From: Sulfurimonas sp. HSL-1656
GTDB lineage: Bacteria > Campylobacterota > Campylobacteria > Campylobacterales > Sulfurimonadaceae
Assembly: GCF_039645585.1 (NCBI RefSeq)
Contig: NZ_CP147915.1
Coordinates: 682,001-746,000, forward strand
Reading direction: 5' to 3'
DNA length: 64,000 nucleotides
Shown: in pieces, positions 1 through 64,000 of the stretch
Numbering within the stretch: the stretch's first letter is position 1
How the letters are laid out: each line of letters opens with the position of its first letter
Notes under the pieces: generated by a model
What the model saw: the letters and a program-made list of their open reading frames with translations, nothing else
What the model was told of the DNA's origin: nothing
The model's database searches: none
Program-made: the position numbers and the translations under genes

Positions 1-293
1 CATTTACCGTCAATCAATGCCGTATGGCTGTTGATGACAGATTCAAGCGTCAAAGGTGGCTTAGGCACATAACGCTGCACATAGGTTGTAGTTCCCTTTT
101 TTGTTTGAGGCGGCTGATTGAGAATCAGCTGTGCTCTGAACGGATCCTTCAGGCCAAATAGGGCAGCTGACGATACCCCTGTTCTTGGGGGTTTGATGGC
201 TGCAATCTCCTGATCGACCCATTGCATGTCAGGTTGGATATCCTGTGCAAATGCGAACAGAGGCAGCATGAGTATTAGTAGTTTCGTTTTCAT
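1..293 (-). CDS. PilP-like pilus/transformation assembly protein, partial
   Basis: The reading frame starts at the ATG at 291-293 and runs off the left window edge, leaving about 97 residues. It opens with a classic signal peptide (MKTKLLILMLPLFAFAQ) and continues with a proline-rich segment containing a FGLKDPF motif, as in PilP-type inner-membrane-anchored proteins that contact the secretin. The start overlaps the stop of the PilO-like gene as TAATG, so the two are translationally coupled. The PilP assignment rests mostly on gene order (PilMN, PilO, then this) and the DPF motif. The C-terminal beta domain is outside the window. Confidence 0.55.
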   Translation of the reverse strand, partial: MKTKLLILMLPLFAFAQDIQPDMQWVDQEIAAIKPPRTGVSSAALFGLKDPFRAQLILNQPPQTKKGTTTYVQRYVPKPPLTLESVINSHTALIDGK

Positions 294-925
294 TAGTAAG
301 TGATCCCCCATACTGATGAGTTGACATCGAGTTCCAGTTTTTCTTTGGCACTCAGGCTGAGACCGTGCAGGTCGATAACCAGATCACTCTGTTCCATGGC
401 GTTGATGAATTTGAGCATGTTGTCGAACTCACCTGACGCAAAGACTTTGATGTCAAGTACGTGACCAAACTTCTCTTTTTCCAGAGCCCTTTTATTGCTC
501 AAGACAGCGAGCTTGACGCTGTATTTCTTGGCATTTTCTGCGATCGAGTCAATATATTTACCCCAGGCTTCTTCATTATAGAAGAGTTCAGAGATCTGAC
601 TGATCTTGTAGTTGATATATTCGTTTTTCTCTTTGACAGCCAATGTTTCCGCTTTAATGGCTTCAATTTGGGCTTCAATCTGATGAATTTCGCTTTCTGG
701 ATGCATTGCGAGATAATGCTCATCTGCTCTGAGCTTTTGTTCGACGGCAATCCGTTCTGCCTTCACCTGCTGATATTCGCGCTCAGCACTTTCCCAAAAT
801 AAGAGGTAGGAGAAAGCTATAAGCGCTACGGCGATCATGCCGTATATCATATAGACCTCACCCTGTTTCTTACTAGAAAAAGACTGGTCTATTGGATAGA
901 GGTATTGTTCAATATTAAATTTCAT
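293..925 (-). CDS. PilO-like pilus/transformation assembly protein
   Basis: This 210-residue protein has one N-terminal membrane segment (about residues 28-45), then a coiled coil (about 48-110) and a small alpha/beta domain. That is the PilO / GspM-like architecture of an inner-membrane alignment protein in type IV pili, type II secretion or competence systems. The start overlaps the end of the PilM/PilN gene by four bases. No active site is expected. Sequence identity to PilO families cannot be judged by eye, so the call rests on architecture plus order. Campylobacterota use such genes for natural transformation (Cts-type systems), which is a possible role. Confidence 0.55.
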   Translation of the reverse strand: MKFNIEQYLYPIDQSFSSKKQGEVYMIYGMIAVALIAFSYLLFWESAEREYQQVKAERIAVEQKLRADEHYLAMHPESEIHQIEAQIEAIKAETLAVKEKNEYINYKISQISELFYNEEAWGKYIDSIAENAKKYSVKLAVLSNKRALEKEKFGHVLDIKVFASGEFDNMLKFINAMEQSDLVIDLHGLSLSAKEKLELDVNSSVWGITY

Positions 926-2454
926 TTCAGCACCACCTTCAGATCACCGCGATAATAGCTGGTGTTATCATCCAATTCGATTTTTTCGATGTTGTAATGA
1001 AAACGCTGTGTCCGGTTCTTTGTCATAAACTCAACCAGGTCGGTGATTTGTTTGTCTTTTTTTGCCATAACACTCAAGTTGAATGCTTTTTCATTTTCAT
1101 CTTGCGCATATGAGATGTCAGACACACCGACGTCAAATCGGTTCATCTCCCTGGTGAGTTCAGCCATGATTTCAGCTTTCATCGGATAATTAACTTTGAC
1201 ATCATGAATCTTGATCAAAGTGGCTTTCCGCTCTTCAAAAAGTTCGTTTTCTGCATCAAGCAGTTTCTGCGCTTCAGCCTTTCGTGCCAGGTTCAAATTG
1301 ATGGTCTCTTCCCGTGTCACTTTGATGGCATGCGTTTCTCGGTACTGTTTCTCCAGCAATGCTTTCCGTACGCTTTCGGCATACCCCATCGTCCAGTAGG
1401 TGACAGGGTAAGCGAACGCCACGACAAGCGAAAGTGCAGTTACGGCGAAGAGCTTCCCGCTGTGGCGCTGGAAGAACGGCGGCGGCCGATGGTAGATAGA
1501 GAAATTGACGTCATAGCGTGCGGCTTTGTCCGTACGGACATACAGCTGCATCAGCTGGTGGATCTGGTCAATGTAACTGTCCGTCGCAAAACCGTAGGAG
1601 AAGTCGAACGCCTTGGCTTCAAAACCAAGGTAGGTTTGGCAATATTCGTCAACGCCGGCGATCGAACCGATCTGTGAACCGATGTAGATCTCTTCGATCG
1701 TTTCGATTTCATAGGCACGTTTAGCGTAGTTGAGAACGTCGTTGATATGGAGGAAAAGCTCACCGAAGAGTTTGATCAGATACTTCTGATACTCCGGATT
1801 TTGTGTCGCAAGGCCTTCCGTTGCCAGCAGCGTCTGGAAATCAACAAGATCGATCTGCTCGCCAAGAAGTTCACAAAAACGCTCATGCATATCGCGGAAA
1901 GAGTACTTCAGGCTTTTCGTGTAAACGAATTCTTGCTCGTTGTAGAGCGTGAAGAACGCGTCGTTCTCCTGGAAGTAGATATAGCAATGGGCGCCGTAGC
2001 CCTGGACGATTTCATGGGTGTAAAGGGTTTTGAGCAGCAGCGGTACCGGAACGATCTGGTCGACATACTGCAGATCGGCAACCGTCTGTGCAAAGGTTTC
2101 ATCGATAATAAGCGGATCAACGATGAAGACGTGGAAAGTACGCTCTTTCGCGCTCCCATCTGTCGGAACCTCGATATAGTCGATCGTATATTCGATCGCC
2201 ATGTCTAGGGCGAGCTCTTCATATGCCTTGGTTTCGATGACAAATGCGAGGTCATCGTCCGGGATATTTTTGCTTACACCGATCTGCGCGGTGATGAAGC
2301 TACTCGTGTTGAGATAGGAGATCCCGTACTGTTTTTTACCGTACTGAGGGTTTTTGGTGACGCTTAACTGGTTACCACTCCCCAAGTAGTAGGTATGTTT
2401 GTACGGGTTGTTCGAGAGGACCGTATCAAAAACCTGCTCGTTTGAATTGTTCAT
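922..2454 (-). CDS. PilM-PilN-like fusion protein
   Basis: The 510-residue protein has a long cytoplasmic N-terminal region (about 1-335) resembling the actin-like PilM/GspL fold. A single membrane segment (about 337-357) follows, then a periplasmic coiled coil (about 360-410) and a small alpha/beta domain like PilN. I chose the ATG at 2452-2454 (MNNSNEQ) because AGGGA lies about ten bases upstream. An in-frame ATG 45 bases further up (MIWLPDS) lacks a convincing ribosome site. It heads an operon with the PilO-like and PilP-like genes. In most bacteria PilM and PilN are separate proteins, whereas GspL-type proteins combine the two. A GspL-like or competence-specific homologue is the main alternative. 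Confidence 0.55.
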   Translation of the reverse strand: MNNSNEQVFDTVLSNNPYKHTYYLGSGNQLSVTKNPQYGKKQYGISYLNTSSFITAQIGVSKNIPDDDLAFVIETKAYEELALDMAIEYTIDYIEVPTDGSAKERTFHVFIVDPLIIDETFAQTVADLQYVDQIVPVPLLLKTLYTHEIVQGYGAHCYIYFQENDAFFTLYNEQEFVYTKSLKYSFRDMHERFCELLGEQIDLVDFQTLLATEGLATQNPEYQKYLIKLFGELFLHINDVLNYAKRAYEIETIEEIYIGSQIGSIAGVDEYCQTYLGFEAKAFDFSYGFATDSYIDQIHQLMQLYVRTDKAARYDVNFSIYHRPPPFFQRHSGKLFAVTALSLVVAFAYPVTYWTMGYAESVRKALLEKQYRETHAIKVTREETINLNLARKAEAQKLLDAENELFEERKATLIKIHDVKVNYPMKAEIMAELTREMNRFDVGVSDISYAQDENEKAFNLSVMAKKDKQITDLVEFMTKNRTQRFHYNIEKIELDDNTSYYRGDLKVVLK

Positions 2455-2754
2455 GTTGCAAATCCCTGTTCTTTTTGGACTGTCCGGCAGCCATATCATG
2501 AAGGGTGAATGCCATCTCTAGATGGCCGGGGGCATCCGGTGTTCCGCCCGTTCTTTCACCTTGTTCATTCTATAACAACATAAAACCACATCGACTTATA
2601 ACATTGAATGTTAATGTTCTTAGGTTTCACACATTTTCATTGTAGCCCAAGTAAACTTAAAAATTTTCTTATAACTGATGAAAAGAGTGCCTGATTATGG
2701 ATGTTGCAGGGGGATGGAATAATGGGAAGACGAGACGTAATTAGACGCAGAAGC
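2455..2754. other. Intergenic region with promoter-like AT-rich tract upstream of the pil genes
   Basis: This 300-bp gap separates the end of era from the start of the pilMN gene and is AT-rich at 2560-2700. It should hold the minus-strand promoter of the pil operon. A perfect inverted repeat, GCCATCT-CT-AGATGGC, lies at 2511-2526 within the presumed leader. I see no supported gene here: a short ORF that begins in the gap runs antisense into era and looks like a shadow. Confidence 0.4.
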
Positions 2755-3630
2755 TCAGGTTTGGTACCCGAGATCTTCCAGCATTTTCTTGTCATTCGTC
2801 CAATTCGGTTTCACGCTGACGAACAGATCAAGGTAGGCACGGTGGCCGGAAAGGGATTCGATTTTTTGGCGGGCATGCTTGCCGATACGCTTGATCGTAG
2901 CGCCGCCTTTACCGATCATAATTCCTTTTTGGCTCTCTTTCTCGACGATGATCGTTGCGCGGATATGGTCGATGTCGTCGGCTTCATCGATCTTGTCAAT
3001 GACGACATCGGTCCCGTAGGGGATTTCGTCGCTGATATTCTCGAAAATTGATTCGCGGATGAACTCTCGGAAGATGTCCCGCAGCTTCTCATTGGTGAGG
3101 TCTTCGGGGTCAAAGAGGTAGGGGGATTCCGGCAGAAACCTCGTGATGACATCTTTGAGTTGCTCGAGACCGGTATGTTTCGTGACAGAAACGGGAATGA
3201 GGGCCTCAAAATGTTCCGAAAAAGCGTTATATTCACCAATCCTGGCAAGCAGCTCGCCCTGGGAAATCTGGTCGATTTTGCTCAGCGCTATCAGGTGCTT
3301 TTTCCCGCCGGCGAGCTCCAGGAAGCGTTTGTAGTGCTTGACGCTGTCCGCGGCCGGGGCCAGGTAGACAATGAGATCGCAGTCACCGATCGCCTTGAGG
3401 GCTTCTTCGAGCATGAACTGGTTGAGTTTGCGCTCTTTTTCATGCAGGCCGGGCGTATCGACGAAGATCAGCTGATCCTCCCCGTGCATGACAATGGCGT
3501 TGAGACGTCTGCGCGTGGCATTCGCCTTCTGGCTTACCATGGCGATCTTTTCGCCCAGCAGGGCGTTGAGTAGGGTACTTTTGCCCGCATTCGGGCGTCC
3601 GACGAGGGCGATAAAACCGGCTTTGGTCAT
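2755..3630 (-). CDS. era: GTPase Era
   Basis: Era is a GTPase that binds the 3' end of 16S rRNA and acts in 30S subunit maturation. The 291-residue protein has normal family length. The P-loop GRPNAGKST is at residues 11-19, the switch II motif DTPGLHE follows, and the C-terminal KH domain carries GKGGATIKRIG. An AAAGGAG site lies just before the ATG. It is the last gene of a minus-strand operon that begins at argG, 11 bases after hslU. Nothing unusual was seen. Confidence 0.97.
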   Translation of the reverse strand: MTKAGFIALVGRPNAGKSTLLNALLGEKIAMVSQKANATRRRLNAIVMHGEDQLIFVDTPGLHEKERKLNQFMLEEALKAIGDCDLIVYLAPAADSVKHYKRFLELAGGKKHLIALSKIDQISQGELLARIGEYNAFSEHFEALIPVSVTKHTGLEQLKDVITRFLPESPYLFDPEDLTNEKLRDIFREFIRESIFENISDEIPYGTDVVIDKIDEADDIDHIRATIIVEKESQKGIMIGKGGATIKRIGKHARQKIESLSGHRAYLDLFVSVKPNWTNDKKMLEDLGYQT

Positions 3631-3641
3631 ACAGGGCTCCT

Positions 3642-4970
3642 TTAGAGGATATAGCGGGAGAGGTCTTCATCCTCGATGACGATGTCCAGTTTGTCATGAA
3701 CGATCGTTTTGGTGACGGTGTACGTCTGTCCGGCATAGGTTTCGGCGTCGAAGCTGATCTCTTCGAGGACCTTTTCCAAAATGGTGTGCAGGCGTCTGGC
3801 ACCGATGTCTTCGGTTTTCTCGTTGGCCTGCTGCGCAAGCGCGGCGATGGCACGGATGGCGTCGTCATCAAACTCCAGGGTGACATTTTCAACGGCGAGC
3901 AGCGCCTTGTACTGTTTGATCAGAGAATTCTTCGGCTGGGTCAGGATGGCGTAGAGCGCCTTCTCGTCAAGCGACTGCAGTTCGACCCGCAGCGGGAAAC
4001 GTCCCTGAAGTTCCGGGATGAGATCGCTGGGCTTTGTGAGGTGGAAGGCCCCGGCGGCAATGAAGAGGATGTGGTCGGTCTTGACCGGGCCGTATTTGGT
4101 GCCGACGCTGCTTCCTTCGACAATGGGGAGCAGGTCACGCTGTACACCCTCTTTGCTGGGGTCGTTGCGCCCCTGGCTTTTGGAACTGACGGCGATCTTG
4201 TCGATCTCGTCGAGGAAAATGATGCCGCCGTCTTCCGCGCGGCGTACGGCTTCGCTGCGGATGGCGTCCATGTCCAGCAGGGCGTCGGTCGCTTCGCTGT
4301 CAAGGATACGGATGGCATCGGAGACTTTCATCTCCTTCTTGTTCTCTTTCTTGTTGATCGATGAGAACATTTTGGCAAAAGACTCCTGCATCTTCGCCAT
4401 CTCCGGCGGCATGCCGGTGTCGTTGAACTCGATGTTCCCTTTTGGCAGTTCGATCTCGATCGTCTTGTCGTTCATCTCGCCGTCAATGACCCTCTGCCGC
4501 ATCCGTTCGCGGGAGGAGGCATATTCGGCTTTCTTGGTCTCCGAGGAGAGCGGCGGCAACGGCGGCAGCAGTTTGTCGACGATCTTGTCGAGGACGTACT
4601 CCTTGATGGCATCCTCGTTTGCCGCTTTCTGCTCCTCTTTGACAAGGGCGATGGAGGTCATGACGAGGTCGCGGACCATCGATTCGACGTCACGGCCGAC
4701 GAAGCCGACCTCCGTAAATTTGCTTGCTTCGACTTTGATGAAAGGAACGCCCATCATCTTGGCGAGGCGGCGGGAGATCTCGGTTTTCCCGACCCCGGTC
4801 GAGCCGATCATCAGGATGTTCTTGGGCATGATCTCGTGCTGCATCTCGCCATCGAGCTGCATCCGGCGGTAACGGGTGCGAAGCGCCAGGGCGATGCTTT
4901 TTTTCGCCGCCTGCTGGCCGATAATGTAGGCATCGAGGTAGGAGACGATCTCTTTGGGGGTCATGTTCAT
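3642..4970 (-). CDS. hslU: ATP-dependent protease ATPase subunit HslU
   Basis: HslU is the AAA+ unfoldase that feeds substrates to the HslV peptidase. The 442-residue protein starts [17 protein letters not shown] after MN, and has the Walker A motif GSTGVGKTE and Walker [12 protein letters not shown]. The intermediate domain lies between them, and the C-terminal tail (EDLSRYIL) is the one HslU inserts into HslV. Its ATG overlaps the hslV stop by four bases (ATGA), which favours stoichiometric synthesis of the complex. Confidence 0.98.
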
Positions 4971-5512
4971 GCTTCAGAGGCCTCCAGGGTCAGGATTTTG
5001 ATCTCGTGGTTGGTGTAGATGCAGAGATCCGCCGCGATATGCAGGCTCTCTTCGACGAGGGCTTCGGGGGCCAGGTCCGCGTGCTTTTTCAGGGCGCGCG
5101 CACTGGCGATGGCGTAGTTGCCGCCGCTGCCGATGGAGGCGATCTCTCCGTCTTCGGGCTCAACGACGTCACCGTTGCCGGTGAGGATGAAAATGTGCTC
5201 GGTATTGAGGACGATCATCATCGCTTCGAGACGGCGCAGCACCTTATCCTTGCGCCACGCTTTGGAGAAGTCGATGATGGCCTTGACCATATCGCCTTTG
5301 CGTGCGGAGAGGAACTCCTCGAACATATCAAAGAGGTTGAAAGCGTCCGCCGTGGAGCCGGCAAAGCCGGCCAGAACCTGGCCGTTGTGCAGTTTGCGGA
5401 TCTTGGTAGCGTTGTTCTTGAGGACAGTGTGCCCGAAGGTGACCTGCCCGTCGCCGCCGATGACCGCCTTGCCCTCGCTTTTGTAGGCGAGTATCGTCGT
5501 TGCGTCGAACAT
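4967..5512 (-). CDS. hslV: ATP-dependent protease peptidase subunit HslV
   Basis: HslV is a proteasome-like threonine peptidase. In this 181-residue protein the catalytic threonine is Thr5, in MFDATTIL. The four-residue prefix, instead of a single Met, matches the epsilonproteobacterial form (for example Helicobacter) and implies removal of more than the initiator Met. The [24 protein letters not shown] and CIYTNHEI motifs are intact. The start overlaps the rplI stop (TAATG) and the end overlaps the hslU start, so rplI-hslV-hslU are coupled. Confidence 0.97.
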
Positions 5513-5958
5513 TATTCGCCTACGATGTCGAGATGCAGCAGCGCGTGGATGCCGTGGCCGAGTTTGAGGTCGACCTCGTGCTTCCCGGTCATTTTGATCG
5601 CCTTTTTGGCTTCGATATGTTTTTTGTCGATGGTGATGCCGTGCGCATCCTCGAGCGCCTTGGCGATATCGTCCTTGGTGACGGCGCCGAAGAGGTGGCC
5701 GGTGTCACCGAGCTTCTTGGCGATGGTGACTTCGAGGGTTTCGAGCTTCGCTTTCATGGCGGTGAGGTCGGCGATCTCCTGGGCTTCATTCGCGGCGGCC
5801 TGGCGCTTCGCCTCTTCCCACTCGGCGATGACCTCGTCGGTGGCATGTTTGGCAAACCCTTTACCGATCAGGAAGTTCTTGCCGTAGCCGTCTTTGACCT
5901 CTTTGACCTCGCCGGCTTTGCCGAGGCTTTTGACATCTTTGATCAACAGTACTCTCAT
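5512..5958 (-). CDS. rplI: 50S ribosomal protein L9
   Basis: L9 is a 148-residue two-domain ribosomal protein. The N-terminal domain [17 protein letters not shown] carries the 23S rRNA-binding surface, the [13 protein letters not shown] segment is conserved, and a long helix leads to the C-terminal domain. I start it at the ATG at 5956-5958, preceded by AAGGAG. The longer open frame upstream (MSTAMSEAAAR...) is the reverse frame of the FTR-rhodanese gene and is not L9-like. Confidence 0.97.
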
Positions 5959-5974
5959 TGCTTCTCCTTGTGTT

Positions 5975-6703
5975 TCAGCGTTCGAGTTCGCCGCCGTAGG
6001 CGACGATCCCGTAGGTAAGGTTGCCGACGTTTTCATACCCCATGTCGCTGAGGATGCGCTGGCAGTGCGCGCTGCGGCTTCCGACATGGCAGTAGACAAT
6101 CAGCTTCTCCTGTTTGGAAAGTTTTGCACTCTCCAGGGTGTCGAAGAAACTGCTGGTGGGGATCAGCCGGTCGGCACCTTTGATGTGCCCCATCTGCCAC
6201 TCCATATGCTCGCGCACGTCGATCAGTTTGAAGTTGACCATCCCGAGTGCGCGTCCTTCGAGCAGGGCGGCGAGCTCGTCACCGTCGAACTGCTCTTTGT
6301 GAAGCAGGAGGTTGCACTCGTCGGCACTGAGCCCCCTGGAGTGCTGGTGGACAACCTCTTCGATCTCCTCTTCACTGCGGTGCTGGGCAGCATATTCGGG
6401 GGTACAGAAGATCTGGCAGTGGCAGACGCCGTCCTCGGGGATCTCTTTTTCGATGGCCGGTTTGCAGGGGCAGATGCGGTCCTGTTCTTTGTCGCCGGTG
6501 ACGAAAAAGCAGGGGCAGTAGCGTTTACCGTGCATCAGTTTGTTGCGCGTCAGCCCAAGCTGAATGCCCTCATTGATCTCCGCATCGGGGTTATAGGACC
6601 AGCCGAACTGCTCGACGACTTTGTCCGTAAAACGGATCGTCCGCTCGAGCTCGCTCTGGAATTCGTCAGAGTTGATATCGATCTTCGTAATTCCGCCGGC
6701 CAT
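5975..6703 (-). CDS. Ferredoxin-thioredoxin reductase catalytic domain fused to rhodanese
   Basis: The 242-residue protein joins two domains. The N-terminal part (about 35-105) carries the FTR catalytic-chain cysteine pattern CPC (63-65), CPC (78-80) and CHC (94-96), plus Cys100. In FTR these hold a [4Fe-4S] cluster next to a redox-active disulfide. The C-terminal part (about 150-240) is a rhodanese domain with its active-site Cys205 in YCHVGSRS. Spacing between the motifs (12 and 13 residues) differs from the plant enzyme (16 and 8), resembling non-photosynthetic variants. It could move electrons to a disulfide or handle sulfane sulfur. It sits 10 bases after argG and 16 before rplI. The physiological substrate is unknown. 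Confidence 0.85.
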   Translation of the reverse strand: MAGGITKIDINSDEFQSELERTIRFTDKVVEQFGWSYNPDAEINEGIQLGLTRNKLMHGKRYCPCFFVTGDKEQDRICPCKPAIEKEIPEDGVCHCQIFCTPEYAAQHRSEEEIEEVVHQHSRGLSADECNLLLHKEQFDGDELAALLEGRALGMVNFKLIDVREHMEWQMGHIKGADRLIPTSSFFDTLESAKLSKQEKLIVYCHVGSRSAHCQRILSDMGYENVGNLTYGIVAYGGELER

Positions 6704-6713
6704 ACGGTTTTCC

Positions 6714-7928
6714 TTACTGTTTGCGCGCTTTGCCCGCGATGATGAAGCGCAGGGCGTTGAGCTTGATAAAGCCGTTGGCGTCTTTCTGGTCGTAGACCGC
6801 GTCCTCTTCGAAGGTACAGTATTCCGGGTTGAACAGTGACTGTTCGGAGCTGCGTCCGACGACGACGACGTTGCCCTTGTAAAGCTTGAGGCGGACCGTC
6901 CCTTCGACGTTCTCCTGGGTCTTGTCGATAGCGGCCTGGAGCATCTCGCGTTCCGGCGCGAACCAGTAGCCGTTGTAGATCAGTTTCGCGTAGCGCGGCA
7001 TCAGCTCGTCTTTGAGATGCGCCTCTTCGCGGTCGAGGGTGATGGACTCGATGGCGCGGTGCGCTTTGAGCATGATCGTACCGCCCGGCGTTTCGTAACA
7101 GCCGCGGCTTTTCATCCCGACGTAGCGGTTCTCGACGATGTCGGCGCGGCCGATACCGTGTTTGCCCGCCAGCTTGTTCAGGGTCTCGAGCATCGTCGCC
7201 GGGGAGAGGGATTCGCCGTTCAGGCTGACCGGGTCGCCGTTTTTATAGCCGATCTCGATGTATTCAGGCTCGTTCGGTGCCGCCTCCGGGGAGACGGTCC
7301 AGCGCCACATATCCTCTTCGGGTTCAGCGGCGGGATCTTCGAGGATGCCCCCTTCGTAGGAGATGTGCAGGAGGTTGGCATCCATGGAATAGGGGGATTT
7401 CTTACCGCTTTTCTCGATCTTGATGCCGTGTTTCTCGGCGTAGGCGAGCAGCTTTTCGCGGGAGTTGAGGTCCCATTCGCGCCACGGGGCGATGATGGTG
7501 AGGCTGCTGTTCTGGCCGAGGTAGCCCAGCTCGAAGCGGACCTGGTCGTTCCCTTTGCCGGTCGCGCCGTGGCTGACGCCGTCGGCACCGGTGATCTTGG
7601 CGATCTCCGCCTGGCGCTTGGCGATCAGCGGGCGGGCGATGGAAGTCCCGAGGAGGTACTCGCCTTCGTAGATGGCATTGGCACGGAACATCGGGAAGAC
7701 GTAGTCGCGGACGAACTCTTCGCGCAGGTCATCGATAAAGATGTTTTCGGGTTTGATCCCCAGAGCGAGCGCTTTCTGGCGTGCCGGTTCGACCTCTTCG
7801 CCCTGGCCGATATCGGCGGTAAACGTGACGACTTCACAGTTGTATTCATCCTGCAGCCATTTGAGGATGACGCTGGTGTCCAGGCCGCCGGAGTAGGCCA
7901 AAACGACTTTTTTGACTTCTTTTTTCAT
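6714..7928 (-). CDS. argG: Argininosuccinate synthase
   Basis: ArgG condenses citrulline and aspartate, using ATP, to argininosuccinate in arginine synthesis. The 404-residue protein has the N-type ATP pyrophosphatase loop SGGLDTS at residues 13-19, the [14 protein letters not shown] motif and the [11 protein letters not shown] segment. Length is normal. It is the first gene of the operon running to era. The gap of about 120 bp before it, shared with the divergent gene at 8052, should hold the promoter. No arginine box is obvious. Confidence 0.98.
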
Positions 7929-8051
7929 GGATAGGTGTCCTTGAAGGGTAATGGTGACGCGATTTTAGCGCATATTAGATGACGGTGAGGTAAATCGTTT
8001 CGGCTCATTCGGGGGACTTGCTATACTGTCGAAAAATATTTGGAGCCGCCT

Positions 8052-8303
8052 ATGCCCAGTTTTGCCATTATCGGCGGGATTCTGCTCAATGTCGGCGCCT
8101 TCCTGACCTACCGCGGAAAGATTTTCGAAGCGGTGTGGGCCTACCTGGTGGCGGATCTGTGCTGGATCGCGATGGCGTGGGAACGCAACGACGGCTGGGG
8201 GATGCTCTTTATCGCTGTCGGTATCGCATTCGGGCTGCTCGCCTTCCGGCGGATGCACCGGGGCGATATGGAAAAATCACTGAACAAGGATGACCGTGGC
8301 TGA
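8052..8303 (+). CDS. Small membrane protein of unknown function
   Basis: The 83-residue protein (MPSFAIIGGILLNVGAF...) has about three hydrophobic segments and ends in a charged tail. I use the ATG at 8052 because GGAG at 8042-8045 is well placed. A TTG four codons upstream would destroy that site. It overlaps the next gene by 14 bases and is divergent from argG. A promoter-like TATACT lies about 25 bp upstream. The family is not recognised. Confidence 0.6.
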   Translation: MPSFAIIGGILLNVGAFLTYRGKIFEAVWAYLVADLCWIAMAWERNDGWGMLFIAVGIAFGLLAFRRMHRGDMEKSLNKDDRG

Positions 8304-8595
8304 CACGATGCTTTACGAGGCGCAGGGCCTGAAGTTCGATCTCTCCAAAATCACTCGCCTCTACCCGGCGGCGATCGTCGAGGGGGGCGGGGCCGAGGCT
8401 CAGGTCTCCCTGGAATGGGCGGAGCTTAAAAAGGACGAAGTAAAGATCGCGGAATACGTGCTGGTCTTTGACTTCGACCCCCCGGGAGAGGTCCCGGTCC
8501 AGCGCAAGCTGCTCCATTTCGAGACGAAGGCGGCCCTGTTCGAGACGATGCAGGCGCTTTCCGATATCTTCGAAAAGGCTTACAAAGGCGCCTAA
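8290..8595 (+). CDS. Conserved-looking hypothetical protein
   Basis: This 101-residue soluble protein is acidic, with alternating strands (VSLEWAELKKDEVKIAEYVL) and a C-terminal amphipathic helix. It overlaps the small membrane gene before it and ends four bases inside the convergent envC-like gene, so the two stops overlap. No catalytic motif is visible and I do not recognise the family. The start could also be a nearby GTG two codons in. Confidence 0.55.
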   Translation: MTVADTMLYEAQGLKFDLSKITRLYPAAIVEGGGAEAQVSLEWAELKKDEVKIAEYVLVFDFDPPGEVPVQRKLLHFETKAALFETMQALSDIFEKAYKGA

Positions 8596-9806
8596 CGTAT
8601 CACCTGCAGCGGGTCGATATGGTAGTTTTTCTGCGTCACTTCGAACATCAGTTCGTCATTGACGCGGCCGATCACGCTCCCTTTTTTGAGGCGTTTGCCT
8701 TTACGCACCGTCGGGGCGATCTGGTCGAGGTGGGCGTAGATGGTATGCAGCCCGTCGGCATGTTCGATAATGACGACGTTCTCAAGCATCGGCGTCTCCT
8801 GGGCGAGAATGACCTTGCCGTTGAAGACAGCCTTGACCTTGGCGTCGGGGGTTTTGGGCTGCAGGGAGACCGATTCGTTGAAGATCTTGATCTTGTAGAT
8901 CGGGTCGGTGTAGGTGCCGTAGCGCTTCAGCACCGTATAGGCATCCAGCGGTGCGATCGTCTTTGAACCCCGGTAGCGGCGGGTCTGGGCCTTATGGTAG
9001 CTGCTTCCGACCGAACGCACATCCGGGACCTCTTTTGAGGCGAGCAGCGCTTCGTTGCGCCGCTCCTCCTGGCGCGAGGCCGCTTTTTGCGATTCACTCT
9101 CCTGGATGATGTGCAGCTGGGCAAGGGTCTTTTTCAGGGCCGATTTCTGTGCCAGGATCTTTTTGATCTCTTTCTTGTAGCGGCTCTTTTTCGTCTGCAG
9201 GTCACCCAGGGCCTTTTCGTTCGCCTTTTTTGCTTTTTGTAGGTTGCGCTTCTCCTGCTCGATCGAGGCGATATCCGTTTTGAGCCTTGCCGTTTTTTCC
9301 GTCAGCTGTTTCAGGGCCGCTTCGTTCGCGCGGTAGTCATTCCCCAGTTTTTTGATCTGTGCTTTGGTCTGTTCGTTCAGGGCGGCAAAGACCGCTTCGC
9401 CGATGACCGTATCGGGGGAGAGGGTGTTGCTGTCCTCCTGGATCATCGTCAGGGAGATGATGCGGGCCATGAGGTCGGCCAGGTCGTCGCGCAGCTTTTT
9501 ACGGTTCGCTTCGAGGGTCTCCTGCGTTTCCGCAAGCGTGATCAGCTCTTCTTTGGCGCCGGAGAGGGTGGTGGCTTTGCCCTGCAGTGCCGACTCGAGC
9601 GACGCGATCTTCTTCTGCTGGGTGAGGACGGTCCGCTTTTTTTTCAGGATCGCCTTGGCGGTCTTGGCCATTTTGGCATTCACCGAGGCGTAGTTGCGGT
9701 CGAAAGAGGTGAGACTCTTGGAGGTCTCGTCGATCTTGTCGTCGATGCTCTTGGCCGCCACGGCGGCACTGAGCAGAAGGCCAAGCAGCAGTGCGAACCG
9801 GATCAT
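8592..9806 (-). CDS. EnvC-like murein hydrolase activator (coiled coil plus degenerate LytM/M23)
   Basis: This 404-residue secreted protein starts at the ATG at 9804-9806 with the signal peptide MIRFALLLGLLLSAAVAA. A very long coiled coil (about 20-260) is followed by a C-terminal M23/LytM domain (about 320-404) with HTIYAHLDQI. The first zinc-binding His/Asp motif is missing and the terminal HFE-type motif is MFEVTQ, so the domain is probably not a peptidase. That matches EnvC, which FtsEX recruits to activate amidases during division. Its start overlaps ftsX by four bases, which strongly supports an FtsEX partner role. Confidence 0.85.
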   Translation of the reverse strand: MIRFALLLGLLLSAAVAAKSIDDKIDETSKSLTSFDRNYASVNAKMAKTAKAILKKKRTVLTQQKKIASLESALQGKATTLSGAKEELITLAETQETLEANRKKLRDDLADLMARIISLTMIQEDSNTLSPDTVIGEAVFAALNEQTKAQIKKLGNDYRANEAALKQLTEKTARLKTDIASIEQEKRNLQKAKKANEKALGDLQTKKSRYKKEIKKILAQKSALKKTLAQLHIIQESESQKAASRQEERRNEALLASKEVPDVRSVGSSYHKAQTRRYRGSKTIAPLDAYTVLKRYGTYTDPIYKIKIFNESVSLQPKTPDAKVKAVFNGKVILAQETPMLENVVIIEHADGLHTIYAHLDQIAPTVRKGKRLKKGSVIGRVNDELMFEVTQKNYHIDPLQVIR

Positions 9807-10615
9807 ACCTCTTCTTTGTGTCCCATGACGATCATGGAGGCGAGCAGGATGGAGAGCGAGATGGCCACGCCGGTGAGCAGCGGTACGTCGTGCAGCGGCT
9901 GGAAAAGGGTCGGCTGAAGCTGCACGAGGGAGAGCAGCTGTGCCATCCACCCGTAATGGTCGACTAGGAGAAAGACGGTTGTCGCGATGACGGAAGCGAT
10001 CACGGCGTCGACGATGGCAAGGCGGAAGAGGACGGCCGAGCGGAGCCATACCGGGGCGCCGAAGAGGGCCATGATGTTCATCCGTTCGCGGTGCTGGAAC
10101 TGCCACAGGCGCATCTCTTTGATGATCAGCAGGGAGGTGACGAGAAGGACGACGGCCGCAAGGACGCTGACGACGTTCTTGAAGAGCTGCAGCAGCCGGT
10201 AGACGGTGTCGTGCTGCTGGGCGAAGGTTTCGACACGGGTAATGGCACCGTCGCGCAGCAGTCTGGCACCCAGTGCACGGGCCGCGTCAGGAGTGATGAA
10301 GTGGGCCATCCGCAGCCGGTAGAAATGCGGAAGGTTCAGCGTCATCAGGTTGATCTGGGAGTCGCCGGTCTGTTGCTGCAGCTGCTGCAGCATCCGGGTG
10401 GGCGAGAGGGGTTCGACGGCACTGATGGCACGGTCGATACTCTGGAAAAAGGCGAGGGAGAGGTTGTTGTCGCTGACGACGACGATACCGTAGTTGTCTC
10501 CCAGGCGCTGTTCATAGGCCCCGATGACACGGTCCAGGCTCAAAAAGAGCTGGAGGGTGATGAGGATGGAAAAGAGCGCCGTAATCAGCGAGAAGTGGCT
10601 TTTAAGAGACTTCAT
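9803..10615 (-). CDS. ftsX: Cell division protein FtsX
   Basis: FtsX is the membrane half of the FtsEX ABC-type complex that controls periplasmic cell-wall hydrolysis. The 270-residue protein has an N-terminal membrane helix, a large periplasmic loop (about 35-145) and three more membrane helices towards the C-terminus (about 150-260), the expected four-helix plan. It overlaps ftsE by 14 bases and the envC-like gene by four, giving a contiguous ftsE-ftsX-envC unit. Confidence 0.9.
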   Translation of the reverse strand: MKSLKSHFSLITALFSILITLQLFLSLDRVIGAYEQRLGDNYGIVVVSDNNLSLAFFQSIDRAISAVEPLSPTRMLQQLQQQTGDSQINLMTLNLPHFYRLRMAHFITPDAARALGARLLRDGAITRVETFAQQHDTVYRLLQLFKNVVSVLAAVVLLVTSLLIIKEMRLWQFQHRERMNIMALFGAPVWLRSAVLFRLAIVDAVIASVIATTVFLLVDHYGWMAQLLSLVQLQPTLFQPLHDVPLLTGVAISLSILLASMIVMGHKEEV

Positions 10616-11273
10616 AGACGTCTCCGTGCTCGATATGGAAGTGCTTGTATTTGATTCCCAGGGTTTCGGGGATGTGGTGGGTGACGACGACGACGGTCGC
10701 TTCGAGCTGGGTATTGGCTCCCTCCAGCAGGTTCCAGATCACCTTGGATGAGTACTCGTCGAGGTTCCCCGTCGGTTCATCCGCGAGGATGAGGATGGGG
10801 TTGTGGGCGAGGGCGCGGGCCATGGCGACGCGCTGCTGCTCGCCCCCGCTCAGCTCCATGGGGTATTTGCCGCGCTGGTGGGTGAGCTTGACGTGGCCGA
10901 GGAGCTTCTCCACCTGCATCTCGCTGATGTCACGGGCGTAGCCGTTGATGAGCAGCGGCAGCATGACATTCTTGTCGATCGTCCACTCTTTGACAAGCTT
11001 GTAATCCTGGAAGACGATCCCGACGTGGCGGCGCAGGAAGTTGAGTTTCTTGGCGCTGATATTGTCCATATCGACGCCACCGACCGTGAGTGCGCCCGAG
11101 AGCAGCGGCAAAGCGCCGAAGAAGGATTTCAGCAGGGTCGATTTCCCGCTCCCGCTGGCACCCGTGATAAAGACGAAGCTGCCGGAGTCGATGGCAAAGG
11201 TCGCCTTGGAGATGATCGTTTCGTGTCTGCCGTAGCCCAGGGAAAGGTTGTCGGCGACGATGATCTTATCCAT
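10602..11273 (-). CDS. ftsE: Cell division ATP-binding protein FtsE
   Basis: This 223-residue ABC ATPase has Walker [10 protein letters not shown] (about residues 39-47), a Q-loop VFQDYK, signature LSGGEQQR, Walker [13 protein letters not shown] and an H-loop VVVVTHH. It powers conformational change in FtsX. It overlaps trmB by eight bases and ftsX by 14. A generic lipoprotein exporter ATPase would look similar, but the ftsX and envC neighbours settle the call. Confidence 0.93.
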
Positions 11274-12438
11274 GCAGGGCCTCGATCAGGAGCTGGTGTG
11301 CCCGGGCGTTCGTCCGCGAACGCACCGGCGGTGTCGGGAGGTAGGCGGGGGCGTCGCCGAGGATCAGGTAGAGATGCTCGGGACGGGCATAGGGGCCCAT
11401 GGAGAGACGGAACATATAGCGGCCGTCGTCGGTACGGTAGAGGCGTTCGAAATGCACGAACCCTTCGTCAAAACGGAGCGTCGTACCGTTCAGGGTCGCG
11501 AGGTGCGCCGGGTCGGGGGTGATGGCACCGAAAGCAAAGGGGGCGATCGCCTCCAGCGGCACGGACTCCTCCGCATTGTGCATCAGCACGTCATAGATGT
11601 TCTTTTCCATCCGGCGCCAGCGGTCTTCATACTTGCTGCTGACCTCCAGGGCACGGTTCTTGTAGATCTCGATATGGTTCTGGTTCAGGGCCATAAAGGT
11701 CTCGAAACTGTAGGCAAAGTAGTTGTCGCTGTCGGTACGCAGCTCCAGTTTTCCCTCCGGTTTCAGTACCCGGATGCTCTCGGCGATGAAAGCTTCCCCG
11801 ATGACGCGCCGCTGGGGTTTCTTGTCCCAGGGGACCGGGAAATGGACGTAGATCCGCCCGGCGAGGTTGGAAGGGACGAGCTCCAGGAAGAGGCGGGCGT
11901 CGTAATCGAGCAGCAGGAGATTGTCCAGCTGCTGGATATTGATCTGCTTGAGCACCTGTTCGATGGAGGGCTTGTGGATCTCGATCCCGATAAAGAGGAT
12001 CTCCGGGTTTGCCTTGGCCTGGTGCAGCAGGTGTCGGCCGGAACCGAAGCCCACCTCGATGCGGATCTCCCGGTCGGTGGGGAAGTCGCGTTCGAAGTCG
12101 TGGATGGTCCACAGCGCACTGTCGTTGCCCAGGTGCATATTCGCTTCGCCGCTGTCGACGTTCGAGGCGAGGACGTCCAGCCCGGCCGCACCGGCATAAG
12201 CCTGAAGGGCGCGTTTGACGAAGTGGGTCGCCGAAGGGCGGGTGATCTTGTCCGCCTTGAGCAGGGTTTTGTCCGGCAGGCGTTTGAGCAGGAGGAAAAA
12301 GGCCTTCTCCCCGATGGAAGCGGCGATCAGGCTCTCATCGTCGTGCAGGGTGTTCTCCGCCATGTAGTGGAACGTAACCCCGTCCGCGGTCGCGGGGAAG
12401 GCCGGAGCCTTGAACGAAGCGATATGGAGGTGGGGCAT
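11266..12438 (-). CDS. trmB: tRNA (guanine-N7-)-methyltransferase, long form
   Basis: TrmB methylates G46 of tRNA using S-adenosylmethionine. The SAM motif EVGFGSGRHLLHQA is present, followed by the acidic FIGIEIHKPS segment and YVHFPVPWDKKPQRRVI, which are TrmB signatures. At 390 residues it is longer than the usual 210-240, with an extra N-terminal domain of about 130 residues and a C-terminal extension, as in epsilonproteobacterial TrmB. It lies between the FN3 lipoprotein gene and ftsE in a dense operon. Confidence 0.93.
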   Translation of the reverse strand: MPHLHIASFKAPAFPATADGVTFHYMAENTLHDDESLIAASIGEKAFFLLLKRLPDKTLLKADKITRPSATHFVKRALQAYAGAAGLDVLASNVDSGEANMHLGNDSALWTIHDFERDFPTDREIRIEVGFGSGRHLLHQAKANPEILFIGIEIHKPSIEQVLKQINIQQLDNLLLLDYDARLFLELVPSNLAGRIYVHFPVPWDKKPQRRVIGEAFIAESIRVLKPEGKLELRTDSDNYFAYSFETFMALNQNHIEIYKNRALEVSSKYEDRWRRMEKNIYDVLMHNAEESVPLEAIAPFAFGAITPDPAHLATLNGTTLRFDEGFVHFERLYRTDDGRYMFRLSMGPYARPEHLYLILGDAPAYLPTPPVRSRTNARAHQLLIEALHG

Positions 12439-12442
12439 CGGG

Positions 12443-13696
12443 TTACTGGCCCTCCAGGACGATGGTCTTTGACGGGGAGGGTTCCGATTTGAGGCCGTTG
12501 GCGTCGACGGCGATCACCTTGTAGCTGTACTCCAGCCCCGGGGTGACGTTGACATCGGTGAAGCTGTCGGTCTTGATGTCGCGTATGACGCTCTCTTTGC
12601 TGTCAAACCAGCCGCTTCGGGTCGTCTTGAGGAGTTCGAAACCGACGGTACGGGCATCTTTTGCCGTCCAGCGTACCACGACCGCTTTGTTGCGCAGGGC
12701 GAGGCCGGTCAACTCCGGCACGGCGGGCGCCGCCATGGTCGTGCCTTCGGCGGGTTCGCTCGGCAGGCTCTCCAATTCATCCTTGTCGACAGCCGCGACC
12801 TTGTAGAAATAGTCGGCCCCGTTTTCATCAACCTTGTCCGTAAAAGCGGTTCTGTCGACTTTGGCGCGGTAGCTGTAGTAGCCGTCCTCGCGTTCGGAGC
12901 GGTAAACCTTGTAGTAGACGATGTTCTTCTCCGGGGAGGGCTGCCACTGCAGGGCAATCGCATGGATCGCACCCCGGCCGGCAGAGAGCTGTGACGGCGG
13001 CAGCGGGAGGGGTTTGGTCGCGACGGTCACGACGCCGGAGGGGAGGCTCTTCTCGCCGCTGAAGGTACGGGCGATGATGCGGTAGCGGTAGACGCTGTCG
13101 TCGTCGAGGTCATGGTCGATATACTCGGCATGGAGACGGCCGTCGATACGCGCGATCCAGTGGAAGGATTTCTCCTCCGGATCGAGGCGCTCGATCTCGT
13201 ACCCCTCGACACGAAGGTCCGGGTGGGGACGCCACAGCAGTTTGGAACTGCGTGCCAGCTCTTTGGTCGCCGTGAAGTAGCTGACCGGTTCCGGGAGGCT
13301 CAGTGTCTTGGCGCTGAGGGTGTTGTCGGGCATGGACTCGCGCCCTTTGGCGTCGACGGTCGTAAAGCGGTAACGGTAGGTCGTAGCGGGGCGGAGGCCC
13401 GTGTCGACATAGTGCGTGCGGAGGGTGTCATCGACTGCGGCGATGCGGTAGAGTTTGCTGTCCTCACCGTCCGGGGTGTCGCGGTAGATGCGTACACCCT
13501 TCACCCGCGGGTCCGTGACCGGCTTCCATTCGAAAGCGATGGCGGCGGTGTCGCTGAGGTAGCCGTTGATGCTGACCTGCGGCAGGGTTCTGTCGATAGC
13601 GACAGGTTCGGCGGGTGCCAGGCCTCCGACACAGCCGCTAATCAGCAGTGTCAGTGTCGAAAAGAGTGCCGATGCGATCAGGGGCGAGCGTCTCAT
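12443..13696 (-). CDS. Lipoprotein with four fibronectin type III modules
   Basis: The 417-residue protein has a lipoprotein signal ending LLISGC (Cys22), so it should be exported and lipidated. The rest is four repeated modules of about 90 residues (roughly 40-130, 135-225, 230-320, 325-415). Each shows the W..P..D..V.GY.IYR and TTYRYRVTAVD-like patterns of fibronectin type III domains, and several end in PS. It probably mediates protein or glycan binding at the envelope. Its first 59 bases overlap the end of the upstream pseudouridine synthase gene, and the signal peptide supports this start. Confidence 0.85.
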   Translation of the reverse strand: MRRSPLIASALFSTLTLLISGCVGGLAPAEPVAIDRTLPQVSINGYLSDTAAIAFEWKPVTDPRVKGVRIYRDTPDGEDSKLYRIAAVDDTLRTHYVDTGLRPATTYRYRFTTVDAKGRESMPDNTLSAKTLSLPEPVSYFTATKELARSSKLLWRPHPDLRVEGYEIERLDPEEKSFHWIARIDGRLHAEYIDHDLDDDSVYRYRIIARTFSGEKSLPSGVVTVATKPLPLPPSQLSAGRGAIHAIALQWQPSPEKNIVYYKVYRSEREDGYYSYRAKVDRTAFTDKVDENGADYFYKVAAVDKDELESLPSEPAEGTTMAAPAVPELTGLALRNKAVVVRWTAKDARTVGFELLKTTRSGWFDSKESVIRDIKTDSFTDVNVTPGLEYSYKVIAVDANGLKSEPSPSKTIVLEGQ

Positions 13697-14618
13697 CCAG
13701 TGTCTCCGTAGCGAAATGCGACTGCAGCCGTTCTTCGAGCGCCGCGGGAAGCGGGGCCGTAAAACGCATCGCCTCCCCCGTCCGCGGATGGGTGAAGTAA
13801 AGCGTGTAGGCGTGCAGCAGAATACGCTGGATTTTATCGGGATTGCTCTTAATGCCGTATAAATGGTCGCCGAGGATGTGGCGGCTGAAACTCTCCAGGT
13901 GGACGCGGATCTGGTGCGTGCGCCCCGTAAAGAGTTTGCAGGCGATCAGTTCCTCTTTTTCGTCCCTGGAGAGCAGCAGCTTCATAAAAAGGGTCTGCGC
14001 GCTCTTGCCGTGGGGGACGACGGCCATCTTGAGGCGGTTGTGCGGGCTGCGCCCGACCGGCTTGTCGACGAGGGTCAGGTCCTCTTTGAGCGGCGGGGTG
14101 ACGACGGCGAGGTAGTAACGCCCCATGCTTTTGTCCTGGAGCTGTTTGGAGAGGGCGTCGTGGGCCTCGTTCGTTTTGGCGACGATCATCACGCCGCTGG
14201 TACCCTTGTCGAGGCGGTGGACGATGCCGTGGCGCTCCTCGCCGCTCAGTGTCGAGAGGCGGATATCGTGGTGCTTGAGCCAGTCGACGAGGGTCGGTTC
14301 CTTGACGCTGGGGGCGGGGTGGACGGTGAGGCCGCTGGGTTTGTCGATGATGAGCAGGTCGTCGTCCTCATAGAGGATGGGGACGTCGAAATCGATAGGC
14401 TGTGCTGCTTCCGGTTCCATCTGCGGCAGCGTGACCGTGACTTTTTCGCCGGGCTTGAGTTTCACCCCCGGCTTGGCCGCCGCCTTGGCTTCGACGGCGA
14501 CGAGACCGTTCTTGATGAGGTGGGCGATCTGGTTGCGGGGTTCATTCATCGCCTGCCCCAGAAAGGTGTCAAGGCGTTCGCCTCCGGCGGCTTCGAAAGT
14601 CAGGACAGTTGGCTGCAT
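13638..14618 (-). CDS. RluA/RluD-family 23S rRNA pseudouridine synthase
   Basis: The 326-residue protein has an N-terminal S4 domain (GERLDTFLGQ, about 10-70) and a pseudouridine synthase core with the catalytic Asp motif HRLDKGTSGV. The FTGRTHQIRVH and GDHLYG motifs follow. It isomerises uridines in large-subunit rRNA, most likely the RluD sites. I use the ATG at 14616-14618, preceded by AAAGG. An upstream ATG would add 11 atypical residues. The 3' end runs 59 bases into the FN3 lipoprotein gene. Confidence 0.92.
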   Translation of the reverse strand: MQPTVLTFEAAGGERLDTFLGQAMNEPRNQIAHLIKNGLVAVEAKAAAKPGVKLKPGEKVTVTLPQMEPEAAQPIDFDVPILYEDDDLLIIDKPSGLTVHPAPSVKEPTLVDWLKHHDIRLSTLSGEERHGIVHRLDKGTSGVMIVAKTNEAHDALSKQLQDKSMGRYYLAVVTPPLKEDLTLVDKPVGRSPHNRLKMAVVPHGKSAQTLFMKLLLSRDEKEELIACKLFTGRTHQIRVHLESFSRHILGDHLYGIKSNPDKIQRILLHAYTLYFTHPRTGEAMRFTAPLPAALEERLQSHFATETLDETLAPDRIGTLFDTDTAD

Positions 14619-14650
14619 GGGAACCTTTGTTATAATTTGGGCGCTGAGCA

Positions 14651-14729
14651 CTAAGCCTTAAGCATTAAGGCGGAAAGTTGGGTGCCATTTTTTGTTTTCT
14701 TAGCGCTTAACGCTTAATGCTTAACGCTT
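14651..14729. repeat. Heptamer repeats forming an imperfect inverted repeat ahead of rodA
   Basis: The spacer between the rluD-type gene and rodA holds three tandem copies of CTTAAYG at about 14706-14726. A left arm at 14655-14672 (GCCTTAAGCATTAAGGCG) contains the complementary CATTAAG. The two arms could pair across about 35 bases. No T-run follows, so it is not a simple terminator. Function is unknown. Confidence 0.5.
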
Positions 14730-14743
14730 CAAAAGGACGTGCC

Positions 14744-15853
14744 TTGCGCAGAATAGATAGACGCATTTTAGCACACTTCGATTTTGTCATCCCGGCACTG
14801 ATCGTGCCCCTTGTGCTGGTGTCGGGGTGGCTGATCGGGGAGATCCACCCCCTGCTGGCGCACAAGCATCTCGTCTACGTCGGCGTGGGGGCGGTCGTCT
14901 TCACCTTTTTCTTTTTCCTGCCCGTACGGCGGCTGAGCTGGATGATCCCGATCTTCTACTGGTTCAATATCGGGCTGCTGCTCGCCGTCGAGTTCTTCGG
15001 CCATGCGCGCCTGGGGGCGAAACGCTGGATCGAACTCCCCTTTGTCCATTTCACCATGCAGCCATCCGAGCTGATGAAACCGGCGTTCATCCTGATGCTC
15101 GCCTACCTCGTCTCGCGCAACCCGCCGCCCTACGGCGGGTACGGTTGGGCCGCGTTTGTCAAGCTCTCCTTTTTCATTCTGCTCCCCTTTTTCCTCATTG
15201 CCAAAGAGCCGGACCTGGGGACGGCCACCGTCTTGTTGCTGCTGGGGGTGGGGGTGCTTTTCCTCGTCGGGGTGCGCTGGAAGATCTGGCTGACGCTGGC
15301 GGTGGGGTTCATTGTCTCGATGCCGCTCATCTATACCCAGCTGCACGACTACCAGAAGAAGCGGATCACGGACTTTATGAGCGAGAAGCCGAGCTACCAC
15401 GTCCAGCAGTCCATCATCGCGATCGGTTCGGGTGGGGTCGTCGGCAAGGCGAAAGAGGAGGCGACACAGACCCAGATGAAGTTCCTTCCCATCGCGTCGA
15501 GTGACTTCATCTTCGCCTACGTCGTGGAGCGTTTCGGGTTTATCGGGGCGGTGATGCTGATCGGGCTGTATGCCCTCATCATTATCCACCTGCTCGGCAT
15601 CAGCCTCTACACCCACGACCCCTATATCAAGGTCGTCAGTGCATCGGTCTCGCTGCTGATCTTCGTCTATATGGGCGTCAACATCGCGATGACAATAGGC
15701 CTTGCCCCGGTCGTCGGCGTCCCGCTGCCGATGTTCAGTTACGGGGGCAGCAGCTTTGTCAACTTCATGATCCTCTTCGGCATCCTCGAAAACCTGATGG
15801 CCTTCCGCTTTATGGAACTCTACCACCGGCGGGGCAAAAAAAGCTTCGTCTAA
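14744..15853 (+). CDS. rodA: Rod-shape SEDS glycosyltransferase RodA
   Basis: RodA is a SEDS-family peptidoglycan polymerase of the elongation machinery. The protein (369 residues from the chosen start) has about ten membrane helices and the family motifs GAKRWIEL, QPSELMKPA, KEPDLGTA and GLAPVVGVPLPMFSYGGSS. I start it at TTG 14744 because AAAAGGA lies six bases upstream. An in-frame ATG at 14717 lies inside the repeat and lacks a ribosome site. FtsW is the alternative, but the lack of division neighbours and the length favour RodA. Confidence 0.9.
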   Translation: MRRIDRRILAHFDFVIPALIVPLVLVSGWLIGEIHPLLAHKHLVYVGVGAVVFTFFFFLPVRRLSWMIPIFYWFNIGLLLAVEFFGHARLGAKRWIELPFVHFTMQPSELMKPAFILMLAYLVSRNPPPYGGYGWAAFVKLSFFILLPFFLIAKEPDLGTATVLLLLGVGVLFLVGVRWKIWLTLAVGFIVSMPLIYTQLHDYQKKRITDFMSEKPSYHVQQSIIAIGSGGVVGKAKEEATQTQMKFLPIASSDFIFAYVVERFGFIGAVMLIGLYALIIIHLLGISLYTHDPYIKVVSASVSLLIFVYMGVNIAMTIGLAPVVGVPLPMFSYGGSSFVNFMILFGILENLMAFRFMELYHRRGKKSFV

Positions 15854-15865
15854 AGGGCGCGAAAG

Positions 15866-15871
15866 TATAAT
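15866..15871 (+). promoter_or_regulatory. -10 element of the tRNA(CAU) promoter
   Basis: TATAAT lies 23 bases before the tRNA. No strong -35 hexamer is visible upstream. Confidence 0.5.
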
Positions 15872-15894
15872 TCGCTCCTTCCGATAGAGGATGT

Positions 15895-15971
15895 GGGTCT
15901 TTAGCTCAGTTGGTTAGAGCCCCCCGCTCATAACGGGGTGGTCCAGGGTTCGAGTCCCTGAGGACCCACCA
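15895..15971 (+). tRNA. tRNA with CAU anticodon, likely tRNA-Ile2 (or elongator tRNA-Met)
   Basis: The 77-nt cloverleaf includes an encoded CCA. Acceptor arms GGGTCTT and AGGACCC pair with one G-U, the D-arm is GCTCAGTTGGTTAGAGC, and the anticodon stem CCCCG/CGGGG encloses CTCATAA (anticodon CAT). The T-arm is CAGGG/CCCTG around TTCGAGT. The acceptor and loop resemble lysidine-modified isoleucine tRNAs more than elongator Met tRNAs, but anticodon alone cannot decide. Confidence 0.93.
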
Positions 15972-16023
15972 CCTGTTTTCGATAGACTTCCCTTTTTCTC
16001 AACATGCATTATTTATCAGAACG

Positions 16024-16590
16024 TCACTGTGCTTCCAACAGTTTTTCAATGGCGCTTTCAAGCGCTTTGGGTTTGGTCGACGGCGCAAAGCGTTCGACGA
16101 CATTGCCGCTGCGGTCGACGAGAAACTTCGTGAAGTTCCATTTGATCGCCTCGCTGCCCAGTACGCCCGGCTGCGCCTTTTTGAGAAAACGGTAGAGCGG
16201 GTGGGCATCGTCGCCGTTGACGTCGATTTTAGAAAACATCGGGAAGGTGACGCCGAAATTGCTCCGGCAGAAGGTCATGATCTCCTTTTCGGTCCCTGGC
16301 TCCTGGGAGCCGAACTGGTTGCAGGGGAAACCGAGGACGACGAGGCCCCTGGACTTGTACTTTTCATAGAGCGCTTCGAGCCCTTCGTACTGCGGGGTAA
16401 AGCCGCAGCGGCTCGCGACGTTGACGATGAGCATCACCTCGCCGCGGTAGGGGGCCAACGTCGCTGGCGTGCCGTCAATACGTTCCACGTCGATCGCGTA
16501 AATATCTGTCATCGTGTTCTCCTTGGCGCAGTTCTGCAGTGAGAGCGTTAAAAGTGCCATCAGCACTATTGTAAAGGTGCGTCGCGTCAT
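16024..16590 (-). CDS. Glutathione peroxidase family protein, exported
   Basis: The 188-residue thiol peroxidase has the GPx signatures [15 protein letters not shown] (peroxidatic Cys rather than selenocysteine), LGFPCNQFG (resolving-type Cys) and [10 protein letters not shown]. It reduces peroxides, in bacteria usually with thioredoxin. The start at 16588-16590 has GGAGG upstream and gives an N-terminal signal ([14 protein letters not shown]) that could be a lipoprotein signal, although Asn at -1 is not canonical. It is a single gene, convergent with the tRNA. Confidence 0.92.
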
Positions 16591-16770
16591 CGTCTGCCTC
16601 CGTTCGTCGGTCTGAAACCACATTGTAACACTCCTCCTGCCTCGCGGAGCAAACCACATGAAAACGCGGCGGAAAACGCAGGGTGTGGGCGGTGGTTAAT
16701 TCTTTTGCCGCTGCCGCGGAAATGGGCGAAAAATAGGCGCCGTTTTCCCGAAGTTGAACCGAGAAGAGTA

Positions 16771-16776
16771 TATAAT
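16771..16776 (+). promoter_or_regulatory. -10 element for the transglutaminase/ATP-grasp operon
   Basis: TATAAT lies 33 bases before the ATG at 16810, in an otherwise noncoding gap of 219 bp. The -35 region is not clear (TTTCCC or a TTGAAC too close). Confidence 0.45.
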
Positions 16777-16809
16777 GCAGCGATATTCCTAAGACGCATA
16801 AGGAAAACC

Positions 16810-19800
16810 ATGGCGCTCAAAGTCGTAATCTCCCACAAAACCGCTTACCAGTATGACCGTTATGTGTCGCTCTCGCCGCACACCATCCGATTGCGTCCCG
16901 CGCCGCACAGCCGGACACCGATCGAGGCCTACTCGCTCAAGATCAAACCGGACAACCATTTCCTTAACTGGCAGCAGGACCCTTTTGGCAACTACCTCGC
17001 CCGCGTCGTCTTCCCGGAAAAAACGAAAGAGATGAGCATCGACGTCGAGATCATCGCCGACCTGATCACCATCAATCCCTTCGACTTCTTTGTCGACGAG
17101 TATGCGAAAAATTTCCCGTTCAAGTACAAAGCGGGGCTGAAGAAGGAGCTGCTTCCCTACCTGGAGATTACGGACAAGGGCAAAAAGCTCAAAGCGTTCA
17201 TGGATTCCCTCGACCTGAAAACGGAGCGCTCCATTATCGATTTCCTCGTCTACCTCAACATGGAAATCCACAAGTACCTCGACTATACGATCCGTCTCGA
17301 CCCCGGCGTACAGACCTGCGAGGTGACCCTGGGCAACAAGCTGGGGAGCTGCCGCGACTACGCCTGGCTCTTCGTGCAGGTGCTGCGCCACCTGGGGCTC
17401 GCGGCGCGTTTCGTCTCGGGCTACCTCGTCCAGCTGACCGCCGACGTCAAATCCCTCGACGGCCCGAGCGGCCCCGAAGCGGACTTTACGGACCTGCACG
17501 CCTGGACGGAGGTGTACGTCCCGGGCGCGGGGTGGATCGGCCTCGATGCGACCAGCGGCCTCTTCGCCGGGGAGGGGCATATCCCCCTGGCATGTACGCC
17601 GCACTACGACAGTGCCCACGCCATCGACGGCGCCACGGACAAGTGCGAAACGGAGTTCGATTACTCCAACACCGTCACGCGGATCTTCGAATCCCCGCGG
17701 GTGACCAAACCCTACCGCGACGAGCAGTGGGAAGCGATCTACAACCTCGGGTTCGAGGTCGACCGGGAGCTCGAAGCCAACGACGTGCGCCTCTCGATGG
17801 GGGGCGAGCCGACGTTCGTCTCCATTGACGACATGGAGTCCGAGCAGTGGAATACCGAGGCCGACGGCGAACACAAACGCGAACGCGCGGACGTTCTCGC
17901 CCACCGCTTGCTGGGGAGCTTCGGCAAGGGCGGCATGCTGCACTACGCCCAGGGGAAATGGTACCCGGGCGAACCGTTGCCGCGCTGGCAGAAATCGGTC
18001 ATCTGGCGCAAGGACGGCAAACCGATCTGGCGCAACCCGAATCTCTTTGCCGATATGAACGCGACCTACAGCTACACGACCGAGGATGCAAAGCGTTTCT
18101 TGGAGCTGCTCTCCCTGACGCTGGGCGTGAGTGACAAGAACATCGTCAATGCCTATGAGGACCCGGTCTACTACGTTCTCAAAGAGGCGGAGCTCCCCGT
18201 CGACGTCGATCCGGCGAAGTTCGACCTGGACGATCCGCTCGAGCGCCGCACCCTGGCGCAGCTGCTGCAGCAGGGGCTGGCCAACCCGGTCGGCTTCGTG
18301 CTGCCGCTGGGCTACGGCCAGACCCGCTGGATCACCTCCGCATGGGAGTTCCGCCGCGGCAACCTTTTCCTCAGCGCCGGGAACTCGCCGCTGGGGCTGC
18401 GGATGCCGCTGGATTCGCTGATGGAAAAACCGCACGTGGAGCTGGCGCAGAACTTCGAGCCCGACCTTTTCGCCCATGCCCCGGCACTGGGGGATTACCT
18501 CGACGACGCCCGGGCGCGCTGCGAGGCGGCGACGCCGGAGACGACGGCGGCGAACCGCTACAACGCCTTTGTACGCACCGCGATCAGTACGGAAGTGCGT
18601 GACGGTAAGCTCTACATCTTCCTGCCGCCGCTCAACCATACCGAGGCCTTCCTGGACCTCATGGCCTCCATCGAAGCGGTCGCGGCGAAGCTCAACGTCA
18701 AAGTCGTTCTCGAAGGGTACGAACCGGCCCACGACAACCGCATCGAGCGTATCAAAGTCACCCCGGACCCGGGTGTTATCGAAGTCAACATCCACCCGGC
18801 GAAGAACTGGAGCGAACTGACCGAAACGATGCTGGGGCTTTACGAGGATGCCCGCCAGTCGCGCCTGGGAACGGAAAAGTTCATGGTCGACGGCAAGCAC
18901 ACGGGTACGGGCGGGGGGAACCACGTCACGATCGGGGCGATGACGCCGCACGACAGCCCGCTGCTGCGCCGGCCGGAACTGCTGCGCAGCCTCATCACCT
19001 TCTGGCAGCACCACCCGTCGCTCTCCTACCTCTTCTCCGGCGCTTTCATCGGGCCGACGTCCCAGGCGCCGCGCGTCGACGAGGGACGGGCGGAGAACCT
19101 CTACGAGCTGGAGATCGCTTTTGCCCAGATCCCCGAAAACGGAGAGGTGCCGTACTGGCTCACCGACCGGCTTTTCCGCCATATGCTGACCGACATTACC
19201 GGCAACACCCACCGTTCCGAGTTCTGTATCGACAAGCTCTACTCGCCCGATTCGAGCACCGGCCGCCTGGGGATCCTGGAGCTGCGCGGCTTCGACATGC
19301 CTCCGCATTCGCAGATGGCCCTGATGCAGATGCTGCTGGTGCGCACGCTGGTCTCGCTCTTCTGGCGCAAGCCCTACCGCCACAAGCTGGTCCGGTGGGG
19401 AACGCAGCTGCACGACAAGTTCCTGCTGGAACACTACGTCAAAGAGGACATCGCGGATATCGTCCGTTTCCTGAACTCCGAGGGGTACCCCTTCGAGCTG
19501 GACTGGTTCGACCCCTTCTTCGAGTTCCGCTTCCCGCTCTACGGTATGGCGACGGTGGAGAACGTCCACCTCGAACTGCGCGCGGCCATCGAGCCGTGGC
19601 ATGTCCTGGGCGAGGAGAGCGGTTCGCAGGGGACGTCGCGCTACGTCGATTCGTCGCTCGAGCGTGTCCAGGTGAAGGTGAACAACTTCGTCCCCGAACG
19701 CTACGTGCTCACCTGTAACGGCGTCGCGGTCCCGCTCAGCCCGACGGGCATCGAGGGCGAGTTCGTCGCCGGGGTCAAGTACAAGGCGTGGCAGCCGTGG

Positions 19801-20181
19801 TCGGCGCTGCACCCGACCATCGGGGTTGATACCCCGCTCAGCTTCGACGTCGTCGACCGCTGGAACCAGCGCTCCATCGGCGGGATGACCTACTATGTCT
19901 CCCACCCCGGCGGGCGCAGCTACGACACCTTCCCCGTCAACAGCTACGAGGCGGAATCGCGCCGCATCAACCGTTTCTGGGGCTTCAACCATACGCAGGG
20001 AAGCGTTGATGAGGTGCCGACCCATGTCGTCGAACAGACACTGCCTTCAAAAGAGGGAGAGACGACGCGCAAGGTGGCCGAGAAGCATGCCGGCGACAAG
20101 ATCTTTGTCTTCCAGGAGCTGCCGCGCAGTGCGGAGTACCCGCACACGCTCGACCTCAGACGGAAGTGGACCAGGGTGTAA
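16810..20181 (+). CDS. Transglutaminase-like protein fused to DUF2126 putative amidoligase
   Basis: The 1123-residue protein starts at ATG 16810 (AAGG upstream). Residues 1-80 form the beta-rich domain that precedes bacterial transglutaminase folds. Residues about 150-260 are the cysteine-protease-like transglutaminase core with Cys181 (GSCRDYAW), His230 (DLHAWTEVY) and Asp246 (GLDATSG). From about residue 317 the DUF2126 region begins (LSMGGEPTFVS) and carries GKHTGTGGGNHVTIG (about 695) and ILELRGFDMPPHSQMALMQ (about 823). Pfam describes it as a putative amidoligase. A ligase and a thiol peptidase or transferase in one chain suggest making and cleaving amide or isopeptide bonds. It is the first gene of a three-gene operon. 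The substrate is unknown. Confidence 0.88.
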   Translation: MALKVVISHKTAYQYDRYVSLSPHTIRLRPAPHSRTPIEAYSLKIKPDNHFLNWQQDPFGNYLARVVFPEKTKEMSIDVEIIADLITINPFDFFVDEYAKNFPFKYKAGLKKELLPYLEITDKGKKLKAFMDSLDLKTERSIIDFLVYLNMEIHKYLDYTIRLDPGVQTCEVTLGNKLGSCRDYAWLFVQVLRHLGLAARFVSGYLVQLTADVKSLDGPSGPEADFTDLHAWTEVYVPGAGWIGLDATSGLFAGEGHIPLACTPHYDSAHAIDGATDKCETEFDYSNTVTRIFESPRVTKPYRDEQWEAIYNLGFEVDRELEANDVRLSMGGEPTFVSIDDMESEQWNTEADGEHKRERADVLAHRLLGSFGKGGMLHYAQGKWYPGEPLPRWQKSVIWRKDGKPIWRNPNLFADMNATYSYTTEDAKRFLELLSLTLGVSDKNIVNAYEDPVYYVLKEAELPVDVDPAKFDLDDPLERRTLAQLLQQGLANPVGFVLPLGYGQTRWITSAWEFRRGNLFLSAGNSPLGLRMPLDSLMEKPHVELAQNFEPDLFAHAPALGDYLDDARARCEAATPETTAANRYNAFVRTAISTEVRDGKLYIFLPPLNHTEAFLDLMASIEAVAAKLNVKVVLEGYEPAHDNRIERIKVTPDPGVIEVNIHPAKNWSELTETMLGLYEDARQSRLGTEKFMVDGKHTGTGGGNHVTIGAMTPHDSPLLRRPELLRSLITFWQHHPSLSYLFSGAFIGPTSQAPRVDEGRAENLYELEIAFAQIPENGEVPYWLTDRLFRHMLTDITGNTHRSEFCIDKLYSPDSSTGRLGILELRGFDMPPHSQMALMQMLLVRTLVSLFWRKPYRHKLVRWGTQLHDKFLLEHYVKEDIADIVRFLNSEGYPFELDWFDPFFEFRFPLYGMATVENVHLELRAAIEPWHVLGEESGSQGTSRYVDSSLERVQVKVNNFVPERYVLTCNGVAVPLSPTGIEGEFVAGVKYKAWQPWSALHPTIGVDTPLSFDVVDRWNQRSIGGMTYYVSHPGGRSYDTFPVNSYEAESRRINRFWGFNHTQGSVDEVPTHVVEQTLPSKEGETTRKVAEKHAGDKIFVFQELPRSAEYPHTLDLRRKWTRV

Positions 20182-22674
20182 ATGGGCATTTTCGACCGAT
20201 ATTTTTCCGAAAGCTCCTTCGACGAGATGGTCGATGCGCAGCATCAGTGCCGTCCGCACTGGCAGACGATCTGCGACCAGATCGAGGCGGCCGGTATCGA
20301 GGGGCTGAAAGCCAAACAGGCCGAAATTGACTGGAGCCTGGAAGAGAACGGCGTTACCTATAACGTCTACGACACGCCCGACGGCGTCAGCAAGCGGCGC
20401 TGGACCCTCGATCCCATCCCCTTTGTCGTCACGCAGACGGAGTGGCAGGAGGTTGTGCGGGGGCTGCGCCAGCGTGCGAAGCTCTTCGACCTGGTCCTGC
20501 GGGATATCTACGGCGACCAGCACCTGCTGCGGCAGGGGATCCTCCCCGCCGAAGTCGTTTATGCGCACAAGGGGTACGCGCCGGAGATGTTCGGCTTCGG
20601 GAACAAAAAGGATTTCGAGCTCTTCTTCTACGCAACCGACATGGCGCGCGGGCCTGATGGCAAGTTCTGGGTCGTCAATGACCGCATCCAGGCCCCGTCG
20701 GGGCTGGGCTATGCCGTCGAAAACCGCCTGAGCATGAACATCATCGCCAAGTCGCTCTACCCCGGGGTGCACACCCGACGGCTGGCCGGCTTCATCGACG
20801 AGATGAAGGCGATGATCGACCGCCTCAGCGGCGGCGACCGCTCCAAGGCGGCCCTGCTGACGCCCGGGCCGCACAATGAAACCTACTTCGAGCACGCCTA
20901 CCTCAGCTCTTTGCTGGAGATCAGCCTCGTGCAGGGGGAAGATATGCTGGCCAAGGACGGGGCGCTGTGGCTCAAGAACCTGAGCGGCCTGACACGGATC
21001 AACACCCTGCTGCGCCGTGTGGACGACCGCTACTGCGACCCGCTGGAACTCAAAAACGACTCGCACCTCGGGGTCGCGGGGCTCGTCGACGCCGCGCGCC
21101 GGGAGAACCTGGCGATGATCAACCCCGTCGGCAGCGGTATCCTCGAGAACCTCGGCTTCAACCCCTTTATGAAAAACATCGCGCAGTTCTTCCTCGACGA
21201 GGAGCTGATCCTGCCGCAGATCGCCACCTGGTGGTGCGGGCAGCCGGGCGAGCTCGAGTACGTCCTCGAACACCTCGATTCGCTCATCGTCAAGCACATC
21301 GACCGGACCGAAACGGCCCAGGTCTACGTCGGCAGAAAGATGGACGCCCCGGCGCTCGACGCCCTGCGGAAACGCCTGCAGGAGTTCCCGCACCTCTACG
21401 TGGCGCAGGAGGAGATCGGCTTTTCCACCGTGCCGTACTTTACCGGGGAGTCCGTCGAACCGCGCAACGCCGTCATCCGCTCCTACGCCTTCAAGCGGGG
21501 CAGCAAATACTGGGTGATGAACGGCGGGCTTGTGCGCGTCGCCTCGCAGAAAGACGCCTTCCTGATCTCGTCGCAGAAAGGGGGGACCAGCAAGGACCTC
21601 TGGATCGTCGGCGAGGAGGAGGAGCGCGCGCCGAGCAACCCCTTCAAGCAGCTGCCGTGCATCGACGCCTCCATCGACCAGATCCCGACAAGACGCGCGG
21701 AGAACCTCTTTTGGCTCGGACGCTACCTCTCAAGGGCGATCGTGACGACGCGCCTGATCCGCTATGCCGTCAAGCGCCTCATCAATGTCTACCGCGACGA
21801 GTCGTACGCCTCGGCGGAGTCGCAGCACCAGCTGCTGCGCGCGATCACGCATATGACGATGACCTACCCGGGTTTCCTGAACAAGAAAACCGCCGAAAAG
21901 CTGCTGGACAACCCGATGAAAGAGATCATCTCCGTACTCAAAGAGTACAGCCGGATCGGGTCGCTCTCCTTTACGCTGTCGATGCTCTCGGGGGCGAACA
22001 TCAGCATCAAAAATCTGCTGGGCATCGAGGCGTGGAAGCTCTTTGACAAGCTCCAGTGGGAGTGGCAGACCTTCTGCAGCGCCAATACCCGGATGAACCG
22101 CACCATCGTCAACGAGATGGACAAGCTGCATATCAACCTGCTGGCCTACAAGGAGCTCGTCGAGGAGAGCATGTTCCGCGAGCAGGGGCTGGTGCTGTAT
22201 GATATCGGCTACCGGATCGAGAGCGTCCAGCTGCTCATCTCGAAGGCGCGCTCGCTGCTCTGTCCGCGCCAGGAGAAGGCCACGGAGTATGAACTGCTCG
22301 AGGCGCTGCTCAACACCTGCGAAAGCTTCAACGCCTACCGTGCCCATTACCGCAGCGCCCTGCAGCTTGAGAACGTCATCGAGTTCCTGCTGCTCAACCC
22401 GCAGTATCCCAAATCGCTGACCTACCAGACCCAGAAGCTGCTCTCGGACCTCAAAGACCTTCCGAAGTCGCGTACCCACCTCACCGAGTACGAGGCGCCG
22501 ATCTTCCAGGCCTATTCGCGCCTGAAACTTGCGACGGCACAGGCGCTGTTGACCTATGAGGAGTCCGACGGCGTCTACAAGGAGCTCGATACGCTGCTTT
22601 CGGATCTCTCCGATCTCTTTATGAAAGCGTCCGACGAGTTCTCCAAAACCTACTTCTCCCATTATGACGAGTGA
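20182..22674 (+). CDS. Circularly permuted ATP-grasp fused to alpha-E domain
   Basis: The 830-residue protein directly follows the previous stop with no spacer. Residues about 30-480 match the circularly permuted ATP-grasp family (COG2308, DUF404/407), with LTPGPHNETYFEHAYL, LLRRVDDRYCDP and NPVGSGILEN. Residues about 500-830 are the all-helical alpha-E domain (DUF403, COG2307), starting RRAENLFWLGRYLSRA (504-519). ATP-grasp enzymes activate a carboxylate as acyl phosphate and couple it to an amine or thiol; alpha-E is its usual partner, here fused. The minus-strand operon keeps both as separate proteins. The reaction is predicted, not known. Confidence 0.88.
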   Translation: MGIFDRYFSESSFDEMVDAQHQCRPHWQTICDQIEAAGIEGLKAKQAEIDWSLEENGVTYNVYDTPDGVSKRRWTLDPIPFVVTQTEWQEVVRGLRQRAKLFDLVLRDIYGDQHLLRQGILPAEVVYAHKGYAPEMFGFGNKKDFELFFYATDMARGPDGKFWVVNDRIQAPSGLGYAVENRLSMNIIAKSLYPGVHTRRLAGFIDEMKAMIDRLSGGDRSKAALLTPGPHNETYFEHAYLSSLLEISLVQGEDMLAKDGALWLKNLSGLTRINTLLRRVDDRYCDPLELKNDSHLGVAGLVDAARRENLAMINPVGSGILENLGFNPFMKNIAQFFLDEELILPQIATWWCGQPGELEYVLEHLDSLIVKHIDRTETAQVYVGRKMDAPALDALRKRLQEFPHLYVAQEEIGFSTVPYFTGESVEPRNAVIRSYAFKRGSKYWVMNGGLVRVASQKDAFLISSQKGGTSKDLWIVGEEEERAPSNPFKQLPCIDASIDQIPTRRAENLFWLGRYLSRAIVTTRLIRYAVKRLINVYRDESYASAESQHQLLRAITHMTMTYPGFLNKKTAEKLLDNPMKEIISVLKEYSRIGSLSFTLSMLSGANISIKNLLGIEAWKLFDKLQWEWQTFCSANTRMNRTIVNEMDKLHINLLAYKELVEESMFREQGLVLYDIGYRIESVQLLISKARSLLCPRQEKATEYELLEALLNTCESFNAYRAHYRSALQLENVIEFLLLNPQYPKSLTYQTQKLLSDLKDLPKSRTHLTEYEAPIFQAYSRLKLATAQALLTYEESDGVYKELDTLLSDLSDLFMKASDEFSKTYFSHYDE

Positions 22675-22677
22675 ACC

Positions 22678-23652
22678 ATGATCTACGATATCTTCCACGA
22701 AACGGTCTTCCATTATCAGAGCCTGGTGACCTTCAGCCACAACATCGCCCGGCTGAAGCCCAAAGAGGGGCGGGACCAGGAGCTGCTCTCCTTCCGTCTC
22801 GACGTGGAGCCGTACGCGTCGGAGATCCACTCTTTTGTCGATATGTTCGGCAATACCAACCACCACCTGCTGCTGCGCGAACCGCACACCTCGCTGACCG
22901 TGACCGGGCATTCACGGGTGCGCCGCAGGATCAAGGAGGCGGAGCGGGCGATCGAACGCATCAAGGCCGGGGCGCCCACCTATGAAAAAGCGCTGCAGCG
23001 GCTCTCAACTTTTCACGCGCGAGACATCGCTGCCAAGCAGTTCCTTTTCGCCTCCGAACTGATCCCCGTCGAGGTCGGCCCGATACGCGACTATGCCCTG
23101 GCGTCGTTCCATCCCAAGCGGAGCCTGTACGAAGCGGGCGAGGAGCTGATGGGGCGCATCTTCGATGACTTCGAGTTCAACCCCGCCTTCAGCGACCTGA
23201 CGACGCCGGTGGAGACGATTTTCGAGGAGAAAAAAGGGGTCTGCCAGGATTTCGCGCACTTCGCGATCGCCGCGCTGCGCGCCATCGGGTTGCCGGCACG
23301 CTACGTCAGCGGCTATATCGAAACCATCCCGCCCGAAGGTACCGAGAAGCTTTTCGGCGCCGACGCATCGCATGCCTGGGTCTCGTTCTACGTACCCGGA
23401 AGCGGGTGGCTTGACCTCGACCCGACGAACAACATCATCCCCCTGAAACAGCACATCGTCATGGGGCACGGCCGGGATTACAATGATATTTCGCCGCTCA
23501 AAGGGGTCGTGCGCGGCAGCGGGCAGAGCCGTCTCAGCGTCCGTGTGGATGTGCGGCGCGCCGCTTTGGAAGAGGCGGAAGAGACCGCCGCTCCCGCCCA
23601 AACGCAGTCACAGTCACAATCACAATCGTCTTCGCCCTCCGACCCGGTCTAA
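22678..23652 (+). CDS. Transglutaminase-like protein
   Basis: The 324-residue protein has the N-terminal beta domain (about 1-85) and a transglutaminase core with all catalytic residues: Cys189 (GVCQDFAHF), His232 (ASHAWVSFY) and Asp248 (DLDPTNN). It ends with a low-complexity tail rich in alternating Gln and Ser. It is the stand-alone version of the domain that begins the operon's first gene. Such proteins are usually peptidases or acyltransferases. Its stop codon overlaps the stop of the convergent deacylase-like gene. Confidence 0.88.
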   Translation: MIYDIFHETVFHYQSLVTFSHNIARLKPKEGRDQELLSFRLDVEPYASEIHSFVDMFGNTNHHLLLREPHTSLTVTGHSRVRRRIKEAERAIERIKAGAPTYEKALQRLSTFHARDIAAKQFLFASELIPVEVGPIRDYALASFHPKRSLYEAGEELMGRIFDDFEFNPAFSDLTTPVETIFEEKKGVCQDFAHFAIAALRAIGLPARYVSGYIETIPPEGTEKLFGADASHAWVSFYVPGSGWLDLDPTNNIIPLKQHIVMGHGRDYNDISPLKGVVRGSGQSRLSVRVDVRRAALEEAEETAAPAQTQSQSQSQSSSPSDPV

Positions 23653-24581
23653 TGGATCTTGGCGATGCGGTAGGCCACTGCATTCTCGAAGATCAGCGAA
23701 TGCATGTAGGTACAGGTGATCATCCCGTCGCAGGGGGCGAGGAAACGGTGGACGACCTCGCCCTCCAGGGCATGCACGATCTTGCCGATCGTCTCATCTT
23801 TTGAGACCGTCATCCCCGGTTTCTTTGTCGGGATAAAGATCCCGCTATGGGGGCTCTGGACGACCTCGATGCGTTCGCGCGTCACCACCGTCGAATCGTA
23901 CCCGTTGAAGGTCTCGTACCGGATGATGCCGCTGTTGTTCAGGAAGTTGATGAGGCTGTCGAGAATGACCCGGGCGGACTCGGGATCGATCAGGGGCTGG
24001 TGCGGACAGATGACGGAACACGCCTTGGAGCCCCAGAGCTGCCAGTTGTACTGCAGCGACACTGTTTCGATGGATTCGGGCTCGCGGTGGTGGATGATCC
24101 TGAGCCCGAGCCTGCGCGCACTCTCGATATCCTCGTAGCCGGTCTTGTAGAGCTTGACGTAGGGCAGGCAGGTGGCGAGGTCGGAGCGGGTCTCGAGGAC
24201 GATACCGTAGTCGTAGCCCTGGATCGCTTCAAAGAGCTTGTGCGCGATGCGCTGCGTCGTCTCCCCCAGGCCGTAGCCGGGGAACATCATGTTGATGTCG
24301 GTCTTGTCCAGGGGCCAGAAGCGTTCGTTGATATTGAGCGCGTAGTGGTTGACGGAGGGGATGACGAGGATGTCGCCGAGGATCTTCCCGGTACCGAGTT
24401 TGTTGCGCAGGAAGTCGACGAGTTTCGACGCGCTGTAGAGCGGCAGGGTCGTCGCCCCCTCCATGGCGCCGACGACGGCGACGCTCGGGGCCTCGGGGTC
24501 GCTGCCTTCGAAGAGGTAGCCCTCGACGAGCATCGGCGCGCGGCTGAGGGATTCGAGTTTCAGGATCTCAATTTTTTTCAT
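23649..24581 (-). CDS. AstE/AspA-family deacylase paralog lacking zinc ligands
   Basis: The 310-residue protein aligns with its upstream neighbour, a COG3608-type zinc deacylase, over the whole length, including the C-terminal beta domain (APCDGMI). The metal site is gone: the HGDE motif is MEGA (His to Met40, Glu to Ala43) and the later DIHSS is LETRS (His to Glu130). The catalytic Glu segment VVEMG is also not conserved. It is therefore probably a pseudoenzyme, perhaps the regulatory half of a heteromer with the active copy. I start it at the ATG at 24579-24581, 14 bases inside the upstream gene. It is the last gene of its operon. Confidence 0.75.
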   Translation of the reverse strand: MKKIEILKLESLSRAPMLVEGYLFEGSDPEAPSVAVVGAMEGATTLPLYSASKLVDFLRNKLGTGKILGDILVIPSVNHYALNINERFWPLDKTDINMMFPGYGLGETTQRIAHKLFEAIQGYDYGIVLETRSDLATCLPYVKLYKTGYEDIESARRLGLRIIHHREPESIETVSLQYNWQLWGSKACSVICPHQPLIDPESARVILDSLINFLNNSGIIRYETFNGYDSTVVTRERIEVVQSPHSGIFIPTKKPGMTVSKDETIGKIVHALEGEVVHRFLAPCDGMITCTYMHSLIFENAVAYRIAKIH

Positions 24582-25524
24582 CGTGCACTCCGAAAATCCG
24601 TGCGAGCAGGGAACCCTCGTAGACGACGGGGTATTCGCGCAGGGTGAACAGAACACCGCCGTTGGGGGCGTAGAGGGACTCGCGTACCGTGCCGCTGAGC
24701 GGGTCGACGATATCGCCGATCCACTGCCCCGTTTCGATCACTTCGCAGTGGTCGAGGGCCGGGACGAAGAGGCCCGCGGCGGGGGCGTTGATGTAAAAGA
24801 CGTCTCCGACCTCGGACGAGAACGATTCGCGGACCTTGAACTCCGTCGGGGTCTCGATGATCCCCTCTTGTTGCATCAGGTTCAAGATCCCTCGCAGCAG
24901 CTGGCGTCCGTAGGCTTTGGTGAGGCGCATGCCGACGCCCATCTCGACAACGAGGGTCTTCGTGCCGCGGGAGTTCATGGTGTGCGAGAAGGTCGCCTCG
25001 AGCACCGTGACCGCATCATGGATCCAGATGAAGTCGCAGTTGAGCTGTTTGGCCAGCGGGAGCGTCGCCTCCGAGAACTCCTTGTTGATGCGGATCTGCG
25101 GGATCTCGCGCAAAAAGATGTTGGAGGAGTGGATGTCGATAGCGATATCGCTGCCTTCGACGTCCTCGGCCAGGGCATGGACCAGCTGTGCGGGCAGGAA
25201 ATCGTTGCGCGCCCCCGGGAAGGCGCGGTTGAGGTCGATCTCGTAGAGGGGGAAGCCCCGGATGATCGTATCGACCCCCAGGGAATTGACGGCCGGGTAG
25301 AGGTCCACGGTCCCCCGCAATGCTTCGGGGTGGTCGCGCAGCCACGCGGCCAGAAGGTAGATGACGAGCTGCCCTTCGAGTTCGTCGCCGTGGATGCCGC
25401 TGACGATGCTGATGCGCTTGGCATCGGCGTCGGGTTTTTCCGGTGCAAAGCGGGCACGCTGGATGCGCAGCGTTTCCCCCACCGGAAGTTCGGAAGAGAA
25501 GATTTCGGTGATATCGGGGGTCAT
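24568..25524 (-). CDS. Succinylglutamate desuccinylase/aspartoacylase-family zinc deacylase
   Basis: The 318-residue protein has an intact M14-like metal site: His45 and Glu48 in SGIHGDELEG, His132 in DIHSSN, and the catalytic Glu194 in VVEMG. Its C-terminal beta-rich domain (APAAGLF, DPLSGTV) is typical of COG3608. Family members hydrolyse amide bonds of N-acyl amino acids or trim C-terminal residues. In this operon it follows alpha-E by two bases and overlaps the inactive paralog by 14. It probably processes or removes whatever the ATP-grasp enzymes attach. The substrate is unknown. Confidence 0.85.
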   Translation of the reverse strand: MTPDITEIFSSELPVGETLRIQRARFAPEKPDADAKRISIVSGIHGDELEGQLVIYLLAAWLRDHPEALRGTVDLYPAVNSLGVDTIIRGFPLYEIDLNRAFPGARNDFLPAQLVHALAEDVEGSDIAIDIHSSNIFLREIPQIRINKEFSEATLPLAKQLNCDFIWIHDAVTVLEATFSHTMNSRGTKTLVVEMGVGMRLTKAYGRQLLRGILNLMQQEGIIETPTEFKVRESFSSEVGDVFYINAPAAGLFVPALDHCEVIETGQWIGDIVDPLSGTVRESLYAPNGGVLFTLREYPVVYEGSLLARIFGVHDEKN

Positions 25525-25526
25525 AT

Positions 25527-26183
25527 TCAGTAGACGACCAGGTCGTCGATGAGGGCGTTGATGGCGTCGAGGTTGGCCTCTTCGTCCGTGCGGGAGATGG
25601 CCAGCTTGGCCTCGGGCGCAATCTTCTGCGCCGTCTGGAGAATCGTATTGAGGTACTCGATGGGCTCTTCACCGTCTTTGCCGTGGCGCAGGTGAAGGTC
25701 GACTTTCTCGATCAGTTTGCCCAGGCGGACAAAGTGGTCGCTTTTGGTACGGATCAGTCCGCGGTTCATGCTGCCCCAGATCTCGTTGATGAGGGAGAGG
25801 GCGTCGTCGACGAAACGGTAGTCGACATAGACGGCGCTTTTTGACGCATGGTCGAAGAGCTCGGCGAGGTGGATCGTCTCACCGAAGGCGTCCGTGTCGA
25901 TGTAGGCCCGGGAGATGATCGCGTTTTCGCGGGCGAAACGCATGATCTCCGCCAGGTTCGAGGGGTGGTCGCCGAAGATGGCGTTGTCAAGGAATTGGGA
26001 GGCGTTGACGTACTCAAGATCGATCTCGAGCTTCTCGAAATAACGCTTTCCGGCGTTCACGTCCGTGTCGATGACGCAGTCGAAGATGTGGATGACATCG
26101 ACGAGAGTGCTCTCGACCCGCTCCAGGTGGCGTCCGAACCAGTAAAGATTGGTGGCGACGTTGGTACTCAGCAGTTGATCCAT
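25527..26183 (-). CDS. Alpha-E domain protein (DUF403)
   Basis: This 218-residue all-helical protein has the alpha-E signature VATNLYWFGRHLERVESTL at residues 9-27, then helices rich in conserved Arg, Glu and Asp (FARENAIISRAYI, INEIWGSMNRGL). It has no membrane segment. It lies one base after the separate ATP-grasp gene and two before the deacylase gene. Alpha-E proteins accompany circularly permuted ATP-grasp enzymes almost invariably; the biochemical role is unknown. It is a close paralog of the gene at 27813-28634. Confidence 0.87.
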   Translation of the reverse strand: MDQLLSTNVATNLYWFGRHLERVESTLVDVIHIFDCVIDTDVNAGKRYFEKLEIDLEYVNASQFLDNAIFGDHPSNLAEIMRFARENAIISRAYIDTDAFGETIHLAELFDHASKSAVYVDYRFVDDALSLINEIWGSMNRGLIRTKSDHFVRLGKLIEKVDLHLRHGKDGEEPIEYLNTILQTAQKIAPEAKLAISRTDEEANLDAINALIDDLVVY

Positions 26184-26184
26184 C

Positions 26185-27549
26185 TTAGAGCTCCATTACC
26201 CAGGTGTCTTTGAAACCGCCGCCCTGCGACGAGTTGACGAGGTAGTTGCCCGCCTCCATCGCGTAGCGTGTCAGTCCGCACTCCCAGACGTTGACCTTCT
26301 CGCCCATCACGACATAGGCGCGGAAGTCCGCCTTGCGGGGGCTCAGTTCCCCCTTGATCAGACACTCTTCGTCGTAGAACTCGACGAGCTCCTGGGCGAT
26401 AAAGCGGCGCGGGTTGGCTTCGATAATCGTCTTGAGGTCCTCGAGCTGGATCTTCGACATGGCGTGCCCGAACATGACGCCGTAGCCGCCGGCCTCCGCG
26501 ACATCCTTGACGACGAGTTTGTCGATGTTGTCGAAGATGTACTTCTTGTCCTTTTCAAAATAGGGCAGGTAAGTCGGCGCGTTGTGCATGATGGGCTCTT
26601 CGCCCAGGTAGTACTTGATCATCTGCGGCACGAAGTAGTATATCCCTTTGTCGTCCGCCACGCCGTTGCCGACGGCATTCATGATCGCCACGTTGCCCGC
26701 GAGGTAGGCTTCGATGATGCCGGGCACGCCGATGAGGCTTTCGGGGTTGAAGAACTTGGGGTCGAGAAATTCGTCGTCCAGGCGGCGGTAGACCGCCCCG
26801 ACGCGGATGCGACGCCCGTCATAGTTCTTGAAGTAGAGGACCTTGTTCTCCACGACCAGTTCGGCGGCACGGACCAGTTCGGCCCCGATCTGGCCGGCGA
26901 GGTAGCTGTGCTCATAGTAGGCGGAGTTGTAGCGGCCCGGGGTCAGGACGACGTTGATACCGCCGGTATTGACGTGATCCATCGCATTGCGCAGGTACGA
27001 TGAGTACTGCTTGATCGGCTCGATCTTGAGCTCCTCGAAGAACTCCGGGTAGATCTTGCGGTAGGTGTCGCGGATGGAGAGGGGGTAGCTCGCACCGCTG
27101 GGGACGCGCAGGTTGTCCTCGAGGATGACCCATTCGTCGCTCTGGGTGTCCTTGACAAGGTCGATCCCGTTGATGTGGGTCCGGATCTTCTGCGAGGGGG
27201 AGAAACCGACGAACTCCTTGAGGTACCCTTTGGCCTGGTGGATGAAGGTTTCGGGAATGATACCGTCCTTGACGATCTTCGCATCGGTGTAGAGGTCTTC
27301 CAGGAAGAGGTTCAGCGCGGTGATACGCTGCTCGAGGCCGCGCTGCATCTTGCCGAACTCCTGTTTGGAAATGATACGGGGGATGACATCAAAGGGCAGT
27401 GAACGTTCGATAAAGTTGCCGTCTTTGTAGAGATTGAAATTGACAGCGAACTTGTCCATATAGCGCTGAAACTCTTCGACTTTCTGTCGATCCTGCCGGG
27501 AAAAAATTTCCCAGAACTTTTCGTGTAGTTTTCCGGTTTCTTCTATCAA
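26185..27549 (-). CDS. Circularly permuted ATP-grasp protein (COG2308)
   Basis: The 454-residue protein is the stand-alone version of the ATP-grasp half at 20182. It shares the order LTPGRYNSAYYEHSYLA (about 200), YRRLDDEFLDP, MNAVGNGVADDKGIYYFVPQ and, near the end, ADFRAYVVMG and SSQGGGFKDTW. It should use ATP to join a carboxylate to an amine. Divergence from the plus-strand copy suggests a second substrate rather than a recent duplicate. It begins an operon with alpha-E and the two deacylase-family genes. A strong palindrome lies about 40 bp upstream. Confidence 0.87.
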   Translation of the reverse strand: MIEETGKLHEKFWEIFSRQDRQKVEEFQRYMDKFAVNFNLYKDGNFIERSLPFDVIPRIISKQEFGKMQRGLEQRITALNLFLEDLYTDAKIVKDGIIPETFIHQAKGYLKEFVGFSPSQKIRTHINGIDLVKDTQSDEWVILEDNLRVPSGASYPLSIRDTYRKIYPEFFEELKIEPIKQYSSYLRNAMDHVNTGGINVVLTPGRYNSAYYEHSYLAGQIGAELVRAAELVVENKVLYFKNYDGRRIRVGAVYRRLDDEFLDPKFFNPESLIGVPGIIEAYLAGNVAIMNAVGNGVADDKGIYYFVPQMIKYYLGEEPIMHNAPTYLPYFEKDKKYIFDNIDKLVVKDVAEAGGYGVMFGHAMSKIQLEDLKTIIEANPRRFIAQELVEFYDEECLIKGELSPRKADFRAYVVMGEKVNVWECGLTRYAMEAGNYLVNSSQGGGFKDTWVMEL

Positions 27550-27584
27550 TGTATCTCCCTTGAAGCTTTTATGCGAACATCACT

Positions 27585-27612
27585 CCCTTCCGTGGAACCA
27601 CGGTGCCAAGGG
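27585..27612 (-). promoter_or_regulatory. Palindrome/hairpin upstream of the minus-strand ATP-grasp operon
   Basis: CCGTGG-AA-CCACGG is a perfect 14-bp palindrome at 27590-27603, extended by CCCTT at 27585-27589 and AAGGG at 27608-27612. It lies 36 bases before the ATG at 27549, so it could be a leader hairpin or an operator. The rest of the 263-bp gap is AT-rich with no gene that I can support. Confidence 0.5.
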
Positions 27613-27812
27613 TGGTGTGGGTATAAAAGATCATATTGCATGTTCTATGAGAAAATGCTTTTATTTTGTGTTTTTGTGATTTTGTTTTTGCGTCAATTCA
27701 CGGCGGGCTAACCGCCACGGTCCGTCGACTTGATGAACAGGCGTTCTTTCGGGATGACCCGGAGGCCGTTTCCGGCGGCACGAGGGCGATAAACGGCGCG
27801 TTCCCCCTGCAT

Positions 27813-28634
27813 CTATGCCACTACCAGGTTGTCGAAGAGGTCGTTGATGGCATCGAGGTTTGCTTCGTCGTCTTTTTCGTCGATGGGCATCTCGGCCTCG
27901 GGCGCGATGCGCTGTGCGGTGATGAGGATATTGTGCAGGTAGACGACCGATTCGTCCCCGTTCTTTCCGTGGCGGAGGTGGAGGTCGACCTTTTCGATCA
28001 GTTTGCCCAGTCGGATGAACTGGTCGCTCTTGCGCCGCAGCAGACCGCGGGCCATGATTCCCCAGATCTCATTGATGAGGGAGAGTGCATCGCCGATGAA
28101 GCGGTAGTCGACCTTGGCGTCGGTTTTGGCCGAGATGTCAAGGAGGTTGAAGAGCCTGATCGCCTCTCCGAAGGCTTCCGCATCGAGGTAGGGGCGGCAG
28201 ATGATGGCGTTCTCGCGGGCGCTGCTCATAATGCGGGCCAGGTTGGAGGGGTGGTCGCCGAAGACGGCCTGCTGCAGGAAGTCCTGCGCGTTCTTGTACT
28301 GCAGTTCGATGCCGAGATCCTCGAAGTAGCGTACGCCTGCTTCTTTATCGGTGTCAATGACACTGTTAAAGAGTTCCAGTACGTCGATCAGGGTCGTTTC
28401 GACGCGCTGCAGGTGGCGGCCGAACCAGTAGAGGTTGGTGGCGACGTAGGTGGTGAGCAGCTGGTGCTTATGGCTGTTCTGGGGCCAGGTTTCGACGAAT
28501 TTGATGCTCGGGTACTGCCGGTAGTCGGCATAGCCGTTGAGGTAGTCGCGCAGCCTTTTGAAAAGCGTCACGGCATTGAAAGTCCAGATATGTTTCGGGT
28601 CTCTGTCGACCGGGGGTACGTGTACTGCGTTCAT
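27813..28634 (-). CDS. Alpha-E domain protein with N-terminal extension
   Basis: The 273-residue protein is an alpha-E (DUF403) paralog of the gene at 25527-26183: VATNLYWFGRHLQRVETTL begins at about residue 64 and similarity continues to the end (EEANLDAIND). It carries an extra N-terminal segment of about 60 residues, rich in aromatic and basic residues, not seen in the other copy. GGAGG precedes the ATG and TATAAT (minus strand, 28703-28708) lies about 70 bases upstream, so it has its own promoter. It could serve either ATP-grasp enzyme. Confidence 0.85.
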   Translation of the reverse strand: MNAVHVPPVDRDPKHIWTFNAVTLFKRLRDYLNGYADYRQYPSIKFVETWPQNSHKHQLLTTYVATNLYWFGRHLQRVETTLIDVLELFNSVIDTDKEAGVRYFEDLGIELQYKNAQDFLQQAVFGDHPSNLARIMSSARENAIICRPYLDAEAFGEAIRLFNLLDISAKTDAKVDYRFIGDALSLINEIWGIMARGLLRRKSDQFIRLGKLIEKVDLHLRHGKNGDESVVYLHNILITAQRIAPEAEMPIDEKDDEANLDAINDLFDNLVVA

Positions 28635-28811
28635 AGTGCGCCTCCTGCTGTGACAGCGGGTTCAGTCCGGCTCAAACTCGGTTTCGAGCGTATATTTTGA
28701 TCATTATAGAACGGCAAATGAAGGGGAGGGTTAATTATCTGATTAACTTTTGAACAAACTGCTATTTTTTAGCATGGAGTCGCGTAAAATTCACAGAAAA
28801 AAACTGTCTAA

Positions 28812-29681
28812 TCACTCGAAAACGTAGGTGAGTTTGAACATCAGCCCGGCGGAGGGTTTGATGCGGTAGCTCTCGAGGGCGTCGGCCGCATGGTCGTAGA
28901 GGTGGATCTCCCGCCTGAAAGCGTAGAGCAGGTCGCTGCTGAACTCCCACTGCTCCGCCGCGCTCAGGCGCACCCCGGTGCTCACCTGGTAGTCCTGGGC
29001 CTCCAGATAGCCCCGGGGTTCGATGCCGCTGTCGTCTGCAAGCCTTATGACGGCCTGCGAAAAGAGGAAGCCGGCCCGCAGCAAAACGCCGGGGGCGACA
29101 TGGTACCCGGCAAAGGCGCGCGGGAAACCGACGACGGCGGTAAACCCGTCGTCGGCACGGGCGCGGTAGCTGTAGCCGATGACGGGGAGGGCGAGGGTCG
29201 TGATGGGGTGGTAGTTGACGAAGGCCCCTATCTGCAGCGAGTGATCGTTGTCGATCTTGTAGGCGAAAAAACCGAAGATCCCCCCGCCCAGGGCATTGCC
29301 GTCGAGCTCGCGTTCGTAGGTGGCGTTCATGTTCACGGAGAAGAGCATGTTCCAGTGCGGGTCCAGGCGCTGAAAAAAGTTGCCGAACACCCTGAACTGG
29401 TTCATCTGTTCGATGGGGGCCTTCCCCCGGTAAAACGGGAGGCTCTGTTCATCTTTCCAGCTGAAACGCCACCGCGCATAGTTGATGCCGCCGAAGGCGT
29501 TGTTGATCTTGACGTTGTACTTGCCCGTGCTGACCTTGGCGTCGTAGCCGGAAATGCCGCTTTCGGCAAGCCGTACCGCTTCGGCGGAGAGTTTCGGCTG
29601 GACCATCTTTTCGAGCAGCGATGGGCGCTCCTGTGCGGCGAGGGATGCGACCATGACAAAGAGCAGGAAGAGCGCCGGCAT
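28812..29681 (-). CDS. Outer-membrane beta-barrel protein of unknown function
   Basis: The 289-residue protein has a signal peptide (MPALFLLFVMVASLAA) and then alternating strands with aromatic girdles (GIFGFFAYKID, LQIGAFVNYHPITTL). It ends in Phe-Glu after a hydrophobic strand (GLMFKLTYVFE), as in barrels. No transport motif is recognisable. I prefer the second of two close ATGs (29679-29681), because AAAGG would sit directly on the first. It looks monocistronic. Confidence 0.7.
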   Translation of the reverse strand: MPALFLLFVMVASLAAQERPSLLEKMVQPKLSAEAVRLAESGISGYDAKVSTGKYNVKINNAFGGINYARWRFSWKDEQSLPFYRGKAPIEQMNQFRVFGNFFQRLDPHWNMLFSVNMNATYERELDGNALGGGIFGFFAYKIDNDHSLQIGAFVNYHPITTLALPVIGYSYRARADDGFTAVVGFPRAFAGYHVAPGVLLRAGFLFSQAVIRLADDSGIEPRGYLEAQDYQVSTGVRLSAAEQWEFSSDLLYAFRREIHLYDHAADALESYRIKPSAGLMFKLTYVFE

Positions 29682-29800
29682 CTGCATCCTTTCTCAGGGG
29701 AGATAGAGGAGGGTATACCAACTTTCTTTAAACTCTGCGAAGCGGCAGGAGCCTATGCCACCCCTTTAGCCGGCCTTTTGTTCCGGCAGGGCGCGGGGCC

Positions 29801-30652
29801 TCAGCGTTTGCGGGCGTTGATGAAGTAGACGGCGGCGGTGCTGACGGCACCCCCCGCCACGAGCCAGAAGGAGGGGCGTTCGCCCAGCAACAGGAAACTG
29901 GCGGCGAGGGCGGTCAGCGGTACGAGGAACATATAGCTTCCGGCCTTGGCCGAGCCGATCTTGCCCGCCGCGACAAAGTAGATGGTCGAGGCCACCGTCT
30001 GCCCCATGATGGCCAGAAAGAGCAGCCCTGTCCAGAATTGCCACTCCTGGTCCAGTACCGTGCCCAGCCCCGCGGGCAGTGCCGGAACGAGCGCGATGGG
30101 CACGGCGAAAACGGCCAGCCAGAAGTTGAAATGGATGGGCTCCATCTCCGTATGCGACTGCTGCCCAAGCAGGGTGAGCACGGCCCAGACGAGCGCGCTG
30201 CCGATAAAGAAGACGTTGCCGCTGTGCAGCAGGTCAGCGTGCCAGACTTCCAGCATCAGCATCCCGCCGATCAGCCCGACGCCAAGGCCGAGCAGCTGCG
30301 GCGGGGTGACGCGGGTGCGGAAAACAAGCAGGGCGAGCAGGGCGGTGAGAATGGGGCTGGCCACGGTAATGATGACCCCGCCCGCCCCGGCACTGCCCGT
30401 CTGCACGCCCCAGAAGGCAAAGTACATAAAGGCGACGTTGAGCGCGCCTGCCGCGACGGAGAAGCGCAGCGTCCGGCGGTTGAGGCGCAGCGGCTTGCGC
30501 CGCCAGTAGAGGACGGGCAGGAAGGAAACCGCCATGATGGCGAAGCGCAGAAAGGTGACCGTCTCGACCGGAACGGTGGTATCGGTCACGACCTTGAGCG
30601 CGGGCCAGCCAATGCCCCACAACACCATTGCCAGTACGATCCAACCCGCCAT
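29801..30652 (-). CDS. EamA-family (DMT superfamily) transporter
   Basis: The 283-residue protein has ten membrane helices in two repeated EamA halves. The N-terminal motif WGIGWPALKV and the GxxLALLVFRTRVTPPQLLG segment at the end of the first half are typical. These proteins export amino acids or other metabolites. The substrate cannot be predicted from sequence. It is a lone gene between the barrel gene and an AT-rich region. Confidence 0.88.
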   Translation of the reverse strand: MAGWIVLAMVLWGIGWPALKVVTDTTVPVETVTFLRFAIMAVSFLPVLYWRRKPLRLNRRTLRFSVAAGALNVAFMYFAFWGVQTGSAGAGGVIITVASPILTALLALLVFRTRVTPPQLLGLGVGLIGGMLMLEVWHADLLHSGNVFFIGSALVWAVLTLLGQQSHTEMEPIHFNFWLAVFAVPIALVPALPAGLGTVLDQEWQFWTGLLFLAIMGQTVASTIYFVAAGKIGSAKAGSYMFLVPLTALAASFLLLGERPSFWLVAGGAVSTAAVYFINARKR

Positions 30653-30833
30653 TTTTTCTACCCTGCTGAAAATTTCGGGAATTATACTGCGATAATGGCA
30701 CGATGTGAGATTTCAATGATTTCTATTTGCGAATTTGCTATCATAGCTATCTGAAAAATGTATGGATTATTATTATTTTTAATTGACAGATGGGTGCTTT
30801 TTCCATACTAATAAAAAGAGATGAGGATATATT

Positions 30834-31619
30834 TTGATTGATAATTTCTTTGAAGGATTTGAGCCTTATAAACCGTTCATTGAGAAAAAGAAAGAGCAAG
30901 GTATTGAGCTTGAAAAAATTATTGAAAAAGAATGTCAAACACAAATATATGTGATCGAAAACCTATTGAATAACATTGATCAAATTCTTCAAAGTCATCT
31001 TTTTACATTCGAACTTACACATCAACATTATAAACATGAAAGCCATACTGTCATTTTGTCTGCAGTCTACAAGAACTTTTACATCTTATATTCTGCACTT
31101 GAATTGCAAAAAAAAGGACTTCACGGTTCAGCAAGAGCTCTATTGAGACAGTCTTTTGAGTTTTTAATTTTAGGCAAATTTTGTGCACTTACTGAGAACA
31201 ATAAAATTTTTTTGAATTAGCAAGAAGGTAAAACAGTTTATTTTTCAAATGGAGTCCTAAAAAAAATAAAAAAGCCGAATGTAGATGAAATCAATAAATT
31301 CTGGTCATTACTATGTGAATATGCGCATTCAACTAGTTCATCACAACAGGTTACTCTGGAGTGGGATTATGAAAAAGAGAATATTTTCCTAACTTTTGTG
31401 TTTATCATTGCTTTATTAGAGTGCCAATATCATCTTTTAAACTCAATCTTACTGCCTAAAGCCATTAAATCATTTATATCCTACTACGATAATGATGGTA
31501 AGGTGAAAATGAGTAGAGAACAAATTAATAAAATTTTAAAAGCAATTAGACCAATGTATGGTAAGGGAACAAAACAATTAATTAGAGAATATAAAGCCAG
31601 TTGGGAGATTAATTTCTAA
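30834..31619 (+). pseudogene. AT-rich hypothetical gene interrupted by one in-frame TAG
   Basis: An ATG-less start (TTG at 30834) opens a frame that reads through to 31619 with a single in-frame stop, TAG at 31218-31220. Without it the product would be about 260 residues, helical and charged (ALELQKKGLHGSARALLRQ). Codon use is strongly AT-biased, unlike the GC-rich neighbours, which points to recent transfer. Either the gene is broken by one substitution, or the stop is a sequence error or is read through. A restart (GTG 31398) would give a 73-residue fragment. I do not recognise the family; helical proteins of this style occur in accessory and defence loci, but that is only a guess. Confidence 0.65.
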
Positions 31620-31703
31620 AAAAACTCAAGAGCCAATCAAAAAGCTTCTTGCTATCACAATTTGGTCGCTAATTGAAAAATGGTTCTCTGTAAGGAGCAA
31701 TGC

Positions 31704-32693
31704 ATGCAATTCTTTATCGGCCTTTTTCTTTTACTGTTTCTTCCCCTGCAACTCCCCGCTGCAGCCCTTAAAGCGTATGACGCAAACCTCAGCGGATACG
31801 CCTACCCGTTCAAAGTCGAGTACTTCACTTTTTCGTCGCAGCAGAAGCGCCTGAAAATGGCCTATATGTTCCTTGAAGGGGAGAAGAGCAGACCCGTCGT
31901 TACGCTCCTGCACGGCAAGAACTTCAACGGCGCCTACTGGCAGGAGACGGCGCGTTTTCTGCATAGCAATGGGTACGGGGTGCTGATGCCCGACCAGGTC
32001 GGCTTCGGCAAGTCCTCCAAGCCCGCGGATTACCAGTACTCCTTCGGCGCGCTGGCGCACAATACGATGGCACTGATGAGGTCGCTCGGCATCAGCCGAA
32101 GCATCATCGTCGGCCACTCCATGGGCGGGATGCTGGCCACCCGCTTCGCGCTGAACTACCCGCACATGAGTGAGAAGCTCATTCTCGTCAACCCCATCGG
32201 GCTCGAAAACTACCTGCATTACGTCGAGTACAAGGACGTGGACTTCTTCTATGATATGGAGTTGGGCAAAACACCGGAGAAGATACGCGCCTACCAGCAG
32301 AAGAACTATTACGACGGCAAGTGGAACGCGCACTACGAAGCGCTCACACTGCCCTTGTCGGGCTGGTGTGTCGGGCCGGACAGGGAACGCATCGCCTATG
32401 TGAGCGCCCTGACGTACGAGATGATTTTTAGCCAGCCCGTCGTCGAGGAGTTCAAAGACCTGCAGGTCCCCGCCGCGCTGATCCTGGGGACCCGGGACCG
32501 CACAGGCCCCGGACGCGGCTGGATGAAAACGGGGGTTTCCCATGAACTGGGGCGCTATGACAGGCTGGGCGGGGAGGTTCAAAAGCGTAACGGGAAGATC
32601 GAACTGTACGAGCTGCCGGGCCTGGGCCATCTGCCGCAGGTAGAGGATTTCGGGCGCTTCAAAACCGTGCTCGGGCAGGCGCTTTCACACTGA
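31704..32693 (+). CDS. Exported alpha/beta hydrolase
   Basis: The 329-residue protein starts at ATG 31704 with AAGGAG six bases upstream and a signal peptide (MQFFIGLFLLLFLPLQLPAAA). The alpha/beta hydrolase fold shows the oxyanion-loop HGKNFNG, the nucleophile elbow GHSMGG, an acid residue in GTRDRTG and the catalytic His in GLGHLP. Substrate is unknown; esterase or haloalkane/epoxide-type hydrolases share the fold. It ends eight bases from the convergent TetR gene. Confidence 0.88.
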   Translation: MQFFIGLFLLLFLPLQLPAAALKAYDANLSGYAYPFKVEYFTFSSQQKRLKMAYMFLEGEKSRPVVTLLHGKNFNGAYWQETARFLHSNGYGVLMPDQVGFGKSSKPADYQYSFGALAHNTMALMRSLGISRSIIVGHSMGGMLATRFALNYPHMSEKLILVNPIGLENYLHYVEYKDVDFFYDMELGKTPEKIRAYQQKNYYDGKWNAHYEALTLPLSGWCVGPDRERIAYVSALTYEMIFSQPVVEEFKDLQVPAALILGTRDRTGPGRGWMKTGVSHELGRYDRLGGEVQKRNGKIELYELPGLGHLPQVEDFGRFKTVLGQALSH

Positions 32694-32700
32694 TTTCCCG

Positions 32701-33282
32701 CTATTTCCGGTAATGTTCCAGGACGATCGTAAGATACTGCGTATGGTGCCCGAAGGACGTTTTCGAAGAGAGGGCGGGGGGAAGCGATATCTCTCCCCAG
32801 GTGGAGGTGATGAAGAAGCGGGCAAAGGCTTTTGTATCAAACGCCTGCAGTTCACCGTCTGCAATGGCGGCTTCCAGCGCCTGGGAGAGTTTGTCGATGA
32901 AATGGTGGTAGGCCTTCGAGAGGACGGCTTCGAAATCGGGGTCCAGCGGGGCCATCTCCACGAGCAGGCGGTGCAGAGGGCAACCGTTGGCGATAAGGAT
33001 GTCATGCGCTTTCATCTTCGCGAAGACGCGTGCGAAGGTTTGAAAAATGGTTTCGTCCGGCAGGCGGGCAAAGTCGAAGAAGTCGTCCATTTTCGGGACG
33101 ATGCGCTCCTGGCTCACGGCCAGTACCAGCTCCTTTTTGGAAGCGAAAAAGTGGTACATGCTCCCCTTGGGCACCCCGGCGGCCTTCAGAATAACGGCGG
33201 TGCCGGTACCGTGGTAGCCGTGTTTGTAGACTTCAGCAAAGGCGGCGTCCAGCAGCCGCGCTCTTGAGTCCTGGCGCTTCAT
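32701..33282 (-). CDS. TetR-family repressor
   Basis: This 193-residue regulator has an N-terminal helix-turn-helix (GTAVILKAAGVPKGSMYHFFASKKEL, here split across the two recognition helices) and a ligand-binding C-terminal domain with the NGCPLHRLL segment. That is similar in style to the NemR/AcuR group, which recognises TAGAC-N6-GTCTA-type sites. Two such sites lie upstream of fabF, the gene before it on the same strand, 63 bases away. It probably represses the pair. The ligand is unknown. Confidence 0.9.
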   Translation of the reverse strand: MKRQDSRARLLDAAFAEVYKHGYHGTGTAVILKAAGVPKGSMYHFFASKKELVLAVSQERIVPKMDDFFDFARLPDETIFQTFARVFAKMKAHDILIANGCPLHRLLVEMAPLDPDFEAVLSKAYHHFIDKLSQALEAAIADGELQAFDTKAFARFFITSTWGEISLPPALSSKTSFGHHTQYLTIVLEHYRK

Positions 33283-33345
33283 ATCTTAACCCTTGAAATT
33301 TTTGCATCATTATATCGGTTTGTCTCCGGGACTCCGGAGCACGGG

Positions 33346-34554
33346 CTAGAGCGCTTTGGTGAAGATGATGGCCCCGTTCGTGCCGCCGAAACCGTAATTG
33401 GTGCTCATGACGGTTTGAAGCTCCTTTTCGCGCGCGGTGTTTGCGACGTAGTCCAGGTCGCAGGCCTCGTCTGTGGTGCGGAGGTTTATGGTCGGGGGCA
33501 TGATGTTGCGCTCGAGGGCCATAATAGAGACGGCGGCTTCGATGATACCGGTGGCCCCGAGACAGTGGCCGATGCTCCCCTTGATGGAACTGACCGGAGG
33601 CACGCTCTCAAAGACGGCTTTGAACGCTTTTGTCTCGTTGGCGTCGCCCAGCGGCGTGCTGGTGCCGTGCGCGTTGATGTAGTCCACTCGCGGGTTGCCG
33701 GCCATCTGCAGAGCAGAGCGCATGGCCCGGACGGGGCCGTCCGTGGAGGGGGCGGTGATGTGGCCCGCGTCCGCGCTTTCGCCGAAGCCCGCCAGCCGCG
33801 CATAGATCTTCGCCCCGCGCTTCTGGGCGTGTTCCAGGGTTTCGAGCACGAGCGCCGCCGCCCCTTCGCCCATTACGAAGCCGTCGCGCTCCTTGTCGAA
33901 GGGCCTGGAGGCCGTTTTCGGGTCGTCGTTGTGTGTCGAGAGCGCCTTCATGGCGCTGAAGCCGCGGATGCCCGTTTCGCAGATGCACGCTTCGGCACCC
34001 AGCGCGACCATGACGTCGGCCCCTCCGGCGATGATGGTCTTCGCCGCCTGGTTGATGGCGTGAAGCCCGGCCGTGCAGGCCGTCGTCGAGGAGAGGTTCG
34101 GCCCCTTGAGCCCGTAGTAGATGGAGGCGTACCCCGCCAGCATGTTCGTGATGGAGCCGGGGATGAAAAAGGGTGAGATCTTCTTGCCGAAGGCGTTCTT
34201 CTCGATATTTTCCTGCATCATCGGCAGGCCGCCTATCCCGGTGGCGGCGCTGACGCCCATCCGGGTTGCATCCCCGTTTTGCGGTTCGAGCGCGGCGTCG
34301 GCAAGGGCCTCTTTCAGTGCATGCATCCCCAGGTGGATGAAGCGGTCGCTCTTTTTGATGTCTTTGGGGTCCATGACGCTGCCTGGATCGAAATCCTTCA
34401 CTTCGCTGGCGATCCTGACGGCATCGCCGGAGGCATCGAAATGGGTGATATGGTCGATGCCGCATACCCCCTCAATCAGCGCTTCAAAAGCGCTCTCAGC
34501 ACTGTTGCCGACACCGTTGATCATGCCGATCCCCGTAATGACAATAGGGTTCAT
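33346..34554 (-). CDS. Beta-ketoacyl-ACP synthase II (FabF-like)
   Basis: The 402-residue condensing enzyme has the catalytic Cys in TTACTAGLHA, His in NAHGTSTPLGD and His in GSIGHCLGATG, the KAS I/II triad. It elongates acyl-ACP with malonyl-ACP in fatty-acid synthesis. The ATG at 34552-34554 has AAAAGGAG upstream. It lacks fab or acpP neighbours and is paired with a TetR gene and operators, so it may be an inducible second copy for membrane adjustment rather than the housekeeping enzyme. Confidence 0.88.
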   Translation of the reverse strand: MNPIVITGIGMINGVGNSAESAFEALIEGVCGIDHITHFDASGDAVRIASEVKDFDPGSVMDPKDIKKSDRFIHLGMHALKEALADAALEPQNGDATRMGVSAATGIGGLPMMQENIEKNAFGKKISPFFIPGSITNMLAGYASIYYGLKGPNLSSTTACTAGLHAINQAAKTIIAGGADVMVALGAEACICETGIRGFSAMKALSTHNDDPKTASRPFDKERDGFVMGEGAAALVLETLEHAQKRGAKIYARLAGFGESADAGHITAPSTDGPVRAMRSALQMAGNPRVDYINAHGTSTPLGDANETKAFKAVFESVPPVSSIKGSIGHCLGATGIIEAAVSIMALERNIMPPTINLRTTDEACDLDYVANTAREKELQTVMSTNYGFGGTNGAIIFTKAL

Positions 34555-34610
34555 TTTAACTCCTTTTCCGCAGTGTGCAATAGATGGCTTCATATGTAGC
34601 CGCCATATTA

Positions 34611-34626
34611 TAGACTGATCGGTCTA
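34611..34626 (-). promoter_or_regulatory. TetR-type operator 1, overlapping the fabF -10
   Basis: TAGACTGATCGGTCTA has perfect TAGAC/GTCTA arms. On the minus strand it abuts TATAAT, so bound repressor would block the fabF promoter. Distance to the fabF ATG is 56 bases. Confidence 0.7.
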
Positions 34627-34654
34627 GTAAATTCTAGTGGAGACGTGCTTAAAA

Positions 34655-34670
34655 TAGACTAAACGGTCTA
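34655..34670 (-). promoter_or_regulatory. TetR-type operator 2
   Basis: TAGACTAAACGGTCTA repeats the same arms 44 bases upstream of operator 1 (start to start), about four helix turns, in the gap after the nitrate reductase gene. Confidence 0.65.
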
Positions 34671-34727
34671 GTTCTGGATGTTATGCTTGCTTCGGGATAA
34701 GTAAGAGGATGAGAGTGGTATACGGCG

Positions 34728-36740
34728 TTAGCCGCTCCACTTCTCCAGCTTCGCCGCGTTGTGGTTGTAGTCGGGCTCTTTCGACTCCGGGTCGAGGAGG
34801 TCGTTGGTGAGGTAGTTGATCCGGCGGTCGGTGACGGGGACGAAGAGAGTCTTTTCGCGGATGTTTTCCGTCACTTTCGCCTCGAAGACGAGCGCACCCC
34901 TCGCCGTCGTCACCTTGACCTTGTCGCCGTCCGCAATGCCAGCGCTTTGGGCATCTTCGCTGTTGATCTCGATGTAGCTCAGCGGCTTGTGCTTGAGCAG
35001 ACGCTCGACGAAGGCGGTCTTCGTACCGCTGTGCCACTGGTCGCGGGTCCGCCCGGTGGTGAGCAGGTAAGGGAACTCCAGCGAAGTGTTTTCGCTGCGG
35101 CGTTCGTTCTGCACGAAGATCAGGTTCGCCTTACCGTCCGGGGTGAGGAACTCGTTGTCGTCAAAGAGCCCTTCGCCCCAGACGTAGCCGCCGTTTTTGA
35201 GGCTGGCGGCATCGACGCCGCTGATGTCCATGTGCCCCTTCGGGCTGAGCGCCGTCATGCGGCGGTACTCGTCCCAGATGGCTTCGGCGTTTTGGTAGTC
35301 GAAGGCGCGCACGAAGCCCATGGCCCTCCCGATCATCGTAAAGATCTCCCAGTCGGGTTTGCAGTCGATGCTGCGGCGGGTCAGCCGCTCCTGGCGGGTG
35401 ATGCTGCGGTCCATGTTGGTCTGCGTCCCTTCCTTTTCGCCCCAGGGGGCCGCCGGCAGGCGCAGGTGGGCGAAGGGTTTCGTTTCGCTGTCGTCGTAGG
35501 CGTTGATCTCGACGATGAAGGGGACCTTTTTGAGGGCTGCCTCGACCCGTTTGCGGTTGGGAAGGTGGTAGACGGGGTCGGTGTGGCAGATGATAAGGAC
35601 GTCCAGTTCGCGCCGTTCGGCCGCTTCGATCATCTCGAAGGCCGTCAGTCCCGGCGCGGGGGCGATGTTCTGCGTGCCCCAGAATTCGCTCACCTTGGCG
35701 ATGGACTCCTCGTTAAAGTCCAGGTGCACGGCGAGGGTCGTCGCCAGCCCCCCGACCTCGCGGCCCCCCATGGCGTTGGGCTGGCCGGTGAGGGAAAAGG
35801 GGCCGTTGCCGGGGCGGTTGATCTTGCCGGTGAGCAGGTGGAGGTTGATGAGTGCGAGGTTCTTGTCGACCCCCTGCGCGCTCTGGTTCAGCCCCATCGT
35901 CCAGGCGGAGATGACGTTTTCGCTTTCGTAAAAGAGTTCCATAAAGGCTTCGAACGCCTCTTCTTCCAGCCCGCACCGCTTGAGCAGCTTCTTGGTCGGG
36001 ATCTTCTTGATCTTTTTGAGGTAGGCGTCAAAGCCGTTGACGTGCGCGTCGAGGAAGGCGTTGTCGGTCTTGCCGTCGTCGACGATGCGCCGCGCGACGA
36101 GGCTTAGGAAGTCGATGTCCGTGCCGACGCGGATGGGGAGGTGAAGGTCTGCCTGCTCGGCGGTCTCCGTGCGGCGCGGGTCGATGACGACGGTTTTGAG
36201 CCCCTCTTTTTTCGCTTTCTTGATCTTGTTGTTAAAGACGACGTGCGCCTCTGCGGGGTTCGCCCCGATCATGATCAGCAGGTTGCAGTGCTCGATCTCC
36301 TCCATCCGCACGGGGACGTAGTCGGCGCCGAAGACTTTCTTGTGGGCGACGACGGCGCTGGCCATACAGGTGCGCGAGTTGGTGTCGACGTTATTGGTCC
36401 CCAGGAACCCCTTGCCGAGCTTGTTGGCGACGTAGTAGTCCTCGGTGAGCATCTGGCCCGAGAGGTAGAAGCCGATCCGCTCGGGGGAGGTGGAGCGGAT
36501 GTTGTGGACGATCGTCTCGATGGCCATCTCCCAGGAGATGTCCGTGAAGTCTTCGTAGGCTTTGCGCAGCTTGGGGCGCAGCAGACGGGTCGGTGTCTCG
36601 ATGGTATGAAGCTCGCTGGCCCCCTTGGAACAGACGAGCCCCTCGTTGACGGGGTAATCGATGTCGCCGACGAGGCGGCGGGTGTCGTACTCGATGCCGC
36701 AGCCCACTCCGCAGTATCCGCAGACGGATTTGATTTTCAT
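34728..36740 (-). CDS. Assimilatory nitrate reductase, NarB-type molybdoenzyme
   Basis: This 670-residue cytoplasmic enzyme reduces nitrate to nitrite. The N-terminal [4Fe-4S] ligands are Cys7, Cys10, Cys14 and Cys37, and Cys125 (NSRTCMASAV) is the expected molybdenum ligand. Molybdopterin-binding segments such as GANPAEAH and LTGKINRPGNGPFSLTGQ follow, with the C-terminal dinucleotide-binding domain. There is no Tat signal, so it is not periplasmic NapA. The length fits ferredoxin-dependent NarB rather than the larger NADH-linked NasA. It is divergent from the transporter genes. A formate dehydrogenase is less likely given the neighbours. Confidence 0.87.
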   Translation of the reverse strand: MKIKSVCGYCGVGCGIEYDTRRLVGDIDYPVNEGLVCSKGASELHTIETPTRLLRPKLRKAYEDFTDISWEMAIETIVHNIRSTSPERIGFYLSGQMLTEDYYVANKLGKGFLGTNNVDTNSRTCMASAVVAHKKVFGADYVPVRMEEIEHCNLLIMIGANPAEAHVVFNNKIKKAKKEGLKTVVIDPRRTETAEQADLHLPIRVGTDIDFLSLVARRIVDDGKTDNAFLDAHVNGFDAYLKKIKKIPTKKLLKRCGLEEEAFEAFMELFYESENVISAWTMGLNQSAQGVDKNLALINLHLLTGKINRPGNGPFSLTGQPNAMGGREVGGLATTLAVHLDFNEESIAKVSEFWGTQNIAPAPGLTAFEMIEAAERRELDVLIICHTDPVYHLPNRKRVEAALKKVPFIVEINAYDDSETKPFAHLRLPAAPWGEKEGTQTNMDRSITRQERLTRRSIDCKPDWEIFTMIGRAMGFVRAFDYQNAEAIWDEYRRMTALSPKGHMDISGVDAASLKNGGYVWGEGLFDDNEFLTPDGKANLIFVQNERRSENTSLEFPYLLTTGRTRDQWHSGTKTAFVERLLKHKPLSYIEINSEDAQSAGIADGDKVKVTTARGALVFEAKVTENIREKTLFVPVTDRRINYLTNDLLDPESKEPDYNHNAAKLEKWSG

Positions 36741-36790
36741 AACAAACCTTTCTCTATATATAGGGGTTGATATTTCGTTGTTGCTGACGT

Positions 36791-36796
36791 ATTATG
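36791..36796 (-). promoter_or_regulatory. Possible -10 of the nitrate reductase promoter
   Basis: On the minus strand this reads CATAAT, 51 bases before the ATG. The -35 is weak, consistent with activation from the inverted repeat at 36827-36845. Confidence 0.35.
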
Positions 36797-36826
36797 ACAT
36801 ACTTTGCTAAGAAAATATTAAGACTA

Positions 36827-36845
36827 TTGTATAAAAAACATACAA
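36827..36845. promoter_or_regulatory. Inverted repeat between the divergent nitrate genes
   Basis: TTGTAT-N7-ATACAA sits about 50 bp from both inferred transcription starts, an activator-like position for each promoter. A related element lies upstream of focA at 44831-44851. The binding protein is unknown. Confidence 0.5.
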
Positions 36846-36853
36846 ATAAATAG

Positions 36854-36882
36854 TTAAATTCATCCCTATAGCATGCCATAAT
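36854..36882 (+). promoter_or_regulatory. Possible promoter of the transporter operon
   Basis: TTAAAT (36854-36859) and CATAAT (36877-36882) are separated by 17 bases and lie 45 bases before the ATG at 36927. Confidence 0.4.
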
Positions 36883-36926
36883 GGTGCAACCGAAACAGAG
36901 TTTCAAAAAAAATAAAGGTTAAAGCA

Positions 36927-38327
36927 ATGAAAAGTGCATCTGGATTGAAAGGTTTGACACTGGCCGGACTTACCCTCGGGCTGGCGGCGACGACGCTGAT
37001 GGCGGACGTCGAAAAGAAGAAGCTGACCATCGGCTTTATCGCGCTGACGGACTGTGCTCCCATCGTTATCGCTGAGGAGAAGGGCTTCTTTGACAAGTAC
37101 GGCCTGGACGTCCACGTCGTCAAAGAGGGCGGCGGTTGGCCGGGGATCCAGCAGAAGGTCATCAACGGCGAGTACGACTTCTCGCACGCCCTGGCGGGGA
37201 TGCCGATCGCGGCGACGCTGGGCATCAACGGTGATGCGAACCTGGTCGCGCTGCTGAGCCTCGATTTCAACGGCAACGGCATCACCTTCGGCAACAACAT
37301 CATGAAGCAGATGAAAAAGTACGGCATGGATGACAAGAAACGCCCGCTGGGCTCCGAGTCGCTGAAAAAGTACATCGATGCCAAACATCAAAAAGAGGGC
37401 GGCAAGTACAAGCCGCTCGACTTCGGTATGGTCCACCCGGTCTCCACGCACAACTACGAACTGCGCTACTGGATGGCGACGTCGGGCATCGACCCGGAAG
37501 CCGATGCGACGATCAAGCCTTTCCCGCCGCCGACGATGCCTTCGAACCTCATTGCCGGGAACATCGAAGGGTATTGCGTCGGGGAGCCGTGGAACGAACG
37601 CGTCGTTTTGAAAAAGAAGGGTTCCACCCTGGTCACGAACTACGACATCTGGAACAACAACCCCGAGAAGGTGCTGCAGGCACGCGCGGACTTTGTGGAA
37701 AAGAACCCGGAGACGACCAAGGCGGTCATGAAGGCGATCATCGAAGCGCAGATGTGGCTCGATGCGAGCTGGGAACACCGCAAAGAGGCGGCGAAGATCC
37801 TGAGCAAGCCCAACTACGTCAAGGCGCCTGTCGACGTGCTTGAAAAGTCGATGACGGGGACCTTCCAGTACCTCAAAGGGCAGGAGTCCGAGCCCAACCC
37901 GATGTTCAACGTCTTTGCCAACTACTATGCGGCCTACCCCTTCTACAGCCACGGTATGTGGTTCATCACGCAGATGTACCGCTGGGGCCAGCTGGAGCAG
38001 CCTGTCGACATGAAAGCCGTCATCGAGAAAACCTACCGCCCCGACCTGTTCGAGATCGCGGCCAAAGAGGTGGGCTATGCGCTGCCGCCGAGCCCGTGGA
38101 AAAAAGACGGGGTGGACAAGTACAACATGTTCATGGACGGCAAGGTGTTCGACCCGAATGCGGCGGTGGAGTACATCTACAGCTTCAAAGTCACGCATCC
38201 CAAAGTCAGCGAGTCCGAGCTCAAGGCGGTCAACGGCTGGGAGGGAAGTCTGAAAACGGCGCAGCCCGACTATGTCTGCCCGTACGGTCCTGCCGGTTGT
38301 GCCGACCCGAAATACGTCACCAAATAA
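36927..38327 (+). CDS. Nitrate/cyanate ABC transporter substrate-binding protein (NrtA-type)
   Basis: The 466-residue exported protein has a signal peptide (KGLTLAGLTLGLAATTLMA) and the NrtA/CynA/SsuA-type fold: IGFIALTDCAPIVIAEEKGFF at the start, GGWPGIQQKV, then GNIEGYCVGEPWNERVV. It binds an oxyanion in the periplasm and delivers it to the permease. NrtA and CynA (cyanate) are close relatives, and both a nitrate reductase and a cyanase are encoded here, so substrate preference is uncertain. It begins the plus-strand operon. Confidence 0.88.
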   Translation: MKSASGLKGLTLAGLTLGLAATTLMADVEKKKLTIGFIALTDCAPIVIAEEKGFFDKYGLDVHVVKEGGGWPGIQQKVINGEYDFSHALAGMPIAATLGINGDANLVALLSLDFNGNGITFGNNIMKQMKKYGMDDKKRPLGSESLKKYIDAKHQKEGGKYKPLDFGMVHPVSTHNYELRYWMATSGIDPEADATIKPFPPPTMPSNLIAGNIEGYCVGEPWNERVVLKKKGSTLVTNYDIWNNNPEKVLQARADFVEKNPETTKAVMKAIIEAQMWLDASWEHRKEAAKILSKPNYVKAPVDVLEKSMTGTFQYLKGQESEPNPMFNVFANYYAAYPFYSHGMWFITQMYRWGQLEQPVDMKAVIEKTYRPDLFEIAAKEVGYALPPSPWKKDGVDKYNMFMDGKVFDPNAAVEYIYSFKVTHPKVSESELKAVNGWEGSLKTAQPDYVCPYGPAGCADPKYVTK

Positions 38328-38358
38328 GTCCGGCCGTTTGTGCTGAAAACAGGAAAAC

Positions 38359-39168
38359 ATGATGCAAAAAATAATTAAAAAAATCGCACTGCCGCTGATG
38401 GTGCTCTTCGCCATTCTGGCGGGGTGGCAGCTGGTGGCCAACAACGTCGAGGAGTTCCCGACCCCTTACTACACCTGGGTCGCGGCCTTCGGGGGCGTCA
38501 ATGCCGAAGAGATGGAGATCAAAGGGGTCCTTTCCGACCCGTTCTACGTGGAGAACGAGGACGACAAAGGGATCGCCTGGCAGATCACCAACTCCCTCGG
38601 TCGCGTTTTCGGCGGCTTTGCGCTGGCGATCCTCGTGGGAATCCCGGTGGGGCTGATTATCGGGATGAGCCAGAGCTTCATGCAGGCGCTCAACCCCTAT
38701 ATCCAGATCCTCAAGCCCGTCTCGCCGCTGGCGTGGCTGCCGCTGTTGCTGATGGTGTTCCAGGACATCAACCTGACGGCGGTCGCGACGATTTTTATTA
38801 CGTCGATCTGGCCGATTATCATCAACACCTCGCTGGGGGTGCGCAGCGTCGACCAGGATTACCTCAACGTCGCGAAGGTCCTGCAGTTCACGCCGCTGGA
38901 GACGATCCGCAAGATCATCCTGCCGGTCGCGGTCCCCTATATCTTTACGGGGATGCGCCTGAGCCTCGGGATCGCCTGGCTCGTCATCGTCGCCGCGGAG
39001 ATGCTCACCGGCGGGATCGGCATAGGGTTCTGGATCTGGGACGAGTATAACAACCTGAACTACCCGAACATCATTATCGGGATCATCATCGTCGGTGTCG
39101 TGGGGTATATCCTCGACGTCATCATGGGCAAGATCGCCGATTTCTTCGACTACCGAAAACGCGCCTGA
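38359..39168 (+). CDS. Nitrate/cyanate ABC transporter permease (NrtB-type)
   Basis: The 269-residue inner-membrane protein has about six helices and the binding-protein-dependent permease motif (EAA loop near LNVAKVLQFTPLETIRKIILP). After the first helix it has a periplasmic insertion of about 40 residues rich in acidic residues. It forms the channel with the ATPase encoded ten bases downstream. Its start is 31 bases after the binding-protein gene. Confidence 0.9.
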   Translation: MMQKIIKKIALPLMVLFAILAGWQLVANNVEEFPTPYYTWVAAFGGVNAEEMEIKGVLSDPFYVENEDDKGIAWQITNSLGRVFGGFALAILVGIPVGLIIGMSQSFMQALNPYIQILKPVSPLAWLPLLLMVFQDINLTAVATIFITSIWPIIINTSLGVRSVDQDYLNVAKVLQFTPLETIRKIILPVAVPYIFTGMRLSLGIAWLVIVAAEMLTGGIGIGFWIWDEYNNLNYPNIIIGIIIVGVVGYILDVIMGKIADFFDYRKRA

Positions 39169-39178
39169 GGAGGACAGC

Positions 39179-39970
39179 ATGGGTAAATTTCTCTCACTGG
39201 AACATGTCGACAAGGTGTTCCCGCTCCCGGGCGGGAAAGAGTACGTAGCGGTCCGGGACGTCGACCTGGAGATTAAAAAGAACGAGATCATTTCGATCAT
39301 CGGGCACTCCGGGTGCGGCAAGTCGACCCTGCTCAACATGATCGCGGGGCTCGACCTCAACACGGCCGGCGGGATCTTCCTGAACAACAAGGAGATCGGC
39401 GGCCCCGGCCCGGAGCGTGCGGTGGTCTTTCAGAACCACTCGCTGCTGCCGTGGCTGACGGTCTACCAGAACATCGAGATGGCCGTCAAAAAGGTAATGC
39501 CGGAACTGAACAAGAATGAAGTCGCCGCGCGGGTCATGAAGTTTGTGAACCTGGTCAACCTCGACCACGCCAAGGACAAATACCCCGGCGAGATCAGCGG
39601 GGGGATGAAGCAGCGCGTCGGCATCGCACGGGCGCTCTCCATCAAACCCGACGTTTTGCTGATGGACGAGCCCTTCGGGGCGCTCGATTCGCTGACGCGG
39701 GCCAACCTGCAGGAGCACCTGATGCGCATTCAGCAGGACGTACAGAACACCGTCATCATCATCACCCACGATGTCGACGAGGCGGTCCTGCTCTCCGACC
39801 GGGTCATCATGATGACCAACGGCCCGGAAGCGACGGTAGGCGAGATCCTGGAAGTGAACCTGGAACGCCCCCGCGACCGCGTGGCGCTGCAGAAGGACCC
39901 CGAATACGTCCGCTGCCGCGAAGCGATCCTGAGCTTCCTCTACGAGAAGTTCGCCAAGGAAGACGAATAA
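39179..39970 (+). CDS. Nitrate/cyanate ABC transporter ATPase (NrtD-type)
   Basis: The 263-residue ATPase has Walker A GHSGCGKST, Q-loop VFQNHSLLPW, signature ISGGMKQR, Walker B VLLMDEPFGALD and H-loop IIITHDVDEA. It has no C-terminal substrate-binding domain, so it is like NrtD rather than the NrtC fusion. I start it at ATG 39179 (GAGGA upstream), which gives the MGKFLSLEHVDKVF opening typical of the family. Confidence 0.93.
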   Translation: MGKFLSLEHVDKVFPLPGGKEYVAVRDVDLEIKKNEIISIIGHSGCGKSTLLNMIAGLDLNTAGGIFLNNKEIGGPGPERAVVFQNHSLLPWLTVYQNIEMAVKKVMPELNKNEVAARVMKFVNLVNLDHAKDKYPGEISGGMKQRVGIARALSIKPDVLLMDEPFGALDSLTRANLQEHLMRIQQDVQNTVIIITHDVDEAVLLSDRVIMMTNGPEATVGEILEVNLERPRDRVALQKDPEYVRCREAILSFLYEKFAKEDE

Positions 39971-39974
39971 ACAC

Positions 39975-40088
39975 TGCTTTTCAAAGCACTAAGTAGCCGG
40001 CGGAATACGTTTCCGCGGCATTAAAAAGTCGCTCGCCCTTCTGGGGAGTCCCGTGGCATCATGCGGGGCTCTCCAGAGGTGCCGCCTC
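39975..40088 (+). promoter_or_regulatory. Hairpin-rich leader of the first porin gene
   Basis: Four potential hairpins lie in the 141-bp gap. They are TGCTT/AAGCA at 39975-39988, GCCG-CGGAA/TTCCG-CGGC at 39996-40019, CTGGGGAG/CTCTCCAG at 40041-40076 and GAGG/CCTC at 40076-40088. The last is followed by GAGTTTTTAG, so the leader could attenuate transcription. The last two hairpins recur upstream of the second porin gene. Confidence 0.5.
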
Positions 40089-40111
40089 GAGTTTTTAGAA
40101 GGATAAATTGA

Positions 40112-41335
40112 ATGAAGAAGTGGATGTTGTCGCTGGCCGCCGTGCCGGTTATTGTGGGAAGTATGGGTGTGGCCGCGTCGGCGGCCGAAGAGATCGTCCT
40201 CCTGGACGGAATGAAAATGAGCGGCGAGATCCGCCCGCGCTACGAGATGGCGGACGTCAAAGACAACGGCCTCGATACGGCCAACGCCTTCACGGCCCGG
40301 ACGCGCCTCGCGGTTGAAGGGACGCTCCTCGGCCTCGAAGGACTCACCGCCAAAGTGGGGATGACTTCGGTCAACAACTTCGGCTACAACGACTACGCAC
40401 CGCAGGATGCGACCTATGACACGATCCTCGACCCGCAGCAGGCAATCCTGACCGAAGGGTACCTGGCCTACACGGCGGCGGATACGACGCTGCTCGCGGG
40501 GCGCTCCTTCGTCAACCTCGACGATCAGCGCTTTGTGGGTACCGTCGGCTGGCGCCAGATGGAGCGTGCCTACGACACGGTGACGGTTGTCAACAAGTCC
40601 GTCGAAGGGCTGACGCTGCTGGGATCGTGGGTCTACGGCTACCAGGGGGTCAACAGCAACCCGACGACCGATACGGGCTCGCTGCTCCTACACGCTACGT
40701 ACTCGGCGGGCAAGGCGTTCTCTGTCACGGGGTTCGGCTATATGCTTGCAGACATTCACGACACCTACGGTCTGCGCGTCTCCGGGGATATCGCCCTGGA
40801 CGGCGTGACGCTGAACTATGCGGCCTCCTATGCCAAGCAGAGCGACGCCTCGCTGACCTACGCCCTCGATGATGCGCCGGAGATCGATGCTGCCTACTAC
40901 GACATCGCCCTGGGCGCGAACATCTCCGGCCTCATTGTCGGGGCGGAGTACGAGGTGCTGGGAGACGCCGAAAGCAACAGCACGAAAGGGTTCACGACCC
41001 CGCTGGCGACCCTGCATAAGTTCCAGGGGTGGGCCGACGTCTTCCTCGGTCGCACGTCCGGAAGCAACAACGACGGTCTGGCGGACCTGAGCGGTACGCT
41101 GGGATATGCCGCGGCGGGCTTCGGGAAAGTGCTGGGCGTCTACCACAAGTTTGACGCCCTCTCCGGCGCAAACAAGGACCTCGGCAGCGAGTTTGACGTG
41201 CTCTATGCGAACAAGGTCCCGGGCGTCAAGGACCTCGCGTTCCTGGCCAAGGCGGCTTTCTACTCCAAAGGCGACACGGGCAACGACGTCACCAAGGTCT
41301 GGGCCCAGCTCGATTACAAGTTTATGATCAAATAA
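40112..41335 (+). CDS. Outer-membrane porin of the nitrogen-assimilation cluster, copy 1
   Basis: The 407-residue protein has a signal peptide ending SAAEE and an all-beta sequence ending LDYKFMIK. It resembles epsilonproteobacterial major porins in style, with an N-terminal GMKMSGEIRPRYE strand. Placed directly after the transporter genes, it probably lets nitrate, nitrite or cyanate cross the outer membrane. It is nearly identical to the copy at 48231-49454 over residues about 35-195 and diverges at about 200-250. The start has AAGGA upstream. Confidence 0.82.
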   Translation: MKKWMLSLAAVPVIVGSMGVAASAAEEIVLLDGMKMSGEIRPRYEMADVKDNGLDTANAFTARTRLAVEGTLLGLEGLTAKVGMTSVNNFGYNDYAPQDATYDTILDPQQAILTEGYLAYTAADTTLLAGRSFVNLDDQRFVGTVGWRQMERAYDTVTVVNKSVEGLTLLGSWVYGYQGVNSNPTTDTGSLLLHATYSAGKAFSVTGFGYMLADIHDTYGLRVSGDIALDGVTLNYAASYAKQSDASLTYALDDAPEIDAAYYDIALGANISGLIVGAEYEVLGDAESNSTKGFTTPLATLHKFQGWADVFLGRTSGSNNDGLADLSGTLGYAAAGFGKVLGVYHKFDALSGANKDLGSEFDVLYANKVPGVKDLAFLAKAAFYSKGDTGNDVTKVWAQLDYKFMIK

Positions 41336-41343
41336 GCGTTCGT

Positions 41344-41360
41344 GCGGCCGCTCCGGCCGC
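41344..41360 (+). terminator. Intercistronic GC hairpin after porin copy 1
   Basis: GCGGCCG-CTC-CGGCCGC is a perfect 7-bp stem, eight bases after the stop. There is no T-run, so it is more likely a 3'-stabilising or processing hairpin than a terminator. Confidence 0.5.
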
Positions 41361-41428
41361 CGGCGACGGTCATGTTTTTTGACGCATCTTCACCACCGAA
41401 GGCGCATTAAAAAACATACGAAGGATTC

Positions 41429-42730
41429 ATGATGCAAAGAATTACCCTTCCCGTTGTGCTGCACAACCCGAAGATACTGCTGATAGGCGGCGGGCCGGTC
41501 GCCCTGCAAAAGGCGCAGGTGATGCGCCGCAACAAGATCGATTTCGACGTCATCGCCGCGCGCTGCAGCGAGGCGATGCGCTCGCTTGTCCCGGAGGCGT
41601 GTGAACGTTCCGTGACGGAGGAGGATTGCCGGGAGTACGGCATCATCATCGATGCCACCGGCAACGCCGGGGTGACGGCGATGCTGACGGCGCTCAAGCA
41701 GCGGCAGCGTTTCCTGCTCAACGTCGTCGACGTCCCGGAGCAATGCGACTTCTTCTTTGCCGCGCTGATCGAGCAGGGGCCGGTCAAGATTGCGGTGAGC
41801 TCCAGCGGGAGCTCGCCGGCAGTAGCCCAGGCCATTCGCGACAAGATCGCCCGGATGCTGCCCGCATCATTGGCCGCACTGGGCCAAAAGGCGATGCGCG
41901 AGCGCCTCGCCGGGCAGATCCGCCCCGGGGCGCTCAAAGCCGAGGCGAACCGGCAGCTCGGTCGGGTGCACCTCGTCGGCTGCGGCACGGGGGACGTCGA
42001 CCTGCTGACGCTCAAGGCGTACCGCCTTATCACGGAAGCCGACGTCGTCTTCGTCGACCACCTCGTCAGCGACGAGATCAAGGCGCTGATACCCAAGGCG
42101 ACGATGGTCATCCATGTCGGCAAACGCAAGGGACACCACAGCATCAAGCAGGAGAAGATCAATGCACTCCTGATCGAGTATGCGCAGAAGGGGCTGGAGG
42201 TCGCCCGGCTCAAGGCGGGGGACCCCTACATCTTCGGGCGCGGGGCGGAAGAGGCCCAGGCATTGGCCGCAGAGGGGATCCGGGTCGAAGTCGTCCCGGG
42301 GATCTCCTCGGCCGTCGCCGGACCGCTTGCCGCGGGCATCGCCCCGACGGCGCGGGGGTACGCGGCAAACCTCTCCATCGTCTCTGCGCACCTGGCGGGC
42401 AACCGCATCAACACGGAGTGGATCGACCTGCTCAAACTGAAAAACCATACGACCATCGTCCTGATGGGGGTCTCGCGCGCCAACGAGATCGTAGAGAAGG
42501 CGCTGGAAGCGGGCGCGGACGCAGCGATGCCCTGCGCCGTCATCTCCAACGCCTCCCGGCGGGACCAGCAGCGTTTCATCACCACGCTTGAAGGGCTGCC
42601 GGCGGTGGCCGCAAACGCCCCGCGTCCCGCGATCATCGTCTTCGGCGACGTCGTCAACCTGCACGCGGTGCTGCCGCAGTACATCAACGAAGGGGAGTGC
42701 TATGATCAGCGTATTGCAAGCGGCCTCTGA
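41429..42730 (+). CDS. cysG: Siroheme synthase (precorrin-2 dehydrogenase/SUMT)
   Basis: The 433-residue bifunctional enzyme has an N-terminal NAD-binding dehydrogenase/ferrochelatase part (LLIGGGPVALQKA, about 17-30; VSSSGSSPAVA). Its C-terminal uroporphyrinogen-III methyltransferase part (about 185-430) has HLVGCGTGDVDLLTLKA, RLKAGDPYIFGRGAEE and VVPGISSAVAGP. It makes siroheme for the nitrite reductase encoded next, which overlaps it by 29 bases. At 433 residues it is slightly shorter than enteric CysG. Confidence 0.93.
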   Translation: MMQRITLPVVLHNPKILLIGGGPVALQKAQVMRRNKIDFDVIAARCSEAMRSLVPEACERSVTEEDCREYGIIIDATGNAGVTAMLTALKQRQRFLLNVVDVPEQCDFFFAALIEQGPVKIAVSSSGSSPAVAQAIRDKIARMLPASLAALGQKAMRERLAGQIRPGALKAEANRQLGRVHLVGCGTGDVDLLTLKAYRLITEADVVFVDHLVSDEIKALIPKATMVIHVGKRKGHHSIKQEKINALLIEYAQKGLEVARLKAGDPYIFGRGAEEAQALAAEGIRVEVVPGISSAVAGPLAAGIAPTARGYAANLSIVSAHLAGNRINTEWIDLLKLKNHTTIVLMGVSRANEIVEKALEAGADAAMPCAVISNASRRDQQRFITTLEGLPAVAANAPRPAIIVFGDVVNLHAVLPQYINEGECYDQRIASGL

Positions 42731-44621
42731 AGCCCGGAACACCAAAACGAACAAGGTCGAGCAGACCAAGGCGCTCAAAACCCCCAAAGAGGCGTTCGAG
42801 CAGATCGCCGAGTACGCCAAAGGGGGGTACGGCAGCATCCCCAAAGAGGACCTCGGCTACTTCCTGAAATGCTTCGGCATTTTCGACCGCCCGATGACCC
42901 CGGAGCGCTTTATGATGCGGGTGCGCATCCCAGGCGGCCAGATGGATGCCGCCCAGGCGCGCACCGTCGGCGAGATCGCCAAAGCGTTCGGCCAGGACTA
43001 CATGGACATTTCGACCCGGGCGCAGATCGTGCTGCGCTATCTGAGCATCGAGGCGATGCCGGAGATATTGGATCGCCTTGAAAGGGTGGGGCTGACGACC
43101 TTCCATACGGGGGTGGACAACTTCCGCAATATGGTCAACGACCCCCTCGACGGGGTGGCGTTCGACAACATCCTGCCGTCGCAGGGGCTGCTCTTGAGCC
43201 TGCAAGAGCTTTTCCTGGGCCACTGGGAATGGATGAGCGCCCTGCCGCGCAAGTTCAATACGGGGGTCTGCGGGTCACTCGCAAACCGCTGCAACATCTT
43301 CGGACAGGACTGCGGCTTCGTACTGGCGCAAAAGGATGGTGTCTACGGCTACAACGTCTACCTCGGCGGCCGGGTCGGGGTGATCGCGCGCAATGCCGAC
43401 ATCTTCGTGCGCGACGAGGCGGAGGCCGTGGCGATGTTCCGGGCCCTCATCGAGCTCTACCGTGATTACGGATTCCGCGACAACCGCAACAAGAACCGTC
43501 TTCACTTCCTCATCGAGGCGGTGGGGATGGAGGCCCTCGCCGCGGCCATCCGCGAAAAGGCGGGTATCGACTTCGCCACGGCCGGGGAGACGCTGACGCA
43601 GCTTGACAACAACGACCCCGACCAGGGGCGGGTCCAGCTCAACAACGGTACCTTCGCCGTCCATGCCGTCATCCCCTCCGGCGTCTTCAGCGGCAGCGAC
43701 CTTGTCGCCGCGGCGGAGGCGGCGGAGACGTTCGGCGACGGGCGTGTGCGCCTCGACATCGAACAGAGCCTCTACCTTCTCGGGGTGGATGCCGTCCGTT
43801 ACGAGGCGTTGATGGAGACGCCGTTTTTCGAGACCTACAAGAGCGTCTCCAGCCCCTATTTCAACCACCTGATCGCCTGCGCCGGCGAGCAACACTGTCC
43901 CTTCGGCGTCATCCCGAACAAACCAGACGCCATCGAGATGGCCGAGTACCTCAGCCGCGCGGTACCGCTGGAGGGCGGCCGCGTGCGGATGCACTGGTCG
44001 GGCTGTGTCAAGGGGTGCGGCCTGCACGGGGTCGGCGACGTCGGTTTCGAGGGGTGCAAGGCCAAAGTGAACGGCGAGACGGAGCACGGGGTGCACATCA
44101 CCCTCGGGGGCAAACTTACTGCCGAAGGGCAGGAGGGCTACAGCGTCCTGAAGTCCGTGCCGCTGCGCTACGCACGCTACCACGTCGAGTCGCTGATGCG
44201 CGAGTACCGGCGCCTGCGCAACGCGGGGGAGAGTTTCGGGCAGTTCCACGACCGGGTGTTGGCCCACTATTCGCCCGCGGCGATCGGTTTCGTTATGCAG
44301 CTGCAGGCCTACCTGCGCGACAAAACGAATGCGCTTGAATTCGGGTTTGAAACGGGGGCGAAAAGCGGCCGGAACGAATCGTTCGAGCTCTTCGACTTCG
44401 GCTGCCGGCTCTACAAAAAACTGACCGGTGAAACCGCCTACCCGCTGCAGGCGCACTATATGCCAGGAGAGGGGGAGCGGCTCGATATGACAGCGCTCGA
44501 CGGCCCCGGTATTGACCCCAACCTGGCCCGGATGGTTGTAAAGATGCTCGAGCCCAATGCCAATCTCCGCGCCAAAGCCTTTACCGAAGTCAACGGTTTC
44601 GTGGCACTTTTCCAATCCTGA
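42702..44621 (+). CDS. Siroheme-[4Fe-4S] nitrite reductase (NirA-type)
   Basis: The 639-residue protein starts at ATG 42702, which has AGGGGAG upstream. It has two nitrite/sulfite-reductase half-domains and the cluster ligands Cys393, Cys399 (ACAGEQHC) and Cys435, Cys439 (SGCVKGC). It reduces nitrite to ammonium with six electrons, most likely from ferredoxin, because no FAD/NADH domain is present. It is about 100 residues longer than plant or cyanobacterial NirA, mainly at the C-terminus. A sulfite reductase is possible, but the nitrate genes argue for nitrite. Confidence 0.88.
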   Translation: MISVLQAASEARNTKTNKVEQTKALKTPKEAFEQIAEYAKGGYGSIPKEDLGYFLKCFGIFDRPMTPERFMMRVRIPGGQMDAAQARTVGEIAKAFGQDYMDISTRAQIVLRYLSIEAMPEILDRLERVGLTTFHTGVDNFRNMVNDPLDGVAFDNILPSQGLLLSLQELFLGHWEWMSALPRKFNTGVCGSLANRCNIFGQDCGFVLAQKDGVYGYNVYLGGRVGVIARNADIFVRDEAEAVAMFRALIELYRDYGFRDNRNKNRLHFLIEAVGMEALAAAIREKAGIDFATAGETLTQLDNNDPDQGRVQLNNGTFAVHAVIPSGVFSGSDLVAAAEAAETFGDGRVRLDIEQSLYLLGVDAVRYEALMETPFFETYKSVSSPYFNHLIACAGEQHCPFGVIPNKPDAIEMAEYLSRAVPLEGGRVRMHWSGCVKGCGLHGVGDVGFEGCKAKVNGETEHGVHITLGGKLTAEGQEGYSVLKSVPLRYARYHVESLMREYRRLRNAGESFGQFHDRVLAHYSPAAIGFVMQLQAYLRDKTNALEFGFETGAKSGRNESFELFDFGCRLYKKLTGETAYPLQAHYMPGEGERLDMTALDGPGIDPNLARMVVKMLEPNANLRAKAFTEVNGFVALFQS

Positions 44622-44830
44622 AGCGGGGGAAAACCCCTGCACGGCGTCCCCTCTCACCGGGCGCTTCCATCACAGAGACATTTTTTCAGCACACATACGT
44701 CTAGCGGAGCCGCCGACAAATCTCCGTACAAAGCTGGCAGCAAAAATTTTTTGTGAAAAAGCTGTTAAGTTCTATTTTTAATCACTATGCTCCATCATAA
44801 ACAGTTTTAGTGTTCAGAAAATAATAAGAT

Positions 44831-44851
44831 TTGTGTACAAATTACATACAA
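44831..44851 (+). promoter_or_regulatory. Inverted repeat at the focA promoter
   Basis: TTGTGT-N9-ATACAA resembles the repeat at 36827-36845, sharing ACATACAA. It overlaps the -35 region, so the binding factor could repress or activate. Confidence 0.4.
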
Positions 44852-44869
44852 TTTCCTGCACTGTAGAAT
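44841..44869 (+). promoter_or_regulatory. Probable focA promoter
   Basis: ATTACA (44841-44846) and TAGAAT (44864-44869) are 17 bases apart, giving a start near 44876, about 150 bases before the ATG. Confidence 0.45.
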
Positions 44870-44895
44870 GAAATTTAAGCGCTAGAATTTTTCAG

Positions 44896-45005
44896 GTTGA
44901 TCGGACCGTGGTAGCGCTTACAGCACTGCTGGACAGAAGGACCACGCCCTTGCCGATGCCGCTCTCCGAACAGGCGAGCGGGGTCGGGAAGCGGCTTCGA
45001 TCAAC
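44896..45005 (+). ncRNA. Predicted structured leader RNA of focA (three-way junction)
   Basis: GTTGATCG (44896-44903) can pair with CGATCAAC (44998-45005) to close a domain of about 110 nt. Inside, CGTGGT (44907-44912) pairs with ACCACG (44941-44946), and CCGA..CCGCTC (44954-44965) pairs with GAGCGG..TCGG (44975-44986). The domain ends nine bases before the AAGGAG ribosome site. A riboswitch or protein-bound leader is possible; I recognise no known class. Confidence 0.5.
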
Positions 45006-45026
45006 AACACGATAAGGAGATATCCA

Positions 45027-45839
45027 ATGGCCTATTTGGCTCCAAGCGAATTTGTAACAAAAATGGTCGATTCGGGAGAATCGAAAGTCTATATGTCCAC
45101 AAAGGACACCCTCATCCGCGCCTATATGGCGGGGGCTATCCTGGCACTGGCGGCGGTCTTCGCCGTGACGGTCGCAATGAAGACAGGCTCACCGCTGGTC
45201 GGCGCGATGCTCTTCCCGGTCGGCTTCATCATGCTCTACCTCATGAGCTTTGACCTGCTCACGGGTGTTTTCGTCCTCGTCCCGCTGGCATGGCTGGACA
45301 AACGTCCGGGCGTTTCGATAGCCCAGATCCTGCGTAACTGGGGTCTGGTGGCGCTGGGGAACCTGATGGGCGCCCTGACGGTCGCGTTTATGATGGCCTT
45401 TATTTTTACATACGGTTTTGACACGGACGGCGGCGAGATCGCCAAGAAAGTGGCGGGCATCGGTGAAGCGCGTACGCTGGGGTACCAGTCCCACGGTGTT
45501 TCCGGCTGGTTTACGGTTTTTGTCCGCGGCATGCTCTGTAACTGGATGGTCTCCATGGGTGTCGTCGGTGCGATGATCTCCACGACGGTCAGCGGCAAGT
45601 TCCTGGCGATGTGGATGCCGGTCATGCTCTTCTTCTTCATGGGCTTCGAGCACTCCATCGTCAACATGTTCCTGTTCCCGTTCTCCCTGATCATGGGCGG
45701 TAACTTCACGATCACTGACTACATCCTCTGGAACGAGGTTCCGGTTGCACTGGGTAACCTGGTCGGCGGTCTGGCGTTTACGGGTCTGACGCTCTACGCA
45801 ACACACGTCAGAACAAGCCCGAAACGTGTGCTGGGGTAA
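45027..45839 (+). CDS. Formate/nitrite transporter family channel (NirC-type)
   Basis: The 270-residue membrane protein has six helices and the FNT signatures: LLTGVFVLVPLAWLDKR, NWGLVALGNLMGA and MGFEHSIVNMFLFP. FNT pentamers pass formate or nitrite. Beside a nitrite reductase it probably handles nitrite uptake or export. Start has AAGGAG eight bases upstream, and it is preceded by a long structured leader. The cyanase gene follows 55 bases on. Confidence 0.9.
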   Translation: MAYLAPSEFVTKMVDSGESKVYMSTKDTLIRAYMAGAILALAAVFAVTVAMKTGSPLVGAMLFPVGFIMLYLMSFDLLTGVFVLVPLAWLDKRPGVSIAQILRNWGLVALGNLMGALTVAFMMAFIFTYGFDTDGGEIAKKVAGIGEARTLGYQSHGVSGWFTVFVRGMLCNWMVSMGVVGAMISTTVSGKFLAMWMPVMLFFFMGFEHSIVNMFLFPFSLIMGGNFTITDYILWNEVPVALGNLVGGLAFTGLTLYATHVRTSPKRVLG

Positions 45840-45848
45840 CCCGGCATA

Positions 45849-45862
45849 GCGGCCCCGGCCGC
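45849..45862 (+). terminator. Intercistronic GC hairpin after focA
   Basis: GCGGC-CCCG-GCCGC forms a 5-bp stem nine bases after the stop, with no T-run. Similar in position and sequence to the hairpin at 41344-41360. Confidence 0.45.
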
Positions 45863-45894
45863 ATCCATTCAAAAACAAAAAGGAAATATTTTTT

Positions 45895-46335
45895 ATGACA
45901 AAACTTGAAATGACTGAAACGATTATGGCGGCGAAAAAAAGCAGCGGTCTGGGCTGGGAGGCGATCTCCGAGAAGGTCGGTCTCGGTTCCGTGTTCCTGA
46001 CATCGGCGTGCCTCGGCATGAACAGCCTGAAGCCCGAGCCGGCGGAAAAGCTGTGTGAAGTCCTGGGGCTGGATGCCGCGGTCTCCGAAGCGCTGCAGGA
46101 GTTCCCCAACAAGAAGTGGGACCAGACCGTTCCGACCGACCCGCTCATCTACCGCCTCTATGAAGTCGTCGGCGTTTACGGCGAAACCATCAAGGAGATT
46201 GTCGGCGAGAAATTCGGCGACGGCATCATGAGTGCGATCGACTTCTCCATGGATATCGACAAAGAGGAGAATCCGGCGGGTGACCGTGTCGTGATCACCA
46301 TGAACGGCAAGTTTTTGCCCTACAAGTCGTGGTAA
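45895..46335 (+). CDS. cynS: Cyanate hydratase (cyanase)
   Basis: The 146-residue enzyme converts cyanate and bicarbonate to ammonia and CO2. The catalytic segment IYRLYEVVGVYGETIKEI holds the Arg and Glu, and GIMSAIDFSMDID holds the Ser, of the known Arg-Glu-Ser site. The N-terminal half is the helix-turn-helix-like domain that mediates decamer assembly. It lies between the nitrite channel and the kinase-phosphatase gene, giving the cluster a second route to ammonium. Confidence 0.96.
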   Translation: MTKLEMTETIMAAKKSSGLGWEAISEKVGLGSVFLTSACLGMNSLKPEPAEKLCEVLGLDAAVSEALQEFPNKKWDQTVPTDPLIYRLYEVVGVYGETIKEIVGEKFGDGIMSAIDFSMDIDKEENPAGDRVVITMNGKFLPYKSW

Positions 46336-46344
46336 CACGACTTT

Positions 46345-46380
46345 TTTTGAGCATCGCCGCAGTGGCGGCCGTGTTCAAAA
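46345..46380 (+). promoter_or_regulatory. Intercistronic hairpin before the kinase-phosphatase gene
   Basis: TTTTGAGCA (46345-46353) pairs with TGTTCAAAA (46372-46380) with one G-U, enclosing CGCC/GGCG. Its right arm abuts the AAGGAG ribosome site, so it may influence initiation. Confidence 0.5.
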
Positions 46381-46394
46381 GGAGTCCGACAAAG

Positions 46395-46409
46395 ATGATC
46401 AAGCGATGA
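46395..46409 (+). CDS. Possible four-codon leader peptide (MIKR)
   Basis: AAGGAG at 46379-46384 is spaced for the ATG at 46395, not for the kinase start at 46406. The frame ATG ATC AAG CGA TGA ends by overlapping that start as ATGA. Translation of the mini-ORF would then couple to the kinase gene. This is inferred from spacing alone. Confidence 0.35.
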   Translation: MIKR

Positions 46410-48139
46410 ATACAGCCGTGAAGCTCACCGTCGGAAGCCACACCGACAAAGGGCGCAAGCCCCTGAACCAGGATTTTCACGATCTGCGCATCCCCGACGA
46501 TACGCTGCTCTGCACCAAGGGGGCGGCCGCGGCGCTGGCCGACGGCATCAGCAGCAGCGAGGTGAGCCAGATCGCCAGCCAGGTTGCCGTCGCCTCCTTT
46601 CTGGAGGATTACTTCAGCACCCCGGAGACCTGGTCGGTCGGCCGGGCGGCCCAGCAGGTGCTCAAGGCGACGAACTCCTGGCTCTATGCCCAGACCAGGC
46701 GGGGGCCGGAGCGCTTCGACATGGACAAGGGGTACGTATGTACCTTCAGCGCCCTGGTGCTGCGGGGCAGGAGCGTACACCTTTTTCATATCGGCGATGC
46801 GCGGATCTACCGGCTGCGCGACGGGGTGCTGGAGCAGCAGACTGAAGACCACCGCCTGCGGATCTCGCAGAACGAGAGCTACCTTAGCCGGGCCATGGGG
46901 ATGGATTCGCAGCTCATCATCGACCATGCCGTGTTGAGTGCGGAAGCGGGGGATATCTTTTTCCTGATGACCGACGGGGTCTACGAGCATATCCTTGACA
47001 AGGATATCCTGCAAACGCTGCAGGCGTGCGGCGACGATTACGACGCTGCGGCGGAGGCGCTGGTCAACCGGGCCTTGGAAAACGGCAGCGGGGACAACCT
47101 GACGCTGATGCTCCTGCGCATCGACGCCCTGCCGGAACAGGCGATCGACGAGCGTTACAAGGAGGTGATCGAAAAGCCCTTCGCGCCGCTGCTCGAACCC
47201 CGGGCGGATTTTGACGGCTACCGCATCGTGCGCACGCTCAGCAGGACGAGCCGCAGCCATGTCTACCTGGCCGTCGACACGCAGACCGACACGCCAGCGG
47301 TGCTTAAGACCCTCGCGACGGAGCTGCAGCACGACCGCACACAGGTGGAGCGGTTCCTGACCGAAGAGTGGATCGCCCGCCGGGTCAGCAATGCCCACCT
47401 GCTCAAGGCTTACCCGCAGCAGCGCCCGCGCGCCTACCTCTACACCGTGACCGAGTATGTGGAGGGACAGTCGCTGGCGCAGTGGATGACGGACAACCCC
47501 CGTCCCGATCTCGAGACGGTCCGGCGTTTTGCCGAACAGATCGCACGGGGCCTGCTCGCGCTGCACCGCCGCGAGATGGTGCATCAGGACCTGCGCCCGG
47601 AGAATATCCTGATCGACGCCACGGGGACGCTCAAGATCATCGACTTCGGGTCGGTGAAAATAGAGGGGATCCAGGAGACGGTACCGGAGCGCGAGGAGGT
47701 ACAGATGCCCGGCACGGCGCACTACTCGGCGCCGGAGTATTTCCTGGGTGAAGCGGGCACGCCGCGCTCGGACCTCTACTCGCTGGCGGCGATCCTCTAC
47801 CGGATGCTCTCGGGCAGCTCCCCCTACGGTCTCAACGTGGCGCGGACCAAGCGGCGTTCTGAGCAGAAAAAGCTCAAATACGTGCCGCTCGCGACGGAGG
47901 GGAGCGGCGTGCCGGTCTGGTTCGACGAGGCACTGCGCAAGGCGCTCGACCCGGTCCCCGAGCGCCGCTACGAGGATGTCGCCGAGTTCGTCTATGACCT
48001 GCGCCATCCTAACCGTGCCTTCTTGAAAAAGGGGAGGCCGCCGCTGATCGAACGCGACCCGGCCCGTTTCTGGCAGGGGGTCTCCCTTCTGCTCGGGTTC
48101 GCCCTCGTCATGGTGGCGGCGCAGTGCCTGGGCGGGTGA
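46406..48139 (+). CDS. PP2C phosphatase fused to Ser/Thr protein kinase, membrane-anchored
   Basis: The 577-residue protein has an N-terminal PP2C domain (about 1-245; ALADGISSSE, HIGDARIYRL, FFLMTDGVYEHI, GSGDNLTL). A Hanks-type kinase domain follows (about 268-535; VLKTL near 300, HQDLRPENILID near 393, IDFGS near 413, YSAPEYFLGE). A C-terminal membrane helix closes the chain (about 556-574). The HRD motif is HQD, but Asp and Asn remain. Such phosphatase-kinase fusions occur in nitrate-assimilation clusters of other proteobacteria, pointing to control of transport or reduction; targets are unknown. Confidence 0.9.
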   Translation: MNTAVKLTVGSHTDKGRKPLNQDFHDLRIPDDTLLCTKGAAAALADGISSSEVSQIASQVAVASFLEDYFSTPETWSVGRAAQQVLKATNSWLYAQTRRGPERFDMDKGYVCTFSALVLRGRSVHLFHIGDARIYRLRDGVLEQQTEDHRLRISQNESYLSRAMGMDSQLIIDHAVLSAEAGDIFFLMTDGVYEHILDKDILQTLQACGDDYDAAAEALVNRALENGSGDNLTLMLLRIDALPEQAIDERYKEVIEKPFAPLLEPRADFDGYRIVRTLSRTSRSHVYLAVDTQTDTPAVLKTLATELQHDRTQVERFLTEEWIARRVSNAHLLKAYPQQRPRAYLYTVTEYVEGQSLAQWMTDNPRPDLETVRRFAEQIARGLLALHRREMVHQDLRPENILIDATGTLKIIDFGSVKIEGIQETVPEREEVQMPGTAHYSAPEYFLGEAGTPRSDLYSLAAILYRMLSGSSPYGLNVARTKRRSEQKKLKYVPLATEGSGVPVWFDEALRKALDPVPERRYEDVAEFVYDLRHPNRAFLKKGRPPLIERDPARFWQGVSLLLGFALVMVAAQCLGG

Positions 48140-48155
48140 AGACCCCGGCGTATTT

Positions 48156-48204
48156 CTGGGGAGCTCCGCACAGGTGGCGCGGCGTTGCTCAGAGGTACAC
48201 CCTC
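48156..48204 (+). promoter_or_regulatory. Leader hairpins of the second porin gene
   Basis: CTGGG/CTCAG (48156-48160 and 48188-48192) and GAGG-TACAC-CCTC (48192-48204) reproduce the layout upstream of porin copy 1. The downstream U-run of copy 1 is missing. Confidence 0.4.
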
Positions 48205-48230
48205 GCACGAATAACTAAAGGAATAACTAT

Positions 48231-49454
48231 ATGAAAAAATGGATGATATCCCTGGCGGCAGCGCCGTTGATGATTGCTGGAATGAATACGGCGGCGGCAG
48301 CCGAAGAGAGTATTGCGATTTTGGACGGTATGAAGGTGAGCGGCGAGATCCGCCCGCGCTACGAGATGGCGGATGTGAAGGATAACGGCCTCGATACGGC
48401 CAACGCCTTTACGGCCCGGACGCGCCTCGCGGTCGAAGGGACGCTCTTCGGCCTCGAAGGACTCACCGCCAAAGTGGGGATGACTTCGGTCAACAACTTC
48501 GGCTACAACGACTACGCACCGCAGGATGCGACCTATGACACGATCCTCGACCCGCAGCAGGCGATCCTGACCGAAGGCTACCTGGCCTACACGGCGGCCG
48601 ACACGACCCTGCTCGCGGGGCGTTCCTTCGTCAACCTCGACGACCAGCGCTTCGTGGGTACCGTCGGCTGGCGCCAGATGGAGCGTGCCTACGACACGGT
48701 GACGGTTGTCAACAAATCCGTCGAAGGGCTGACGCTGCTGGGCGCATGGGTCTACGGCTACCAGGGGGTCAACAGTAACCCGACGACCGATACGGGTTCG
48801 GCGCTGCTCAACGTTAACTACAAGGCGGGGGATGCGCTCACCGTCAGTCTGTTTGACTATATGCTGGCCGACATTCACGATACCTACGGCGTGCGCGTCA
48901 GCGGCGTCGTGCCGGTCGAGGGGATCAAGTTCGATTACGCGGCCTCCTACGCGATGCAGACGGACGCGACGCTCGATTATGCCCTCGACACCGCGCCGAA
49001 GATCGACGCTTCCTATTACGATGTTGCCCTGGGGGCGAATATCTCCGGCCTCATCGCCGGGGCGGAGTATGAAGTCCTCGGCGATGCTTCCGGCAGCAGC
49101 ACCAAGGGCTTCACGACCCCGCTGGCGACCCTGCACAAGTTCCAGGGGTGGGCGGACGTCTTCCTCGGGCGCACGGCCGGTAGCAACAACGACGGTTTGG
49201 CAGACCTGAGCGTCAAACTCGGTTATGCCGCGCCGGGCTTCGGGAAACTCCTGGGGCTTTACCACAAGTTCGATGCGCTCTCCGGCGTAAACAAGGACCT
49301 TGGAAGCGAGTTCGACGTGTTGTACGCAAACAGTGTCCCGGGTGTCAAGGACCTCGCCTTCCTGGCGAAGGCGGCCTTCTATTCCAAAGGCGACACGGGC
49401 AATGACGTCACCAAAGCGTGGCTCCAGCTCGATTACAAGTTCGCGACGAAATAA
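48231..49454 (+). CDS. Outer-membrane porin of the nitrogen-assimilation cluster, copy 2
   Basis: The 407-residue protein has the same length as the porin at 40112, a signal peptide ending AAAEE and a closing strand LDYKFATK. From the GEIRPRYEMADVKDNG segment to GVNSNPTTDTGS the two proteins differ at only a couple of positions and the DNA is almost identical. Residues about 200-250 differ much more, which may reflect a different pore constriction. Gene conversion between copies would explain the pattern. It is upstream of the globin gene. Confidence 0.82.
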   Translation: MKKWMISLAAAPLMIAGMNTAAAAEESIAILDGMKVSGEIRPRYEMADVKDNGLDTANAFTARTRLAVEGTLFGLEGLTAKVGMTSVNNFGYNDYAPQDATYDTILDPQQAILTEGYLAYTAADTTLLAGRSFVNLDDQRFVGTVGWRQMERAYDTVTVVNKSVEGLTLLGAWVYGYQGVNSNPTTDTGSALLNVNYKAGDALTVSLFDYMLADIHDTYGVRVSGVVPVEGIKFDYAASYAMQTDATLDYALDTAPKIDASYYDVALGANISGLIAGAEYEVLGDASGSSTKGFTTPLATLHKFQGWADVFLGRTAGSNNDGLADLSVKLGYAAPGFGKLLGLYHKFDALSGVNKDLGSEFDVLYANSVPGVKDLAFLAKAAFYSKGDTGNDVTKAWLQLDYKFATK

Positions 49455-49463
49455 ACCGACAGG

Positions 49464-49487
49464 CGCGGTGCCGCCTCCGGCCGCCGC
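49464..49487 (+). terminator. Intercistronic GC hairpin after porin copy 2
   Basis: CGCGG-T-GCCG-CCTC-CGGC-CG-CCGCG folds into a stable stem-loop ten bases after the stop. No T-run follows, and the globin gene continues the operon. Confidence 0.5.
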
Positions 49488-49515
49488 GTCCTAAAGACGA
49501 CAAAGGAGTTTGACC

Positions 49516-49944
49516 ATGAGTCTGTCCCAGGAAACGATCGAGATCATCAAGGCGACGGCGAAGCCCGTCGCGGAAAACGCGGAAGCGATTACGGAAAGGA
49601 TGTATGAGATCCTTTTCGAGCACTACCCGGAAACGCAGCTGCTCTTCAAAGACGCGTCGCCGGACCAGCACAAGAAACTGGCCGCAGCCGTCGGGGCCTA
49701 TGCCGCCAATATCGAAAAGCCGGAGCTCCTCGGAGCGGCTCTCGAGAAGATGGCGCAGTCGCATGTGCGTGCCGGCGTACAGCCTGAACACTACCCCGTC
49801 GTCGGGGTATCGCTGCTCACCGCCGTGAAAGAAGTGCTCGGTGAGGCGGCGACGGATGAAGTGCTGAGCGCCTGGAAAGAGGCCTATTTCTTCCTCGGCG
49901 ATCTTCTGATTGCCCGTGAAACAGCGCTTTACGCCACGGCGTAA
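49516..49944 (+). CDS. Single-domain globin
   Basis: The 142-residue globin resembles Campylobacter Cgb and Vitreoscilla globin. The start at ATG 49516 has AAGGAG seven bases upstream. The proximal heme His is in MAQSHVRAGVQPEHYPVVG, the distal pocket segment is DQHKKLAAAVGAY, and LLFKDA precedes it. There is no reductase domain. In Campylobacter such globins detoxify nitric oxide; at the end of a nitrite-reducing operon this makes sense as protection. It ends four bases before the convergent ATPase gene. Confidence 0.9.
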   Translation: MSLSQETIEIIKATAKPVAENAEAITERMYEILFEHYPETQLLFKDASPDQHKKLAAAVGAYAANIEKPELLGAALEKMAQSHVRAGVQPEHYPVVGVSLLTAVKEVLGEAATDEVLSAWKEAYFFLGDLLIARETALYATA

Positions 49945-49948
49945 AGGC

Positions 49949-52504
49949 TTACTTCCTTCTTAGGCGGACGAACTTCTCCGCCTCCATCACGACCACCAAC
50001 CCAAACGAAAACAGCAGCAGTTCCGTCCAGACCTGCAGCGACACCGGTTCCAGCGAGAGCAGTTGCTGCGTCCAGGGAAGCTGCATGGCGGCGATATGCA
50101 CGGCCTGCGCGGCAATGATCGAGAGCGGCAGCAGCAGGTTCTTGAAATGGCTGACCTTGAAGAGGTAGCGCGTTTCGCTCCGGCTGTTGAACGCGTGCAG
50201 GTTCTCAAAGAGGACCATCAGCAGCAGGGTGTCGTTGCGCGCGGACTCCACCGGGACACCCTGTGCGAGCAGCGTATAGAAAACCCCGAAACCGATCAGC
50301 CCCATATAGGCGGCGCCGAGGACGATGCGCTGGATCATCAGGGCGTTGAAAATGGGCTCTTTGGGCGGGCGCGGACCGCGCTTGAGCACGTGCGGTTCGG
50401 CCGGTTCCAGCCCCAGGGCGACATCCTGGATGCCGTTGGTGACGAGGTTGAGCCAGAGCAGGTGGATGGGCAGTAGCGGCACGGGGGTGGCGAAGGCGAG
50501 GGAGAGCAGCACGAGGATGATCTCGGCGAGCCCGGTGGAAATGAGCAGGTGGACGACCTTTCGGATATTGTCATAGGCGCGGCGCCCTTCCTCGACGCCG
50601 CCCACGATGGAGGTAAAGGCATCGTCGGTGAGAATCAGGTCGGCGCTCTCCTTGGCCACGTCCGTGCCGCTTTTTCCCATCGCGATGCCGATATGGGCGC
50701 TTTTGAGCGCCGGGGCGTCGTTGACACCGTCACCGGTGACGGCGACATAGTGACCCAGCCCCTGGAAGGCGCGGACGATCTGCAGCTTCTGTTCCGGCGA
50801 GACGCGGGCGAAGACGCGGATGTCGGCCAGGGAGGCCGGATCGCCCCCGTTCTCATACCAGTGGCTGAGCGCCTCCCCGTCCATGACCTGTTGCATCCCC
50901 GCTGCCATGTTGAGCCGCTTGGCGATATGCAGCGCCGTTTCAGGGTGGTCGCCCGTGACCATGACGACCGTGATACCGGCTTCGTGGCAGTGGGCGAGGG
51001 CGGTCTCCACGCCGTCGCGCAGGGGGTCGGTGATGGCGGCAAGGCCTGCCCAGATGAAGTGCTTTGATGCCATGGCTTCTTGGAGGTGCGGCGTCGCGGT
51101 GTCGGCATAGGCGACCCCGATGAGGCGGTACCCCTCCCGGGCCAGGCTGTTGACCTCAGCGAGGAGTATGTCGCGTTCGGAAGGGTCGATGCTGCAGGCC
51201 GCGAGGATGACTTCGGGCGAGCCTTTAACGGCGGCAAAGTAGCCCGTCTCCGTCTCGATCACCGCACCGGAATACTTCTGGGCGGGCTCATAGGGGATGA
51301 GATCGGTTTTCGGACGTTCCATCCGCTCCAGTATGGCCGCGTTTTGCCGCTGTGCGTAGAGGGCCAGGGCGACGTCGACCTGGTCGCCGCCGAAGGTTCC
51401 CTGGCGGTTGCGGTAGGCTTCGTTGGCGATGACGACTGCTTCGAGTGCCTTTACCGGGTCTGCCGCCCCCTCAAAAGATTCGACGCTGAGCCGGTTCTGG
51501 GTCAGCGTCCCCGTCTTGTCGGTGGCAATGAGGGTGCAGGAACCCAGTGCTTCGATGGCCGGGAGTTTGCGGACGATGACGCTGCGCCGGGACATGGCGA
51601 CCGCCGCCGAGGCGAGGGCGACGGTGATGGCGACGGGAAGCCCTTCGGGAACGGCGGAGACGAAGAGGGCGACCGTGAGGAAAAAGACCTCGAGCAGCGG
51701 GGTCCCTCGGAAGAGCGACAGTGCGATGATCAGCAGGGAGATGACGCCGACGGCGGCCGCGATCTTGAGGGAAAAGGCTTCCAGGCGCGCGATGAGGGGG
51801 ACTTTGACGGCGGATTTCCCGATGAGGAGTTCGGCGATCCGCCCGATCTGCGTATGCAGCCCGACGGCGCTGACAATGCCCCTGGCGCGCCCGCTGGTAA
51901 TATAGGTCCCGGCGAAGAGCATGTTGCTGCGGTCGCCCAGGGGGAGATCGGGATCATCGAAAATGGCCGTGGCATCCTTGCCGACTTCCAGGGACTCGCC
52001 GGTCAGCAGCGACTCGTCGGCGGAGAGGTGATAGGTGTGGATCAGTCTGAGGTCGGCCGGGACCTTGTCCCCGCTCTCGATCACCACGATATCGCCCAGC
52101 GCCAGCCCCGCGGCATCGATGAGCTCCTCTTTGCCGTCTCGGAGCACCTTGGCGAGGGTCGTGACGCTGTGCCGCAGGGCATGGGCCTGCCGGTCGGCGC
52201 TGTGTTCGAGCACCGTCCCGATGGCGGCGTTGATGATCAGTACGGCGAGGATGAACCAGGCATCAAGATGTTCTCCGATACCGAAACTGATCAAAGCGGC
52301 GATAAGCAGGATCAGGATAATGGGATTTTTAAACTGGGAAAAGATTATGCGCAGCAGGGGCGTCGGAGGGGCGACCGGCAGGGTATTGGGGCCGTCGCGC
52401 TTCAGGCGTATAGCGGCCTCTGCCGTACTCAGGCCGCTGCTGGTGCAGTCAAAATGCCTGAAGGTCGTGTCGATCCCGAGGGTATGGTGCGCGTCGAATT
52501 CCAT
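49949..52504 (-). CDS. P-type cation-transporting ATPase (P2 type, Ca2+-ATPase-like)
   Basis: The 851-residue ion pump has the phosphorylation motif DKTGTLTQN, actuator TGES (LLTGESLEV), hinge TGDGVNDAPALK and about ten membrane helices. Helix M4 has AVPEGLPVA and M6 has NLVTNGIQDVALGLEPAE, as in calcium or P2-type pumps. No N-terminal metal-binding domain is present, so copper or zinc is unlikely. Calcium export is the best guess, but proton or manganese specificity cannot be excluded. It seems to be a single gene. Confidence 0.9.
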   Translation of the reverse strand: MEFDAHHTLGIDTTFRHFDCTSSGLSTAEAAIRLKRDGPNTLPVAPPTPLLRIIFSQFKNPIILILLIAALISFGIGEHLDAWFILAVLIINAAIGTVLEHSADRQAHALRHSVTTLAKVLRDGKEELIDAAGLALGDIVVIESGDKVPADLRLIHTYHLSADESLLTGESLEVGKDATAIFDDPDLPLGDRSNMLFAGTYITSGRARGIVSAVGLHTQIGRIAELLIGKSAVKVPLIARLEAFSLKIAAAVGVISLLIIALSLFRGTPLLEVFFLTVALFVSAVPEGLPVAITVALASAAVAMSRRSVIVRKLPAIEALGSCTLIATDKTGTLTQNRLSVESFEGAADPVKALEAVVIANEAYRNRQGTFGGDQVDVALALYAQRQNAAILERMERPKTDLIPYEPAQKYSGAVIETETGYFAAVKGSPEVILAACSIDPSERDILLAEVNSLAREGYRLIGVAYADTATPHLQEAMASKHFIWAGLAAITDPLRDGVETALAHCHEAGITVVMVTGDHPETALHIAKRLNMAAGMQQVMDGEALSHWYENGGDPASLADIRVFARVSPEQKLQIVRAFQGLGHYVAVTGDGVNDAPALKSAHIGIAMGKSGTDVAKESADLILTDDAFTSIVGGVEEGRRAYDNIRKVVHLLISTGLAEIILVLLSLAFATPVPLLPIHLLWLNLVTNGIQDVALGLEPAEPHVLKRGPRPPKEPIFNALMIQRIVLGAAYMGLIGFGVFYTLLAQGVPVESARNDTLLLMVLFENLHAFNSRSETRYLFKVSHFKNLLLPLSIIAAQAVHIAAMQLPWTQQLLSLEPVSLQVWTELLLFSFGLVVVMEAEKFVRLRRK

Positions 52505-52548
52505 ACACCTATTGTATCAGGAGATCAGGCGAATCGGTACGGCGGCGT

Positions 52549-52668
52549 TCAGCCCTTGTCGCGGTTGAAAAAGGCAAGGCCGAGGGCGACGACGATCAAG
52601 ACGCCGAAGGTGACACCCCAGATAAGCAGGTTGATGTCCCCGTCGAGAGGTGGATTGGTCGGATTCAT
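52549..52668 (-). CDS. 39-residue single-pass membrane protein
   Basis: The frame MNPTNPPLDGDINLLIWG... has one hydrophobic helix (about 13-33) and ends FFNRDKG. Its ATG (52666-52668) overlaps the stop of the upstream gene as ATGA, and the frame ends cleanly with TGA. The coupling and the clear N-out/C-in charge layout make a real gene likely. The ribosome site is weak, as expected for coupled translation. Function unknown; it may be a small subunit or regulator of a membrane complex. Confidence 0.6.
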   Translation of the reverse strand: MNPTNPPLDGDINLLIWGVTFGVLIVVALGLAFFNRDKG

Positions 52669-52970
52669 GGTTGCTCGCTTTCATCCCGGGTCAGGTAGAC
52701 CCAGTAGTCCCGGTAACTGTAGCCCCGGTTCAGGAAATAGAGTTGCAAAACGGCGACGCGGTAGAGCGTCAGCACCATCTTGGCAAAGGGGACGGCGAGG
52801 CTGAGCCCCGCGAGCCATCCCTGCGGTTTTTTCCCGCGGGTTTCCAGCATGGTTTCCACACCGATATTCTGCATAAGGTGCCAGCTGAAAAGGAAAGAAA
52901 AAATGAAGTTCGCCACCACCCCGAGGAGGGCGACGGCAATGAGGTCCTGTTCGAAAAGACCGAAGAGCAC
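52665..52970 (-). CDS. Small membrane protein of unknown function
   Basis: The 101-residue protein has two hydrophobic segments (about 8-31 and 52-79) and a C-terminal charged tail (YRDYWVYLTRDESEQ). It follows ppa by three bases, so it is in the pyrophosphatase operon. The family is not recognised and no catalytic motif is visible. Confidence 0.65.
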   Translation of the reverse strand: MLFGLFEQDLIAVALLGVVANFIFSFLFSWHLMQNIGVETMLETRGKKPQGWLAGLSLAVPFAKMVLTLYRVAVLQLYFLNRGYSYRDYWVYLTRDESEQP

Positions 52971-52973
52971 TGT

Positions 52974-53489
52974 TTAGGCGTTCTCGATGGCGTCTTGGAG
53001 GATTTTGGTCGCAGCAGCCTTGTTCTGGTAGTCTTTGACCTTGACCCATTTGCCCGGCTCGAGCGCTTTGTAGGTTTCGAAGAAGTTCTTGATCTTCGCC
53101 AGAGTGTGTTTCGGCAGGTCGTCGATGTCCTGGATCTCTTCGAAAGTCGGGTCGATCTTGGAGACCGGCACGGCCAGCAGTTTCTCATCGATACCGCTTT
53201 CGTCTTCCATGATCAGTACACCGATCAGGCGGCAGTTCACGACGGAACCGGCCTGCATCGGGTACTCGGTCAGAACGAGAACGTCTGCCGGGTCGCCGTC
53301 CTGGGAAAGGGTCTTGTTGACGAAACCGTAGTTGGCCGGATAGTACATTGCAGAGTGCATGACGCGGTCGACGACGACGGCACCGCTCTCTTTTTCAATT
53401 TCATACTTGATGTTGGACCCGTAAGGGATCTCGATCACCGCTTTGACTTTGTCCGGGTTTTCTCCGTAACCGATTTTGCTCAAATCCAT
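52974..53489 (-). CDS. ppa: Inorganic pyrophosphatase
   Basis: This 171-residue family I soluble pyrophosphatase hydrolyses PPi, driving biosynthetic reactions. The signature DGDPADVLVL holds the metal-binding aspartates, with EIPYGSNIKYEIEKESG and YPANYGFV before it. The ATG at 53487-53489 has TGGAG upstream; a longer frame starting 12 codons earlier is less likely. Confidence 0.97.
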   Translation of the reverse strand: MDLSKIGYGENPDKVKAVIEIPYGSNIKYEIEKESGAVVVDRVMHSAMYYPANYGFVNKTLSQDGDPADVLVLTEYPMQAGSVVNCRLIGVLIMEDESGIDEKLLAVPVSKIDPTFEEIQDIDDLPKHTLAKIKNFFETYKALEPGKWVKVKDYQNKAAATKILQDAIENA

Positions 53490-53665
53490 AGCGTTCTCCA
53501 AAAATATTTGGCGTGATTGTAGCAAAGCAGACCTCTAAAATCCCTGTAGGGCTCCAAACCGGATGGCGGCGTATGGTAACAGTCCAGGCTTAGGGGGATC
53601 GGATTTTGCGGTTATATCATACGGTTTTTATCTTCTTTTCTATACTATAAGCCGAGTAATTTTGA

Positions 53666-53683
53666 TGAAAGCGCAGGCTTTCA
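53666..53683 (+). promoter_or_regulatory. Short leader hairpin upstream of oadG
   Basis: TGAAAGC-GCAG-GCTTTCA forms a 7-bp stem-loop 22 bases before the oadG ATG. TATACT/TATAAG hexamers lie just upstream at about 53640, a plausible promoter. Confidence 0.4.
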
Positions 53684-53704
53684 AAACTGTAACAAGGGTA
53701 GATC

Positions 53705-53938
53705 ATGGAAGTGAACCTCGTAGCCGAGGGGCTCAAATTCATGATGCTCGGTATGGGCATCGTCTTTTTGTTCCTCACGCTGATGATTTTTTCGATGAAT
53801 GTGATGTCGAAGATCATTCACCGCTATTTCCCGGAACCGCAGGCGGCAGAGTCGGGAAAGTCCGCTCCGGCAGCGGCGGATAAACTGAAGAAGGTGGCGG
53901 CGATTGCCGCGGCCATTCACCACCACAACACTAAGTAA
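53705..53938 (+). CDS. oadG: Oxaloacetate decarboxylase gamma subunit (OadG)
   Basis: The 77-residue protein has one N-terminal membrane helix (GLKFMMLGMGIVFLFLTLMIF), a short linker and a C-terminal HHH that can bind Zn2+, as in other OadG proteins. It anchors the alpha subunit to the beta channel. It starts the oadGAB operon and ends nine bases before oadA. Confidence 0.85.
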   Translation: MEVNLVAEGLKFMMLGMGIVFLFLTLMIFSMNVMSKIIHRYFPEPQAAESGKSAPAAADKLKKVAAIAAAIHHHNTK

Positions 53939-53946
53939 GGATTGGC

Positions 53947-55731
53947 ATGGCGAAAAAATTCATTGACGTGATGGATACGACGTTCCGCGACGGCTTTCAG
54001 TCGGTTTTCGGCGGACGGGTACTGCTGGGCGACTTCCTGCCGGCGGTCGAAGCGGCAAAAGAGGCGGGGATCACCCACTTCGAGTTCGGCGGGGGCGCAC
54101 GCTTCCAGGTGCCTTATTTCTACCTCAACGAGAACGCTTTTGACAATATGGACAAGTTCCGCGAGATCGTCGGTCCCGACGCGAACCTGCAGACGCTGGC
54201 GCGCGGCGTCAACACGGTCATGCTCGACACGGGCAGCCGCGAGCTGGTCGACCTGCACGCAAAGATGTTCAAAAAGCACGGGACGACGACGATCCGCAAC
54301 TTTGATGCTCTCAACGACGTCAACAACCTCATTGACAGTGGCCGCAGCATCGTCAACCACGGCCTGAAGCACGAAGTCGTCGTGACGATGATGGACCTCC
54401 CCCCGGGATGCGAAGGGGCGCACACCGTGGATTTCTACGAGAAGATTCTCCGCGACATCCTCGATGCGGAGATCCCGTACGACTCCGTCTGTTTCAAAGA
54501 CGCGACCGGTACTGCCAACCCCCAGAAAGTCTACGAGACGATCAAGATGGCACGCAGACTGCTGCCGGAAGGGACGCATATCCGCCTGCACACGCAGGAG
54601 ACTGCCGGTATCAGCGTCGCGCAGAACCTCGCAGCCCTCGAAGCGGGCGCGGACGGTATCGATGCCGCCGCGCACCCGGTCTCCGGCGGTACGAGCCAGC
54701 CGGACCTGCTGGTGATGATGCACGCCATCAAAGGCAAGGATTATGACTTCGGCTTCGATTTCGAGAAGATCCTCAAATACGAAGCGACGCTCAAAGAGTG
54801 TCTGGCGGACTACTTCATCCCGCCGGAAGCGACCATGGTCGAACCGCTGATCCAGTTCTCCCCGATGCCGGGCGGCGCCCTGACGGCGAACACGCAGATG
54901 CTGCGCGACAACAACATGATGGACAAGTTCCACGATGCGATCCTCGCGATGCGCGAAGCCGTGGAAAAAGGCGGTTACGGTACTTCCGTGACGCCGGTAT
55001 CACAGTTCTATTTCCAGCAGGCGCTCAACAATACCCTGATGGGGCCGTGGAAGAAGATCGCACCGGGTTACGGCCGTATGGTCCTGGGCTACTTCGGCAA
55101 AACGCCGGTGGCACCGGATGCCGAGGTCGTCAAGATCGCCGCGGAGCAGCTCGGACTGGAGCCGACCACGGAAAAGGCGATCGATCTCGCCGACAAAGAC
55201 GAAAAGAAATCCGTCGCCTTCTGGACCAAGCGTCTTGAAGAAGAGGGGATCGAAACCACTGAAGAGAACATCTTCATCGCAGCAGCCTGTGATGAAAAAG
55301 GGATCACCTTCCTTAAAGGTGAAGCGGAAGTCAACGTCCGCAAACTTTCCGAAATGCAAAACGAAAAAGAGGAGTGCACAGGTATGGGTTCAGGAAACTA
55401 CACAGTCGTCGTCGACGGTCAGAAATTCAGCGTTCAGGTCGCCGAGGGCGATGCAAATATCCAGGTGACAGCGGTTCAGGGCGAAGCGGCGGCACCTGCA
55501 GCGGCACCGGCCGGTGAAGGCGAAGAGATCAAGGCACTCCTGCCGGGCAACGTCTGGAAAGTCGTTGCCAACCCGGGCCAGAGCGTCGCGGAAGGCGAAA
55601 AGATCATGATCCTCGAATCCATGAAAATGGAGATCGATGTCCTTGCACCGCGCGGCGGCGTCATCAAGTCCATCAACGTCAACGTCAACGATAAGGTCGT
55701 CGAAGGCCAGGTTGTCGCGGTAATCGGATAA
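53947..55731 (+). CDS. oadA: Oxaloacetate decarboxylase alpha subunit (OadA)
   Basis: The 594-residue carboxyltransferase has the catalytic barrel start [11 protein letters not shown] and the metal and biotin-site HTQET segment. The PYC/OAD conserved domain spans about 300-460, and a C-terminal biotinyl domain carries the biotin Lys in ESMKMEID near residue 560. With the beta and gamma subunits it forms a Na+ pump that decarboxylates oxaloacetate. A pyruvate carboxylase B subunit would look similar, but OadB and OadG next door decide. Confidence 0.92.
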
Positions 55732-55735
55732 GCGG

Positions 55736-57061
55736 ATGAGAACACTGTTTATCAAACTGCTGCTGGCATTGTCGCTGTTCGGCGCCGTGTCGGCGTCGGC
55801 ATCCGATGCCCATGGCGCGCATGAGGCGCCGGCCGTGGAGCAGAAAGCATACGAGTCGCAGAGCATCGGCCACCTTCTGGCCAATTTTGCCAAGTCAACC
55901 GGTGTCTATGCGATCCTCTTTCCCAATCCGGACGAGATGAGCGCCCTGGGTAAACCGATGAGCGATTTCCACAAAGGGTGGGGGCGCGTCATCATGATCC
56001 TGGTGGCCTTTGTCCTCTTCTACCTGGCGATCGCCAAAGGCTTTGAGCCGCTGCTCCTGCTGCCGATCGGCTTCGGGGGCCTGCTCTCGAACATCCCCGT
56101 CGCCGACATCGCCGGGCCGCACGGCTTCCTGGGCGTTATCTACCAGGCGGGTCTCGCGAACGAACTCTTCCCGATTATCATCTTTATGGGTGTCGGGGCG
56201 ATGACCGATTTCGGCCCGCTGCTCTCCAACCCGAAAACGGCGCTGCTCGGCGGTGCCGCGCAGTTCGGGATCTTCGGGACCCTCGTCGGGGCGGTCGCGC
56301 TGTCGCAGTACACGGACCTCTTTGACTTTACACTCCAGCAGGCATCCGCCATCTCCATCATCGGCGGTGCGGACGGCCCGACGTCGATCTACATCGCGAC
56401 GAAACTGGCGCCGGAGCTGCTGGGGGCGATCGCGGTCGCGTCCTACTCCTATATGGCGCTAGTACCGATCATCCAGCCTCCGATCATGAAAGCGCTTACC
56501 AACGCCAAAGAGCGCAAGATCAAGATGACGACGCTGCGCCACGTCAGCCGCATGGAGAAACTGATCTTCCCGATCATGGTCCTTGTCCTGGCGATCCTGG
56601 TTCTTCCGGATTCCACGCCGCTGATCGGTGCGTTCGCTTTCGGTAACTTCCTCAAAGAGTCCGGCGTTGTCGAGCGTCTCTCTGACACGCTGCAGAACGC
56701 CCTGATCAACATCGTCACGATCTTCCTCGGCCTCGGCGTCGGCTCCAAGCTCGCCGCGGACCAGTTCCTCGTCGCCGATACCCTGGCGATCCTGGCCCTG
56801 GGCCTGGTCGCTTTCTCCGTCGGTACGGCCGCGGGGGTCATCATGGCGAAAATCATGAACCTCTTCCCGGGGACGAAGATCAACCCGCTTATCGGTTCGG
56901 CAGGGGTTTCCGCCGTCCCGATGGCGGCGCGCGTCTCCAACAAAGTCGGTATGGAATACGACCGCAACAACATGCTGCTCATGCATGCGATGGGCCCGAA
57001 TGTCGCGGGTGTCATCGGTTCCGCCGTCGCCGCGGGTGTCATGATCAGTATCTTCGCGTAA
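55736..57061 (+). CDS. oadB: Na+-transporting oxaloacetate decarboxylase beta subunit (OadB)
   Basis: This 441-residue membrane protein has a signal-like first helix and about ten further segments. The sodium-channel hallmark [17 protein letters not shown] and the second motif [11 protein letters not shown] are present. It converts carboxybiotin decarboxylation into sodium export. Its ATG is four bases after the oadA stop. The N-terminal extension of about 60 residues, including [10 protein letters not shown], is longer than in enteric OadB. Confidence 0.93.
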
Positions 57062-57080
57062 GCGCAGAAACACCTTCGCT

Positions 57081-57098
57081 TTCCGGGGCTTCCCGGAA
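57081..57098 (+). terminator. Probable terminator hairpin after oadGAB
   Basis: TTCCGGG-GCTT-CCCGGAA is a perfect 7-bp stem 19 bases after the oadB stop. The closest T-run is about 25 bases further on, so termination may be inefficient or Rho-assisted. Confidence 0.5.
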
Positions 57099-57147
57099 CA
57101 GCTTCTTCTAACCGATCCCCTATTTTTTTACAGTGTCATAATGCAGA

Positions 57148-57579
57148 TCAGCGCCGCATCAGGCAGGCATCGCAGCCGTCGCGGTAGAAGGCTTTTAAGG
57201 TCTTGAGGGTTTCGAAACCGAAACGTCTGTAGAGAGCGATCGCCGCGTGGTTGTCGCATCTGACTTCCAGAAGCATGTGGGCAAAGCCGCGCCGTGACAG
57301 TCCGGTGAACATCTGTTCCAGCAGCAGTGAGGCGATGCCCCTGCCGCGGTACTCCGGGGCAATGCCGAGAGAGTAGAGCTTCGGTTCGCGCCGCCGTACC
57401 AGGGCGAGGATATAGCCGGCGATCTCCCCCGTTTCGCTTTGGGCGACGAGCAGCAGGCTGTGGCGGATATGGTAGTAGAATGCCCGGCGGCTGAGCGGAT
57501 AGTTCGCCTCGCTGAAGAGCCTCTTCTCCAGGCACTCTAGCGCCGCGGCATCGGCAGCAACGGCAGCCCTGACCGTCAT
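57148..57579 (-). CDS. GNAT acetyltransferase, RimI-like
   Basis: The 143-residue GNAT-fold enzyme has the acetyl-CoA loop YRGRGIASLL and the EVRCDNHAAIALYRRFGFE segment typical of RimI, which acetylates ribosomal protein S18. Its ATG (57577-57579) overlaps the stop of the DUF2156 gene as ATGA. Other GNAT enzymes share these motifs, so the substrate is not certain. Confidence 0.8.
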   Translation of the reverse strand: MTVRAAVAADAAALECLEKRLFSEANYPLSRRAFYYHIRHSLLLVAQSETGEIAGYILALVRRREPKLYSLGIAPEYRGRGIASLLLEQMFTGLSRRGFAHMLLEVRCDNHAAIALYRRFGFETLKTLKAFYRDGCDACLMRR

Positions 57580-58556
57580 TTCTGGTAGATGGTGTATTTG
57601 GGCACCAGCTTGAAGGGGCGGTAGGACATCTTCACCTTCTTGAGGTTCTCGAACCCCATGTCGTCGCCGACGTTGATATAGGTGATGCCGTACTTCTCCT
57701 TGAGCAGTTTCGAGAATTCGCGGAAGATATACTGCGCGCACCCCATCACTTCGAAGTCGGTCTTTTCGATGATGACGCAGGCGGTGTCGTTGCTGATGCG
57801 CTCCCCTGCCGTAAAGCCCTTGATCTCCCCGTCGATATAGATGACGAGCCCCGTCAGCTGGAGCGCTTCGTAGTGCTTGAGCATCCGCTTGACGGCGTGG
57901 CGCTCCTGGTGGATCCCTTCGAGGAAGACTTCCGCCTCCTCCCTCGGCATATATTTCACCCGGTCGGAAACCCACTTGTTGAAGAGCGCCATGATGCCGT
58001 CGAAGTGCTTCTCGCTGTCGAGCTCCTCGACATAGGCGTCGGGATAGGAGTTGCGGAAACGGTTGATCTCAGTGCGCTTCGTATGGTAGCTGTTGCCGCG
58101 CAGCTCGATAAGCTTGTCGACTTCATAGACGTAATCGACGAGCTTCTTCTCGAGGATGTAGTGTTCGAGCATTTCGAACATGCTCTGCGCTTCGTCTTCG
58201 CTCTGGATGAACTCTTCGACGGTCGATGCCTGCACGTAGTCGATACGGGCGTAGTAGGGCGAGGAGTTGTTCGCATTCATGATCTCGAAACACTGTACGA
58301 TCGCCTTGTCGACGTTCTTCTTCTTCCCGATGGGCGGCAGGAGCATCGTCAGCTCCCCTCCCGTCATGACGAAGAGACAGAAACATTTGTTGATGAGGGC
58401 ATAGAAGCCGCTGCTGTTCCCCAGCCAGATGTAGTTGGCGGCGAAGGTGTAGTCGCTGATGTCGACGTCGACCTTTCCCAGAAATTTTTCCAGGATAGGT
58501 TTGGCTTTGAGGCCGAAGGGTTTAAGTTCCTGCTTGTTGATGACGAGGTTCGCCAT
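57576..58556 (-). CDS. DUF2156-family protein (phosphatidylglycerol lysyltransferase C-terminal type)
   Basis: This 326-residue soluble protein has the double-GNAT-like layout of DUF2156, as in the C-terminal part of MprF: aminoacyl transfer or acylation of a small molecule. Motifs include KRTEINRFRNSYPD and NVGDDMGFENLKKVKMSYRP near the end. There is no membrane part, so it is not a full MprF. It precedes the RimI-like gene with an ATGA overlap. Confidence 0.7.
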   Translation of the reverse strand: MANLVINKQELKPFGLKAKPILEKFLGKVDVDISDYTFAANYIWLGNSSGFYALINKCFCLFVMTGGELTMLLPPIGKKKNVDKAIVQCFEIMNANNSSPYYARIDYVQASTVEEFIQSEDEAQSMFEMLEHYILEKKLVDYVYEVDKLIELRGNSYHTKRTEINRFRNSYPDAYVEELDSEKHFDGIMALFNKWVSDRVKYMPREEAEVFLEGIHQERHAVKRMLKHYEALQLTGLVIYIDGEIKGFTAGERISNDTACVIIEKTDFEVMGCAQYIFREFSKLLKEKYGITYINVGDDMGFENLKKVKMSYRPFKLVPKYTIYQK

Positions 58557-58713
58557 GGGGTTGGGGTGTCCTTGAGACGGAAATATTTGGGCGGAATTTT
58601 ACTCCGCTTTTCGCCGTTTGCGTCAAGGAAATTTTCGGAGCCGCAAACCCGCGCAAACAAGGGCACTTCTCTAACATTGACGCAGTATAATTGCTTTGCA
58701 AAAAGGATTGAAT

Positions 58714-59373
58714 ATGCTAAAAATGATGATCGGATTCATGAAAGATTACTGGAAGTACCGTGACGCGGTCAAAAAACAGCACCGCTGGATCGTGAAGTAC
58801 GCCGCGCAGAAAGGGTATGCCATCAACCCCAGCCTGATGATGAGCAAGAACCTCGAAGTGTGGCTGAGCGAGATGGAGGCGACCTTCGGTAAGCGCTACT
58901 GCCCCTGTTTCGAGCCTTCGGGGGACGCGAAGCTCGACAAGCAGATGTGCTGCCCCTGCGAGTTCATCGACGACGAGATCGACGAGTACGGTACCTGCCA
59001 CTGCGCGCTGTTCGGTCGCGGGGACCTCGACAAGGCGGGCTGGAAGGCCTCTTCGCAGCGCCTGATGGGGGAGTACCGCGTGCCGCTGAACATGAAAGAG
59101 GGCGTGCTTGACACGCGCGGCATGCCGCTCGACCCGCGCCGCGGCCTGCCCATCCCCGACGCCATGCACCAGATGAAAGCGACGCTCAACGGGTACGGCG
59201 GCAAGACGCTGCGCATGATCGTCGAACGCGATCAGGAGGCGAAGAACCTGGAGACCATCGCCGCGTTCAGGGGCTACGGCTTCTCCAAAGCGGAGACGGG
59301 AGACGGCATCGCCGTGACCCTGGACCTGGAAGGCGGAAACGCGCAGGGCACATCGGGAAGCTGCGGACAGTAG
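58714..59373 (+). CDS. Ferredoxin-thioredoxin-reductase-like protein with C-terminal extension
   Basis: The 219-residue protein has an FTR catalytic domain with Cys63/65 (CPC), Cys80/82 (CPC) and Cys95/97 (CHC), a pattern that binds [4Fe-4S] next to a reactive disulfide. The spacings (14 and 12) again differ from the plant enzyme. An N-terminal helical segment (1-45) and a C-terminal domain of about 110 residues, unlike rhodanese, flank it. I use ATG 58714 with AAAGGA upstream. It is a second FTR-like protein in the window, with no ferredoxin or thioredoxin neighbour. Confidence 0.78.
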   Translation: MLKMMIGFMKDYWKYRDAVKKQHRWIVKYAAQKGYAINPSLMMSKNLEVWLSEMEATFGKRYCPCFEPSGDAKLDKQMCCPCEFIDDEIDEYGTCHCALFGRGDLDKAGWKASSQRLMGEYRVPLNMKEGVLDTRGMPLDPRRGLPIPDAMHQMKATLNGYGGKTLRMIVERDQEAKNLETIAAFRGYGFSKAETGDGIAVTLDLEGGNAQGTSGSCGQ

Positions 59374-59469
59374 ACCTCTTCTCGCCAGGTACGGAGGGGT
59401 TTTTAAAATCTAAAGCGATTTTCCCTATACTGTAGATATTGATATATAATAGTCAAAAAGGGGGATACC

Positions 59470-59778
59470 ATGAAAAAGCTCGCACTCATGCTCGGACTTA
59501 CCGTATCACTGCTGGCGGTGGACAAATGTGCCGTCTATGCCGTCAAATATGCAGAGGTCCCGCAGATCAAGGTCGTTACGATCAACGGTTCGTCCACCTG
59601 CGAAACGGGGACCGTAGTCATCAAGATCTACGACGGGAAAGGGCAGTACCTCCAGACGATCACCGCACCGATCGAAGACAGCGCCTTTTCGACGCAGTTC
59701 GAAGGCACGACGGCAAACGGTCTGCGCTTCAAACACTCCGTCATGGACAGCAACGGGACGGTCCTGGACCGCTATTGA
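59470..59778 (+). CDS. Small exported protein of unknown function
   Basis: The 102-residue protein has a signal peptide (MKKLALMLGLTVSLLAVD) and a small beta-rich domain with two cysteines near the mature N-terminus (Cys20, Cys44). AGGGGG precedes the ATG and TATAAT lies about 25 bp upstream of it, so it has its own promoter. No family is recognised. Confidence 0.6.
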   Translation: MKKLALMLGLTVSLLAVDKCAVYAVKYAEVPQIKVVTINGSSTCETGTVVIKIYDGKGQYLQTITAPIEDSAFSTQFEGTTANGLRFKHSVMDSNGTVLDRY

Positions 59779-59788
59779 GACGTCCAGA

Positions 59789-59807
59789 GGGAACGGGTTT
59801 TGTTCCC
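59789..59807. terminator. Hairpin between convergent genes
   Basis: GGGAAC-GGGTTTT-GTTCCC forms a 6-bp stem in the gap between the small exported protein and the nuclease gene. It may act as a weak bidirectional terminator. Confidence 0.35.
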
Positions 59808-59886
59808 CATGATCCACTGTTTCGTTATACCCGAAATGAACTTTTCGAGGTAAAAAGTTTCACGAAGCAGTCCTGGGGTGTCATCA

Positions 59887-60345
59887 TCAGCGACACCAAT
59901 CCTTCGTCTTTGTCCCTCCGTCATACGGAACGGCCAGGCCGCTCGTAATGAGGCTCTGCCCGATACTCTTCCCATCCGCATAAACATCCGCCACGACGCG
60001 GAAATATTTGCCGCGTTTCATGTTGCGGAGTTCAACCACTTTTGCGTTGTGGAGCAGGGCGATCGTATGCTGCTTGGCTTTGCGGGCCATCAGCTTCTCG
60101 GCCTGGCACTTCCCTTTCATCTCCGGGGTGTCGATACCGTTGATCCGGATGCCGATGCGTTCGCCGATCAGCTGGGGCCATGCATTGACTGTGGCACGGA
60201 AGGTGTCCCCGTCATAAACGCTCGTAACCTCGTCGACTCTCATGGAACCGAAGTTTTTGGTGTTGATCGAAGCCGCGGTAAGGGTGTGGCATGCAAGTAA
60301 AATAGTCAGATAGAGTTTCAAGTAGGTTCGTGCTTTATGTCCCAA
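59887..60345 (-). CDS. Staphylococcal-nuclease-like (SNase) protein
   Basis: The 152-residue exported protein has the SNase signatures VTSVYDGDTFRATV (calcium-binding Asp), RINGIDTPEMKGKC (catalytic Arg and Glu region) and the second Arg region KYFRVVADVY. It should be a Ca2+-dependent nuclease acting outside the cytoplasm, with the N-terminal hydrophobic segment (YLKLYLTILLACHTLTA) as signal. The end has two cysteine-containing stretches typical of SNase relatives. Confidence 0.85.
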   Translation of the reverse strand: MGHKARTYLKLYLTILLACHTLTAASINTKNFGSMRVDEVTSVYDGDTFRATVNAWPQLIGERIGIRINGIDTPEMKGKCQAEKLMARKAKQHTIALLHNAKVVELRNMKRGKYFRVVADVYADGKSIGQSLITSGLAVPYDGGTKTKDWCR

Positions 60346-60364
60346 CGTTGGGAGAAATTGATAG

Positions 60365-60441
60365 TGGTGCTGATGGGGAGACTCGAACTCCCGGCCTCTT
60401 GATTACGAATCAAGTGCTCTAGCCAACTGAGCTACATCAGC
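60365..60441 (-). tRNA. tRNA-Thr (CGU)
   Basis: On the minus strand the acceptor GCTGATG pairs with CATCAGC, followed by encoded ACCA. The D-arm is GCTCAGTTGGCTAGAGC, the anticodon stem CTTGA/TCAAG encloses TTCGTAA (anticodon CGT) and the T-arm is GGGAG/CTCCC. The 77-nt length is normal. Confidence 0.95.
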
Positions 60442-60473
60442 ATTCAGGGGCCGGCATTATACGACGAAATTTT

Positions 60474-61484
60474 TTATTCCGCAAGGCCCAGAAGGTTGTC
60501 TGCGGCAAAGTGCGCCGCGCCGTCGAGGGCGGTTTCGGGATTGAGCGAAACGCGGACGGGCATTGCCGCGAGCAGCGGGGAAAAACGTCCCTTGGCCCGG
60601 AAGCTCTCCATGAAATACTGCTGCAGAAACGGGAGGATTTTCGGCGCGATCCCCCCGCCGATATAGACGCCCCCCGTTGCCATCGTTTTAAGTGCAAGGT
60701 TCCCCGCTTCGGCACCGTAGATCGCGGCAAAGAGTGCGAGGGTCTCCCGGCAGAGGGGGTCGTTGTGCAGCAGCGCCCCTTCGCTGATCTTCGCGCTGGG
60801 GTCTTCGTCCGGTCCGAGGCGGCGCATGAACTCCGGTTCCGGCGCGATAAGCTTCGTTTTCAGAAACTGGTAGAGGGTGTAAACACCGGGTCCGGAGAGG
60901 ACGCGCTCGGTGCTGGCATGTGCGGGATGGCGTTCCCACAGCCAGGAGAGCAGCTCCTGCTGCAGCGGCGTAGCGGGGGCGAAATCGCAATGGCCCCCTT
61001 CGGAGCCGACCGGCTGATAGCCCTGGCCGTCAAAAAAGAGCATGGCTTCGCCCAGCCCGGTCCCGGCGGCGATAACGGCACGGTTGCCCGCCCCGGGTTC
61101 GGCGGCGGGGTTGAGGTCCACAAAATCGACGTCGTCAAGGTAGAGCATGCCGTAGGCGGTTGACTCCAGGTCATTGAGCAGCCGGACCCGCGGTGTCTCC
61201 AGGCGTGCCTGCAGCTGCCGCGTGTCGATCTCCCAGGGGAGGTTCGTCGTTTTGCAGACGCCGCCGATGACGGGGCCGGCAATGCCGAAACAGGCGGCAT
61301 CGATCTGCGCGATGGCCGAGGCGTCGAGGAAGTGGTCGACGATCGATGCGAAATCCGCATGTTCGCGGCTGGCATACTGCCGTTTCGTTTCAAGTTCGAG
61401 GCCCGCTTCGCGGAGGCGGTAGAGGGCGAGGTTCGTCTTGGTCCCGCCGATGTCACCGGCGAGGATAAGCGGCGAGCGTGTCAT
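60474..61484 (-). CDS. glk: Glucokinase
   Basis: This 336-residue sugar kinase phosphorylates glucose with ATP. It has the phosphate-1 motif AGDIGGTKTNLAL, LLNDLESTAYG, the AAGTGLGEA phosphate-2 motif and EGGHCDF, as in the proteobacterial Glk family. It overlaps the GH15-like gene by four bases, suggesting that glucose released from an oligosaccharide is captured directly. Confidence 0.93.
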   Translation of the reverse strand: MTRSPLILAGDIGGTKTNLALYRLREAGLELETKRQYASREHADFASIVDHFLDASAIAQIDAACFGIAGPVIGGVCKTTNLPWEIDTRQLQARLETPRVRLLNDLESTAYGMLYLDDVDFVDLNPAAEPGAGNRAVIAAGTGLGEAMLFFDGQGYQPVGSEGGHCDFAPATPLQQELLSWLWERHPAHASTERVLSGPGVYTLYQFLKTKLIAPEPEFMRRLGPDEDPSAKISEGALLHNDPLCRETLALFAAIYGAEAGNLALKTMATGGVYIGGGIAPKILPFLQQYFMESFRAKGRFSPLLAAMPVRVSLNPETALDGAAHFAADNLLGLAE

Positions 61485-64000
61485 TCGAAACCTTCTTGCA
61501 GGAGATGACGGAACGCGTCAACGAACGCGGCCTCGGTGTCTTGGGGAGAGCGGTGATAAAACGCTTCCCAAGCCTGTCCGCGCTGTTCGTTGTAATGGGC
61601 GTCCCCGTGTTCCGCGGTCCAGGCGAGGCGCACCGCGTGGCCGATAAGCACATCCAGAACGATATCGTTTTCGACCTTTAGTTCGGGATTTTGGCGGAAG
61701 AGCCAGGTAAGGCTCTCGATCGCCTCGAGGTTGAGCTGGCGGTACTCCGGGGCCTGGATACCCTGCAGCAGGGCGTCGATGCGCAGTTCGAAGCTGCGCT
61801 CTCCGGCGGTGGTATCGAGGGTCTGCTCGCTCCCGACACGGTTGGCGCTGTCGTATTTGTCCCCGATGACGATGCCGTCGCACTGCTGCAGCAGGTACCA
61901 GACATCCTTGTAGAAGCGTTCGGCGTGGTGCCCGATCAGCCCGGCATCGTGGCGCCACTGCATCCAGTTCTCCACCTGTGACAGTTCGGTGATCCTCGCC
62001 ACGGATTTGATGTGCGAAAAGCCCGAAGCGCGGAGGTTTTCCATCTCGTTCATGCGCCGCCGCTCGGTGGCAAAGGTCTGCAGGACCTCCCGCAGGCGGT
62101 GCAGGATCTCGTGGGGGGCCAGGGTGAGGAGGGTTTCATAGGCGTCGCCCACCGCCTGGGAGGTCTCGCGGCTGATGCGGCTGACGAGCAGCTGGACGAA
62201 GTACCAGGTCCGCACGGTGATGAGCTGATCGAACAGTTCCGGTTCGATGCGGATGAGGTGGCCGAGGTGCAGGATGATCTCCTGGGTCAGGACCGTTTCG
62301 GCGGCGCTGCTGCCGCAGTAGGCGTAGATGGTCTCGACGATGCCTGTACTCTCCACCGGGTGGCAGAAAGTCGCTTTTTCGAAGTAGGCTCGCCCGACGG
62401 CGAGGCGTTTCTGGCGGATGATGATATCGAGCAGGACGTCTTCGAGGCGTTCGTCATAGCGGTAGAGCAGGTCCGCCAGGCGGCGGACGGCAGCCCAGTC
62501 GTGGCGGGCGGATGCGGCTTCGTACTGCTGTTGCGCGATCTCCGTGAGGGGCAGCTCGCCATCGGCGGTCTGCACCGCAAACGCTTCGCCGTGACGGCGC
62601 CACAGCTGCTGCAGCGCTTCGACGGCGCGCGGGTCCGGTGCAAGCGCATAGAGCAGCTCTGCCAGGGCCTCATCATCGTGCTGCTCGATCTGCTGGCGTT
62701 CGGCAAATCCCAGCTGGTAGGGGACAAAGGTCCCGGTGTCGCTTACGGAGGTGCCGCGCAGGGGGCGGAATGACGGGGCTTCGGGCAGGAAATCCTTGCG
62801 CGCACCCATCTGTTCGCGGGAGGCGGTGCCCAGCAGGGTGTGCAGCGGACCCGATTGGACCGCCGTGCCGCAGCAGCTGCCGGATTCGACGGCGCGGAGC
62901 AGCTCAAGCACGCTCTCCTGCGTTGCCCCTTCAAGCATGTCGTCACGCACGAGCAGCAGCATCAGAGGCCGTCCGGGCTGGTCCCAGTTTTCGGCCAGGA
63001 ACTTCAGCGACGAGCGGACATGTTCGACGAGCAGGCGGTTGTCGTAATGGAGATAGAACGCCCGGGGGTCGAAGTGGTAGGGGAGGAAGACGTACGTTTC
63101 GTCGCCGACCTGGTAGAGGCGCGAGGTGGCGATAGTGCGCGAAACCTGCTGCGGCCGTCCGGAGAGGTGCAGTTTCCGGTTGGCGCCGACGCTGCTGAAA
63201 AGACGGGTGAGTTCCGAAGCGTGCAGGACTTTTGCCGGCGCGGCTTCTTCGAGGGTTTCCGTACGGATACCGAGGGCATGGAGCCGCGCTTTGACGTCAG
63301 GACTTTCGGCGACGACGGCGACGAGCGGTGTGGTCGTCCGGGTCGCTCCGACGCGTTCGCGCCGCCGCAGCGGGTCGATGTCGTCGGGGATGAGCAGCCC
63401 GTCGTCGAGCAGGGAAGCAAGCAGGTAGAGGCTCTGGGCCCAGACAAGCGGGACGTTCTCATTGGGACGGCGCTCCTGGGAACCGGGGGCGGCTTTTTCC
63501 GCTTCGATGGCTGCCTCGGGGACGATGTAGAGCTCGGGCAGCAGCCTCACGCCGTCCACTTCGACAAAGAGCGGTTCGAGTTTCGCTTTCCACTCCTGTG
63601 CTGCCGCCGTATCGCCGCGCAGCAGGGCATCGAGCATCAGGTAGGTGAAAAAGAGCGGCCACTCCGATTCGATGTGCTCGAACTGGCGCAGCTCTTCGGC
63701 TTCGTAGTGGAGGCGGGAAGTGTCTTCGAGCACGCTCTGGTGCCCGTCGAGCAGGAAGCGTTTACACCCATAGCGGCCGGCAAGCTTCTTGCGGATCTTC
63801 TGCGCCGTTTTGCGTGCCAGTTCGGCATCTTCGACGGCATAGGCTGGATAGCCGATGATGCTGAGCAGCGCGGCATCGGTCTCTTTGGAAGTCGATTCGC
63901 GCGGCAGCAGGCCGTGCAGGGTGAAGCGGGAGCGCGCGATGTCGCTGGCGACGACGTGGATCACCCCCTCGAGCCCCCGGGAAGTGCCGTAGAGGTTGAA
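61481..64000 (-). CDS. GH15 / phosphorylase-kinase-alpha-like glycoside hydrolase, partial
   Basis: The frame continues past the right window edge (FNLYGTSRGLEG precedes the first internal start), so its N-terminus is missing; 839 residues remain. The visible part resembles the glucoamylase (alpha/alpha) barrel of GH15 proteins related to the phosphorylase kinase alpha subunit. It includes the segment SEWPLFFTYLMLDALLRGDTA and a later helical domain. It probably acts on glycogen or trehalose-like glucans, consistent with the coupled glk gene. The exact active-site acids cannot be placed with certainty here. Confidence 0.7.
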   Translation of the reverse strand, partial: FNLYGTSRGLEGVIHVVASDIARSRFTLHGLLPRESTSKETDAALLSIIGYPAYAVEDAELARKTAQKIRKKLAGRYGCKRFLLDGHQSVLEDTSRLHYEAEELRQFEHIESEWPLFFTYLMLDALLRGDTAAAQEWKAKLEPLFVEVDGVRLLPELYIVPEAAIEAEKAAPGSQERRPNENVPLVWAQSLYLLASLLDDGLLIPDDIDPLRRRERVGATRTTTPLVAVVAESPDVKARLHALGIRTETLEEAAPAKVLHASELTRLFSSVGANRKLHLSGRPQQVSRTIATSRLYQVGDETYVFLPYHFDPRAFYLHYDNRLLVEHVRSSLKFLAENWDQPGRPLMLLLVRDDMLEGATQESVLELLRAVESGSCCGTAVQSGPLHTLLGTASREQMGARKDFLPEAPSFRPLRGTSVSDTGTFVPYQLGFAERQQIEQHDDEALAELLYALAPDPRAVEALQQLWRRHGEAFAVQTADGELPLTEIAQQQYEAASARHDWAAVRRLADLLYRYDERLEDVLLDIIIRQKRLAVGRAYFEKATFCHPVESTGIVETIYAYCGSSAAETVLTQEIILHLGHLIRIEPELFDQLITVRTWYFVQLLVSRISRETSQAVGDAYETLLTLAPHEILHRLREVLQTFATERRRMNEMENLRASGFSHIKSVARITELSQVENWMQWRHDAGLIGHHAERFYKDVWYLLQQCDGIVIGDKYDSANRVGSEQTLDTTAGERSFELRIDALLQGIQAPEYRQLNLEAIESLTWLFRQNPELKVENDIVLDVLIGHAVRLAWTAEHGDAHYNEQRGQAWEAFYHRSPQDTEAAFVDAFRHLLQEGFE

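Follow-up and report, generated by a model that had tools for sequence, protein, structure and literature searches.

In the Anbu operon, a circularly permuted ATP-grasp, an adjoining alpha-E protein and a transglutaminase (TG) are encoded next to Anbu, a proteasome-like Ntn-hydrolase. The ATP-grasp of the Y. bercovieri Anbu operon releases phosphate in an ATP-dependent manner; pull-downs with Anbu-operon proteins gave no specific complex, and peptidase activity of Anbu was not detected (PMC6376114). The DUF2126-type amidoligase cluster comprises a TG-DUF2126 fusion, an ATP-grasp/alpha-E fusion and a further TG, along with stand-alone ATP-grasp and alpha-E genes. Here, we describe a locus from Sulfurimonas sp. 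HSL-1656 in which such genes are accompanied by an AstE-type zinc enzyme and a pseudo-enzyme of the same family.

Two convergent operons of ligase and AstE-family genes

The window that we analyzed covers 64,000 nucleotides (NZ_CP147915.1, positions 682,001 to 746,000). Eight ORFs lie where the original prediction placed them; seven are arranged in two convergent operons, and the eighth is a single alpha-E gene (Table 1). Genes of the plus operon are separated by 0 and 3 bp; in the minus operon, gaps of 1 and 2 bp are followed by an 11 bp overlap between g5 and g4, and the tails of the two operons overlap by 4 bp. The start of g4 was set at an ATG conserved with its orthologues (the mechanical ORF extends to 24656). 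A distance of 263 bp separates g8 from the start of the minus operon. A single -24/-12-like site precedes g7; since 19 orthologous upstream regions contain no site better than background, it was rejected as a sigma-54/NtrC promoter.

Table 1. Genes of the locus and their positions in the window
Gene	Product	Length (aa)	Position	Strand	Place
TG-DUF2126	Transglutaminase + putative amidoligase	1123	16810..20181	+	Plus operon, gene 1
ATP-grasp/alpha-E	Fusion with circularly permuted ATP-grasp	830	20182..22674	+	Plus operon, gene 2
TG2	Stand-alone transglutaminase-like protein	324	22678..23652	+	Plus operon, gene 3
g4	Pseudo-AstE, AstE/AspA homologue without zinc site		23649..24578	-	Minus operon
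g5	AstE-type zinc deacylase/carboxypeptidase-like, site intact	318	24568..25524	-	Minus operon
g6	Alpha-E protein	218	25527..26183	-	Minus operon
g7	Stand-alone circularly permuted ATP-grasp, TTG start	454	26185..27549	-	Minus operon, gene 1
g8	Extra alpha-E protein	273	27813..28634	-	Outside the tight operon

A Pfam search placed every domain above cut-off. TG-DUF2126 matches Bact_transglu_N, Transglut_core and DUF2126 (PF08379, PF01841 and PF09899; 1283 bits) and TG2 matches PF08379 and PF01841. Both TG cores carry the complete Cys-His-Asp triads that had been claimed for them: C181/H230/D246 in TG-DUF2126, kept in 16/16 orthologues, and C189/H232/D248 in TG2. The DUF2126 domain, whose AlphaFold model is too poor to use (pLDDT 48), reportedly adopts a glutamine-synthetase-like, circularly permuted ligase fold. 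The fused protein matches CP_ATPgrasp_2 (PF14403, 435 bits) and Alpha-E (PF04168, 167 bits), g7 matches PF14403 with 446.6 bits, and both ATP-grasps are related to the solved structure 3n6x (E = 1.7e-72 and 3.5e-117, respectively). At residues nearly invariant in 80 ATP-grasps, g7 shows no deviation and the fused copy three conservative ones (D for N, M for L, I for V). With these residues intact in both copies, we exclude that one ligase set is a decayed duplicate, an outcome that would have undermined the original prediction; as judged from conserved residues, both ATP-grasps and both TGs look intact.

The alpha-E protein g6 (PF04168, 49.9 bits) has residues W15, G17, R18, R22, F64, N87, R92 and E159 invariant across 48 sequences. 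Its structure model is confident and all-helical (pLDDT 93.6); Foldseek had no hit for it at E <= 0.001, and a second aligner returned just small helical-bundle matches of a size usual for helical models, which are uninformative on function. The extra alpha-E protein g8 also matches the Alpha-E family in Pfam and is 67% identical to g6. None of the 19 remaining Campylobacterota loci has such a gene ahead of the ATP-grasp, making g8 a lineage-specific duplicate.

The two ligase sets are linked

The doubled ligase set, together with the deacylase pair, had been thought to make the locus stand out, and for the ligases the original prediction gave way: their doubling is ordinary. An Enterobacter plasmid encodes ATP-grasp, alpha-E, TG-DUF2126, ATP-grasp/alpha-E and TG in one operon, and a Caballeronia plasmid has the five ligase genes in near-identical arrangement. 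All components of a DUF2126-type cluster are present in the window as well (both fusions, TG, and stand-alone ATP-grasp and alpha-E). The prediction of an amidoligase-type system is supported. For the plus operon, calling the pathway undescribed goes too far, because its family has published predictions; the term is fairer for the AstE pair, as our literature search found, in the papers covered, no description of AstE with ATP-grasp/TG or with alpha-E.

We sampled 249 Campylobacterota genomes, 20 of which carry the cluster. The plus operon occurs only with a stand-alone ATP-grasp of the minus type (16/16 among the 249 genomes), and 4/20 cluster-bearing genomes carry the minus operon but no plus operon. 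The distribution of the plus operon is thus nested rather than independent, since it was never seen without the minus ligase. The two distributions are not identical, given those four genomes, so the outcome for the original prediction is mixed, and a functional link between the operons is supported. There is also a trade-off in TG content: the plus operon is present with 24/25 modules that lack their own TG vs 5/18 that keep it (the counted genomes are related, so that Fisher values are not independent tests), and the minus module depends on the plus operon when its own TG is missing. The draft assembly of one TG-less genome, L085, has no DUF2126. This trade-off suggests that two clusters usually described apart act as one system. 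In two cluster genomes (G122 and G194), both ligase sets are present but the AstE pair is missing; the hydrolase is therefore dispensable there.

An AstE-type enzyme paired with a pseudo-enzyme

All predicted families were found, but only one of the two AstE-family proteins, described beforehand as two deacylases, retains its active site. Both exceed the 25-bit Pfam cut-off of AstE_AspA_cat (PF24827), g5 with 60 bits and g4 with 33 bits; g5 is related to structures 3cdx, 2qj8 and 6twl, and profile matches of g4 are to 2qj8 and DoeB structures. In g5, the His-x-x-Glu ... His zinc site and the catalytic Glu are kept in 98/98 homologues, and the Asn-Arg carboxylate-binding pair in 98/98 and 96/98. 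In g4, both zinc His residues and the catalytic Glu are missing from all 94 orthologues. Because all three are gone throughout, g4 is a homologue of AstE/AspA and not such an enzyme: the pair consists of one intact AstE-type zinc hydrolase and one conserved pseudo-enzyme. g5 is just ~30% identical to AstE homologues on plasmids.

The pair belongs to a wider module with the fixed order ATP-grasp/alpha-E/[TG]/AstE/pseudo-AstE, found in Clostridia, Negativicutes, Methanomethylophilaceae archaea and Campylobacterota; in numerous gut Clostridia and certain archaea, the AstE pair shares an operon with the ATP-grasp module. Order was counted in the best 80 named loci, restricted to those whose flanks permit the test. 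Among these, g4 immediately follows g5 in 73/74 loci, ATP-grasp and alpha-E lie upstream of the pair in 66/68, and a TG sits between alpha-E and g5 in 38/42 loci outside Campylobacterota. Pairwise distances of the five module genes correlate (Spearman 0.67-0.83, 41 loci), and the AstE-linked ATP-grasps form a single branch (SH-aLRT 100), separate from Anbu-type and DUF2126-type references. This is a module of its own, and our literature search found no published name for it. With a single exception among the testable cases, the live enzyme has its dead paralogue next to it in several phyla and in an archaeal group, which suggests an enzyme of two subunits, and g4 probably works in a hetero-oligomer with g5, as a catalytically dead partner that would hold, position or regulate g5 or its substrate.

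One further reading is biosynthesis of a secondary metabolite or cell-envelope peptide from which AstE would take off a protecting acyl group. Amidoligases and deacylases are common in such pathways, and the distribution in Campylobacterota (20/249) is patchy. Module neighbors across phyla, however, include no conserved transporter, carrier protein, precursor peptide or tailoring enzyme, and we consider this reading very unlikely.

A candidate writer/eraser system

From its sequence, we rate at slightly under an even chance that the locus is a reversible amide-ligation (writer/eraser) system, in which two ligase sets of known type are combined with a distinctive hydrolase pair. Working with alpha-E as its obligate partner, each circularly permuted ATP-grasp would convert a carboxylate via an acyl-phosphate into an amide with an amine, and TG-DUF2126 would add a second amidoligase activity. 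The TG-like cysteine enzymes may move or cut the resulting iso-amide. AstE-type chemistry is directed at amides adjacent to a free carboxylate; g5 would cleave at such a site, taking off what the ATP-grasp had added. Since AstE-family enzymes act on small metabolites too, the substrate may be something other than a peptide or protein.

If the substrate were a protein, the ATP-grasp and alpha-E would attach amino acids or a short peptide that the AstE pair removes, an analogy-based reading that we hold to be unlikely. Tubulin glutamylation likewise opposes ATP-grasp TTLL enzymes to M14 carboxypeptidases, and the pairing of an ATP-grasp ligase with an M14-type hydrolase matches this case or RimK/RimB. 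g5 retains the residues for binding a free carboxylate, and tagging was predicted for the Anbu form by Iyer et al. 2009, as cited in PMC5666114 and PMC6376114. Against these points, the module contains no conserved tag precursor gene, and AstE-family enzymes mostly act on small N-acyl amino acids.

Literature on related operons suggests, by analogy, nitrogen-scavenging catabolism: the ligases would glutamylate or acylate amines or amino acids, and TGs and AstE would release nitrogen, in a gamma-glutamyl-putrescine-like manner. NtrB/NtrC control is listed for the P. putida Anbu operon PP_2685-2688 (PMC7801951; see also PMC3325844), and three genes of this operon are up 11- to 37-fold under nitrogen limitation, as is urtABCD (PMC7801951). 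The B. cenocepacia DUF403/404/407/transglutaminase cluster I35_5080-83 is NtrC-dependent (PMC5491218), and in marine metagenomes DUF403/404/407 vary together with urea genes (PMC3597751). By analogy with Pseudomonas and Burkholderia, nitrogen limitation could plausibly be the trigger; support from the local genome is weak. The cluster is 6 kb away from an assimilatory nitrate island, a proximity observed in the window's genome alone. An NrtA-like gene is present in 7/20 cluster genomes vs 5/229 others (uncorrected p = 4e-6), whereas the assimilatory nitrite reductase NirA is found in nearly all same-family relatives with or without the cluster, and cluster genomes of the Sulfurospirillum group (f10) lack both this reductase and a strong NrtA. 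The nitrate-island link is only weak, because NirA does not track the cluster despite the co-occurrence of NrtA. Some clostridial modules adjoin amino-acid ABC transporters, but the operons encode no amine oxidase or dehydrogenase. We regard nitrogen scavenging as rather unlikely.

Comparison with known systems

The window shares genes, order and the g5/g4 active-site pattern with the module of Clostridia, Negativicutes and Methanomethylophilaceae, but its copy has lost its own TG and gained an extra alpha-E. With the DUF2126-type clusters of the Enterobacter and Caballeronia plasmids it has five ligase and TG genes in common; in the window, however, the ATP-grasp and alpha-E genes are placed with the AstE pair in a convergent operon, and the stand-alone ATP-grasp falls in the AstE-linked branch. 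The alignment of g5 with AstE/AspA/DoeB deacylases (3cdx, 2qj8, 6twl) spans most of the protein, and every zinc and catalytic residue is retained, yet unlike them g5 comes paired with a dead paralogue.

The Anbu operon has the same first three families in identical order, with a hydrolase last, as on a Klebsiella plasmid (ATP-grasp/alpha-E/TG/proteasome-type protease) and, in a further example, on a Paracoccus plasmid. In the window, the circularly permuted ATP-grasp and its adjoining alpha-E gene follow this plan, while the TG expected after alpha-E is absent from the minus operon and supplied by the plus operon. The only Ntn-hydrolase candidate in the window is an HslV-like gene that adjoins one for an HslU-like ATPase (4988-5509). 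Anbu elsewhere in the genome is excluded: the 20 cluster-bearing genomes have no Anbu-like gene, 19 having a single short HslV-like gene and one none, and no Anbu-like ORF lies near any module. The AstE module differs in having an AstE-type zinc enzyme and pseudo-AstE where Anbu stands, and in ATP-grasps that branch separately. It is possible, though we put it somewhat short of an even chance, that AstE and pseudo-AstE form an obligate hetero-oligomeric eraser filling Anbu's hydrolase slot in a widespread bacterial and archaeal branch. If so, a third, undescribed form of the ATP-grasp/alpha-E system exists, and the requirement common to Anbu and AstE narrows the product to an amide beside a free carboxylate. 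The AstE-type version, which occurs in culturable gut Clostridia (Ruminococcus albus, Mediterraneibacter) and Sulfurospirillum cavolei, recasts the question of the ATP-grasp/alpha-E/TG product, and hence of Anbu's job, around an enzyme class with known chemistry and assays.

Two convergent operons with one live and one dead AstE protein

All eight genes of the original prediction are in place in the host genome, a single contig of 2.56 Mb, with every domain above the Pfam cut-off. The plus operon encodes a transglutaminase fusion (Bact_transglu_N, Transglut_core and DUF2126), a fused ligase (CP_ATPgrasp_2 and Alpha-E) and a second, stand-alone transglutaminase (TG2); the minus operon encodes a stand-alone ATP-grasp (g7, CP_ATPgrasp_2), an alpha-E protein (g6) and two AstE_AspA_cat proteins (g5 and g4). 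Spacing inside both operons is -11 to +3 bp, and their 3' ends overlap by 4 bp. Both transglutaminases have the complete triads claimed for them, and neither ligase is a decayed duplicate: the two ATP-grasps keep all residues nearly invariant in 80 homologues, apart from three positions at which the fused copy has conservative substitutions. A third alpha-E gene (g8), 263 bp away from the minus operon, shares 67% identity with g6 and is missing from all 19 other Campylobacterota loci; judged by sequence, it is a lineage-specific duplicate. The 291-aa gene beyond it (table) has, by eye, a signal-peptide-like start and an outer-membrane-like sequence.

The expectation of two deacylases held for only one of the pair. 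Across 98 aligned g5 and 94 aligned g4 sequences, a few of them counted twice because two routes led to some loci, g5 always retains both zinc His, the zinc-binding Glu and the catalytic Glu (98/98), along with the Asn (98/98) and Arg (96/98) that bind carboxylate, while g4, still clearly homologous to AstE/DoeB structures, has lost each zinc His and the catalytic Glu throughout (0/94 each). The pair therefore consists of one enzyme and one pseudo-enzyme.

Coordinates of features near the cluster and in related loci
Feature	Sequence	Position	Strand	Remark
Sigma-54-like -24/-12 site, TTGGCACCGTGGTTCCA	window	27593-27608	-	~45 bp upstream of g7; one mismatch
291-aa gene	window	28812-29687	-	upstream of g8; no Pfam match
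Assimilatory nitrate island	window	34728-48139		6 kb from cluster
Gene adjoining ATP-grasp	L044 (Sulfurospirillum-group locus)	17056-18411		tested copy, no Pfam match
Two extra PLP-type/aminotransferase genes	L042 (genome G044, Arcobacter-like)	9352-10578; 13993-15081		at plus operon
Apparent glutamine synthetase and ANTAR-type regulator	L103 (clostridial module)	1-1554		few genes upstream of module; by eye

The AstE module recurs across phyla

Searching GTDB genomes with the g5 alignment as query turned up at least 562 relatives. The best 80 comprise 29 Campylobacterota records (L066-L094) and 51 from elsewhere, mainly Lachnospiraceae and Ruminococcus, with some Negativicutes, Methanomethylophilaceae archaea and one Fibrimonadales. 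Among these 80, where flanks suffice, g4 directly follows g5 in 73/74 loci, ATP-grasp and alpha-E lie upstream of g5 in 66/68, and a short transglutaminase (TG3) sits between alpha-E and g5 in 38/42 non-Campylobacterota loci. Distances between loci correlate among the five module proteins (0.67-0.83). All AstE-linked ATP-grasps fall on a single branch (SH-aLRT 100), separate from Anbu-type (Klebsiella, Paracoccus) and DUF2126-type (Enterobacter, Caballeronia) references, in a quick tree whose rooting is tentative given some long reference branches. The searchable literature yielded no earlier description of this AstE/pseudo-AstE module.

The archaeal loci L111, L115 and L124 carry the module with both live and dead AstE genes, alpha-E not being detected as a separate ORF in L124; L136 and L138 (Fibrimonadales and one Lachnospiraceae MAG) have the g5-g4 pair with no ATP-grasp nearby.

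The two operons are linked in distribution

Across 249 Campylobacterota genomes of the host's class, DUF2126 occurs in 16, the stand-alone ATP-grasp in 20 and the adjacent AstE pair in 18, and the 20 include all 16 and all 18. The operons, predicted to form one system, are thus not independently distributed, nor are they identical in range: the plus operon's is nested within that of the minus operon. In G044 and G176 the operons lie on separate contigs. In two genomes, G122 and G194, the AstE pair is absent and the five genes of the ligase set are present; their ATP-grasps nest within the AstE-linked Campylobacterota branch, which suggests from sequence that the pair was lost.

Campylobacterota minus operons run ATP-grasp, alpha-E, optionally TG3, AstE, pseudo-AstE, and the window's lacks TG3. 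All 11 of the 20 cluster-bearing genomes without TG3 have the plus operon, as against five of the nine with TG3 (4/9 lack the plus operon). When further genomes reached through the loci are searched for DUF2126 and included, the plus operon is present in 24/25 TG3-less genomes (in L088 it is counted from TG2 and the fused ATP-grasp, which lie at a contig end), the draft genome L085 being the only exception, and absent from 13/18 TG3-bearing ones (Fisher 3e-6 for the whole set and 0.004 for Campylobacterota alone; rows are not independent, and L074 and G044 are one genome). The simplest reading is that a plus-operon transglutaminase can substitute for TG3, so that both operons would act on one product.

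Campylobacterota TG3 has Ser instead of the catalytic Cys in 2/6 aligned module transglutaminases, and Arg occupies that position in 1/47 TG3 of named loci. A gene of ~451-453 aa stands beside the ATP-grasp in Sulfurospirillum-group loci L044, L046, L049, L050, L052, L054 and L056. In G044, the plus operon contains a gene for a Cys/Met-metabolism PLP enzyme and is followed by one for a class I/II aminotransferase.

Proposed mechanism and nitrogen link

ATP-grasp enzymes form amides via acyl-phosphates, and AstE/AspA enzymes hydrolyze amides beside a free carboxylate. ATP-grasp and alpha-E may thus write an amide that the transglutaminase-like enzymes would transfer or cleave and g5 would erase, with g4 as a putative non-catalytic partner. 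An ATP-grasp from an Anbu operon is reported to release phosphate (PMC6376114). The alpha-E model is all-helical and confident (pLDDT 93.6), with no informative fold match; DUF2126 gave no usable structure model.

The P. putida operon of Anbu, a proteasome-like protease, is listed under NtrB/NtrC control and rises strongly in nitrogen limitation (PMC7801951), and a B. cenocepacia DUF403/404/407/transglutaminase cluster is NtrC-dependent (PMC5491218). The nearby nitrate island encodes a molybdopterin oxidoreductase, NrtA-like and NrtB-like transporter genes, siroheme synthase, a NirA-type reductase (677 aa ORF) and a PP2C-Ser/Thr kinase fusion. NrtA occurs in 7/20 cluster genomes versus 5/229 others in the Campylobacterota sample. 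Against such a link, assimilatory NirA is common in the host's family without the cluster, no strong NirA or NrtA was found in Sulfurospirillum-group cluster genomes, and the sigma-54-like site before g7 was rejected as a conserved element, being absent from orthologous upstream regions. We therefore treat a nitrogen role here as a hypothesis carried over by analogy from other phyla. Amino-acid ABC transporter-like genes adjoin the module in L126, L127, L131 and L135.

Relation to Anbu operons and DUF2126 clusters

A Klebsiella plasmid has the order ATP-grasp, alpha-E, transglutaminase, proteasome-type protease, as in published Anbu operons (PMC5666114, PMC6376114). The AstE module shares this arrangement, with the AstE pair in place of the protease. 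No Anbu-like ORF lies close to any module searched; among the 20 Campylobacterota genomes with the cluster, 19 carry a single proteasome-family gene, its size that of HslV, and the remaining genome carries none. In the window's genome this gene adjoins an HslU-like ATPase. The doubled ligase set, once taken as distinctive, is a regular trait of DUF2126 clusters: an Enterobacter plasmid carries ATP-grasp, alpha-E, transglutaminase-DUF2126, ATP-grasp-alpha-E and transglutaminase in a single operon, and Caballeronia has the same five with one gene interposed. The plus operon itself belongs to this already predicted kind of system, and the window is a hybrid in which the stand-alone ATP-grasp/alpha-E unit of a DUF2126 set is of the AstE-linked type.
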